Below are positions 1-38,781 of a stretch of 38,781 nucleotides of DNA, in pieces; positions within the stretch are counted from its first letter, which is position 1, and the number at the start of each line of letters is the position of its first letter. Position numbers and translations under genes: made by a program. The DNA is taken from positions 1 through 38,781 of the forward strand of contig JAHEEG010000016.1 in NCBI GenBank assembly GCA_024640825.1. The letters run 5' to 3'. The stretch is from Gammaproteobacteria bacterium (GTDB lineage: Bacteria; Pseudomonadota; Gammaproteobacteria; Pseudomonadales; Azotimanducaceae). Under the pieces are notes generated by a model. That model had not been told where the DNA came from. It worked only from the letters and a program-made list of their open reading frames with translations, and searched no databases.

Positions 1-1
1 G

Positions 2-403
2 GAACGGGCTCTGCTGGCCGTATCCACGCTGGTAGTGCTGACAGGGCTGATCGGCATGATGACAGTGATTCTAAGCGGTCTGAACGAGCGCCGCCGGGAG
101 ATGGCCATCCTGCGCTCGGTAGGCGCGCGACCGAGGCACATATTTCTGCTCCTCATGGCAGAGTCGACATTGCTGGGCACCTTCGGCGCCGTGGGCGGAG
201 TGCTGCTGCTGAATCTGACCATACTCGCTGGCGCGCCCCACCTCCGGGCGGCAAGCGGCCTGCATATTTCGGCCGGCACCCCCGGGGCCGTAGAACTGCT
301 GGTAGTCAGCGCCGTCATGGTAACGTCCATGCTTCTGGGCCTGCCCCCTGCCTGGCGCGCTTATCGAAATTCACTGGCCGACGGGCTGAGCATTCGCCTG
401 TAA
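2..403 (+). CDS. ABC transporter permease, FtsX/MacB type (C-terminal part)
   Basis: The reading frame is open at the left window edge, so only the last 133 residues are seen. They contain three hydrophobic stretches separated by a short cytoplasmic loop with the pattern ERRREMAILRSVGARPRHI. That loop followed by two helices is typical of the C-terminal FtsX domain of MacB/LolC-like permeases, inner-membrane subunits of ABC systems that work on periplasmic substrates rather than importing solutes. The DUF3299 gene begins 23 bp downstream on the same strand, suggesting one operon. Permeases of this type beside DUF3299 proteins are known from the zinc-regulated zrg genes of vibrios, so a metal-linked role is a reasonable inference. 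The substrate cannot be read from this fragment. Confidence 0.8.
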   Translation, partial: ERALLAVSTLVVLTGLIGMMTVILSGLNERRREMAILRSVGARPRHIFLLLMAESTLLGTFGAVGGVLLLNLTILAGAPHLRAASGLHISAGTPGAVELLVVSAVMVTSMLLGLPPAWRAYRNSLADGLSIRL

Positions 404-426
404 CCTGCACCCGCCGGGAGTCGTGC

Positions 427-1011
427 ATGAACATTCGAATCCTATTCATCACAACGCTCGCACTGCTGAGCTTGAACATCCGGGCGGAATTGGCTCGGCC
501 AGAATTCGCTCGGCCGGAATTGGCTCGGCCGGAATCTGCGCTCGCAGAGAGCGGCGACACCGGGCAGGCCGAAAACATCTCCTGGGACGATCTGCTGCCG
601 CCGGACTGGATACCGCCGGCAACCTCCGTCAATCACTTCTTCGATGAAACGCCTGCGCAAACGCTATCTTCCGCCGAATCACCCGTCGTGCCAGCAATGA
701 ATCGCCGCAGGGTGCGCCTGCCCGGATATCTGGTTCCAATTGACCTCGAAGGCGAGCGCGTGCGCTCCTTTCTCATGGTCCCCTATTTCGGCGCCTGCAT
801 TCACGTGCCACCACCACCGCCGAATCAGGTCGTGTTCGTGGAGCTGGAGGACGCTGTCAGCCTGGCGGATCCCTACGGCGCCCACTGGGTAACGGGCGAA
901 CTCAGGACCAGCAACAACAGCACCGATCTGGCAGAAGCCGCTTACAGCATGCGCGGGGAATCGGTAGAGGTGTTCAACTGGGAGACCAGATATCAGCAGG
1001 CAGACCCTTAG
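427..1011 (+). CDS. DUF3299 domain protein, secreted
   Basis: This 194-residue protein starts with a typical signal peptide (MNIRILFITTLALLSLNIRA), and an SD-like GGGAG lies six bases before the ATG. The mature N-terminus is a repeat of the pentapeptide (L/F)ARPE, encoded by 15-bp tandem DNA repeats. The C-terminal half, about residues 95-190, carries the conserved DUF3299 features: RLPGYLVPIDLEG, a central FMVPYFGACIHVPPPPPNQ segment with a Cys and His, and a GELRTSNN stretch. The family is periplasmic, of unknown biochemistry, and repeatedly linked with FtsX-type ABC transporters and zinc- or metal-regulated genes. The Cys-His pair may bind metal. Family assignment is firm; function is inference. 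Confidence 0.85.
   Translation: MNIRILFITTLALLSLNIRAELARPEFARPELARPESALAESGDTGQAENISWDDLLPPDWIPPATSVNHFFDETPAQTLSSAESPVVPAMNRRRVRLPGYLVPIDLEGERVRSFLMVPYFGACIHVPPPPPNQVVFVELEDAVSLADPYGAHWVTGELRTSNNSTDLAEAAYSMRGESVEVFNWETRYQQADP
486..540 (+). repeat. 15-bp in-frame tandem repeat
   Basis: Three copies of a 15-bp unit close to GGAATTGGCTCGGCC (486-500, 501-515, 516-530) are followed by a partial fourth. They encode the (L/F)ARPE pentapeptide just after the signal peptide of the DUF3299 protein. Units 1 and 3 are identical; unit 2 differs at two positions. The unit length is a multiple of three, so slippage would change linker length without breaking the frame. Confidence 0.9.
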
Positions 1012-1018
1012 ACGGTCG

Positions 1019-1390
1019 TCAGCTCTCCGCCGAATGCTCCGAGGCGCGCCTGATATTGAGCCAGTGCGCCCAAGCGACCAAGGTAACACCGGTCAGGGTA
1101 AGGGGGACCTCGAGAGCACGGCCGAAGAAATGCGAGACCGCCACGAACATCAGCAGCAGGCCGGCGGTCCCGAACAGCACGCTCCTTACGTTAGCGTAGC
1201 GGGTATAGCCCACCCAGAGCGCAAGGACGGAAATGGGTACGGCCAAACCAAGCAAGAGCCAGTGGACGAGGGTTTCACTGCCCAGCAGCAGACTGCTCAT
1301 CGCAGGCAGGGCCAGGATCGCCAGAGGGATCGCCATGCAGTGCAGCAGGCAGACGGCGGACAGCAGCACCGCCACTCGGTCCATGGTCAT
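1019..1390 (-). CDS. MerC-like membrane protein
   Basis: A small membrane protein of 123 residues with about four hydrophobic helices. Near the N-terminus it has the pair LSAVCLLHCMAIPLAI; the Cys-x3-Cys pattern in the first helix is the hallmark of the MerC family. MerC was described as a mercury uptake protein, but chromosomal MerC-like proteins without other mer genes are often linked with zinc homeostasis. No merA, merT or merP is seen here. The frame stays open upstream, with other possible starts at 1462 and 1492. The ATG at 1390 is preferred because GGAGG lies upstream on the coding strand, although the spacing of about 14 bases is long. The gene converges with the DUF3299 gene, leaving 7 bp between them. 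Confidence 0.75.
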   Translation of the reverse strand: MTMDRVAVLLSAVCLLHCMAIPLAILALPAMSSLLLGSETLVHWLLLGLAVPISVLALWVGYTRYANVRSVLFGTAGLLLMFVAVSHFFGRALEVPLTLTGVTLVAWAHWLNIRRASEHSAES

Positions 1391-1472
1391 TCGCTGTGTC
1401 GCGTCCTCCGTTGCCAAGGGAGTAAGCAGGCTTTCGCGGATACCGTCCACGGCCTTTCCCATCCATCCGGTT

Positions 1473-1490
1473 GAAGTGTTATAACATCTC
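1473..1490. promoter_or_regulatory. Zur-like palindrome upstream of merC-like gene
   Basis: GAAGTGTTATAACATCTC is an almost perfect inverted repeat around the core TGTTATAACA (1477-1486). The flanks and half-sites resemble the gammaproteobacterial Zur box (consensus near GAAATGTTATA-n-TATAACATTTC), but the two halves are about 5 bp closer together than in that consensus. It lies between the MerC-like gene and the divergent cytochrome c' gene, about 85 bp upstream of the preferred merC start. Operator function is inferred from the symmetry and from the metal-linked neighbours. Confidence 0.4.
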
Positions 1491-1621
1491 ATTTTACTCG
1501 CCGGTTTGTCCAGAGCGCACCCGCATGCAGATGATGCCAATTGTCAGCCAACGGCAGATCGCCTAAGGTTGCGCGCTGAAAAGAAGCCCACAGGGGCCAC
1601 ATTTTTACAGGAGGAGTTTCG

Positions 1622-2050
1622 ATGAGGAATCTGATCCAGCTGACAGTGCTGGTTGGCGCGGCGACCATGCCAGGCTGGACGCTGAGCGCGTCCGAAGGTG
1701 ATGCCAAATACCGCGAACACGTGATGGAAGCCGTCGGCGGTCACATGCAGGCCATGGTGGACATTCTCAAGCAGGAAGTTTCGCACAGCGACCATCTGTT
1801 ACTGCATGCAAACGCCATGGCCGATCTCGGGAAAATCGCCTTGACGCTGTTCCCGCAAGGATCCGAAGGCGGCGACGCCCTACCGGCAATCTGGGAACAA
1901 CCGGAAGAGTTCCAAGAGAAACTCCAGGCATTCGACAGCGCGGCGGCCGGACTGAAGCAGACGGTAAGCAGCGGAGGCGAAGTGGGTCCCGCATTCCAGA
2001 CACTGGGGCAAGCCTGCAAAAGCTGCCACGACGATTATCGCGCCGAGTAA
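1622..2050 (+). CDS. Cytochrome c' (class II c-type cytochrome)
   Basis: The 142-residue protein begins with a signal peptide of about 23 residues ending near LSASEG, so it is exported to the periplasm. A single haem-binding motif CKSCH (C132, C135, H136) lies near the C-terminus, the arrangement of the four-helix-bundle cytochromes c'. The proteins bind NO and may act in nitrosative stress defence or electron transfer. A strong Shine-Dalgarno (CAGGAGGA) lies just before the ATG. The cytochrome b561-type gene on the other strand converges on it across a shared hairpin. Cytochrome c' and b561-like genes are often neighbours, so the membrane cytochrome may be its redox partner, though here the two are not in one operon. 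Confidence 0.9.
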   Translation: MRNLIQLTVLVGAATMPGWTLSASEGDAKYREHVMEAVGGHMQAMVDILKQEVSHSDHLLLHANAMADLGKIALTLFPQGSEGGDALPAIWEQPEEFQEKLQAFDSAAAGLKQTVSSGGEVGPAFQTLGQACKSCHDDYRAE

Positions 2051-2070
2051 ACTCTAGCGGACACGATAGA

Positions 2071-2100
2071 GGCGCCCGCCTCCTTAAAGAGGCGGTCGCC
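2071..2100. terminator. Hairpin between convergent cytochrome genes
   Basis: A 12-bp stem with one mismatch (2071-2082 with 2089-2100) and a six-base loop, CTTAAA, lies 20 bp past the cytochrome c' stop and 33 bp past the b561 stop. Its position between convergent genes fits a bidirectional terminator. The run of T after the stem is weak (TATTTC), so intrinsic termination may be inefficient. Confidence 0.55.
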
Positions 2101-2133
2101 TATTTCGACGCAGGGCGGGGCCCGGCAGTATTT

Positions 2134-2817
2134 TCAGACCAGTTCCAGTCCGGACCAGACGAGCGCCACGGCGGCAAAGGCCGTCAGCAGCGCAGCGATC
2201 CAGCGCTGATCCGTGGGTGGGACAGACGCCGGCTTGCGCCCGGTGAACATGGAAAGCGGCATTGGATCCCGACGCAGCGCGTAAACGGCGTGCGCCGACA
2301 GATGCACCAAGATGGCTGCAATGATCAACCAGAATATGCGGTGGTGCGCACCGGTCATGAGTGCCACCCACTCGTCAGAGCCGTAGCGAGCCAGCGGACC
2401 TTCGGTAAAAATTTCGTCGCTGGCAAACAGCCCTGCAAGCACCTGCATAGTCACCAGCAGCCACATGATCAGAATCAGCGCCGAACCAGGCGGCGTGTGC
2501 GCGCCGGTGGCCGGTATCCCTTTGAAGTAAGCCAGAATTCGTCCCGGCGAGGTCGCGTAGCTCGAGAAACGGGCATGCCGGCCACCCCAGATGGCCCAGA
2601 GCAGGCGGAACAGCAGCAACCCCAGGACGCAGTAGCCGAGACGCAGATGCCACGCCAGCAAACTGATGTCTTCAGACAGGCCGGTGTATAGGGAACCGCT
2701 GATACACGCGGCGAACAGCCAATGCCATAGCCGCAGAGGCCACTCCCAGACAAGGACCCCGGCGGTCGCCCGCGGCGGCGGCGCGGCGGCGGCAGAGGTG
2801 GACGGCGCTTCGGACAA
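2134..2817 (-). CDS. Cytochrome b561/b6-type membrane protein
   Basis: A 227-residue integral membrane protein with a short Pro/Ala-rich cytoplasmic N-terminus, at least four hydrophobic helices and an extra C-terminal helix. VWEWPLRLWHWLFA gives the first helix His, WHLRLGYCVLGLL the second region, HHRIFWLIIAAILVHLSAHA the later His ligands. This pattern belongs to the di-haem cytochrome b561 / Ni,Fe-hydrogenase cytochrome b family, which passes electrons between the quinone pool and periplasmic carriers. The cytochrome c' gene converges with it and is the obvious candidate partner. The ATG at 2817 begins the only sensible frame. The upstream 69 bp separate it from the divergent hydrolase gene, so both promoters must lie in that short stretch. 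Confidence 0.85.
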   Translation of the reverse strand: MSEAPSTSAAAAPPPRATAGVLVWEWPLRLWHWLFAACISGSLYTGLSEDISLLAWHLRLGYCVLGLLLFRLLWAIWGGRHARFSSYATSPGRILAYFKGIPATGAHTPPGSALILIMWLLVTMQVLAGLFASDEIFTEGPLARYGSDEWVALMTGAHHRIFWLIIAAILVHLSAHAVYALRRDPMPLSMFTGRKPASVPPTDQRWIAALLTAFAAVALVWSGLELV

Positions 2818-2886
2818 GGCGGATCCTCAGGTTTCGCGACCGGGCTATAATCGCGAACCCAGCGCCCAGGTCAAGAAGACTCAAAC

Positions 2887-3945
2887 GTGGAGATTCAAGA
2901 TATCGAGACCACTGAGCACACCGTCCGAACGGCGCGCCATACCACGCACTACCTGGCAGCGGGCCCCGAGCACGGACCGCTGATCATCTTCGTGCACGGC
3001 TGGCCGGAGCTGGCCATCAGCTGGCGCCACCAGCTGCCTGTAATGGCGGCGCTGGGCTTCCGCGCGGTAGCGCCGGACATGCGCGGCTACGGAAGATCGT
3101 CGGTTCCGCAGCGGCAAAGCGACTACGCGCTGGACAACATCGTCGCAGACATGCTGGAGCTCCTTGCGTCTCTGGGTCGGGAAAGCGCCGTCTGGGTGGG
3201 TCACGACTGGGGCAGTCCGGTAGTGTGGAGCCTCGCCAGTCACCATCCCGACCGCTGTCTGGGAGTAGCCAGTTTGTGCGTACCCTATCGAACTCTGGAG
3301 CTGGGTCTGGATGCCTGCCTGGAGCTGCTGGACAGAAATACCTACCCCGAGGCGGAGTTCCCGGCGGGCCAGTGGGACTATCAGCTGTTCTATCAAGCGC
3401 AGTTCGACGCGGCCCGCGCGGAAATGGAAGCCAACCCCTACAACACCGCGAGGATGCTGTTTCGTAAAGGCGACCCGACAGGGGTTAAGCAGCCGGCATT
3501 CACCGCCACGATTCGGCGCAACGGCGGCTGGTTCGGTCCCACAGCGGAGGCCCCCGACATGCCCCGAGACAGCGACGTTGTAAGCGAGGCGGATCTCTGC
3601 GCCTATGCGGCGGCATTGAAACGCAACGGATTTTACGGCGCCAACGCCTACTACATGAATCACCAGGCCAATGCCGCCTATGGCGAAAGCGTGTGCAACC
3701 ATGGATTCCTGGATATGCCCGTGCTATTTCTCGGCGCCCGCCACGACTACGTTTGCGAAACCGTGGAGTCTACGCTGGCATTGCCCATGCGCCAGCACTG
3801 CCGGCGCCTGAGCGAAGTCCTGATCGACTCGGGACACTGGATGGCACAGGAACGTCCCGGCGAGGTCAATGCGGCGCTGACACGCTGGCTGGCGACTGCG
3901 CTAAGCGAACACTGGCCCGCGCCGGGCGGGACTGGGTCTCCCTAA
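2887..3945 (+). CDS. Alpha/beta hydrolase, epoxide hydrolase-like
   Basis: 352 residues of the alpha/beta-hydrolase fold. The oxyanion-hole motif is HGWPE (residues 37-41), the nucleophile elbow GHDWGS places Asp107 as nucleophile, and the catalytic His is H317 in DSGHWMAQE. An Asp nucleophile with the HGWP motif is characteristic of epoxide hydrolases and haloalkane dehalogenases; the cap region between about 135 and 245 is Tyr-rich (YGANAYYMN), favouring an epoxide hydrolase. The substrate is unknown and no signal peptide is seen, so it is probably cytosolic. The start is GTG at 2887 with AAGAAG a few bases upstream. It is divergent from the cytochrome b gene and is followed directly by a 14-bp tandem repeat. 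Family is secure; the precise reaction is inferred. Confidence 0.85.
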   Translation: MEIQDIETTEHTVRTARHTTHYLAAGPEHGPLIIFVHGWPELAISWRHQLPVMAALGFRAVAPDMRGYGRSSVPQRQSDYALDNIVADMLELLASLGRESAVWVGHDWGSPVVWSLASHHPDRCLGVASLCVPYRTLELGLDACLELLDRNTYPEAEFPAGQWDYQLFYQAQFDAARAEMEANPYNTARMLFRKGDPTGVKQPAFTATIRRNGGWFGPTAEAPDMPRDSDVVSEADLCAYAAALKRNGFYGANAYYMNHQANAAYGESVCNHGFLDMPVLFLGARHDYVCETVESTLALPMRQHCRRLSEVLIDSGHWMAQERPGEVNAALTRWLATALSEHWPAPGGTGSP

Positions 3946-3954
3946 GCGAGCCCT

Positions 3955-4010
3955 GCAGGCCGCGCCTCGCAGGCCGCGCCTCGCAGGCCGCGCCTCGCAG
4001 GCCGCGCCTC
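3955..4010. repeat. 14-bp tandem repeat, four perfect copies
   Basis: Four exact copies of GCAGGCCGCGCCTC run head to tail, starting 10 bp after the hydrolase stop and reaching the last bases of the convergent oxygenase gene. The unit is very GC-rich. The array fills almost the whole gap between the two convergent stops. No coding role is apparent; it may form stable structure in both transcripts. Confidence 0.95.
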
Positions 4011-4968
4011 ACGGGGCCCGGAAGTGCTCGATCTGTATTTCTTCACCGTAGTCGGCGTAATCACCGGCAGCCCGGCCCGCCCGAAACGCCCCCCAGTTTA
4101 TAGGCCGGTATCGGACAGGTTCGCCCTGGGCAAGGCAGCTGGCCAGCGGCGCGTAGTCAGTGGCGTAACTCGGGTTGAAGAAAAAGGCCGCGCTGTAACG
4201 GCTCGCCTCTGCGTTAACGAGCACGCGGTGCAGGGGTGCCCGATAGCGGTCGTTGGACCAGACCTGCACCACATCCCCGATATTGACGGTAAGTGCACCC
4301 GGCACGGGCTCCACCAGCTGCCATCGGCCTTCATGTAGAACCTGCAGCCCAGGCTGCGTGTCCTGCAGGAGTATCGTCAGGGCGCCCGCATCGGTGTGGT
4401 GATGAATCCCCAACTCGCCCGCGTCGCCGCCAGCAGGCATGTCCGCAGGAGCGGGCCGCGCGCAGGGCGGATAATAATTTAGGCGCAGAAAGCTGGTCGG
4501 GTTGGGACGGAAAGCTTTCTCCAATCCGTTACCGGGTAGGCCCAGATTCAATGCCACACCTTCCAGGAGCCGGAAACTCACCGCTTGGCAATCCAAATAC
4601 CAGGTTTCCATCTCGACCTGGAACCCCGGCATGTCCTTGGGCCACTGCGGATAGCTGCCCGCAAGCGGCCCGGAACATTCCGCCGGGCCTACGTCGAATA
4701 TCTGCTTCCAGTCCCGACGGTTCTTGGTGAGCTCACGATCAAAGTAACCCCAGGCATTCTCCGAGCTGCGCTCAATTTGCAGCTTGTCTTCCCTGGGCAG
4801 ATCGAAAAATCGGCGCATCTGCCGGTAGACAAACTCGAGCCGGGTAGTATCCAGCCCATGGTCTACCAGCTGGAAAAAGCCCCACTCACGACAGGCTCTA
4901 TCCAGCTCGTCGAGCTTGCTGCGATTCGCACGCAGCTCGCGCAGGCTGACAACCGGTACCCGCGACAT
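4009..4968 (-). CDS. 2-oxoglutarate/Fe(II) oxygenase, isopenicillin N synthase-like
   Basis: 319 residues. The N-terminal non-haem dioxygenase domain begins with VPVVSLRELR, and GFFQLVDHG is the usual conserved segment. The Fe(II) facial triad is H191-x-D193 and H247, and R257-x-S259 fits the 2-oxoglutarate-binding RxS motif. The family hydroxylates, desaturates or cyclises small molecules; the substrate here is unknown. The ATG at 4968 is preferred because it falls five bases after the stop of the upstream DUF2855 gene and begins a canonical N-terminus; a longer frame would run into that gene. The two are probably co-transcribed. Downstream the gene overlaps the last bases of the 14-bp repeat array, so its C-terminus (HFRAP) sits at the array boundary. 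Confidence 0.85.
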   Translation of the reverse strand: MSRVPVVSLRELRANRSKLDELDRACREWGFFQLVDHGLDTTRLEFVYRQMRRFFDLPREDKLQIERSSENAWGYFDRELTKNRRDWKQIFDVGPAECSGPLAGSYPQWPKDMPGFQVEMETWYLDCQAVSFRLLEGVALNLGLPGNGLEKAFRPNPTSFLRLNYYPPCARPAPADMPAGGDAGELGIHHHTDAGALTILLQDTQPGLQVLHEGRWQLVEPVPGALTVNIGDVVQVWSNDRYRAPLHRVLVNAEASRYSAAFFFNPSYATDYAPLASCLAQGEPVRYRPINWGAFRAGRAAGDYADYGEEIQIEHFRAP

Positions 4969-4973
4969 GATTG

Positions 4974-6071
4974 CTAAGCCGACTCCTCGAGCAGGCCTAG
5001 AACATGACCGCAATCAGGGGAAGCGCGGTTTTCCAACATCAGCTGGTAGATTTTTTCCACCGCGCCTCGACCGCGACCATGCTCCACGGTGATCCAACCG
5101 CTGACAGATGCCGAAAATCCAGCCCAGGCTTCACCCAGACGCGCTTCGAACCCGGTGCCCCCCCAATCCTTGAGGCGTTTCTCCACATGGGACGGCGCGA
5201 AAAACAGCTCCGGCACCGGCCCTGCCATGTCCCGGGCGCCTTTTCTTGCATCCCAGTGAGTTGCGCCTACCAGACAGCTGTAGCGCAGCGCCTTGTCAAG
5301 ATGGTCGTGCACGGCCGCCAATACCTCACCATTGCCCGCCATATCGACCATCACCGTGGGCTGACACTCAAGTTTGTCGATCTCGTCGTAGCTGTGCACG
5401 CGATGGTAGCAGCCCAGGCTTTTCACGAACGCCAGGTTAGCGGCAGACGTCAACCCGATTGCCTGCACCTGGTTAGCCCGGTTGGCATGCAGCAGGTAGG
5501 CCAATCCCAGAGACGTCTTGCTGGAGGCGCTGGTCAGCACCACCCGTCCGGCGCCGAAAAATTCGCTGTCCGCCAGGAAATCATCGATCAGAAAGGAGGT
5601 CGTGAACAGCGGCCGATAGAGCATCTGAGCGTCTTCCGCATCCCGACGATAGCCAGGATCTGCCGCCACCCGCTGATACTGATTGTAAACAGCGGCCAGC
5701 CCCTGCCGATGAGCGCTGGCGTCCATCAGCTGACGCTCCGTTACCCGGTCGGCCTGTATGACAAGATGCGAGGACATCGGATAGTAGCCATAAAGCCGCT
5801 CCCCGACGGGCACATCGGGATGCTCGGAAGCCACGACATCGGCAAAGCCCCAGACCGGGATCCGGCCCCAGTCGTCATCCACCGGAAAGAATTGCCAGTA
5901 GTTCATGCTATCCCCGGCGACTCCATAAGTAATGTTGTTGGCGGTCAGGGCAAAAGCGTCCACGGCAAGCAGAACCTGGCCAACCTGAAGGGTTTCGGGC
6001 AGTGGTTGCTCTCGCCATTGGGTTTGTCGCAGATCCCGTCGACCCACCAGGAAGTCCAGCTGCTGTGCCAT
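4974..6071 (-). CDS. DUF2855 family protein, MDR-like fold
   Basis: 365 residues with features of the DUF2855 family, distant relatives of the zinc-independent medium-chain dehydrogenases. The N-terminal part has FALTANNITYGVAGD and WGRIPVWGFADVVAS; a nucleotide-binding-like region VVLTSASSKTSLGLAYLL follows around residue 180, and VMVDMAGNGEV around 245. The reaction is not established for the family. ATG at 6071 is chosen with GAGGAG upstream; a GTG directly before it is less likely. The gene shares an operon with the 2-oxoglutarate oxygenase downstream, five bases apart, suggesting both act on the same small molecule or lipid. It is divergent from the gamma-glutamyltransferase-like gene across a 200-bp gap that holds a 14-bp repeat array. 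Confidence 0.8.
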   Translation of the reverse strand: MAQQLDFLVGRRDLRQTQWREQPLPETLQVGQVLLAVDAFALTANNITYGVAGDSMNYWQFFPVDDDWGRIPVWGFADVVASEHPDVPVGERLYGYYPMSSHLVIQADRVTERQLMDASAHRQGLAAVYNQYQRVAADPGYRRDAEDAQMLYRPLFTTSFLIDDFLADSEFFGAGRVVLTSASSKTSLGLAYLLHANRANQVQAIGLTSAANLAFVKSLGCYHRVHSYDEIDKLECQPTVMVDMAGNGEVLAAVHDHLDKALRYSCLVGATHWDARKGARDMAGPVPELFFAPSHVEKRLKDWGGTGFEARLGEAWAGFSASVSGWITVEHGRGRGAVEKIYQLMLENRASPDCGHVLGLLEESA

Positions 6072-6171
6072 CACGGTGCTCCTCAGGTCATTCGAATGTC
6101 ATTGACACGCTGCCATCGGAAATCCCGATGGCGATATGATCGCAAGATTACATGATCTGCACCCCGCAGGC

Positions 6172-6232
6172 AGGGGTGCCCGGCTAGGGGTGCCCGGCCA
6201 GGGGTGCCCGGCCAGGGGTGCCCGGCCAGGGA
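6172..6232. repeat. 14-bp tandem repeat, four copies and a partial fifth
   Basis: Units of AGGGGTGCCCGGCC are at 6172-6185 (one mismatch at the last base), 6186-6199, 6200-6213 and 6214-6227, followed by a decayed partial copy. The array lies in the divergent promoter region between the DUF2855 and gamma-glutamyltransferase-like genes, about 40 bp before the latter's start. Each unit contains the self-complementary core GCCCGGC, so hairpins or protein binding are possible. It has the same unit length as the array at 3955-4010 but a different sequence. Confidence 0.95.
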
Positions 6233-6272
6233 TGACGGGCGTGAAGCGCCAGAACAGAACGGGACTCTGAAG

Positions 6273-7790
6273 ATGGCAGAACCATCGGGGGCAGTAGCCG
6301 CCGGACATCCGGTCACCGCCGCTGCGGCTGAGGAAATTCTGCGCGAGGGTGGCAACGCCTTCGACGCTGTGGTCGCTGCGGCCGCGACCGCCTGCGTCGT
6401 TGAGCCGGTGCTGGCTTCTCTGGCAGGTGGCGGATTTCTTCTGGCCCACAAAGCGGGCGAGGCGCCGGTTGTTCACGACTTCTTCGCCCAGACCCCGCTA
6501 AAACGTCAGTCTGAGGACGCAACGGAGTTCTACCCGGTTTACGCCAATTTTGGTCACGTAACCCAGGAGTTCCACATCGGCCTTGGCAGCGTCGCCACGC
6601 CGGGGGCAGTCGCCGGGTTCTTCGACATCCACCAACGCCACGGCACTTTACCCATGGCCCGGCTTCTGGAGCCAGCCATAAGGGCTGCCCGAGAGGGCGT
6701 CCGGGTGGAGGCGCTGCAGAGCTATATCTTCGATGTGGTAGCCCCCATCTATCAGGCCAGCCGGGAGGCCAGAGAAACCTACGGCAGCCTGCATCCAGGG
6801 CGTGTTCATCGGCAGCCCGCGTTGGCGGCGACCCTCGAAGCCCTGTCGCAGGAAGGCCCCGACCTGTTCTATCGCGGGGAACTGGCGCATCGCCTCGACC
6901 GACTCTCCAAGGAGCAGGGCGGACACCTTGGCGCCGCGGATCTGCAAAGTTACGAGGTCATTCATCGGGCTCCCCTGAGCATCAACTATCGGGGTGCCCG
7001 GATTCTAACCAACCCACCACCCACGGCGGGAGGCATTCTCATCGCTTTCGGGCTCGGACTGCTGGCAGCCACCCCCATCGATCGCTCATCACCGGAAAGC
7101 CCGGGTCATATGCATCTGCTGGCCGAGGTGCTCGAAGCAACGGTGGCGGCCAGAATCGCCGTTCTCGCCGCTGCTGAGTCCTCCGGTGAGCTCAGCCCCA
7201 AGCTGTTGGCCGTCTACCGGGAACGCGTGCTCGGGGCTCCGCCCATGAACCGCGGCACCACCCATATCAGCATCATCGACCGGGCGGGAAACGCCGCTGC
7301 CTTGACGCTCTCCAATGGGGAGGGCTGCGGCCACCTCATCCCCGACTCCGGCATCATGCTCAACAACATGCTGGGCGAAGAGGACATCAATCCGCACGGA
7401 TTCAATGCCTGGCCGAGCAACAGGCGCATGACCTCGATGATGGCGCCAACGCTGGTGGAGCGGGACAGCTGTCGCATCGCCATGGGGTCCGGCGGCTCGA
7501 ATCGAATACGCAGCGCCATCCTTCAAGTCATCGTCAACCTTCTGGATTACCGCGATGACCCGGCGACCGCCGTTGCCCGCCCTAGGCTCCACGCCGAGGC
7601 AGGCCACCTTTCAATAGAGGGTGGTTTCCCGGCTGAGGTCGTTGCCGCCCTGGTCGACGCACACCCCGCGACCGAGGTGTGGCCAGCACGGAACCTGTTC
7701 TTTGGCGGGGTGCACCTCGCCATGCGGGGAGCCGATGGCTTCGCGGCTGCTGGCGACCCGCGCCGGGGCGGAATCGGACGAACGCTTTGA
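6273..7790 (+). CDS. Gamma-glutamyltransferase-like Ntn hydrolase
   Basis: 505 residues that align throughout with gamma-glutamyltranspeptidase. The N-terminal half begins GHPVTAAAAEEILREGGNAFDA, a typical GGT opening. The autocleavage site and catalytic nucleophile is Thr329 in GTTHIS, followed by DRAGNAAALTLSNGEG and SGIMLNNMLGEED, which match the small-subunit start. Later GSGGSNRIRSAILQVIVN matches the conserved GSPGGSRI region. Known enzymes transfer or hydrolyse gamma-glutamyl groups such as that of glutathione. No signal peptide is present and the protein is about 70 residues shorter than E. coli GGT, so this member may be cytosolic and have another substrate. ATG at 6273 is used because an earlier in-frame ATG would translate the tandem repeat. 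Confidence 0.85.
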   Translation: MAEPSGAVAAGHPVTAAAAEEILREGGNAFDAVVAAAATACVVEPVLASLAGGGFLLAHKAGEAPVVHDFFAQTPLKRQSEDATEFYPVYANFGHVTQEFHIGLGSVATPGAVAGFFDIHQRHGTLPMARLLEPAIRAAREGVRVEALQSYIFDVVAPIYQASREARETYGSLHPGRVHRQPALAATLEALSQEGPDLFYRGELAHRLDRLSKEQGGHLGAADLQSYEVIHRAPLSINYRGARILTNPPPTAGGILIAFGLGLLAATPIDRSSPESPGHMHLLAEVLEATVAARIAVLAAAESSGELSPKLLAVYRERVLGAPPMNRGTTHISIIDRAGNAAALTLSNGEGCGHLIPDSGIMLNNMLGEEDINPHGFNAWPSNRRMTSMMAPTLVERDSCRIAMGSGGSNRIRSAILQVIVNLLDYRDDPATAVARPRLHAEAGHLSIEGGFPAEVVAALVDAHPATEVWPARNLFFGGVHLAMRGADGFAAAGDPRRGGIGRTL

Positions 7791-7793
7791 GCC

Positions 7794-8187
7794 TCAGCCG
7801 TCGCTACCGCCACCCGTGAAAGCCTCCCGCGCCGCAACGGCGTCCGCATAGGTACGAGTCAGGGCGCTCTGGTCAGCATCCGCATGGGCGCTGGCACGCT
7901 GCAGGGCATTGGCCGTGGCATTCACCGCCTGCTTGACCATGCGCGTGGTCGCCGCGGGCATAGCCGCAGCTGTCTGCGCAAGCGCCAGGGCCCTTCCCAG
8001 CGTTTTCCGGTGTCAGCCAGCTCCTCCACAAGACCCCACTGCAAAGCCTGGGGCGTCAGCATTTTTTCGCACAGCAGCACAATGCGTTTCGCCCGAGCAG
8101 GACTAACGAGCATACCGGACAGCTCCCGCTGGACTTTCCCGACGCTGCCGACAGGACTTGCAACCGCCGACCAAATCCCCCGCGCAG
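7794..8187 (-). pseudogene. Enoyl-CoA hydratase remnant (5'-truncated, frameshifted)
   Basis: Two frames on the minus strand together give the C-terminal half of an enoyl-CoA hydratase/isomerase. The first, from about 8187 to 8010, reads VGKVQRELSGML, then ARAKRIVLLCEKMLTPQAL and WGLVEELADTGK. Near 8010 the reading shifts by one base, and the second frame continues LGRALALAQTAAAMPAATT through RMVKQAVNATANAL to a TGA at 7794-7796. The N-terminal half with the active-site and oxyanion-hole regions is missing, and nothing resembling it is found upstream before lptF. The gene is therefore dead unless the shift is a sequencing error, and even then it is truncated. It fills most of the 470-bp gap between the gamma-glutamyltransferase-like gene and lptF. 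Confidence 0.8.
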
Positions 8188-8260
8188 GCCTCGCTTCGCG
8201 ATAGAATCAGCACGCGCCTTGACGCGCGTTTGCTCTACACATGGGGCCAATGGCTGAAGC

Positions 8261-9328
8261 TTGTTCACTCTAGACCGCTACATCATCCGACAGGTGCTCT
8301 TTCCGACCGTGCTGGGGTTGGCGCTGCTGCTGCTGCTCTTCACTGCCTTCAGTAGCGTCCAGCTGCTTCGATCGGCTGCGCTCGGCAATATGCCGCCACG
8401 GGATGTGCTGGCGTTACTGATTGCGAACGATCTGTCCGCGCTGGAAATTCTGCTCCCTTCGGCCTTTTTTGCCGCCCTGGTCATGGTCATGAGTACCTGG
8501 CACCGTGAGGGGGAGCCCTATGCCCTGTATGCCGGCGGCATCAGCCCGAGTCGTGTGTCGCGTCCCCTGAAAATTCTGGCGGTGCTGGTTTCTCTCTGCG
8601 TGGCGCTGTTATCGCTGTATGGACGTCCCTACTCCTATACCCTCCGATACGAAATCAGCGAGCGCGGCGCCAACCTGAGCTCCGAGCAGATGGAGAGCCG
8701 TCGTTTTTACAAGTGGGACGAAGGATTCGTCATTCAGGCTTCCGAGGTCTCCCGCCAAACACCCAATCTGACCGATGTTTTCGCCCACGCGCAGGAATTT
8801 GGTCGGCCAGTGGTGCTCCGCGCCAGAGCAGCACAGCTGGATGAGACTGACGAAAACCGCATGCAAAAGCTGACCTTCATCGACGGGGTGAGTCACCAGA
8901 TCGGCGAGGCATCGCGAAAGGACCGGGTTACCCGTTTCGATCGCCTGATCTATTTTGCCCATAGGCCGGCCAGCGACGCTTTGACGAAACGTCGGGCGCT
9001 CTCCACAGCGCGGCTGGCTCAATCCGAGCGTCGCAAAGACGCCGCTGAGTTCCAGTGGCGCGTATGCATGCCCATCATTTCCCTGCTGGTAGCCCTGATG
9101 GGCATTGAGCTCGGCCGTTTGCGCCCGCGCCAGTCGCCCTATCCCCGGTTCGGCATGGCCCTGGTCCTTTATGCCCTGGTTTTCAACCTGTCCAGCCTTA
9201 CCAAGTCGTCTGTGGAAAACGGACTCATCCCGATGATGCCAGGCGTGTACACGGCCGTTGGCGTGCTCGTGCTGGCCTATCTCATCATGCGCCGCTCACC
9301 ATCGCTGAGCCTGAAGGTGCCGGCGTGA
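8261..9328 (+). CDS. lptF: LptF-type permease (LptF/LptG family)
   Basis: 355 residues with the YjgP/YjgQ layout: two N-terminal membrane helices (about 13-35 and 62-80), a helix near 107-125, a periplasmic beta-jellyroll-like domain from about 125 to 265 and three C-terminal helices. The opening LDRYIIRQVLFPTVLGLALL and the coupling-helix segment ALYAGGISPSRV are typical. Canonical LptF with LptG and LptB2 extracts LPS from the inner membrane for LptC. The start appears to be TTG at 8261, needed to keep the conserved RYIIRQ opening; no strong SD is seen. lptG overlaps the stop by 4 bp. The usual neighbour pepA is absent; instead an MsbA-like exporter and ceramide genes follow, suggesting a second, specialised pair for another lipid. 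That role is inference. Confidence 0.85.
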   Translation: MFTLDRYIIRQVLFPTVLGLALLLLLFTAFSSVQLLRSAALGNMPPRDVLALLIANDLSALEILLPSAFFAALVMVMSTWHREGEPYALYAGGISPSRVSRPLKILAVLVSLCVALLSLYGRPYSYTLRYEISERGANLSSEQMESRRFYKWDEGFVIQASEVSRQTPNLTDVFAHAQEFGRPVVLRARAAQLDETDENRMQKLTFIDGVSHQIGEASRKDRVTRFDRLIYFAHRPASDALTKRRALSTARLAQSERRKDAAEFQWRVCMPIISLLVALMGIELGRLRPRQSPYPRFGMALVLYALVFNLSSLTKSSVENGLIPMMPGVYTAVGVLVLAYLIMRRSPSLSLKVPA

Positions 9329-10428
9329 ACCTGATCTATCGCTATCTCATGGCAGCCCTATTGCGGGGTTTTCTGCTGGTTTCAGGCGCGCTGCTCGCCC
9401 TGTTCGGCCTGTTCGAATTCATGGACCGCGCCAATGACGTAGGCGATGCCAACTATTCACTGGCGGACGCGTTGCTGGTGACAGCAATGGTGATGCCAGC
9501 CAGGCTAGCTGACCTTTCTCCGTTCATTACCCTGATTGGTGCCGTCTACGGGCTGGGCACTTTCGTACGCAGCCACGAGTTACTCGCCATGCGCGCGGCC
9601 GGGCTGACGCCTTTGCGCCTCGCCATTGTCACCGGCATATCCAGCCTGCTTTTCCTGTTGGCCTTCGGCGTTGTGGAGATCGGCGCGCGGCCGATGTCTC
9701 AGCAAGCCAACCTGTACTACATGGCCGAAACATCGAGAGACGGCACACTGTTTTCCGAGAGTGGGATCTGGGTGCAGCACGGAAACACCTACGTTCACAT
9801 CGAATCCCTGGAACGGGGCGGCGCGCCAACCGGCATCCACGTCTATAATTTCGGCGGCGACGACGAGCTGGACGTCTATACCCGGGCAGAGAATGCGGCT
9901 ATCCGATCCGGATCCAGCTGGCAACTGCGCAACGTTCTCGAAACCTTCTACCCCGATCTCGACCCAGAAGCAGGGCCCGACAGCCCCAGGATCAGGCGTA
10001 CCGAGTACCAGACTCAGGACTGGGCGCCACCCTGGCGCCAGACCACCGTATTCTTCGAGATGCCCCTGGAAAGCCTGTCCCTGCTGCAGATTTTCCGCCA
10101 CATGCTCGTGCTGCAGGAGGAGGAGGCCGCATCGGGCGCCTATGCGCTGGAATTCTGGCGACGCTGCATGGTTCCGCTGTCTGGCATCGTATTTACACTT
10201 TTCGCTGCGCCGTTCGTGATCGGCGTGGGTCCCCGGTCAAGCATGGGCGGCGCGGTAACGCTGGGTCTGGCCAACGCCCTGGGGATCTTCCTGCTACAGC
10301 AGATCGTCACCAACAGCATCTATCTGCTCACCGAGTCGTCGGTGCTCGCGGTGCTAACGCCTATCCTGCTGGTGCTTGTTCCCGCCATCCTGCTGATCCG
10401 CCGCATCAACGGCGCACCCTCAGGATGA
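9325..10428 (+). CDS. lptG: LptG-type permease (LptF/LptG family)
   Basis: 367 residues with the same architecture as LptF. Helices lie at about residues 8-28, 50-75 and 95-115, a periplasmic domain spans roughly 125-265, and three helices end the protein. NLIYRYLMAALLRGFLLVSG opens the protein; SHELLAMRAAGLTPLRL is the cytoplasmic coupling segment that contacts the ATPase LptB. In the known complex LptF and LptG form the lateral gate that takes the lipid from the outer leaflet of the inner membrane. The GTG start overlaps the lptF stop as GTGA, implying translational coupling. No lptA, lptB or lptC is present in the window, so this pair would have to borrow those from the main Lpt system or have them elsewhere. 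Position at the head of the lipid locus suggests sphingolipid traffic. Confidence 0.87.
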   Translation: MNLIYRYLMAALLRGFLLVSGALLALFGLFEFMDRANDVGDANYSLADALLVTAMVMPARLADLSPFITLIGAVYGLGTFVRSHELLAMRAAGLTPLRLAIVTGISSLLFLLAFGVVEIGARPMSQQANLYYMAETSRDGTLFSESGIWVQHGNTYVHIESLERGGAPTGIHVYNFGGDDELDVYTRAENAAIRSGSSWQLRNVLETFYPDLDPEAGPDSPRIRRTEYQTQDWAPPWRQTTVFFEMPLESLSLLQIFRHMLVLQEEEAASGAYALEFWRRCMVPLSGIVFTLFAAPFVIGVGPRSSMGGAVTLGLANALGIFLLQQIVTNSIYLLTESSVLAVLTPILLVLVPAILLIRRINGAPSG

Positions 10429-10538
10429 TCTCATACACCTCTGGCGAAGAAATCCGCCACTTTATGGTGGGCGCCGGCCCGACATACAATGCGCGGCGCT
10501 AACGGCCCAGCACGCAAATTGAATCAGGACCCTCACCG

Positions 10539-12344
10539 ATGAGGCTCATCCGGGATTTCATGCTTTCCCACCCCTGGAACAGCGCCTTGCTGGTGGGGCT
10601 GCTGTTTCTCGCAGGACTGGCAGACGGTCTCGGACTGTCGGCCATGATGCCGATGCTCAATCTGGCTTTTGATTCCAATCCGGGTGCAACTGCGGGTGCA
10701 ACTGCGGGTGCACCCGGCGGCGTCGTGGACGCCGCAGCTGAAGACAATCTTACCTCACTGGTTTATGGCGTTATCGAAGCCGCAGGCCTGACGCCGTCTC
10801 TAGGTGTGCTGCTGGTTATGATCGTCACCGGCATCACCTGTAAAAGCCTGCTCGTCTTCATCGCCGAACAGCGCATCGGCTATCTGGCGGCCGACGTGGC
10901 CACCGGGCTGCGGGTACAGCTGCTGAGCGCGATCACCGCGTCGAGCTGGCGATTCTATGTCAATCAGTCCGTGGGTAAGCTCGCCAACGCCATGGCGACG
11001 GAGGCCTGGCGGGCTTCCAATGCTTACGTGTACGCCATCCGCCTGACCGTGGTTTTCGTCGAATCACTCGTTTACTTCAGCGTCGCCCTGCTGGTGTCCT
11101 GGGAAGCAACGCTGATCTGCCTGGCAGCCGGGCTGGCCGTATGGGGCATCTCTCATCAGTTCGTGAAGATTTCTAAATACGCGGGCACCGGGCAGACCAA
11201 ATGGTACCGGTCTCTGCTGGGTTCGCTCACCGACATCCTGCAATCCATCAAAACGCTGAAGTCCATGGGGCGGGAACGCGCCGCGGAGGCCTTGGTGGCC
11301 CGGGAAACCCTGGAGCTGAAGGCAGACCTGCGCCGCGAAGTGCTGGGCAACGCGGGGCTGGACGCCGCCCAGGAGCCCCTCTACACCATGGTCATCGTAG
11401 TTGGCATCTATCTGGCACTGGTCGAATTTTCCGTAGAGCTGGCAACGGTCACGTTTCTGACGCTAGTGCTCGCCCGACTGCTGAAAAGAGGCAGCAAGGT
11501 GCAGAAGGAATATCAGCGGATGATAACCAGCGAAAGCGCGTTTTGGTCGCTGCAGCAGACGGTTGCCGAAGCCGAGCGAGAAGCGGAAATCAATACCGGC
11601 ACCCGCCAGCCCAGCCTGGAAAGGCACATCCGCCTGAACGACGTATCGTTCGCCTACGGGGATACGCCGGTACTGGACGGGGTATCCCTTGAAATCGCCG
11701 CGGGCGAGTTAACCTGTCTGATCGGGGAGTCGGGCTCAGGCAAGTCCACCATCGCCGACCTCATCATCGGACTGATGACACCAACGGCGGGGCGCGTAAT
11801 GATTGACGGCGTGCCGCTGGGCGATCTGGACCTGACGGCCTGGCGGCGCTCCATCGGCTACGTTCCGCAGGACAACCTGCTGCTCCATGACAGCGTGTTC
11901 GCCAACGTAGCCCTGGGCGACGAGCAGCTGTCGGACGCCGATGTCGCCCGGGCGCTGAAAGCCGCCGGCGCGGAGGACTTCGTATCGAGCCTGCCACAGG
12001 GTATGCACACCGTCGTCGGCGAACGCGGCGCGCGGCTGTCGGGCGGTCAGCGCCAGAGGATCATGATCGCCCGCGCCCTCGCGCACGGCCCTCGACTGCT
12101 GATTCTGGACGAAGCGACCAGCGCTCTCGACGCAGCGAGCGAAGCGGCTATATGCGACACTCTGGCTTCCTTGAAGGGCCAGATCACCATCCTCGCAGTT
12201 ACCCATCAATCCGCACTGCAGCGAGTCGCAGACCGCGTCTATCGAGTGCACGACGGCCAGCTGGCCCGCGTGGAAGGCCACCAGACGCAAGCGGAGACCC
12301 GCTGGGTGGTACCAACGCACAGCAGAGCGACGGGGGCTGACTAA
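10539..12344 (+). CDS. ABC exporter, MsbA-like fused permease/ATPase
   Basis: 601 residues. A six-helix type IV exporter domain covers about residues 15-330 and an ATPase domain the rest. The ATPase has Walker A GESGSGKST, Q-loop YVPQDN, signature LSGGQRQR, Walker B LLILDEATSALD and H-loop VTHQS, so it should be active. Such half-transporters dimerise and flip lipids, lipid-linked sugars or peptides across the inner membrane. It begins 110 bp after lptG and ends 4 bp before the ceramide synthase candidate, so it is in the same run of genes; a lipid flippase for the product of the cluster is the likely role. Between the first two helices an extracytoplasmic loop contains a 12-bp tandem repeat encoding Gly-Ala-Thr-Ala. 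The start has AGGA about 12 bases upstream. Confidence 0.85.
   Translation: MRLIRDFMLSHPWNSALLVGLLFLAGLADGLGLSAMMPMLNLAFDSNPGATAGATAGAPGGVVDAAAEDNLTSLVYGVIEAAGLTPSLGVLLVMIVTGITCKSLLVFIAEQRIGYLAADVATGLRVQLLSAITASSWRFYVNQSVGKLANAMATEAWRASNAYVYAIRLTVVFVESLVYFSVALLVSWEATLICLAAGLAVWGISHQFVKISKYAGTGQTKWYRSLLGSLTDILQSIKTLKSMGRERAAEALVARETLELKADLRREVLGNAGLDAAQEPLYTMVIVVGIYLALVEFSVELATVTFLTLVLARLLKRGSKVQKEYQRMITSESAFWSLQQTVAEAEREAEINTGTRQPSLERHIRLNDVSFAYGDTPVLDGVSLEIAAGELTCLIGESGSGKSTIADLIIGLMTPTAGRVMIDGVPLGDLDLTAWRRSIGYVPQDNLLLHDSVFANVALGDEQLSDADVARALKAAGAEDFVSSLPQGMHTVVGERGARLSGGQRQRIMIARALAHGPRLLILDEATSALDAASEAAICDTLASLKGQITILAVTHQSALQRVADRVYRVHDGQLARVEGHQTQAETRWVVPTHSRATGAD
10682..10712 (+). repeat. 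12-bp in-frame tandem repeat in the exporter gene
   Basis: GGGTGCAACTGC is present twice and followed by a seven-base partial copy. It codes for Gly-Ala-Thr-Ala repeats in the loop after the first membrane helix of the ABC exporter. The unit keeps the reading frame. Confidence 0.85.
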
Positions 12345-12348
12345 TCAT

Positions 12349-13500
12349 ATGAAAGCTCCCCAAAAGACAAAACAGCCACCCCTTCTGAAGCCGGTGGCCA
12401 ACAGGACAACGCTGCGCGACTTCCTCGCTTTGCCCTTCAGCCTTTATGAGGAGGACCCGCAGTGGGTGCCTCCGCTGCTTTTCGAACGACGTCAGGCTCT
12501 GTCTCCTAAAAACCCCTTCTTCGAGCACGCCACCTGGCAGGGCTGGGTGGCGTACGACGGGCTCACACCGGTCGGACGTATTTCCGCGCAGGTTGACCAG
12601 CTTTACGAACAACAGCACGGAGAACGGGTGGGCTACTTCGGCATGCTGGAAGCCAGAGATGATCCGGTAGTTTTTGAAGCCCTGTTCCAGGCGGCGGAGG
12701 GCTGGCTGAAGGCACGGGATGCCATTCGCGCCGTTGGACCGTTCAACCTGGGGATTAATCAGGAACTCGGTGTCCTGGTAGAAGGATTCGAAACGCCCGC
12801 CTACTTCATGATGCCCCACGGGCGTCCCTACTACGGGGCCGCGGTGGAAGCAGCCGGATATCGTCCCGCTCAGGATATGCTGGCCTACGTGATAGATCCC
12901 GACTTCGACAACCCGCCGGTCATGTCAGGGCTCCTCAAGCGGATGAAACCGGACGTCAAGCTGCGGAGTCTCGACCGCAAGAACACCGCCGCTGAGCTGG
13001 AGACTCTGAGAGACATTTTCAACGACGCCTGGTCACAGAACTGGGGCTTTGTGCCGTTCACCGAAGCAGAGTTCAACGGTATCGGCCAAGAGATGCTCCT
13101 GCTGATACCCGATGACTTTATTCAGATCGCCGAGTACAAGGGGCGTCCGGTCGCCTTCATCGTGCTGTTGCCAAACCTCAACGAGGCCATCGCCGACCTG
13201 AACGGCCGGCTCCTCCCTTTCGGCTGGGCGAAACTGCTGTGGCGGCTGAAAGTGCGTTTCCCCGGCTCCGGCCGCGTACCACTCATGGGCGTTCGCCGGG
13301 AATTTCACAATACTCGATTCGGACCCGGACTCGCCTTTGCGCTGATCGATGCCATCAGACAGGCCGCCAGGCGCACAGGAATGGCCGAGGTGGAGCTGTC
13401 CTGGATACTGGAAGACAACCTGGGCATGCGCAACATCATCGAGACCATCGGTGGACGGGTCAGCAAACGCTACCGCATGTATGAAAAAGATCTCGGCTGA
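12349..13500 (+). CDS. cerS: GNAT-like acyltransferase, candidate bacterial ceramide synthase
   Basis: 383 residues of the YghO-like family, whose C-terminal half has an acyl-CoA N-acyltransferase (GNAT) fold. Recognisable segments are an N-terminal FLALPFSLYEEDPQWVPPL, a central AVGPFNLGINQELGVLVEGF, and a C-terminal GMAEVELSWILEDNLGMRNI ending in KRYRMYEKDL. Database entries in this family are often mislabelled dATP pyrophosphohydrolase. The Caulobacter member was shown to be a ceramide synthase that N-acylates the sphingoid base, a convergent counterpart of eukaryotic ceramide synthases. Co-occurrence in one locus with a serine palmitoyltransferase-like enzyme, its ACP, a reductase and an acyl-AMP ligase makes that role likely. 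It starts 4 bp after the exporter stop. Family is clear; substrate is inferred from context. Confidence 0.75.
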   Translation: MKAPQKTKQPPLLKPVANRTTLRDFLALPFSLYEEDPQWVPPLLFERRQALSPKNPFFEHATWQGWVAYDGLTPVGRISAQVDQLYEQQHGERVGYFGMLEARDDPVVFEALFQAAEGWLKARDAIRAVGPFNLGINQELGVLVEGFETPAYFMMPHGRPYYGAAVEAAGYRPAQDMLAYVIDPDFDNPPVMSGLLKRMKPDVKLRSLDRKNTAAELETLRDIFNDAWSQNWGFVPFTEAEFNGIGQEMLLLIPDDFIQIAEYKGRPVAFIVLLPNLNEAIADLNGRLLPFGWAKLLWRLKVRFPGSGRVPLMGVRREFHNTRFGPGLAFALIDAIRQAARRTGMAEVELSWILEDNLGMRNIIETIGGRVSKRYRMYEKDLG

Positions 13501-13527
13501 ACCCGAGTCCAGATTAAGCCCCTTGAG

Positions 13528-14391
13528 ATGACTTCCCAACAGTTCCAAGCCATTGTGCTCGCCGGCGAACGCGCCGGGGGAAACGCATTGGGGAAATCCC
13601 TGGGGCTCCCTGCCGGGGTGCTGGCACCGCTGGCTGGACAGCCCTGCATCCAACGTGTCATCACGACCCTGCGCCAGAGCTGCAGCGTGGCCGGCGGCAT
13701 CCTGTGCGGACCATCGGCTTCTGTACTTCGTGAGGCGCCTGAAATCAGCGCGCTGCTGGAGCCGGGTGATTACAAATGGCTGGCGCCCGCCCACGGCCCC
13801 GCCGCCAGCGCGTTCGCGGCGGCCGAGGCTCTGAACAGCCATCCGCTGCTGCTTACCGGCGCCGATCACGGCCTGCTGGACGCGGCAACGGTCGACCGCT
13901 TCTGCAAAGACGCCCTGGCTACTGTTTCAGAGCGGGACCAGCCCGACATGGTGGTCGGGCTGGTCCCCCACGAGCGCGTGCGCGAGGCGTTTCCTGATTC
14001 TAAACGCACCGTGCTGCGTTTCTCTGATGGCGCTTTCTGCGGCAGCAACCTGTTCGCGGTAACCAGCGAGGCGGGCCACCGCGCGCTGCGTTACTGGTCG
14101 GAGGTGGAATCGTTCCGCAAACGTCCCTGGAAGATCGCCAGGCGCCTGGGCGTACTGACCCTGCTGCGATACGTCACCGGCCGGCTGACGGTGGGCCACG
14201 CATTTCAGGCCCTATCCCGCCAGGCCGGATGCCGGGTGGGCTGGGTGCTCGTACCCGAGCCCAGGGCTGCCGTGGATGTGGATACCGTTGCCGACTGGGC
14301 GCTGGCCTGCCGACTCCTGGAGGACGAGACAGCTGCCATGGCGCATCCGCGACGGGCGAGCGGCCCAGCCGGCGAGGCGGCAGACCCATGA
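13528..14391 (+). CDS. MobA-like nucleotidyltransferase
   Basis: 287 residues with a nucleotidyltransferase fold of the MobA-like NTP_transf_3 type. The N-terminus AIVLAGERAGGNALGKSLG corresponds to the NTP-binding loop, with Lys near residue 23, and LLLTGADHGLLD supplies the metal-binding Asp region. The loop departs from the usual LAGGxGxRMG, so specificity cannot be assigned. Such enzymes activate small phosphorylated molecules or cofactors with CTP or GTP. Its stop overlaps the start of the lipid kinase-like gene as ATGA, so the two are translationally coupled and probably serve the same head-group step. The last 30 residues are Ala/Pro-rich and probably disordered. What it activates is unknown. 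Confidence 0.7.
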   Translation: MTSQQFQAIVLAGERAGGNALGKSLGLPAGVLAPLAGQPCIQRVITTLRQSCSVAGGILCGPSASVLREAPEISALLEPGDYKWLAPAHGPAASAFAAAEALNSHPLLLTGADHGLLDAATVDRFCKDALATVSERDQPDMVVGLVPHERVREAFPDSKRTVLRFSDGAFCGSNLFAVTSEAGHRALRYWSEVESFRKRPWKIARRLGVLTLLRYVTGRLTVGHAFQALSRQAGCRVGWVLVPEPRAAVDVDTVADWALACRLLEDETAAMAHPRRASGPAGEAADP

Positions 14392-15434
14392 ACATTGTGG
14401 TGATATCCAATCCCCGCACCACGCGAGCGAGAAAGCGATATGCCGATCTGCGGCAGGCCCTGCCCGCCTCACCCGATATACGTCATCACCTGACCGGCGA
14501 TATTCAGGAAGCAGCCGCCGTCCTGGAAAAGATTCGCTGGCAGACCGAAGACGTGCTCGTAATCAACGGTGGCGACGGGACGGCTCAGAACCTGCTAACG
14601 CTCCTCCTGAGCCGCCACGCACCCAGTGATACACCCCGGATCGCACTTCTACCGGGCGGTTCCACCAATATGTCCGCCTTCGACATCAATACCGAGCGCG
14701 CCTACGGGCGCTGCCTCGACCGGCTACGCTCGGCTACCAATTCTGCCAGCCAGCACCATCCGGAACGCCAGGTACAGATTGAGCAGCGGCCGCTTGTCAG
14801 AGTCGCGCTGTCAGACAACGACCAGTATGGGTTCTTCTTCGGCATCGGAACCATCGTCCAGGGCATCGAGTATTTCCATAAGCGGATTCACCCGGGCGGC
14901 GGTCGTCACGAACTGGGGGCCGGGCTGGCAATGCTGCGAACCCTCTGGGGCATCGCCCGGCATCAGCCGCCTTTTGCGGAGCCGCTGATTCTGGAGCTCG
15001 AGGCCCGTACGCTGGCTGATGCTGTCAAAGGCACAGAACCCGCTCAAACCGATCACGGGGGCTCGCCTGATTCTTCAGCAGGCGAGGCTCTCTCCTCTGA
15101 CACCTGGACACAGATTCCCATCCGATTGTGCCTGATAACGGCTCTGGATCGACTGTTTCTCGGCATACGACCTTACTGGTCCCACGCCGGCCAGCCTCTG
15201 CGCGCGACGCTGGTAGAAGCCGACGCATACCGCTTCATCCGCAGCATGCCGAAGTTGCTGACCGGCAATCCGAGTTCGCTCATGACACCCGAGCACGGCT
15301 ACCACAGCGTCGGGTTGCAATCTCTTCGCCTGCGTTTCAACGGCCCGCTTACCGTAGACGGAGAACTCTTCAGCAACGAGAGTGATACCATTAGGGTCGA
15401 CGCAACCGATCCGCTGAGATTTCTAAAACTGTGA
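14388..15434 (+). CDS. Diacylglycerol kinase-family lipid kinase (ceramide kinase candidate)
   Basis: 348 residues of the diacylglycerol/sphingosine kinase catalytic family. The start MNIVVISNPRTTRARK is the usual N-terminal strand, and VINGGDGTAQNLL (Gly61, Gly62, Asp63, Gly64, Thr65) is the nucleotide-binding GGDGT motif. Downstream, RIALLPGGSTNMSAFDI matches the second conserved GGTxN-like loop. Members phosphorylate diacylglycerol, sphingosine or ceramide with ATP; a bacterial ceramide kinase of related origin is known from the Caulobacter sphingolipid locus. The neighbouring ceramide synthase candidate makes ceramide the likely acceptor. The ATG at 14388 is chosen because it overlaps the previous stop and begins the conserved domain. 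Substrate is inference. Confidence 0.75.
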   Translation: MNIVVISNPRTTRARKRYADLRQALPASPDIRHHLTGDIQEAAAVLEKIRWQTEDVLVINGGDGTAQNLLTLLLSRHAPSDTPRIALLPGGSTNMSAFDINTERAYGRCLDRLRSATNSASQHHPERQVQIEQRPLVRVALSDNDQYGFFFGIGTIVQGIEYFHKRIHPGGGRHELGAGLAMLRTLWGIARHQPPFAEPLILELEARTLADAVKGTEPAQTDHGGSPDSSAGEALSSDTWTQIPIRLCLITALDRLFLGIRPYWSHAGQPLRATLVEADAYRFIRSMPKLLTGNPSSLMTPEHGYHSVGLQSLRLRFNGPLTVDGELFSNESDTIRVDATDPLRFLKL

Positions 15435-15441
15435 GCAGACC

Positions 15442-16191
15442 ATGAGCACCTCTGACGCACAGCCGTATTTGCGCAAGTTGATCATGAAGAGCGGCAAACG
15501 CACGCTTCGAAAGGTCGGTGACTTCCAGGCCCGGCACTCGCTGGTTGGCACCGGGCCGGTGTTGGACAAAGCGGACTTCCCCTGGACTCAAACGCTGGAG
15601 GAACATACCGAGCAGATAAAAGCCGAGCTGGATGACGTGCTGACGCATCCCGAAGACATTCCGGCATTTCATCAACTGTCACCCGATCAACAGCGGATCT
15701 CCAGGGAAAACCACTGGAAGACGTTCGCTTTCTATGTGTTCGGACACCGGGTGGACGACAACTGCACGCGCTGCCCGGAGACCGCACGCCTCCTGGATGC
15801 GCTTCCGGACCTGCAGAACGCATGGTTCTCGATTCTGGCGCCCCACTACCATATTCCACCCCACAAAGGCCCCACCAAGGCGATCATTCGCTGCCACCTC
15901 GGGTTGAAAGTGCCCACAGAACGCGATAAGTGCTGGTTGCGAGTGCAAGATCAGATCTGCCACTGGCGCGAAGGCGAATGTCTGGTTTTCGATGACACCT
16001 ACGAACACGAGGTGTTCAACAACACCGATGAAACCCGCGTCGTGCTGTTTCTGGATTTCGACCGCCCGATGGACGGCGTCGGCCGCCTGTTCAACCGCGC
16101 GCTGGTTCGCGTCATCCGCGCCAGCGCTTACGTCAAGGATCCGCTGAAGAACCTGGCCGCCTGGAACGCCGGCCAGCGCCCCCAACCCTAA
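15442..16191 (+). CDS. Aspartyl/asparaginyl beta-hydroxylase family (LpxO-like) oxygenase
   Basis: 249 residues of the AspH/LpxO family of Fe(II)/2-oxoglutarate oxygenases. HIPPHKGPTKAIIRCHLGL holds the first iron ligand, probably His152, with Arg150 nearby; FDDTYEHEVFN holds the second, His189; Arg199 in the RVVLFLDF strand would bind 2-oxoglutarate. Bacterial LpxO relatives add a 2-hydroxyl to the acyl chain of lipid A. Here the neighbours are ceramide genes, so 2-hydroxylation of the ceramide acyl chain is a good guess, consistent with the 2-hydroxy fatty acids found in many bacterial sphingolipids. The start lies 7 bp after the kinase-like stop and the stop is 4 bp before the GMC gene. 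There is no obvious N-terminal membrane helix, unlike classical LpxO. Confidence 0.8.
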   Translation: MSTSDAQPYLRKLIMKSGKRTLRKVGDFQARHSLVGTGPVLDKADFPWTQTLEEHTEQIKAELDDVLTHPEDIPAFHQLSPDQQRISRENHWKTFAFYVFGHRVDDNCTRCPETARLLDALPDLQNAWFSILAPHYHIPPHKGPTKAIIRCHLGLKVPTERDKCWLRVQDQICHWREGECLVFDDTYEHEVFNNTDETRVVLFLDFDRPMDGVGRLFNRALVRVIRASAYVKDPLKNLAAWNAGQRPQP

Positions 16192-16195
16192 ACAC

Positions 16196-17821
16196 GTGCT
16201 CATAGATCTGCGCAATGCCCAAAACGGGGTTAACGGCGGGGTCAGGCTTGAGGCCGACGTCTGCATCGTCGGCGCCGGCGCTGCCGGAGTCAGTCTCACC
16301 CGCCACCTCAGAAATCTGGGGCACAGCGTGTGCCTACTGGAAAGCGGCGGGCTGGATTTCGAGCAGCAAACACAGGACCTTTACGACGGGCCCAATCTGG
16401 GCATGGCCTACTACGACCTGGTGGACGCACGGCTGCGCTTTTTCGGCGGCACGACCAACATTTGGGGTGGGCGTTGCACGCCACTGGAACCATTGGACTT
16501 TGAGCATCGCCCATGGGTTCCCGATAGCGGCTGGCCGTTCCAGGCGCAGGCCCTGGAGAAACACTACCGCATTGCTCACGACTCGCTGGACCTCGGCGAG
16601 TTCGCCTACGATGAAAAGGTCTGGCGCGCTATCGGGGAGTCTGTGCCGGATTTCGATCCCCGGCGGGTCATCAGCCGCTTCTGGCGCTTCGACACTGTCA
16701 AGGAGCGTTTCAGCGCCCAGCGTTGCCGAGATCTTCTGCAGGACCCGGAGGTTACGGCATTGCTCCACGCCAACGTCACTCATCTTCAGGCAAACCCCAA
16801 CGCCAGCGCCCTCGACCATGTCGTGGTAAGCACTCTGGAAGGTCGGCAAATGGAAGTTCGAGCGCGCAGCTACGTTCTGGCCTGCGGTGGTATTGAGAAT
16901 CCCCGTCTGCTGCTTGCCGCCAGGGACGTGCAGAAGAACGGCATCGGAAACGACAATGACCTGGTCGGTCGCTTTTTCATGGAGCACCAGCACGGCAGAG
17001 CGGGACGGGTGCATACCGACGACCCGTTCAGGCTCTGGCACCTGTTCCGCAAGCGCAGAATCGCCAGCGGCCCGCCGGTCGCGCCAACGCTGTTGCCATC
17101 ACCAAACCTGCAGCAGAATGCGGGCATCCTCAACACAGCGCTGACCTTCAAACTGCAAAGGGATCCAAGCCAGGGCCTGCTGCTGAACGATCGCATATAC
17201 CGCCATCTCAAGCACCAGCTGCCACCCGATCGCACGCGACGCCGACTATGGCACGCCTATCGCGATGTGCGGGGATGGGTTCAACGGAATCTCAAGCCGA
17301 CAATTGAACGCTTGCGTAGCGGTGCCGGAGCGCGACATCTGTACGCCATGGTTCGCGCTGAGCAGGCTCCCAACCCGAACAGCCGAGTCACCCTGTCAGG
17401 AGAACGGGATGCGCTAGGGATGCTCAAGGCCAGCCTCGACTGGCGGCTAAGCGATATGGACAAACAGACCGTCAGCGTGCTGGCGGATACCCTGGGTGAG
17501 GAACTGACCCGACTGGGTGCAGGAAGGGTGGAGAAAGCCGAGTGGTTGCTGGATCCATCGCCGGAATGGCCAGTGGACCCCACCATCAGCAAACATCCGA
17601 TCGGTGGCTATCACCACATGGGAACGACACGCATGGGCAGCACGCCCAGGACGGGCGTGGTCAACGAGCACGGGCGCGTGCACGGCTATCACAACCTGTA
17701 TATCGCCGGAAGCTCGGTGTTCCCCACCGGCGGGTGGGCCAACCCTACGCTGACGATCCTCGCCCTGGTTCACCGGCTCGCCGAACACCTGGACGCCAGG
17801 CTGCAGGAAACCGACGCCTGA
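16196..17821 (+). CDS. GMC-family FAD-dependent oxidoreductase
   Basis: 541 residues. The FAD-binding Rossmann motif VGAGAAG is at residues 25-31, followed by a conserved FFGGTTNIWGGRC segment around residue 80. The C-terminal domain has GYHHMGTTRMG and NLYIAGSSVFPTGGWANPTLT, the usual closing signature of glucose-methanol-choline oxidoreductases. The family oxidises alcohols, often on sugars or sterol-like molecules. In this locus it may oxidise a sphingoid or head-group hydroxyl; no homologue in a characterised sphingolipid pathway comes to mind. It starts with GTG at 16196, four bases after the hydroxylase stop, and ends the tightly packed gene run that began with the ABC exporter; a 122-bp gap with a promoter-like sequence follows. 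Confidence 0.85.
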   Translation: MLIDLRNAQNGVNGGVRLEADVCIVGAGAAGVSLTRHLRNLGHSVCLLESGGLDFEQQTQDLYDGPNLGMAYYDLVDARLRFFGGTTNIWGGRCTPLEPLDFEHRPWVPDSGWPFQAQALEKHYRIAHDSLDLGEFAYDEKVWRAIGESVPDFDPRRVISRFWRFDTVKERFSAQRCRDLLQDPEVTALLHANVTHLQANPNASALDHVVVSTLEGRQMEVRARSYVLACGGIENPRLLLAARDVQKNGIGNDNDLVGRFFMEHQHGRAGRVHTDDPFRLWHLFRKRRIASGPPVAPTLLPSPNLQQNAGILNTALTFKLQRDPSQGLLLNDRIYRHLKHQLPPDRTRRRLWHAYRDVRGWVQRNLKPTIERLRSGAGARHLYAMVRAEQAPNPNSRVTLSGERDALGMLKASLDWRLSDMDKQTVSVLADTLGEELTRLGAGRVEKAEWLLDPSPEWPVDPTISKHPIGGYHHMGTTRMGSTPRTGVVNEHGRVHGYHNLYIAGSSVFPTGGWANPTLTILALVHRLAEHLDARLQETDA

Positions 17822-17869
17822 TTAGCCCTTACCGGAATCAAAGGCGTGCCCACTTTACAAGCGGGACAT

Positions 17870-17898
17870 TTGGAGCGAGCTTCGAGGCATGGTAAATT
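17870..17898 (+). promoter_or_regulatory. Sigma70-like promoter candidate
   Basis: TTGGAG (17870-17875) and TAAATT (17893-17898) are separated by exactly 17 bp, each matching four of six consensus bases. They lie 46 bp before the ATG of the nucleotidyltransferase gene in the first gap of more than 120 bp since the exporter gene. The call rests on spacing and position alone. Confidence 0.4.
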
Positions 17899-17943
17899 GA
17901 CGTGTTTTGCCTAAGCAAGTCGCCGAGGGACGCACGACACCCT

Positions 17944-18693
17944 ATGAAAGCCATCATTCTCAGCGCTGGTCAGGGACGGCGCTTGCTGCCGCTCACCAAA
18001 TCCGACCCCAAATGCGCCCTGCACGTGGCAGGTCGTTCTATTCTTGAAACCCAGCTTGGGGAGATAGCCAAATGCGCGATCGACGAAGTGCTGGTTGTTA
18101 CAGGCTTCGGCGCGGATCGGGTTGACGAGATAGTAACCGGCATAAAAGGTCCGCGCGTCCGCACACTTTTCAACCCCTTCTTTGCTTTGTCCGACAACCT
18201 GGGCACGTGCTGGGTAGCGGGTCCGGAAATGCACGAGCCCTTCGTCCTGATCAACGGTGACACGCTGTTCGAATCCGAGATCTTGCGGGCACTGCTCAGC
18301 TCCGCAGACAGCTCGCCGGTTACCCTGGTAACCGATGCAAAGGGTTCCTACGACGATGACGATATGAAAGTCGTGGTGGAGGGGGACCGCTTGCGCCGCG
18401 TGGGCAAACAGCTGAGTGAGGGCGTTAACGGCGAGTCCATCGGCATGATGCTGTTCCGTGGGGCCGGTCCACAGGTTTTCCGCGCAACGGTGGAGAAGGC
18501 AATGCGTTACGGGGAAGGCGTCAAGCGCTGGTATCTCTCCGTCATCGACGAGCTGGCACAGCAAGGTCTCGTGAAAGTCTGCAGCATCAACGGGTTGAGC
18601 TGGTGCGAAGTGGATGACACCGCCGATCTCGCCCACGCCCAGGGCGTTGTCGCGTCCTGGGACCTGCCTTCCGAGAAGGCGGCAGTTTCCTGA
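17944..18693 (+). CDS. Sugar/alcohol-phosphate nucleotidyltransferase
   Basis: 249 residues of the NTP_transferase family. AIILSAGQGRRLLPLTKSDP is the signature NTP-binding loop, with the Lys of PKCAL following; LINGDTLFESEIL carries the metal-binding Asp; SWCEVDDTADLAHA closes the fold. The layout resembles small cytidylyltransferases such as LicC and inositol-1-phosphate cytidylyltransferase more than the longer RmlA enzymes. A CDP-alcohol phosphotransferase is encoded 1.5 kb downstream, and such pairs make and use the CDP-linked polar group of phosphodiester lipids. I infer that this enzyme supplies the CDP-activated head-group donor. ATG at 17944 is chosen because it begins the conserved domain directly; the frame is open upstream but has no family sequence. 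Nucleotide and alcohol specificity remain unknown. Confidence 0.75.
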   Translation: MKAIILSAGQGRRLLPLTKSDPKCALHVAGRSILETQLGEIAKCAIDEVLVVTGFGADRVDEIVTGIKGPRVRTLFNPFFALSDNLGTCWVAGPEMHEPFVLINGDTLFESEILRALLSSADSSPVTLVTDAKGSYDDDDMKVVVEGDRLRRVGKQLSEGVNGESIGMMLFRGAGPQVFRATVEKAMRYGEGVKRWYLSVIDELAQQGLVKVCSINGLSWCEVDDTADLAHAQGVVASWDLPSEKAAVS

Positions 18694-18725
18694 GACGCTG
18701 CAACGGGACCCGGACGACATCGGCT

Positions 18726-19160
18726 GTGAACGAAACGATACTGAAATTCGGCTATCCGGCGACCCTGATTAAGGAATACCAGAACTGGGTGGTTCTGCTA
18801 CGGCCACAGCAGGTTACTCTGGGGTCACTGGTGCTGGCCTGCAAAGAGCCGGCTAAGCAGTTCGGCGAGGTCTCACCAGCAGGGTTCGCCGAGCTGAGCC
18901 GGGCCGTGGCCGATCTGGAGTCGGCGCTGTCATCGGCATTCCAGTTCGACAAGATCAACTACCTGATGCTGATGATGCTCGATCCGGATGTGCATTTTCA
19001 CGTCATTCCGCGGTACGCGGAGGCGAGATCTTTCGAAGGACACAGCTTTAGCGATCAGAGTTGGCCGGGGCCTCCTGCATTGAATTTGGTCAACGATATC
19101 GACGCGGGTATCAGCGAGCGGCTGAGGGATGCGCTCAGATCGCGCTGGGCGTCTCTCTAA
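18726..19160 (+). CDS. HIT-family protein
   Basis: 144 residues of the histidine-triad superfamily. The active-site segment is DPDVHFHVIPRY: the central catalytic His and the third His of the H-x-H-x-H motif are present, but the first is replaced by Asp. HIT proteins hydrolyse or transfer nucleotidyl groups through a histidine-nucleotide intermediate. Here a role in recycling or removing a misdirected NMP-linked head group, or AMP from the acyl-AMP ligase, is possible. GTG at 18726 follows the nucleotidyltransferase stop by 32 bp, suggesting co-transcription. Its 3' end overlaps by 26 bp with the convergent metallophosphoesterase gene. Superfamily membership is sound; activity is uncertain because of the substituted first His. 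Confidence 0.75.
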   Translation: MNETILKFGYPATLIKEYQNWVVLLRPQQVTLGSLVLACKEPAKQFGEVSPAGFAELSRAVADLESALSSAFQFDKINYLMLMMLDPDVHFHVIPRYAEARSFEGHSFSDQSWPGPPALNLVNDIDAGISERLRDALRSRWASL

Positions 19161-20049
19161 GCGCTACGCGCCAGCGGGACTCCTCGAGAACTGCGATCTG
19201 ACCCTGCGGGGTGATGCCTTTCAGACGCATGACCACCGTCCAGCCATCAAGCTCCCGAGCAATGTCGAACACGCGGTAGGAAGCAGGTGCGCCGGGCTGG
19301 GCGCTGGATGCCGAGGCTGTCGAAAAAATGTGCGTACCTCCAATTACCGGGCCAACCCGATTGCGATGCACATGTCCATGCAGAACCAGTTCCGGCTGGT
19401 GCCGCTGCACCATGCTGGCCAGCTGATCCGCATCTCTCAACGCTTTACGCCAGGCTGTCATGCCCGGCAGGGGAGGATGGTGCAAAATCAAACAACGAAA
19501 GCCCTGCGCATGCATCAAAAGATCATCGAGCTGACGAAGCTGATCGGCGCCCAACCGCCCGTCTGCCATCAGCAGCGGCGCCGGGTAGGCCGAGCAAAGA
19601 CCTAGCACGGCAGCCTCCACCTCCCCCTCTTCGACCTGTCTGATCCGCGGGAACAGATCCATCGGAGAAATTTCCGACGTGTCTTGCCCCGTGCCGAGAT
19701 AAGGCCCCCACAGATCGCACAGGTCTGCCCAGGCGTCTGCACGGTAATAATCATGGTTGCCCGGGACCAGCAGCACCTGTTCCGGAGGTCCAAGACTCTC
19801 GAGCCAGGCGCCGGCAGCCGAGATCTCATCGGTCAGACCGATGTGCGCAAGATCGCCGGAAAGCAGAATCTGCGTAGCGGATTCGGCACGAACGGCATCG
19901 GTTATCTGTTCCAGCAGATCGGTACGATGCACCAATCGGCGCTTACGTTTCCAGGACAGATAGCCAAGCCGTCTCTTGCCGCGCAGGCCTATGAAACTCT
20001 CATCCGCGAGCGAAGTTAAGTGAGGATCGGTAAGGTGAACCAGTCGCAT
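19135..20049 (-). CDS. Calcineurin-like metallophosphoesterase
   Basis: 304 residues with every metal-binding block of the family: TDPHL near the N-terminus, LSGDLAH, PGNHDYY, LILHHPPLP and HGHVHRN. Two metal ions bound by these residues hydrolyse phosphomono- or phosphodiesters. No signal peptide is seen, so it is cytosolic. It is the only minus-strand gene inside the plus-strand part of the lipid locus: it converges with the HIT gene (26-bp overlap) and is divergent from the CDP-alcohol phosphotransferase, with 116 bp between the starts. A dephosphorylation step after head-group transfer, as in the PGP to PG step, would fit. ATG at 20049 is preferred over a longer frame because MRLVHLTDPHL is the canonical start. 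Confidence 0.83.
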   Translation of the reverse strand: MRLVHLTDPHLTSLADESFIGLRGKRRLGYLSWKRKRRLVHRTDLLEQITDAVRAESATQILLSGDLAHIGLTDEISAAGAWLESLGPPEQVLLVPGNHDYYRADAWADLCDLWGPYLGTGQDTSEISPMDLFPRIRQVEEGEVEAAVLGLCSAYPAPLLMADGRLGADQLRQLDDLLMHAQGFRCLILHHPPLPGMTAWRKALRDADQLASMVQRHQPELVLHGHVHRNRVGPVIGGTHIFSTASASSAQPGAPASYRVFDIARELDGWTVVMRLKGITPQGQIAVLEESRWRVALRETPSAI

Positions 20050-20165
20050 GCCTTGGGACCCGGAAATGGTCGTTTGCTGGGTCGTCGAGGCGATGTCTAT
20101 AATCCCCGCGGCCACCCTCTTAAAAGGTCTGACAGGCCTCTCGGACAGCGAGAACGAACTATATC

Positions 20166-21497
20166 ATGACGGATTTCGCGCTCGTAGTTGGCGAATCGAC
20201 AGTCCGGCTGTGGAGCCTGGACGCCAGGGAGCGGATCAGGCGGCAGCTGAAACAGGCAGGCGACGTGCGGCTGCTTGAGCGACCGGAAGATCTTAAAGGG
20301 CTTTCGCCCCAGGCCAACGTACTGATCCTGCGCGCGGACTATCTCTTCGAGGTGCGAACGCTGGCTGCCATGATGGAACGTCCCGATACGGCGCTGATTC
20401 ATCCCAAGCTGCAACGCCCGGCGGGCGCCTACGTACGAGCAACCCTTGCACCGAAAACGGCCCAGGCCCTTGCGATCGAGGCGGCCTCTCATCAGGAAGG
20501 ATCGGTCGAGAACGAGGGGCCATTCGAGACGGATGGGGCCTCACAGACAGAAGTGCCCGCAAATGGGGAAACGTCTTTGCCGAAGAACGGATCCGGGAAA
20601 GCGGGCTCTGTTCTTCCTGAGGGGGTCGCACTCATCAGCGCAGACGCGCTTGGTGCCTTCGACCACCAGCTGCGCAAAGCCAAAGCGCCACTCCTGGAAC
20701 CAGTCTCCGAGGACACGAGGCGCGCTTTGGAGAGTCAGCTCTACGGTTCTTCCTACAAGGGGATCACCGACCTGGTGACAAAGTTTGTATGGCCTCGGCC
20801 GGCGCGCCAGGGCGTGCGCTTCTGCGCCAGAATGGGGGTAACCCCCAACGCAGTAACCACCATAGGCTTCCTGCTGATGATATGGGCCTGCTATCTGTTC
20901 GCTCAGGGTCAGTTCGTTCTGGGCCTGGCGGCCGGCTGGCTGATGACTTATCTGGATACCGTGGATGGGAAGCTGGCCAGGGTAACGGTTCAGTCCAGCA
21001 AATTCGGACACCTGTTCGATCACGGGATGGACCTGATCCACCCTCCTTTCTGGTACGTTTACTGGGGAACCGCTCTTACGGCTTATCAGCCAATCTGGGG
21101 GCTGGGACTCTCCGATCTCTACTGGCTTATCATCGTCGGTTACATACTGGGAAGGGCGGTTGAAGCGCTGTTCCATCTGTTGGGGGATGCCAGCATCTTT
21201 TCGTGGCGGCCTTTCGATGCTTACTTCCGCCTCGTCACTGCCCGAAGAAATCCCTGCATGATTTTCCTAACCCTGAGCCTTTTCGTGGGCAGGCCCGATT
21301 GGGGGTTACTGAGCGTAGCCCTCTGGACATCGGCTACCACAGCCATTCTGTTCCTACGCCTGATCCAGGGGCTGATAGAGCGCGTCCGCCACGGGCGTCT
21401 GAAATCATGGCTTGCTGACCCTGAATCTGCGGTCGCCAGTCATTCCAGTGCCTACCGAATGTTCTCCGGAACCCAGAGTGCCTACGCCGCTGACTGA
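20166..21497 (+). CDS. CDP-alcohol phosphotransferase with N-terminal extra domain
   Basis: 443 residues. The C-terminal half, from about residue 210, is a membrane CDP-alcohol phosphotransferase with several hydrophobic helices. Its catalytic signature D-x2-D-G-x2-A-R-x8-G-x3-D-x3-D is complete: Asp264, Asp267, Gly268, Ala271, Arg272, Gly281, Asp285, Asp289. Enzymes with this motif swap CMP for a lipid or alcohol hydroxyl, as in PG, PI and PE synthesis. The first 190 residues form an extra soluble region; residues 1-100 and 150-175 have the strand pattern of a decayed nucleotidyltransferase, and 105-150 is a Glu/Gly-rich linker. This resembles the fused IPCT/DIPPS enzymes of hyperthermophiles. 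Transfer of a polar alcohol phosphate to ceramide is inferred. Confidence 0.82.
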   Translation: MTDFALVVGESTVRLWSLDARERIRRQLKQAGDVRLLERPEDLKGLSPQANVLILRADYLFEVRTLAAMMERPDTALIHPKLQRPAGAYVRATLAPKTAQALAIEAASHQEGSVENEGPFETDGASQTEVPANGETSLPKNGSGKAGSVLPEGVALISADALGAFDHQLRKAKAPLLEPVSEDTRRALESQLYGSSYKGITDLVTKFVWPRPARQGVRFCARMGVTPNAVTTIGFLLMIWACYLFAQGQFVLGLAAGWLMTYLDTVDGKLARVTVQSSKFGHLFDHGMDLIHPPFWYVYWGTALTAYQPIWGLGLSDLYWLIIVGYILGRAVEALFHLLGDASIFSWRPFDAYFRLVTARRNPCMIFLTLSLFVGRPDWGLLSVALWTSATTAILFLRLIQGLIERVRHGRLKSWLADPESAVASHSSAYRMFSGTQSAYAAD

Positions 21498-22479
21498 ACC
21501 CGATATCAGCGCTGGGCCTTCACCCGCTTCTGTCGCCCAAAGCAGCGAAAGCGAGCTGAGCGACCTCATAGCAGGCAGCGTCGATGCCGGCCCATTCCTC
21601 GGCGATCCCACGGTTTCCCGCCTGCTTGATGACATCCGAAGCCGCCACGGCAGCAGCGTAGTGGCCGTGCTGCTGTACGGTTCCTATCTGCGAGGCAAAC
21701 GCGACACGCTCCTGGATTTCTACGTGCTGCTGGAAGATTTTCATGAAGCCCTGCCTCGAGCATGGCACCGGCTGGCCAACCGGCTGCTGCCCCCGAACGT
21801 GTACTACCAGTGCGTGCCCAACGGCGACGGAGAGGCTCGCTCAAAATACGCGACGCTAAGCCTTCGACAATTCGAGCGCGCACTGAAAGGTGACTTTCAT
21901 TCCTACTTCTGGTCCCGGTTTACCCAGCCGTGCGCGCTGATCTTCAGCAGAGATACCCTCAGTGAGCAACGGGTGCTGGACGCCTTGAAGAATGCCACCG
22001 TAACCTTCATCGAGGCGGTGCTGCCCGTGCTTTCCGAGCGATTCACCGCCAGGGAGCTCTGGCAGACCGGCTTCAATCTGACCTACCGAGCCGAGCTGCG
22101 CGCGGAGGGGAACGAGCGAATTGTGGAGCTGTACGAAAAAAATGCCCGTCACTTCGACAGCCTTTGCGCGGCTTACGCAAGGCTACCCCATGCTCGAGTC
22201 GACCTCGTCGATGAAGGCATGTTCCAACAGCGCGCTTTCTCCCCAAAGCGCAACGCCGATCTGACGTGGTCCCTGCGATCCTGGTTGGGAAAGCTCCTTT
22301 CCGCGCTGCGCATCATTAAGGCGGCAGGGACTTTTGACGATCCGCTGGACTATCTGCTGTGGAAGATAAAGCGCCACTCAGGCATCTACATTGAGCCAAC
22401 GAACCGACAGCGGCGATTTCCGTTGGTCTTTGCCTGGCCTTTGCTGTGGCGCCTCTACCGCCTGGGCGCGTTCCACTAG
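21478..22479 (+). CDS. Nucleotidyltransferase-like protein of unknown role
   Basis: About 333 residues. VAVLLYGSYLRGKRDTLLDFYVLLED resembles the GS-x-D-x-D core of polymerase-beta-type nucleotidyltransferases, with Gly-Ser followed by Asp pairs. The rest is mostly helical and does not match a family I know. The segment QTGFNLTYRAELRAEG and the C-terminal LDYLLWKIKRHSGIYIEPT are distinctive. The frame is open further upstream (TTG at 21412), but GTG at 21478 is preferred because it limits the overlap with the phosphotransferase gene to 20 bp. The overlap implies co-expression and a related function, perhaps control of or a second step in head-group transfer. It is the last plus-strand gene of the locus and converges with spt, leaving 80 bp without a clear terminator. 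Confidence 0.65.
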   Translation: MPTPLTEPDISAGPSPASVAQSSESELSDLIAGSVDAGPFLGDPTVSRLLDDIRSRHGSSVVAVLLYGSYLRGKRDTLLDFYVLLEDFHEALPRAWHRLANRLLPPNVYYQCVPNGDGEARSKYATLSLRQFERALKGDFHSYFWSRFTQPCALIFSRDTLSEQRVLDALKNATVTFIEAVLPVLSERFTARELWQTGFNLTYRAELRAEGNERIVELYEKNARHFDSLCAAYARLPHARVDLVDEGMFQQRAFSPKRNADLTWSLRSWLGKLLSALRIIKAAGTFDDPLDYLLWKIKRHSGIYIEPTNRQRRFPLVFAWPLLWRLYRLGAFH

Positions 22480-22559
22480 CAACCCAGCGAGCGCCAAAGC
22501 AGCTCACAACAAACGAGTGATCAGCCATTTTTCCAGCCGAGCCTTCAGCCGAACGGATT

Positions 22560-23738
22560 CTATCCGGCAAGCACCACGCTGAAGGCCGTGACGATCTCGT
22601 CGACCTGCGAGGCCGTATGGGCAGCGCTGGTGCTAACTCTCAGCAGGCTCGAGCCGTCCGGAGAGGCTGGGGGCGCGATGAGGTTAGTGTACACACCTGC
22701 GTCAAGAAGCTGGTGCCAGACCCCAAGGGCCTGATCGCGGTCCGCGAATCGCACGCCCACTACCGGGCTCATATCCGGACCCAGGGTCAGGCCAAGGCCC
22801 GCGAGACCTTCGTAAAGGCTTCTGGCGTTTCGCCAGAGCCGCTCACGCAGCTCTGGGCGCTGCTGCAACAGGCGAAGCGCGACACGGGTAGTGGCAATCA
22901 CCGAAGGGCAGGGAGATGCCGTAAAGATATAAGGCCGGCTGGCATAGCGGAACAGTTTGACCACGTCATGGTGGCTGACACAGAAGCCGCCGGTGGATCC
23001 AAGACTCTTGCTGAACGTGCCAACGATGAAATCCACATCGGCCTCAACGCCAGCTTCTTCCGCGAGACCGCGACCATGGTCCCCGTAGATGCCGAGCGAA
23101 TGCGCTTCGTCGACAAAAAGAAAGGCGCCGTAGCGGCGCTTGACCTCGGCAAACTCCGCCAGCGGCGCGTGATCGCCAAGAATACTGTACAGGCCTTCTG
23201 TGATGATCAAGGTTCGGCTGGCGCGATCTTCCAGACGACGCAGGCGATTGTCCAGACTCTCAACATCATTGTGCTTGAAGCGGTAGACGTCGGCGCCGCT
23301 CATCCGGCAACCATCGTAAAGACTGGCATGGGCATCGGCGTCAAGCATCACGCAATCGCCAGGGGCAAGCAACGCCGTGAGCGTACCGATATTCGCCGAG
23401 TAGCCGGTGGAAAACACCATCGCATCATTAACGCCATAGAACTGGGCCAGCTCAAGCTCCAGCGCCCTGTGGCTGTGGTAGTTGCCATTTGCCATCCGAG
23501 AGCCCGTGGTGCCCGTACCCTCGGTTTCAAGCGCCGCCTGGCCAGCGGCAATGCACTCTGGGTCAAAGGTCAGCCCGAGGTAGTTGTTGGTGCCTGCAAG
23601 GATGGTCCGGCGCCCGCGGATGACGGCCTCCGTAGCGGAGATCATCTGCTCCATCTCTACGTCGGTGGGGTCAATCCCGCCCTGGCTCAATTGACGGCGG
23701 GTGGCTGCGACCTCGTCGAATTTACTGAGGAGATGCAT
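22560..23738 (-). CDS. spt: Serine palmitoyltransferase-like alpha-oxoamine synthase
   Basis: 392 residues of the PLP-dependent alpha-oxoamine synthase family (serine palmitoyltransferase, KBL, BioF, HemA). Lys244 in GTFSKSLGSTGG forms the Schiff base with PLP; DEAHS (Asp210, His213) and DAHASLYDG (His137) hold the cofactor ring; GTNNYLGLT opens the catalytic core. It would condense serine with a fatty acyl thioester to give 3-oxosphinganine. BioF and KBL are excluded only by context: the gene directly follows an acyl carrier protein gene, one base apart, and lies in an operon with an acyl-AMP ligase and a reductase, exactly the gene set of Caulobacter ceramide synthesis. ATG at 23738 is preferred to a longer frame that would overlap the ACP gene. 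Confidence 0.82.
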   Translation of the reverse strand: MHLLSKFDEVAATRRQLSQGGIDPTDVEMEQMISATEAVIRGRRTILAGTNNYLGLTFDPECIAAGQAALETEGTGTTGSRMANGNYHSHRALELELAQFYGVNDAMVFSTGYSANIGTLTALLAPGDCVMLDADAHASLYDGCRMSGADVYRFKHNDVESLDNRLRRLEDRASRTLIITEGLYSILGDHAPLAEFAEVKRRYGAFLFVDEAHSLGIYGDHGRGLAEEAGVEADVDFIVGTFSKSLGSTGGFCVSHHDVVKLFRYASRPYIFTASPCPSVIATTRVALRLLQQRPELRERLWRNARSLYEGLAGLGLTLGPDMSPVVGVRFADRDQALGVWHQLLDAGVYTNLIAPPASPDGSSLLRVSTSAAHTASQVDEIVTAFSVVLAG

Positions 23739-23739
23739 G

Positions 23740-23985
23740 CTACTGCTGATTCCGCACCACAACCTCGGCCAGCTGCGAGATCGTGTGGACATTGGAAAGG
23801 CTTTCCAGATCGATAGCTACGTCGTAGTGATCTTCGATCTCGACAACGAACTCCATTATCTGGATCGACTCCAAATTGAGGTCTTTGATGAGATCGGTAC
23901 TACCCGTAAGCTCTGGCGGATTCTTAAGAAACGCCGCCAGGATCGTGCGGATCTCTTGTTCTATTTGTGCAAGGTCTTGACTCAC
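23740..23985 (-). CDS. acpR: Acyl carrier protein for the sphingolipid pathway
   Basis: 81 residues, acidic, with the four-helix pattern of acyl carrier proteins. The phosphopantetheine site is Ser40 in DLNLESIQIMEF, where the usual DSL reads ESI; Asp to Glu is conservative and the Ser is kept. It would carry the fatty acyl chain loaded by the upstream acyl-AMP ligase and hand it to the serine palmitoyltransferase-like enzyme. The gene is followed one base later by spt and preceded by the reductase gene, so it is dedicated to this pathway; a housekeeping ACP would be near fabF and fabG. Naming follows the ACP of the Caulobacter locus and is by context. Confidence 0.8.
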   Translation of the reverse strand: MSQDLAQIEQEIRTILAAFLKNPPELTGSTDLIKDLNLESIQIMEFVVEIEDHYDVAIDLESLSNVHTISQLAEVVVRNQQ

Positions 23986-24058
23986 GAAGCCACCTATTGT
24001 GTGTTCCGGCCTATGACGGCGGCCTCAGTCAGGAGCCTCAGTCAAAGCAGGGCGGTCG

Positions 24059-25003
24059 TCAGCTCTGAGCGAACAAATCGCGCGCCCCGACCTGAAGGTC
24101 GATCTCCGGGCGCCAGCCCGTTCGGCTGGAAAACGCCGAATTATCGCACAGCCAATGCTCCTGCTGAAGCTCGCGGGCTTTCCCTGGCGTAAGCATGGGC
24201 GAGTAGCCGAAAAGGCCGGCCATAAAAGCGTTGGCTGCGCCTGCCGCGCGCAGTAGTGCCATAGGCACCGGTAACTGACGCACCCTGCGCTGACCAACCG
24301 CTTCGCCAATTTCGCTCCAGCTGTACCCGCAGGGGTGGCCATCGTCTATCGCACAGTTAAGATGCCAACAGGCGGCCGGGGCGCAAAGCCAGGCCGATAC
24401 CGCGCAAGCAAGATCGGTGACGTGAATCAGCGACAGCCTCTGCCCAGGGGGACCGGGACGCAGCGCGACGCCCCGCCGAACCAGATTCAGCAGCGGTTGC
24501 ATCTCAACATCGCCAGGCCCGTAAACGGCCGGTGGGCGAAGAATACTCCAAGAAAGATCCGGGTAATTTTCTAGCACCTGCTCACCGGCAAATTTACTGC
24601 GCGCGTAGTGAGACAGCTCTGGGCGACCCGCAGCTAGAGAGGAAAGCAGAAGGAAGGGGGCAGAACTGCCGGCCTCCTTGAGCGCTTCCAGTACCCGCTG
24701 AACACCTACGACATTGGCGGCAACGAAATCCTCATAGCGACGCCCCCGCACGGTACCAGCGCAGTAGACAACGGCGCTTACTCCGTCAACAGCGCCAGCA
24801 AGCGCCGACCGCTCTGTAAGGTCGGCAGCTACTACCTCGCAAGCCGGGCTTAACGCCTGTCGGCTCGTCGACCCTGACCTTATGACAGCACGCACGCGGT
24901 AGCCGTCGCCAATGAGCCGACGCTGCAGGTGTTGTCCGATGAAACCGGTGGCACCGGTCAGGAGTATGGGAAGCGAATCAGCCGAAGGCTTCAGCTTTTG
25001 CAA
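24059..25003 (-). CDS. cerR: NAD-dependent epimerase-type reductase, ceramide pathway
   Basis: 314 residues of the extended short-chain dehydrogenase (NAD-dependent epimerase) family. TGATGFIGQHL is the dinucleotide-binding GxxGxxG motif near residue 17 and YARSK provides the Tyr-x3-Lys catalytic pair. LRPPAVYGPGD is the typical post-catalytic segment. In Caulobacter an enzyme of this type in the same operon reduces the 3-oxo group of the sphingoid or oxidised ceramide intermediate; this is the probable role here. The start is TTG at 25003, inside the end of the acyl-AMP ligase gene (26-bp overlap); no ATG or GTG precedes the nucleotide-binding motif. The overlap makes co-expression with the ligase certain. 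Confidence 0.78.
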   Translation of the reverse strand: MQKLKPSADSLPILLTGATGFIGQHLQRRLIGDGYRVRAVIRSGSTSRQALSPACEVVAADLTERSALAGAVDGVSAVVYCAGTVRGRRYEDFVAANVVGVQRVLEALKEAGSSAPFLLLSSLAAGRPELSHYARSKFAGEQVLENYPDLSWSILRPPAVYGPGDVEMQPLLNLVRRGVALRPGPPGQRLSLIHVTDLACAVSAWLCAPAACWHLNCAIDDGHPCGYSWSEIGEAVGQRRVRQLPVPMALLRAAGAANAFMAGLFGYSPMLTPGKARELQQEHWLCDNSAFSSRTGWRPEIDLQVGARDLFAQS

Positions 25004-26756
25004 GCTTGATGTTCCACGGACTGTCCGTTACCGGCGCGCGCACCAAGAAATCCTGTTTGGTCTTGGCGCGGGCCAGCTTTCCCGAAGAGGTGCGTGGCAA
25101 AGTGCCCGGCGCGACCAGATCGATGTAAGCGTTCACGCCAAAATGCGCCCTAACGGCGCCTTCAAGGTGGGTAGACAGGGCAAGCCGTTTGGATATCTCC
25201 TGCTCGCGGCACTCCACCACCAGCACCGCCACGTCCTCTCCACAGGGCGCGGGGGCCGAAAAAGCTACCACGTTGCCCAGACGAACCCCCGGGAGGCCGT
25301 CGGCCAGATTCTCCAAGTCCTGCGGCCAGATATTGCGTCCGTGAACAATAATGACGTCTTTACTGCGGGCCGTGATCACCAGACGCTTGCCGACGCGATA
25401 GCCGATATCACCGGTGTCGAGCCACTTATCAGCGCTAAGCACTTCGGCGGTAGCCTCGGGGTTCTGGAAGTAGCCGCTCATCACGCTGGGCCCGCGAAGG
25501 CAGATATGCCCACAGTGGCGATCAGGCAGATCGTTGCCGTTAGCGTCCCGAATGGCGACTTCATAACTGGGCATGACCTCGCCACAATCGACGAATTCCA
25601 GAGCGCCTTCCTGCCGATTATCGTCGGTCAGCGGCTCGGCAACCAGGTCGTCGGTAATTCTTGCCTTGCTCACACGGTCGATGAAAACGCCCTCGCCCAG
25701 CGGCGCGAAACTGACCGCCAGCGCACACTCTGCCATGCCATAGCAGGGCAGGAAGGCTTTGGCATCGAAACCGGTGTTAGCCAGCGCCCGGGCAAAATCC
25801 TGCAGCGATTTGGCGTGAATCCGCTCGGCACCCACACAGGCTGCCCGCCAGGAGCTGAGGTCGTATTTTTCCGTGTCCGATGGGCGAAGCCGCTTAGCGC
25901 ACAGGGCGTAACCAAATGGTGGGCTGGATGCGATCGTCCCGCGGTTTTCGGAAATCAGCTTCAGCCAAAGCCTCGGACGCATGGCGAAGGTTCGCGGGCT
26001 CAAAAGATCAACGGCCAGCTGGGTCGCCATGGGCAGCAGGACAAACCCCACCAGACCCATATCGTGATAGAGAGGCAGCCAGGAAACGAAGCGGTCGTCC
26101 TGACGCAGTTGCAGACCATGCTCCGCGATCTCTCGCAGATTGTTCATGACAGATGCCTGAGTAATCTCCACGCCTCGGGGAAACCGCGTGCTGCCGGACG
26201 TATATTGCAGATAAGCCGGTTCATCAGCCTGCAGGGGCTCCAGAGGTGCGTCGCTCTCCGGCAGGCGGGAAAAATCTTCCAGCGAGCCAATGTGAACACC
26301 GGGTAGAGCCTCCGCCGCTTCACGAAGGAAACCCAGGTGGGAATCAGGGGCCACTGCGATTTCGGCGCCACAGCTTTCGATCATGCGCCGAAGTTGGGTT
26401 ACGTAGGCATCGTGGGCGCCCAGCTGAACGCCCGCCGGAAGAGCAACAGGCAGATAACCCGCGTATTGACAGGCGAAAAACATCTTATGAAACATGGGGT
26501 CCGTCTCTGCGACGATGGCCACCCGAGAGCCGCGGCCGCAACCGAGCCCCACGAGCCGCCGGGCAAGCGTTATCGCCTCTTTCCGCAGCCCACGGTAGGT
26601 CAGCACATGCTCCAGGGAGCCGCGCCCGTCGTAGAAATTTATCCCGGTTTCGCCCTCTGCAGCGTACTCGAGCGCGTCAACGAGATTCCGGAAGCCTGAG
26701 CTTCTATAATCCAGAGACCGGTTTATGTCGGTGCGTTGCAAGCCTGAACTCTCCAA
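24978..26756 (-). CDS. aasR: Fatty acyl-AMP ligase / acyl-ACP synthetase
   Basis: 592 residues of the ANL superfamily. YLQYTSGSTRFPRGVEIT is the ATP-binding P-loop-like motif, PLYHDMGLVG and CYGMAE are core motifs, and LDTGDIGY, SKDVIIVHGRNIWPQDLE and SSGKLARAK mark the hinge and C-terminal domain. The HGRN(I/Y)xPQD form is typical of fatty acyl-AMP ligases that load carrier proteins rather than CoA. It would activate a fatty acid and transfer it to the ACP encoded two genes downstream. The first gene of the four-gene operon. TTG at 26756 is the first start after a stop; a second TTG at 26741 is preceded by GGAG and is an equally good candidate. A perfect TATAAT box lies about 75 bp upstream. 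Confidence 0.82.
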   Translation of the reverse strand: MESSGLQRTDINRSLDYRSSGFRNLVDALEYAAEGETGINFYDGRGSLEHVLTYRGLRKEAITLARRLVGLGCGRGSRVAIVAETDPMFHKMFFACQYAGYLPVALPAGVQLGAHDAYVTQLRRMIESCGAEIAVAPDSHLGFLREAAEALPGVHIGSLEDFSRLPESDAPLEPLQADEPAYLQYTSGSTRFPRGVEITQASVMNNLREIAEHGLQLRQDDRFVSWLPLYHDMGLVGFVLLPMATQLAVDLLSPRTFAMRPRLWLKLISENRGTIASSPPFGYALCAKRLRPSDTEKYDLSSWRAACVGAERIHAKSLQDFARALANTGFDAKAFLPCYGMAECALAVSFAPLGEGVFIDRVSKARITDDLVAEPLTDDNRQEGALEFVDCGEVMPSYEVAIRDANGNDLPDRHCGHICLRGPSVMSGYFQNPEATAEVLSADKWLDTGDIGYRVGKRLVITARSKDVIIVHGRNIWPQDLENLADGLPGVRLGNVVAFSAPAPCGEDVAVLVVECREQEISKRLALSTHLEGAVRAHFGVNAYIDLVAPGTLPRTSSGKLARAKTKQDFLVRAPVTDSPWNIKLAKAEAFG

Positions 26757-26831
26757 ACCTTAGTGTCTTTTTGTTCTATTGTCGTTTTAGCCTTTTGTTG
26801 CCCCCGTGCCCCTGTAAGCAAGGGACGGCGG

Positions 26832-26837
26832 ATTATA
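26832..26837 (-). promoter_or_regulatory. -10 box candidate of the acyl-AMP ligase operon
   Basis: TATAAT on the minus strand is a perfect -10 hexamer about 75 bp before the ligase start, in an AT-rich stretch. No good -35 is seen at 16-18 bp spacing, so an activator or another sigma factor may be needed. Confidence 0.35.
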
Positions 26838-27121
26838 ACCAAGAGACCAACCCGATGTAGACTACTAATATCAACAAATAACTACTTGATTTCCCTCGAA
26901 TTACTTCGAAAGCTCTCTAATCCGCGTCACAAACGGCACCCAAATTCCCAATCGCGATCGCCGTCACCGATAAGGTCAGCCAAACAACCCACTCCTCGAA
27001 CTTTCGTCCCACGCCACGCCCTAGGCCGCGGCTCGGGACGGTTCAGAAGACCGCATCATTGACCTGTGATGCGACCAGCGATTCCAACCGCCGAGCATAA
27101 GACTACCGTTTTTCTCGAATA

Positions 27122-27161
27122 CTGCAAACATTCTGCAAAAATTCTGCAAAAATTGTTTGCA
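27122..27161. repeat. Three CTGCAAA repeats spaced 11 bp, closed by an inverted copy
   Basis: CTGCAAA occurs at 27122-27128, 27133-27139 and 27144-27150, each start exactly 11 bp after the last, with the intervening TTCTGCAAAAA block repeated perfectly. GCAAACA (27124-27130) and TGTTTGC (27154-27160) form inverted ends. The helical phasing suggests a protein-binding array such as an operator, but no regulator gene is adjacent. Confidence 0.7.
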
Positions 27162-27300
27162 CCCAGTTCACACCTGGCGCCTGCGGATGAGCTCGCCTGG
27201 AGAGCGGCCAGGGGCCGCTTTGCGGGGTTAGGCCAACTGGCCGAAGCGGTTCGACTCTGAGCCGAGACCCGAAGTGTCCAACGACTTTTAAGCCGAAGAC

Positions 27301-27550
27301 ATGGAAACCTGCGATGAGCAAGGTTCGCCTGTCGGCCTGGCGCTCCGCGGGTGGGTACACGCGCAAGGGCTCTGGCACAAGTCAGCCCACGTGTTCCTTC
27401 TTCGACCCGAAGAGGAACTCCGTGCAACGCCGTGCAGTCAACAAGGATCTCCACGCAAACCGCTGGGGCTCGAGCGTAGGCGAGCATTTGCAGCCGGGTG
27501 AAAGCTACCTCAGCGGCGCGCTACCAGGCACGCAGGGCTTTCGCAGTTGA
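27301..27550 (+). pseudogene. Nudix hydrolase remnant (frameshifted)
   Basis: The first frame reads METCDEQGSPVGLALRG, then GLWHKSAHVFLL, a clear match to the N-terminus of YfcD/isopentenyl-diphosphate-isomerase-like Nudix hydrolases. Around 27410-27420 the reading moves to the next frame, which continues VQRRAVNKDLHANRWG and GEHLQPGESYLSGAL. The Nudix box is then decayed: the conserved Gly is replaced by Glu, and the R-E-x2-E-E part is lost, reading LPGTQGF before a stop. The gene cannot make an active enzyme. It lies between the phased-repeat region and the end of the convergent polB gene. Confidence 0.75.
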
Positions 27551-27603
27551 GGGACTGAGACCCAACGGCGCGACCGGGCTTCAACACCGCCGGATGGGCT
27601 GTT

Positions 27604-29991
27604 TCAGAACAGGCCTATCTGCCGGTCATCGCCTATAACCTGCGCAAAACTGAGCCCGAGAGTTTGAAGCACGGGTTCCGCAACGGGACGGATCTGCCTG
27701 TCAACATAGTGCTCCCTGTCCGGCTCGCAGGTAAGCGCATCCAGCGGTTCTGGCCCCGCCGTCGTCACGATATAGGAGACGATGCGTCCCGGCGGCCTCG
27801 AAGACTTTCGGGCGGCGACCACGTGCGGCGGCGTGCTGGCCGTATAGCTGTCCAGACGTTTGCGCAGCCCCTTTCGATACACGAGCAGATCGTCTAGATC
27901 TCCGCGGCGGAGTTCACGCACTACCTCCGCGAGATAGTTGTCCACTGGCGCGCCTGCAAACAGCCGCCGATAAAGTTCTCGTTGGACCCGTTTGGCCAGT
28001 TCGGTCCAATCTCGCCTGACCACCTCCATGCCCACGAACTCTATCGACGTCCCGCCTTCTTGCCATTTGAGACCCGCGTACCGCTTACGCGCCCCACCAG
28101 CACCGTGACGCACCGAAGGCATAAAAAGCCGGAGGTACATCTTTTCGAATTCAAGCTCGAGGGCGCTTTCCAAAGACCAGCGCTGCCGAATATAGATCTG
28201 CAGATCGGCGTCGATCTCCGCCGCCAGCCGTTCTGCGCGCCGTTCCGCTTCCCTGGGTTCCTCGATTCCGGAGGCGACGAACAGACTGTCTGTGTCCCCG
28301 TAAAGAACCTCATAGCCTCGCGATTCGAACCAGTTCTTCGACCAGAGCAGGAAGTGGCGGCCCTGTCCTGTAATCGCGTTGGCGATATCCGGATTGTAAA
28401 AACGACAGGCCGGCGTCCCCAGGACGCCATAAAAGGAGTTCATGAGAATCTTAATGGCCTGAGAGGCCACAGCATCACCGCGCTGCCGAGCCGCCTCTCG
28501 TCGAGGGAAAAGCTGGTCGAGGATCTCGGGCAGAATCGCACGTTCGCGACGGAACCGGGCGCCATTCTCCACGCGGATTAAAGAGACTTCGTCCTGTCCA
28601 GCGACAGCCGTGCCGGGCACGAAGCCCAACGGATCGATGTTGAATGTCCTGATCAGACTGGGATACAGGCTTTTGAAGTCGAACACCCAGACGGTGCTAT
28701 GCACTCCCACCCGAGGCTCGAGAACGTGACCTCCTGCCTGAGCCACATGCACCCCGTCGTTATTCGACCGGACCGTTGGCGCAACGCGCCCCCGCCGCCC
28801 CAAGGCTGACAGATACAGAAAATCGAAAGAGGCGATGCTCGCGGCGACGCGATCGGGTGGCATCCCCGTCAAAGCGCTTCGGGCAAAGGCCAGATTCACC
28901 AGGTTCAGGCGCTCAACGATTTCAAGCGCCAGCCTTGCGTCCGTTCTGGCGTAGTGACAGAAGGCGGGCAGATCGTGCCGAAAGTTGCTGAGGATTTCTT
29001 CGACGCGATCGTCGACCTCGCCGGCAAGGGCTTTTCCCTCCCCGAGAACCTCACGCGCCACCGCATCCAGCCCGTACCGATCCATCCGCACGAAAGCACC
29101 CCGCAGCAGATCCACGCCGTCCAACACCAGTCGGCCCGGTATGCTGGCGCTGCTGCTCCCGAAGTAACCCTGGGTCGCTCGAATGCGCAGACCGCCGTCA
29201 TCCCGACCGAGCAGAAACGGGTGCTTGACGCGTGCGGCCACCCGGGACAGGAAGGTCAGGTCGAAATCGACGACGTTCCAGCCGGTGAGGACATCCGGAT
29301 CCAGCGTCTCGATCAGCTTGCAAAAGGCTGTCAGCGCCTCTCGTTCGCTCGTGCACCCTCTGGCGCCATCCGGCAGCGGCCGCCGCCCGTGATCGACTAC
29401 CAGCACTTCATCCGAGCCCAGCCCGTAAACGGCGATAGCCAGAAGCCGGTCGGCAGTAGGATCCGTTTCGATGTCGAAAGACAACACCCTGGGAACAACG
29501 TCCACATCCGCTGGCTGCAGGTCCGGATCGTCAAACACGACCAGAGTTCCAGGTCCCGGATTCTCGACACCCCGAATGATACAGCCGCCTCTGACATCCC
29601 GATCGATGAGATACCGCATGGCAAAGCGGACGTCGGCCTCGAAGGTTTCCAGGCCCCTTTCGTGAAGCCGGTCTCGCAGCGAAGGCACATCGGCGGGGAC
29701 AGCCACCTCGACACGGCTGACCGGCGCCCCATCCATGGTGCGCTTTCCCGAATTCATCCGAACCTGAGGCAACTGGGGCTGCCCGCGAGGAAGCGACATC
29801 TCCGAAATGCACTGACGCACGCACCGCGCGTCCTGCTGACGAACATAGAAAAACGGGCGCTGCCGGCTGTCACGCACCACAAATGGCCGGCCGTCCTGAA
29901 GACGGCCGTAAAAGTGCAGGATTGGGACACCCGCATGGACCCGATAACTCGCCTGCAGCACCACGCCCAGATGGGTAATCATCTCCGCCAT
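27604..29991 (-). CDS. polB: DNA polymerase II (B family)
   Basis: 795 residues, close to E. coli Pol II (783). The 3'-5' exonuclease domain has Exo I FDIETDP near residue 174, Exo II GWNVVDFDLTFL and Exo III YARTDARLALEI. The polymerase domain has motif A DFKSLYPSLI, motif B KILMNSFYGVLG and motif C YGDTDSLF. All catalytic Asp residues are present, so proofreading and synthesis should both be active. Pol II takes part in restart and translesion synthesis after damage and is SOS-induced in E. coli; no clear LexA box was seen here. ATG at 29991 is used; another ATG three codons later is possible. The upstream 200 bp separate it from a broken metallo-hydrolase gene. Confidence 0.95.
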   Translation of the reverse strand: MAEMITHLGVVLQASYRVHAGVPILHFYGRLQDGRPFVVRDSRQRPFFYVRQQDARCVRQCISEMSLPRGQPQLPQVRMNSGKRTMDGAPVSRVEVAVPADVPSLRDRLHERGLETFEADVRFAMRYLIDRDVRGGCIIRGVENPGPGTLVVFDDPDLQPADVDVVPRVLSFDIETDPTADRLLAIAVYGLGSDEVLVVDHGRRPLPDGARGCTSEREALTAFCKLIETLDPDVLTGWNVVDFDLTFLSRVAARVKHPFLLGRDDGGLRIRATQGYFGSSSASIPGRLVLDGVDLLRGAFVRMDRYGLDAVAREVLGEGKALAGEVDDRVEEILSNFRHDLPAFCHYARTDARLALEIVERLNLVNLAFARSALTGMPPDRVAASIASFDFLYLSALGRRGRVAPTVRSNNDGVHVAQAGGHVLEPRVGVHSTVWVFDFKSLYPSLIRTFNIDPLGFVPGTAVAGQDEVSLIRVENGARFRRERAILPEILDQLFPRREAARQRGDAVASQAIKILMNSFYGVLGTPACRFYNPDIANAITGQGRHFLLWSKNWFESRGYEVLYGDTDSLFVASGIEEPREAERRAERLAAEIDADLQIYIRQRWSLESALELEFEKMYLRLFMPSVRHGAGGARKRYAGLKWQEGGTSIEFVGMEVVRRDWTELAKRVQRELYRRLFAGAPVDNYLAEVVRELRRGDLDDLLVYRKGLRKRLDSYTASTPPHVVAARKSSRPPGRIVSYIVTTAGPEPLDALTCEPDREHYVDRQIRPVAEPVLQTLGLSFAQVIGDDRQIGLF

Positions 29992-30204
29992 CGCTGCATT
30001 CTGCGCGTTTTATAGACGCTACGCCCGCTCAGCAGCGCAAAGCCTGTACAGCACGCGACAGTGAAAAACTGAGAGGCCTGCGACAATCAGGTTTTCACGC
30101 GTACTTCATGCTCACCGGGCTACTTCCGCTGGATGCAGCAGATACCAAACGCCTCAGGCATTCTCCTCATGGCTGCCTTGCTTCCGGGCTACCCTGGGCC
30201 TGGC

Positions 30205-30752
30205 TCCGCAACGGCGCAGATTCAGCACAACGGCATCAACGCCCTGACGGACCCCATGTTCAGCAAGCGAGCCGGCCCCGGCGGAATGGGGCGCCAGCCC
30301 TGTTTATTTTGTGCCGCTTGGGAATCGCAGCCTGCTGGAAAAAGCCGGTGTGCCCGCGAGCCGAATCCGGGAAATGGACTGGCGGGCTAAGACGAGCCTG
30401 ACCGTTGGCGATAGCTTCCTGACAGTAACCGCAACCCCTGCGCAGCACTTTCCAGGTCGTTCCTTGACCGACCGAAACCGAGCGCTGTGGGCGTCCTGGG
30501 CCATGCAATGGAACGCCTTTTCCGTCTGGTTCGGCGGCGACACCAGTTACAACGACGTGCAAATCAAAAAAATCGGGCAACGCATCGGGACATCCGGGCT
30601 AAACGCTCGCTACCGATTCACTGGGGTACCTTCATCCTTTCCGCCGAGCATCCGTCTGACCCTCCCGCGGAGCTGACTCAGGCTGTTGTAGAAGCCGGCT
30701 ATCCAGAGGCGGATTTCCAGCCGTTCGCGGTGGGTGAATCCCGAAACTACAC
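30205..30752 (+). pseudogene. MBL-fold hydrolase remnant (NAPE-PLD/UlaG-like)
   Basis: Pieces of a metallo-beta-lactamase-fold lipid hydrolase lie in order but in different frames. HNGINALTDPMFSKRAGP is at about 30224-30280. VPLGNRSLLEKAGV, then DSFLTVTATPAQHFPGRSL, DRNRALWASW and WFGGDTSYNDVQIK are in the next frame from 30311. IHWGTFILSAEHP, AELTQAVVEAGYPEADFQ and AVGESR follow in the first frame to about 30752. The metal-binding H-x-H-x-D-H block that should follow the first piece is missing, and a second stretch before IHWGTF is also deleted. The gene is dead. The family includes phospholipase D-like and other lipid hydrolases. The response regulator gene starts 50 bp downstream. Confidence 0.75.
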
Positions 30753-30771
30753 CGGCGATCGCGCCCCGACG

Positions 30772-30800
30772 TTGGCCCCGCACGTCGAAGCCTCTACACT
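30772..30800 (+). promoter_or_regulatory. Promoter candidate of the response regulator gene
   Basis: TTGGCC (30772-30777) and TACACT (30795-30800) are separated by 17 bp, four of six consensus bases each. The expected transcription start would coincide with the ATG at 30807, and no Shine-Dalgarno is seen before that ATG, so a leaderless transcript is possible. Confidence 0.35.
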
Positions 30801-30806
30801 GCAGCC

Positions 30807-31517
30807 ATGACGAGTGGGCGGCAGGGCAACATATTGCTGGTAGAGGATCATCCTGATCTCGCTGAGACCGTGGGTGACTACCTGGAGGCCAAAGGTTACG
30901 CGGTTGATTTTGCCAGCGACGGTCTGCTGGCTATGCATCTGGCGGTCACCCAGACGTTCGACGCCATCGTCCTGGACATCATGCTGCCTGGCCTCAACGG
31001 CTTGGAAGTCTGTCGTCGTCTGCGCAAAGACGCGCAGCTGACAACGCCCATACTGATGCTTACGGCCCGGGACCAGCTTGACGACAAGCTTCAGGGTTTC
31101 GACGTGGGCGCTGACGACTACCTGGTAAAACCCTTCGAGATGCCGGAGCTGGTGGCCCGCATCGATGCATTGATCCGACGCAATCGAGGCCTTGCGTCCA
31201 CCTACGCCGTCGGCGACCTCAAGATGGACCTGGATACCATGGAGGTCTACCGGGGCGACACGGAAATCAAGCTGTCCCGGACGCTTTTCGAGATACTACG
31301 TATCCTGCTGCGGGAATCGCCCAAGGTCGTACCGAGAGATGCAATCGAACAAGAGCTCTGGGGAGACGATCTGCCGGACAGCGACACCCTGCGCAGCCAC
31401 CTTTACAACCTGCGCAGAGCGATTGATCGCCCGTTCGACACCTCGCTGATCGAGACCCTGGCGGGGCGTGGCTATCGCATAAGGGGCGGCAAAGGCGATA
31501 GCCCCTCGGGAGAATAA
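30807..31517 (+). CDS. OmpR/PhoB-family response regulator
   Basis: 236 residues. The receiver domain has the acidic pair Glu13-Asp14, phospho-acceptor Asp57 in LDIMLPG, the switch Thr86 and Lys108 in DDYLVKPF. A C-terminal winged-helix domain follows from about residue 135, ending in the typical LIETLAGRGYRIRG. It should be phosphorylated by a histidine kinase and bind direct repeats. The photolyase gene starts 7 bp after its stop, so the two are in one operon. The likely partner kinase is encoded 2.4 kb away at the end of the convergent operon. TTTCAC repeats in front of folE2 fit the geometry of its family's binding sites. Confidence 0.92.
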   Translation: MTSGRQGNILLVEDHPDLAETVGDYLEAKGYAVDFASDGLLAMHLAVTQTFDAIVLDIMLPGLNGLEVCRRLRKDAQLTTPILMLTARDQLDDKLQGFDVGADDYLVKPFEMPELVARIDALIRRNRGLASTYAVGDLKMDLDTMEVYRGDTEIKLSRTLFEILRILLRESPKVVPRDAIEQELWGDDLPDSDTLRSHLYNLRRAIDRPFDTSLIETLAGRGYRIRGGKGDSPSGE

Positions 31518-31524
31518 CCGCGGC

Positions 31525-32928
31525 ATGGGCACCCTGGTCTGGTTTCGCAACGATCTAAGACTGCGGGACAATCCCGCCCTTTACCACGCCAGCAAACGCG
31601 GCGACGTCGTAGCCGTTTTCTTCATCTGTGAAACCCAGTGGCGAGACCACGACGTGGGTGACAACCGGCTGGGCTTTCTGCTGGACTGTCTTCACCCACT
31701 CGAACGAGATCTTCTCAAGCGGGGCATCAGCCTGCGTATTGAGCATGTGGGCCGATTCGCCGGCGTTCCAGAAAGGATCGTCAGACTCGCCCGATCCCTG
31801 AATCTGGATCGGGTCGCGTTCAACGAAGAATACCCGTTAAACGAAAAGAAGCGCGACTCCAGAGTGATCCGTGCCTGCAAAACGGCCGGTGTGGAAACCG
31901 ACGTCTACCACTCGGGAACCATACTGCCCCCGGGAAGCGTGCTAACCGGAAACGGCGACCCCTACACGGTATTCACCCCATTCAAACGACGCTGGCTGAG
32001 CCAGGTGGACAGCAGCGCGCTGGAACCTCTCGGACTGCCCCGCCGCCAAGGCAGCCAGACCGCAGAGTCGTCTGCGCTTCCGGGGAGCATCGACGGGGTC
32101 GACCGCGCTCGCGTTGCGAAAAGATTCCCCGGCGGCGAAGCAGAGGCCCAGCGCCGCCTGAGGGATTTCATGCAAGGCCCCAGCCGACGCTATGCAAGCG
32201 ATCGGGACTTCCCCGAACTAGACGGCACAAGCGCGCTTTCTGCGTACCTTTCGGTTGGTGCCATTTCGCCACGGCAGTGCTTGAGCGCGGCCGTAAAGGC
32301 CAACCGTGGCCGTATCGGCGACGGAGACCCGGGCATCTGCACATGGATCAGCGAGCTTATCTGGCGGGATTTTTACCGCCATGTCATAGCTATGTTTCCC
32401 CATGTCAGTCGCGGTCAGGCTTTCCGGCCGGAAGCGGACCGAGTGGCCTGGCGACGCAGCGCGAAAGATCTCGCAGCCTGGCAGGAGGGCCGAACAGGCT
32501 ACCCACTGGTAGATGCCGGTATGCGACAGCTCAACGAGACCGGCTGGATGCACAATCGGCTGCGCATGATCACAGCTATGTTTCTCTCCAAGCACCTGCT
32601 GCTGGACTGGCGGCTGGGCGAGCGATACTTCATGAATCAACTGGTCGATGGCGATTTCGCAGCCAACAATGGAGGCTGGCAGTGGAGCGCGTCCACCGGC
32701 ACCGATGCTGCTCCGTACTTCCGCATCTTCAACCCCAGCACACAGGCGAAGCGTTTCGACCCGGAAGGCCGTTTCATTCGTCGCTGGGTACCAGAGCTCG
32801 AAGGGGCGCCGGCCAGAAGCCTATTCAATCCCGGAAAACATCTGACGCCCGGCTACCAGGCACCCATCGTAGACCACGCCATTGCTCGTCAACGCGCGCT
32901 GGACGCATTCAAAGCCCTCAAGAACTGA
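31525..32928 (+). CDS. phrB: Deoxyribodipyrimidine photolyase (class I)
   Basis: 467 residues. The N-terminal antenna-binding domain starts TLVWFRNDLRLRDNPAL. The C-terminal FAD domain has ELIWRDFYRHV, GYPLVDAGMRQLNETGWMHN and the signature NNGGWQWSASTGTDAAPYFR followed by FNPSTQAKRFDP. These identify a class I CPD photolyase, which splits UV-induced pyrimidine dimers using reduced FAD and blue light. Many members use methenyltetrahydrofolate as antenna, which gives sense to folE2 (folate synthesis) being the next gene. The ATG at 31525 lies 7 bp after the regulator stop. The combination with Cfa, DUF1365 and FolE2 genes is the typical company of light- or singlet-oxygen-induced regulons. Confidence 0.95.
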   Translation: MGTLVWFRNDLRLRDNPALYHASKRGDVVAVFFICETQWRDHDVGDNRLGFLLDCLHPLERDLLKRGISLRIEHVGRFAGVPERIVRLARSLNLDRVAFNEEYPLNEKKRDSRVIRACKTAGVETDVYHSGTILPPGSVLTGNGDPYTVFTPFKRRWLSQVDSSALEPLGLPRRQGSQTAESSALPGSIDGVDRARVAKRFPGGEAEAQRRLRDFMQGPSRRYASDRDFPELDGTSALSAYLSVGAISPRQCLSAAVKANRGRIGDGDPGICTWISELIWRDFYRHVIAMFPHVSRGQAFRPEADRVAWRRSAKDLAAWQEGRTGYPLVDAGMRQLNETGWMHNRLRMITAMFLSKHLLLDWRLGERYFMNQLVDGDFAANNGGWQWSASTGTDAAPYFRIFNPSTQAKRFDPEGRFIRRWVPELEGAPARSLFNPGKHLTPGYQAPIVDHAIARQRALDAFKALKN

Positions 32929-32947
32929 ACGACGGACACAACCAAAC

Positions 32948-32990
32948 CTTCACCGGCCTTTCACAGCTCTTTCACCGCTGAGCACATAAC
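32948..32990 (+). promoter_or_regulatory. Operator-promoter with three 11-bp-spaced TTTCAC repeats, upstream of folE2
   Basis: CTTCAC (32948-32953), TTTCAC (32959-32964) and TTTCAC (32970-32975) begin exactly 11 bp apart. A -10-like CATAAC (32985-32990) follows 9 bp after the last repeat, and no proper -35 is present. This is the arrangement of activator sites of the PhoB/OmpR family, where the repeats replace the -35. The nearby OmpR-type regulator is the obvious candidate to bind here. folE2 starts 36 bp after the -10, with GGAAG as ribosome-binding site. Confidence 0.6.
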
Positions 32991-33025
32991 GTCTTCCCTT
33001 CAATAGATGAGCAACGGAAGACACC

Positions 33026-33976
33026 ATGAATAACCCCCAGCCAGTTGATCGCAGCGTAATGCCGGACATCGCAGGCAGGCCGCACCCGAAGCCCCAAGGC
33101 AAACTGGATTGGGTGGGAATGAGCGACATCCACCAGCCGATTCTCATCCGCGATGGGCACGAAGAAAAGCGGGTCCAGGCCAACGTGCAGGTATACGTCA
33201 ACCTCGATGATCCCCACGCCAAAGGCATCCACATGTCGCGTCTGTATTTGTTGCTGGACGAGCACGCGCAGACGCGACCACTTTCCGTCGCCGGTCTGAA
33301 GATGCTGCTGGGGGCAATGCACAGCTCCCACTTGGACCTGAGCACGCGCGCCTTCGTGCAGTTCGATTTCCAGTACGAGATGCGGCAGCCGGCGCTGCTT
33401 TCAGACAACGCCGGCTGGTCTTCCTATCCGGTCACGCTCAAGGGGACTTTACTGGACGGCAAAGTTCAACTGGAGCTCGGGGTAGAGGTGACCTACTCGA
33501 GCACCTGCCCTTGTTCAGCAGCCCTTGCGAGACAGCTGATACAGCAGGCCTTCGCGGCGCGTTTCGCCGCGAGTGAAGAACTCACGCTTGAAAGCGTGGA
33601 CGCGTGGCTAGGCACCGAGACCGGAATCGTTGCCACGCCTCACAGCCAGCGCTCGTACGCCAAAGTTAAAACCCTGCTGGCAGACGACGCCCGAGACCTG
33701 CCCATTCGCGCGCTCATCCATCGTCTGGAGGAAGCGCTGGGGACCCCCGTGCAAACCGCGGTCAAGCGCGAGGACGAACAGGAATTTGCTCTGCGCAACG
33801 GCCAAAATTTGATGTTCTGTGAGGACGCCGGCCGCAAGCTGCAGAGCGCCCTAGATGAGGACAGCCTCTACAGAGACTTCTGGGTTCGCATAGAGCACCA
33901 TGAAAGCCTGCATGCACACAATGCCGTGAGCATCGTCACCAAGGGCGTAGACGGCGGTTACCTGCCCATTCCTTGA
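33026..33976 (+). CDS. folE2: GTP cyclohydrolase FolE2 (type IB)
   Basis: 316 residues of the FolE2 (COG1469) family: conserved N-terminal LDWVGMSDIHQPI, the active-site Cys region TYSSTCPCSAALARQ (Cys161/Cys163), and C-terminal RIEHHESLHAHNAV with His residues. FolE2 makes dihydroneopterin triphosphate, the first step to tetrahydrofolate, without needing Zn; it replaces FolE when Zn is scarce. Here it follows the photolyase gene rather than a Zur-controlled set, and has its own promoter region with three regulator-like repeats. A link to the folate antenna of photolyase or to stress-damaged FolE is plausible. Its last 19 bp overlap the end of the convergent histidine kinase gene. Confidence 0.95.
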   Translation: MNNPQPVDRSVMPDIAGRPHPKPQGKLDWVGMSDIHQPILIRDGHEEKRVQANVQVYVNLDDPHAKGIHMSRLYLLLDEHAQTRPLSVAGLKMLLGAMHSSHLDLSTRAFVQFDFQYEMRQPALLSDNAGWSSYPVTLKGTLLDGKVQLELGVEVTYSSTCPCSAALARQLIQQAFAARFAASEELTLESVDAWLGTETGIVATPHSQRSYAKVKTLLADDARDLPIRALIHRLEEALGTPVQTAVKREDEQEFALRNGQNLMFCEDAGRKLQSALDEDSLYRDFWVRIEHHESLHAHNAVSIVTKGVDGGYLPIP

Positions 33977-35280
33977 TCGGCCGCAGCGGACCCCTCCCCG
34001 TTAAACCGCACCTCCACAGTCGTCCCCTCTCCGGGACGACTGTGCGCCGATATTGCCCAGCCGAACTGACGAACAAGCCGGCGCACGATTGCCAGCCCCA
34101 ACCCGTGGCCCTTAATCAGTCCGCGGCTTTCGTCGGCCCGGTAGAACGCTTCGAACGCGTTAGCAAGTTCATCCCGGGACATACCAACGCCGGTGTCCTC
34201 CACCCGGACACCTCGGCGGTTCACCGTCACGTCCACCTTACCTTGCGCCGTATAATTGAGTGCGTTGCGCATCAGGTTGCCGATAACGATCTCTACTACT
34301 CGCGACGGGGCCTGAAGCTTCAGCTCGGCTTCCTCGTGAAACGCAATCTGGTTACCACCACGTTCCGCCATGTGCGCAAGCAGTTCAATCTGATTAGCGA
34401 CCAGGTCGTTGACCATCACCTCCTCACTGGGCATGGTCACTTCACTCTCACGCGCCAGTAGTAAAAGGGTCTCCAATAAGGACCCCATGTCGTCCACAGT
34501 CCTGCCCATACGCCGAAGCGCGTTCTGCTCCTGCTTAGGTCGGTCCTTATTGTCCTCCAACAGGTCAAGAGAACCTTTGAGCACCGCAAGCGGGGTTCGC
34601 AACTCGTGTCCGGCATCCCGGGTGAAAACCCGCTCACGCTCGACAAAGGCATTCAAACGCCGGGTGAAACCATCCACGGCTTCGATCATCGAGGCTACTT
34701 CTGCGTCCGCCACCTCCCTAAGCGGGCTCAGGTCCAGATCCAGAGGCCTGTCGCGGTCGAAGTCGAACTCTTCCAGATACCGCGCCAGACCGACAATAGG
34801 AGAGATAGCCCGCTCGGAAAGACGGTACGCCAAAAAGGAAAGCCCGTAGATCAGCAAAAGCACAACCGCCAGAGGAATGATTCCGTAAAAAAAGGCGATG
34901 TCGGTAATCCGTTCCTTCGCCCAGACGAGATACAAACGCCGACCATCCCGTTCCGATACGTGAACGAGCTGGTAGTCTTCTGACACGGTTCGCCCGAAAC
35001 CTTCCGGCGGTAAATTCCGCAGGGATTCCGGAATGGCGCTCAGATCGCCATCGACGGCCATGTAGCTTTGCATGTTCGACGTGTCGGGAAGGGAGGCGTA
35101 CGGATCCCGTTCTGCACGCTTCCAGAAGTACTCCGCTTCGGTATTCAACGCTTCTCGCAGGAGCACATCTTCGATGATGGTGTTGGTAATGAATATGCCG
35201 GCGAGGGTGAGCACGCTGATGATCGCCACCTGAATGGCAAACACCCGTATGAGCTTGGCCCGCAGGCCCGTACGCTTCAC
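33958..35280 (-). CDS. Sensor histidine kinase
   Basis: 440 residues. One membrane helix at about 10-35, a periplasmic domain of about 90 residues, a second helix at about 128-152, then a HAMP-like linker. The dimerisation and phosphotransfer domain has His225 in RDAGHELRTPLAVLKGSL; the ATPase domain has N box NLMRNALNYT, G1 VEDTGVGMS and G2 GHGLGLAIV. It would sense a periplasmic or membrane signal and phosphorylate an OmpR-type regulator, most likely the orphan one encoded at 30807. It is the last gene of the cfa operon: GTG at 35280 follows the upstream stop by 6 bp. Its 3' end overlaps folE2 by 19 bp. Confidence 0.92.
   Translation of the reverse strand: MKRTGLRAKLIRVFAIQVAIISVLTLAGIFITNTIIEDVLLREALNTEAEYFWKRAERDPYASLPDTSNMQSYMAVDGDLSAIPESLRNLPPEGFGRTVSEDYQLVHVSERDGRRLYLVWAKERITDIAFFYGIIPLAVVLLLIYGLSFLAYRLSERAISPIVGLARYLEEFDFDRDRPLDLDLSPLREVADAEVASMIEAVDGFTRRLNAFVERERVFTRDAGHELRTPLAVLKGSLDLLEDNKDRPKQEQNALRRMGRTVDDMGSLLETLLLLARESEVTMPSEEVMVNDLVANQIELLAHMAERGGNQIAFHEEAELKLQAPSRVVEIVIGNLMRNALNYTAQGKVDVTVNRRGVRVEDTGVGMSRDELANAFEAFYRADESRGLIKGHGLGLAIVRRLVRQFGWAISAHSRPGEGTTVEVRFNGEGSAAADQGMGR
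34015..34044. other. Perfect 12-bp hairpin in the end of the kinase gene
   Basis: CACAGTCGTCCC (34015-34026) pairs perfectly with GGGACGACTGTG (34033-34044) around a six-base loop. It lies inside the coding sequence of the kinase and 38 bp after the folE2 stop. It could stop or stabilise the folE2 transcript; there is no U-tract, so it is not a standard terminator. Confidence 0.6.
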
Positions 35281-35286
35281 CAGAGA

Positions 35287-36327
35287 TCAGTTCGTTTGTC
35301 GCTTGCTGAACAGATAGTGGCAAACCAGCCACTCCCGGCCGCCCCGATAGCCGAACAGCTCCTCACACGCCATGAAGAACATCCGCCATCGCTGAATACA
35401 GCGCGGGATCTCACTGTCCCCGTAAATGTCCTGCAACGCCGCGGCAGCTTCCTCGCGTCGAGTATCCAGATTGTCCAGCCAGGCCCGCGCCGTACGCTGA
35501 TAGTTTTTGCCGGACACATTCCAGCGACGCTCTATATGGAGATCGTTCTGGAAGTACAGAAGGGTATCGGCCGCCGGCATCAGACCGCTGGTAAAGAAGT
35601 GCCTGGCCATCCAGTTGCCGTCACCCTCGGTCTCGAAGGGATACATGAGGTTTCGATGGCAGAAAATATGCACGAAGAGCTTGCCTTCGTCTTTCAGCCA
35701 ACCGGATATTCTGTTGAGCAGCAGGGCGTAATTCCGGACGTGCTCGAACATCTCGACAGACACGACGCGATCGAACTGCCGGTCGAGGCTGAGATCATTC
35801 ACATCCGCGGTGATCACCTGCACATTCTTGAGGCCGCGGCTTTCCGCTTGAGCTTCGATAAACGCCCGCTGGCTGGCAGAGTTGGAGACTGCCGTAAAAG
35901 AACTACCGGCGAACCGCTGCGCCGCCCAGAGGGTGAACGAGCCCCAGCCGCAGCCGAGATCCAGGACGTCCTGACCGTCAATCAGCTGCGCACGTTCGGC
36001 ATAAAGACCAAGCATGTGGTCTTCGGCCGTATCAAGATCCTGCGCGCCTTTTTCCCAGTAACAGCCGCTGTACTTCAGATGCCGGCCGAGTACCGCGGCG
36101 TAGAATCCTGCTGGCACCTCGTAGTGCTGCTGGTTGGCAAGATCCGTGTCCAGCGCTATTCGGCTACCCCGAAGTTCTGCCACCAGCCGCTGGTATCGCT
36201 CTGACTGGGCTTCCGGGTCGTCGAGCCGTTCATCTTTCAACCTCTGCTTGACCAGACGGCGAATGCCCAACCGCAACAGCGGGTCGGGCAACCGCTCTGA
36301 CTCTGCCAATTCGACAAGCACGCTCAC
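35287..36327 (-). CDS. Cfa-like SAM-dependent methyltransferase
   Basis: 346 residues of the cyclopropane-synthase methyltransferase family, lacking most of the N-terminal domain of true Cfa. VLDLGCGWGSFTLWAA is SAM motif I, DRVVSVEMFEHV matches the conserved VSVEMFEH block, and MACEELFGYRGGREWLVCHY is the C-terminal substrate region. Relatives in light- or singlet-oxygen-controlled operons methylate unsaturated phospholipid acyl chains; one in Rhodobacter (UfaM) starts furan fatty acid synthesis. Whether this enzyme makes a methyl, cyclopropane or furan precursor is unknown. GTG at 36327 overlaps the DUF2878 stop as GTGA; the frame is open further upstream but only inside the neighbour. Confidence 0.85.
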   Translation of the reverse strand: MSVLVELAESERLPDPLLRLGIRRLVKQRLKDERLDDPEAQSERYQRLVAELRGSRIALDTDLANQQHYEVPAGFYAAVLGRHLKYSGCYWEKGAQDLDTAEDHMLGLYAERAQLIDGQDVLDLGCGWGSFTLWAAQRFAGSSFTAVSNSASQRAFIEAQAESRGLKNVQVITADVNDLSLDRQFDRVVSVEMFEHVRNYALLLNRISGWLKDEGKLFVHIFCHRNLMYPFETEGDGNWMARHFFTSGLMPAADTLLYFQNDLHIERRWNVSGKNYQRTARAWLDNLDTRREEAAAALQDIYGDSEIPRCIQRWRMFFMACEELFGYRGGREWLVCHYLFSKRQTN

Positions 36328-36839
36328 AATGTTGCCTCCTGCCTGGACGGGCGCCACCCACCCGCGACGGCGAACGCCAGCGTAAATAAAGCAAACCAAG
36401 CCATGCACACGTACCCCAGCATCCACGGGTCGGGCACCAGCACAGCGCCAAGCCGCTCCCCGCCAAGGTAGCTAAGGGGTGCACATGCGCCTGCCAGCAC
36501 ACCGCCCAGCAGAGGGCGGGCAGCAAACAACGACAGGCTATGGTTCAAGGTCAGGCTGACGCCAACCCACAGCATAACGATCCAGATCGGGGCTACTGAT
36601 ACCCCGTGGTAGTCGAGGACTCCGCTCTTGATCCAAAGCGTGTCCAACGCGAGCCCGAGAAGGCCTCCAACCGCAGCGAACAGCAGATCGGATTTGAGAA
36701 ACGGCTTCGTACCTGAAAAAGCCAGCAACGCCACCAACGCAGCGCAACCCCACCAGCTGTTTCCCGCGGCGCCACCCAGGACGCATGCAAACCATGCCAC
36801 CTGAAATAGCCCTGCGTTGATGAGATTGCTTCGGTTCAC
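36324..36839 (-). CDS. DUF2878 membrane protein
   Basis: 171 residues, five to six hydrophobic helices, with GLLGLALDTLWIKSGVLDY and PIWIVMLWVGVSLTLNHS, typical of DUF2878. No activity is known. It is almost always found between Cfa-type methyltransferase genes, as here, so it probably acts with them at the membrane, for instance in handling the lipid substrate. It starts with GTG at 36839, overlapping the cfa stop, and its own stop overlaps the start of the next gene. Translation of the three genes is therefore coupled. Confidence 0.85.
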   Translation of the reverse strand: MNRSNLINAGLFQVAWFACVLGGAAGNSWWGCAALVALLAFSGTKPFLKSDLLFAAVGGLLGLALDTLWIKSGVLDYHGVSVAPIWIVMLWVGVSLTLNHSLSLFAARPLLGGVLAGACAPLSYLGGERLGAVLVPDPWMLGYVCMAWFALFTLAFAVAGGWRPSRQEATL

Positions 36840-38113
36840 AGCGTTGCCCCTTCATTGATGGACGGGTTGAGCAAAGCTCGCCAGGGCTGGCGGCGATACC
36901 TCGAGCCGGCAAAAACCATCTGCACATCGCTAATTGCACGTTCCAGAAACCCCGCCTCGCAATAGGCGAGATAAAAACGCCACATACGGACGAACGCGTC
37001 GTCGAAACCCAGGGCCGCCACCTCGGGCAGGCGCGCTTCAAAGCGGCAGCGCCAGGCCCGCAGGGTGCGGGCGTAGTCGAACCCGATATCTTCCAGGTTG
37101 ACCAGAACGGTTTCGCTCTGCGCAGCCGCACTGCTTACAAGCGCTGAAACGCTGGGTATGAAACTGCCCGGGAAGATGTGTTTCTTGATGAAATCCACCG
37201 ATCGCAACGCCTGTCGGTAGCGGCGATCTTCGATAGTGATAGCTTGAAGCACCATGAGGCCTTCGGGGCGAAGAAGCCGGCCGAGCACGCGAAAGTACTG
37301 GTCCAGGTACTGATGACCGACGGCTTCCACCATTTCTACAGAAACGATCTTGTCGAACTGACCTTCAACGTCTCGATAATCCCTGAGTAAAACGTCCACG
37401 CGCGAGGACAGCCCAGCATCCCGAACCCTTGCCTGGGCTGCTTCGAACTGCTCCCGGGAAATAGTGACCGTGGTTACCCGACAGCCAAACCGGGAAGCGG
37501 CGTAGACTGCCAGGCCTCCCCAACCGCTGCCCACTTCGAGCAGATGGTCGTCAGGGGACAGCTCCAGCTTGCGGCAAAGGCGTTCGAGCTTCGCCACGCT
37601 GGCGTCCTCGAGCGAGGCTCCTTCATTCTCATACACCGCAGAGGAATACATCATCTGCTGGTCCAGGAAAGTAGAGAAGAACGCATTGGAAAGATCGTAA
37701 TGTGCCCGTATGTTTTTACGACTTCCCGCCCGACTGTTGCGCCTGAAAAGGTGTTGGAACAGATTGCCCAGCTGCGCGCTGAACGTGCTCGAACCATCTA
37801 CCTTCGCCATGGTCGACTCATTGGCCAGCAGAATTCTCATCAGCCCCACGAGATCATCGCAATCCCAGTCACCGTCCATGTACGCCTCTCCGGCGCCAAC
37901 GGTTCCACCCAGCGCAACCCGGCGATAGAAAGACGGCCGTCGAACGGTTGCCTTGGCCCGCGGCTCTCCGGAACCAAACCGCATCGAAGCTTCGCCATCC
38001 TCGATTATCAAGGTGCCTCGTTCAATACCCATCAAAGCACGGGTGATGGCCCTTGCGAAAAAACCCGCACCCGGGCGACGTATCCGACCGGCCTCCAGCG
38101 TCTGAGTCGTCAT
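36836..38113 (-). CDS. cfa: Cyclopropane-fatty-acyl-phospholipid synthase family
   Basis: 425 residues. An N-terminal domain (about 1-110) with GEAYMDGDWDCDDL is followed by the methyltransferase domain with NIRAHYDLSNAFFSTFLD, SAM motif LLEVGSGWGGLAVYAA, FDKIVSVEMVEAVGHQYL and DFIKKHIFPGSFIPS. The C-terminal YCEAGFLERAI carries the Cys corresponding to the E. coli active-site Cys354. The enzyme transfers a methylene from SAM across the double bond of unsaturated acyl chains of membrane phospholipids, usually in stress. ATG at 38113 overlaps the DUF1365 stop as ATGA, so it belongs to the operon with DUF1365, DUF2878, the second methyltransferase and the kinase. Confidence 0.92.
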   Translation of the reverse strand: MTTQTLEAGRIRRPGAGFFARAITRALMGIERGTLIIEDGEASMRFGSGEPRAKATVRRPSFYRRVALGGTVGAGEAYMDGDWDCDDLVGLMRILLANESTMAKVDGSSTFSAQLGNLFQHLFRRNSRAGSRKNIRAHYDLSNAFFSTFLDQQMMYSSAVYENEGASLEDASVAKLERLCRKLELSPDDHLLEVGSGWGGLAVYAASRFGCRVTTVTISREQFEAAQARVRDAGLSSRVDVLLRDYRDVEGQFDKIVSVEMVEAVGHQYLDQYFRVLGRLLRPEGLMVLQAITIEDRRYRQALRSVDFIKKHIFPGSFIPSVSALVSSAAAQSETVLVNLEDIGFDYARTLRAWRCRFEARLPEVAALGFDDAFVRMWRFYLAYCEAGFLERAISDVQMVFAGSRYRRQPWRALLNPSINEGATL

Positions 38114-38781
38114 GTGGATTCAACCTCCCGGTGTTTTCCTGGGTGCGGGAAAAAAGGCGCCCGCTTCAAGTACAGCCTGAAAGCCTGCCAGTAAATGCGC
38201 AGGAGCGTCCGCGCGTTCTGCATGGCAAAAGCCAGCGCGCCCCTGCGCACCGCCCGACGGCTGAGAGCCTCGGCTCGCAGATACAGTCCTGCAAACAACA
38301 TCTCCTCGCCGTGGCGGGTCAGGCGCATTGCGATTTCTATGCGATCGTCCTCCAGCTTCAGCCGCCACTGATATTCGAGATCCATGGGCATGAACGGGGA
38401 GACGTGAAAATCCTTGGGGAAGGTGAACTGTAACTCCCCTTCCTGACCTCGGGCGTCAAGCACATAGGTGTGGTGCTCGTCCCAGGGGGTGTTGTTGATA
38501 TCCGCCAGAACACAGGTTAGCTCGCCTGATGTGTAGCACAGGAAGAAGATCACCGGGTTGAAGAACATCCCCCAGGATCGAGGCTGCGTGAGCACCATAA
38601 CCTGTTCCGCAGGCGCATAGCCCTCGCGGACGAGCCGGCGATTAACGGCAGCCCGTATGCTGCCTTCTTCGCCCCCGTAATCGGAAAGCAGGACCTTCAA
38701 GGGCGCCGGTCGGCGCGAGGTGGAAAGCCAGGGACCGTGGTCATGTTCGTGCGATCCGGTAAGCGCCATGCGGTCCAGGTC
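38110..38781 (-). CDS. DUF1365 family protein (N-terminus outside window)
   Basis: At least 224 residues are visible; the frame stays open to the right window edge, so the true start lies beyond. Recognisable parts are GYAPAEQVMVLTQPRSWGMFFNPVIFFLCY, here quoted in pieces as RSWGMFFNP and VIFFLCY, and FPKDFHVSPFMPMDLEYQW. DUF1365 proteins are consistently encoded beside Cfa-type methyltransferases and FAD-dependent amine-oxidase-like proteins; their reaction is unknown, but a role in acyl-chain modification is assumed. The stop overlaps the cfa start, so it is translationally coupled. An internal Met at 38769 is not the natural start, because the residues before it (DLDR) fit the family. Confidence 0.85.
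   Translation of the reverse strand, partial: DLDRMALTGSHEHDHGPWLSTSRRPAPLKVLLSDYGGEEGSIRAAVNRRLVREGYAPAEQVMVLTQPRSWGMFFNPVIFFLCYTSGELTCVLADINNTPWDEHHTYVLDARGQEGELQFTFPKDFHVSPFMPMDLEYQWRLKLEDDRIEIAMRLTRHGEEMLFAGLYLRAEALSRRAVRRGALAFAMQNARTLLRIYWQAFRLYLKRAPFFPHPGKHREVEST

Follow-up and report, generated by a model that had tools for sequence, protein, structure and literature searches.

Organization of the Locus

The window, i.e., the whole stretch of 38,781 nucleotides analysed here, carries lptF, lptG, an ABC exporter gene and a ceramide-synthase-like gene which, from their sequences, are part of a phosphosphingolipid locus (Table 1). As an earlier note on this DNA had stated, lptF and lptG overlap (by 4 bp), the usual pepA neighbourhood is missing (Escherichia coli pepA, holC and valS are unmatched in the window, and pepA lies on contig C205), lptG is followed by a lipid-type exporter, found here to be a type-B ABC exporter, and a ceramide synthase candidate, a GNAT protein, lies downstream. 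The ABC gene does not, however, run 4 bp into this candidate: its TAA ends at 12344, and a 4-base gap separates it from the ATG at 12349. The yghO gene is listed in PMC9386255 as the N-acyltransferase gene for dihydroceramide. The spt product scores above the NF047599 cut-off and is thus recognized as a bacterial serine palmitoyltransferase.

Table 1. Genes of the putative phosphosphingolipid locus, with positions in the window.
Feature	Position	Strand	Remarks
lptF, sphingolipid-locus clade	8261..9328	+	355 aa, TTG start; PF03739, TIGR04407
lptG, sphingolipid-locus clade	9325..10428	+	367 aa, GTG start; PF03739, TIGR04408
ABC exporter other than MsbA, candidate flippase for sphingolipid	10539..12344	+	PF00664 + PF00005
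GNAT-type ceramide synthase (bCerS / YghO / CC_1154 kind)	12349..13500	+	~51% identity to E. coli YghO; supported by alignment; PF00583 19.8 bits, under cut-off 20.7
MobA-like nucleotidyltransferase, CC_1153-like by domain and place after cerS	13528..14391	+	PF12804
DAG-kinase-type lipid kinase, CC_1160 ceramide-kinase-like by domain	14391..15434	+	PF00781 1.2e-11
Aspartyl/asparaginyl beta-hydroxylase	15442..16191	+	PF05118 4.2e-53
GMC oxidoreductase	16196..17821	+	PF05199 2.4e-24
Second nucleotidyltransferase, perhaps CC_1152 role	17902..18693	+	PF12804 and PF00483
CDP-alcohol phosphatidyltransferase, CC_1159-like by domain	20166..21497	+	PF01066 5.7e-10
Tam41/CDP-DAG-synthase-like, CC_1161-like by domain	21412..22479	+	PF09139 3.9e-4, below its cut-off
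Serine palmitoyltransferase (spt)	22560..23792	-	NF047599 595.8 bits, cut-off 500; true start may be downstream of listed start
Acyl carrier protein (AcpR-like), 81 aa	23740..23985	-	Overlaps listed spt start; assigned by eye (serine motif and place)
NAD-dependent epimerase/dehydratase (CerR-like)	24059..25003	-	PF01370 8.5e-26
Fatty acyl-AMP ligase (AasR-like)	24978..26756	-	NF006624 734.9 bits, cut-off 600

The LptF, LptG and ABC Exporter Proteins

Both LptF (166.8 bits, E 8.8e-49) and LptG (168.0 bits, 3.9e-49) match PF03739 (cut-off 27.9) over nearly the whole length of the family model, and they match solved LptF and LptG chains. They have the family and length of the LPS exporter LptB2FGC, known from E. 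coli, Shigella and Pseudomonas structures, and keep its coupling-helix glutamates (E. coli LptF E84 and LptG E88), which contact LptB according to PMC5082905; these are conserved in the window and in 16/16 sphingolipid-locus pairs of its class. The window pair differs from the LPS exporter in narrowly missing both NCBIfam equivalog cut-offs for LPS export (TIGR04407, 228.6 vs 230 for LptF; TIGR04408, 220.1 vs 240 for LptG) and in keeping only one of ten basic LPS-contact positions, all of which are basic in E. coli; these are the residues that bind lipid A phosphates and core according to PMC6744409. In LptG, E. coli K34, R133 and R136 are replaced by E, N and Y. Although K34E is lethal in the LPS-transporter assay of the same paper, it was dropped as a diagnostic, since this position varies in canonical pairs of the class too (A14, T6, S6, K4 among 40). 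R136 is R or K in 14 of the 16 sphingolipid pairs. In the window's class, the mean number of basic residues at the ten positions is 2.62 in sphingolipid pairs vs 4.17 in canonical ones (Mann-Whitney p 0.003, kin being counted as independent), with overlapping ranges, that of the canonical pairs being 1–10. The residue signal separating the two kinds appears modest.

In LPS transport, MsbA flips the lipid and LptFG extracts it, and the Lpt pump, as a rule, delivers lipopolysaccharide to the outer membrane. The ABC exporter of the window had been described as MsbA-like, which holds only in the broad sense of a half-size ABC exporter, as its TIGR02203 (MsbA) score is 255.5 bits against a cut-off of 602. 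Among solved half-size relatives, PglK is the best match (190.7 bits), with MsbA at 170.7 bits, and an MsbA-like gene is present elsewhere in the genome; the identification of the exporter as MsbA was thus rejected. ABC proteins of ten other sphingolipid loci are 40–87% identical to it over 574–602 aligned positions. Half-size like MsbA and PglK, the exporter nevertheless differs from both in belonging to a family of its own, whose members in sphingolipid loci include those of Pseudomonas sp. BYT-5 (44.5% identical) and Diaphorobacter sp. JS3051 (40.6%), and is a candidate sphingolipid flippase.

No Second LptFG in the Assembly

The assembly containing the window (G000; 4.09 Mb, 296 contigs, 96% complete) holds no PF03739 match other than the lptF and lptG of the window, so that a canonical pair hidden elsewhere in it was rejected, and its pepA locus is intact with no canonical LptFG there. 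LPS genes are kept, namely LpxC twice, LpxB, LptC, LptD and the MsbA-like gene, LptC and LptD being single genes. A gene for an RDD protein is the neighbour of lptG in most canonical loci; it directly adjoins pepA in G000, G001, G003, G004, G007, G014 and G044. The five genomes of the window's genus (drafts, 68–96% complete) yielded no LptFG linked to pepA. One of them, G003, has LpxC, LpxB and LptD, with neither LptFG nor spt, and is accommodated only by supposing a missing island.

These results bear on the central claims of the earlier note, namely that the steps of LPS transport are duplicated at this locus and that the pair is dedicated to sphingolipid. Of the two further copies on which that reading depended, an lptFG and an msbA, only an msbA-like gene exists in G000; as the window pair is the sole LptFG while LPS genes are retained, there is no spare, dedicated pair, and neither claim holds in this genome. 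The pair could still be strictly dedicated if the canonical LptFG of the genus were missing from the assemblies, which are incomplete drafts, and relatives do hold both pairs. We regard this as quite improbable, since in G000, G001, G003 and G004 the RDD gene lies directly beside pepA and none of the five genus genomes has a pepA-linked pair. We find it fairly likely, rather, that the window pair belongs to an LptF/LptG permease lineage working for sphingolipids, and that in this genus it has replaced the canonical LptFG. As the pepA site of the canonical pair is empty, the same pair must carry LPS, if LPS is made and exported, i.e., one permease for two lipids; the window pair thus probably also serves LPS.

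Phylogeny and Genomic Context of LptFG

The loci examined hold 194 LptF/G reading frames, none of which is near both sphingolipid and pepA-type markers. A tree of 86 pairs (16 partnerless genes, the fragmentary pair L048 of G007 contig C10, L042, L157 and L159 being excluded) groups the window pair with sphingolipid-locus pairs. In a second tree, all 16 pairs from sphingolipid loci in the window's class, window included, form one group (SH-aLRT 100) apart from the pepA-linked pairs. The phylogeny called for by the earlier note thus places the window pair in a group made up only of sphingolipid-locus pairs. A second LptFG from E. coli and a pair from Pseudomonas sp. BYT-5 also fall into this clade.

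A single origin of all sphingolipid-linked pairs was rejected (AU test of a single clade, p 5.85e-41, on a 42-row subset hand-picked to span the groups; the Krumholzibacteriota pair L043 was excluded from this test and from the SH-aLRT tree). A second sphingolipid-linked group appears from these trees to have been recruited separately from that of the window's class. It is presumably mostly alphaproteobacterial, the rows labelled "alpha" being genomes outside the window's class that are presumed to be Alphaproteobacteria.

Seven relatives (G008, G015, G016, G022, G030, G034 and G036) have both a sphingolipid-clade and a canonical pair, the canonical pair of G008 being judged by RDD alone and the sphingolipid pair of G034 being cut by a contig end. 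Among 51 genomes searched, none of those in the window's class has a second LptC (PF06835), extra matches there lying in the LptD frame or being pieces of one gene.

Co-occurrence With spt and Loss of LPS Genes

Extra LptFG matches co-occur with spt, as the earlier note had proposed to check: among 58 relatives, whose genomes are often draft MAGs, all 15 spt genomes have a sphingolipid-type LptFG (linked in G017 via the ABC gene only), and four or more LptFG matches are found in 9/15 spt genomes vs 0/43 others. G014, G017, G029 and G044 lack both LpxC and LpxB, and the sphingolipid kind is the only LptFG that they have; spt has no match in G029. The relatives form a series, with both pairs, with the sphingolipid-type pair alone plus LPS genes, or with that pair alone and neither LpxC nor LpxB.

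Across the phylum, LpxC is missing from 29/47 genomes with a ceramide synthase vs 1/33 without, in a comparison where lipid A loss is scored by LpxC absence (LpxB being added in the relatives only), the Fisher tests treat genomes as independent despite shared descent, and the 29 genomes belong to eight family codes, with 20 in a single one (f72). At least 28 of these 29 keep LptFG, at least 26 of them at ~15 kb or less from the synthase gene (read by eye from coordinates, among the matches listed); G188 has the synthase, no LpxC and no LptFG among the matches listed. Five of the 14 genomes that clearly have a ceramide synthase and also bear LpxC (G366, G097, G148, G220 and G222) have only two LptFG among the matches listed; the second pair is therefore not always needed. 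The LptFG of G366, G097 and G220 adjoin pepA as far as examined, and the context assignment of second pairs leaves out G095, G317 and G363.

The window pair could alternatively be an ordinary permease for LPS only, merely housed in a sphingolipid locus after loss of the canonical pair. That it is the sole LptFG of G000, alongside the LPS genes listed above, is in keeping with this possibility, which we consider unlikely because the same clade stands beside a canonical pair in the seven relatives and is the sole LptFG of the genomes that lack LpxC and LpxB.

Comparison With Caulobacter and E. coli

The earlier note knew of no Lpt permeases described as devoted to sphingolipids, which is out of date: PMC11324152 (2024) puts forward, as a proposal only, LptC2/LptF2/LptG2 (with CC_1155/CC_1156 as the LptFG pair) and the flippase CC_1166 for Caulobacter crescentus sphingolipids. 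The idea is thus already proposed, and the window pair is a further variant of it. As in that proposal, the window has LptFG inside a ceramide/phosphosphingolipid locus, beside ceramide synthase and CPG2 genes, and the order lptF-lptG-cerS-nucleotidyltransferase is the same except for the added ABC gene. The variants differ in other respects as well. An LptC2 is proposed for Caulobacter, whereas G000 has no second LptC gene; the proposed pair is a second version of LptFG, as found beside the canonical pair in the seven relatives, whereas in G000 it is the only one; and the Caulobacter-like group was apparently recruited separately by the AU test above, in which other genomes stand in for Caulobacter. 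G267 and G351 have a Caulobacter-like gene order, G351 with a second LptC match near the locus.

A second LptFG that covers at least 80% of the query is found in 4060/5426 complete E. coli genomes (4086 being matched in all), and spt, by the same measure, in 4047/5426. Canonical LptFG is matched in 5375/5426, so that at least 4035 genomes must hold both pairs, which likewise speaks against a permease for LPS only. The second LptFG and spt are adjacent in the three E. coli regions examined, and in BL21(DE3) it is lptG and lptF (ECD_RS14850/ECD_RS14855) that flank spt on one side. PN43 supplied the copy used in the tree, where it joins the window's clade. The yghO-spt island, described for E. 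coli B in PMC9386255, has the same ceramide genes as the window, together with this second LptFG, and differs in that the ABC exporter, of which no relative was found in the PN43 or BL21(DE3) region, is replaced at that end by a "lipopolysaccharide biosynthesis protein".

The island also bears on whether the locus might export some other envelope lipid or glycolipid made by the neighbouring enzymes, ceramide being only a membrane modifier. The nucleotidyltransferases, GMC oxidoreductase and hydroxylase have putative roles at most, which leaves room for such a product. It nevertheless seems highly improbable, as ceramide and ceramide-phosphate genes recur as partners in the mapped loci and the E. 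coli island combines LptFG with ceramide genes and few others.

Proposed Mechanism and Implications

If the window pair is indeed a sphingolipid permease that has replaced the canonical one, the neighbouring enzymes would first produce ceramide and convert it to an anionic phosphosphingolipid, as their domains suggest. The ABC exporter might then flip this lipid to the inner membrane's outer leaflet, the weakest step of the model. LptFG would extract it, powered by LptB via the conserved glutamates, and could hand it to the ordinary Lpt bridge of the cell, with which the observed residues and LptC/LptD gene counts are consistent. In the window's genus, the sphingolipid pair would have taken over from a canonical LptFG whose site beside pepA is empty. 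We infer that sphingolipid is exported by this pair.

The comparative evidence suggests that LptFG acts as a sphingolipid carrier and indicates at least two separate recruitments. A wider proposal, for and against which we are evenly balanced, is that the Lpt bridge, rather than being an LPS machine, serves outer-leaflet lipids in general through exchangeable permeases, that sphingolipid transport recruited LptFG on at least two occasions, that the pair of this genus carries LPS and sphingolipid, that LPS-less gammaproteobacteria run the bridge on sphingolipid alone, and that about three quarters of E. coli have a second, unrecognized sphingolipid LptFG. If true, a second lipid cargo should be allowed for in work on Lpt inhibitors, in studies of LPS loss and in the annotation "LPS export". 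The analysis further yields a candidate flippase family and locates the second LptFG pair in BL21(DE3), a laboratory strain in common use.

Organization of the locus and loss of the canonical pair

The genome under study (G000) is a 4.09 Mb draft of 296 contigs, 96% complete, of which the window is contig C18. As the earlier note had claimed, lptF and lptG overlap; they have 4 bases in common. 110 bases separate lptG from the ABC exporter gene. The ceramide-synthase-like gene was said to be overlapped by the ABC gene by 4 bp; it starts instead 4 bases past the ABC stop codon. Genes expected for ceramide and a phosphorylated ceramide headgroup lie 3' of it on both strands, names such as CC_1153-like being assigned from shared domains and place, after the description of the Caulobacter genes in the accessible part of PMC11324152. 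The nearest named relative found by the genome contig scan, a Pseudomonadales MAG (CAMYJX010000004.1), has an LptF 93% identical to that of the window. Two cyclopropane-fatty-acid-synthase-like methyltransferases and a DUF1365 protein are also clustered in the window.

Coordinates of the loci discussed (window positions, or positions within the fetched regions L)
Feature	Location	Strand
lptF	8261-9328	+
lptG	9325-10428	+
ABC exporter gene	10539-12344	+
Ceramide-synthase-like gene	12349-13500	+
Methyltransferase/DUF1365 cluster	35287-38769	-
G000 LpxC, contig C5	L143:687-1607	
G000 LpxC, contig C189	L144:6980-8029	
G003 region	L130:6687-8634	
G004 second sphingolipid locus, contig C113	L047:1-7473	
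G188 region	L163	
Roseomonas gilardii split gene	L239:8193-9259	
E. coli canonical lptFG query	L084:8219-10401	
BL21(DE3) second pair, NC_012971.2	L245:9921-12067	
K-12 MG1655 region	L242:11044-14409	

The window lptF and lptG are the only matches to PF03739, the LptF/LptG family, in the G000 assembly, so that a second, canonical lptFG, which the earlier note had proposed to look for, is not found by this family. A canonical LptFG in relatives is mostly flanked by an RDD-family gene on one side and pepA-holC-valS on the other; in G000, pepA comes directly after the RDD gene (gap of 170 bases), and holC and valS follow. The canonical LptFG has been lost from G000. Among the nine genomes whose pepA regions were inspected, RDD also directly adjoins pepA in G001, G003, G004, G007, G014 and G044; neither RDD nor lptFG is detected in the pepA region of G017, and the contig of G008 stops soon past pepA.

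Even so, G000 matches LpxC twice and has single LpxB, LptD and LptC genes (a second LptC match falls inside the LptD frame); judged by coordinates, an LptB-like ATPase adjoins LptC on contig C153. The same LptFG pair thus probably also serves LPS in this genus. Both LpxC matches are full-length, and two such matches are common in relatives, with or without spt. In G003, of the same genus, LpxC, LpxB and LptD are present, with no LptFG and no spt match; the sphingolipid island is perhaps absent from this bin. In G004, also of this genus, there is another sphingolipid locus that carries an LptFG of its own; this locus may be foreign because the contamination estimate of the genome is 6%.

Co-occurrence with sphingolipid genes and retention without LpxC

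Clear spt matches (best match of at least 52% identity) are found in 15 of the 58 relatives: G000, G001, G002, G004, G007, G008, G014, G015, G016, G017 (whose match carries one stop codon), G022, G030, G034, G036 and G044. The co-occurrence of this LptFG clade with spt, which the earlier note had left to a survey, holds in all 15: each has LptFG in a sphingolipid context, which in G017 consists of the ABC gene alone and in G014 is split across two contigs. G029 also has LptFG in such a context, though spt is not found there. Fragments being counted as matches, at least four PF03739 matches occur in 9/15 spt genomes versus 0/43 others, and three in G032, without spt. The canonical and sphingolipid pairs are present together in seven of the 58.

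LpxC is not found in four of the 58 (G014, G017, G029 and G044), nor LpxB in these four and G007. In the four genomes, the sphingolipid pair is the sole LptFG retained; LptD is present in all but G029 and LptC in all but G044. As a search control, among 14 named genomes PF03739 matches are obtained in seven and LpxC in four, with E. coli and Caulobacter in both.

At the level of the phylum, 48/397 genomes match the ceramide-synthase profile, four of them weakly (<170 bits). We compared 47 of these (G000, done before, was set aside) with 33 genomes without a synthase match: LpxC is absent from 29/47 of the former versus 1/33 of the latter. Among the matches listed, LptFG is retained in 28 of the 29, G188 being the exception. 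Judged by coordinates, 26 of these 28 have it no more than about 15 kb from the synthase; in G329 and G349 the two are on separate contigs. In G157 (one contig, window's class), synthase and LptFG adjoin and there is no LpxC. Again among the matches listed, at least four LptFG matches occur in nine of the 14 clear synthase genomes with LpxC, and fewer in five; the 33 genomes without synthase have two, except G070 with three. One family code, perhaps Sphingomonadaceae, makes up 20/29 of the LpxC-less set, and the available text of PMC11324152 mentions sphingolipid-forming bacteria without LPS, e.g., Sphingomonas koreensis. G188 (one contig) has a ceramide synthase and no LptFG, LpxC or LptC match.

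Phylogeny of LptFG

Within 12 kb, none of the 194 LptF/G reading frames of the loci fetched by then is near both sphingolipid and pepA-type markers, and part of them are near neither. On a concatenated tree of 85 pairs, the sphingolipid label requires 2 changes versus 25.9 in shuffles. The phylogenetic comparison with canonical pairs proposed earlier places the window among all 16 sphingolipid pairs of its class, in one group (SH-aLRT 100). A second group (SH-aLRT 100) holds 16 pairs from genomes outside this class, presumably Alphaproteobacteria. Constraining the two groups as one lowers the log-likelihood by 90.9 (p 5.85e-41, 42 rows); the rejection of a single joint group points to at least two recruitments of LptFG into sphingolipid loci, unless an unmodelled process has erased a common origin. 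Among named genomes, one pair departs from this division by class: the plasmid pair of the betaproteobacterium Diaphorobacter sp. JS3051 clusters with the second group, and transfer between lineages therefore occurs.

Named loci and Escherichia coli

The synthase query matches 32 plasmid records, of which four were opened (Pseudomonas sp. BYT-5, Roseomonas gilardii, Diaphorobacter sp. JS3051 and E. coli); LptFG is near the synthase in all four. In the R. gilardii locus, the annotation divides the second LptF/LptG gene into two reading frames that overlap.

In 5426 complete E. coli genomes, a second lptFG pair is matched in 4086 (4060 at ≥80% of the query), spt in 4088 (4047) and yghO in 4501 (4482), and the canonical lptFG, by megablast, in 5375; the remaining 51 give no megablast match to the canonical query. 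The second pair adjoins spt in 3/3 regions opened, among them that of BL21(DE3), where it is annotated as LPS export. That of PN43 is only 28-29% identical to the canonical E. coli LptFG and clusters with the window's clade, apart from E. coli's own pair. K-12 MG1655 has an IS5 element between yghO and yghQ, the place that in BL21(DE3) is taken by the second lptFG and the ceramide genes. For E. coli B, the latter genes have been published (PMC9386255); a word search of the available text gives no occurrence of 'Lpt' or 'transport'.

A possible export route

The view that no Lpt permease pair had been described for sphingolipids has to be corrected: the accessible part of PMC11324152 proposes Lpt paralogues for them, while stating that transport was not investigated. 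It is the sole proposal found in open-licence literature joining Lpt or LPS with sphingolipid or ceramide, and a later or closed paper may exist. The cargo of the window LptFG would be phosphosphingolipid, which the ABC exporter would flip and the ordinary Lpt bridge would carry.

The window ABC protein has relatives 40-87% identical in ten other sphingolipid loci, including those of BYT-5 and JS3051. As to a second msbA, G000 has elsewhere an MsbA-like gene truncated by a contig end (482.8 bits over 444 residues); this fragment aligns with the window ABC protein over 198 residues only. In 34 further sphingolipid loci, some partial, an ABC match (E 1e-20) is obtained for BYT-5 and JS3051 only; if the window protein is the flippase, other lineages therefore use something else.

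At the ten basic LPS-touching positions of LptFG described in the available text of PMC6744409, E. coli LptFG has ten basic residues, the PN43 second pair four (five with histidine) and the window pair one; since canonical pairs of the window's class range from 1 to 10, this count is supporting evidence only. LptF E84 and LptG E88, which matter for the interaction with LptB according to the accessible part of PMC5082905, are both conserved in the window pair.
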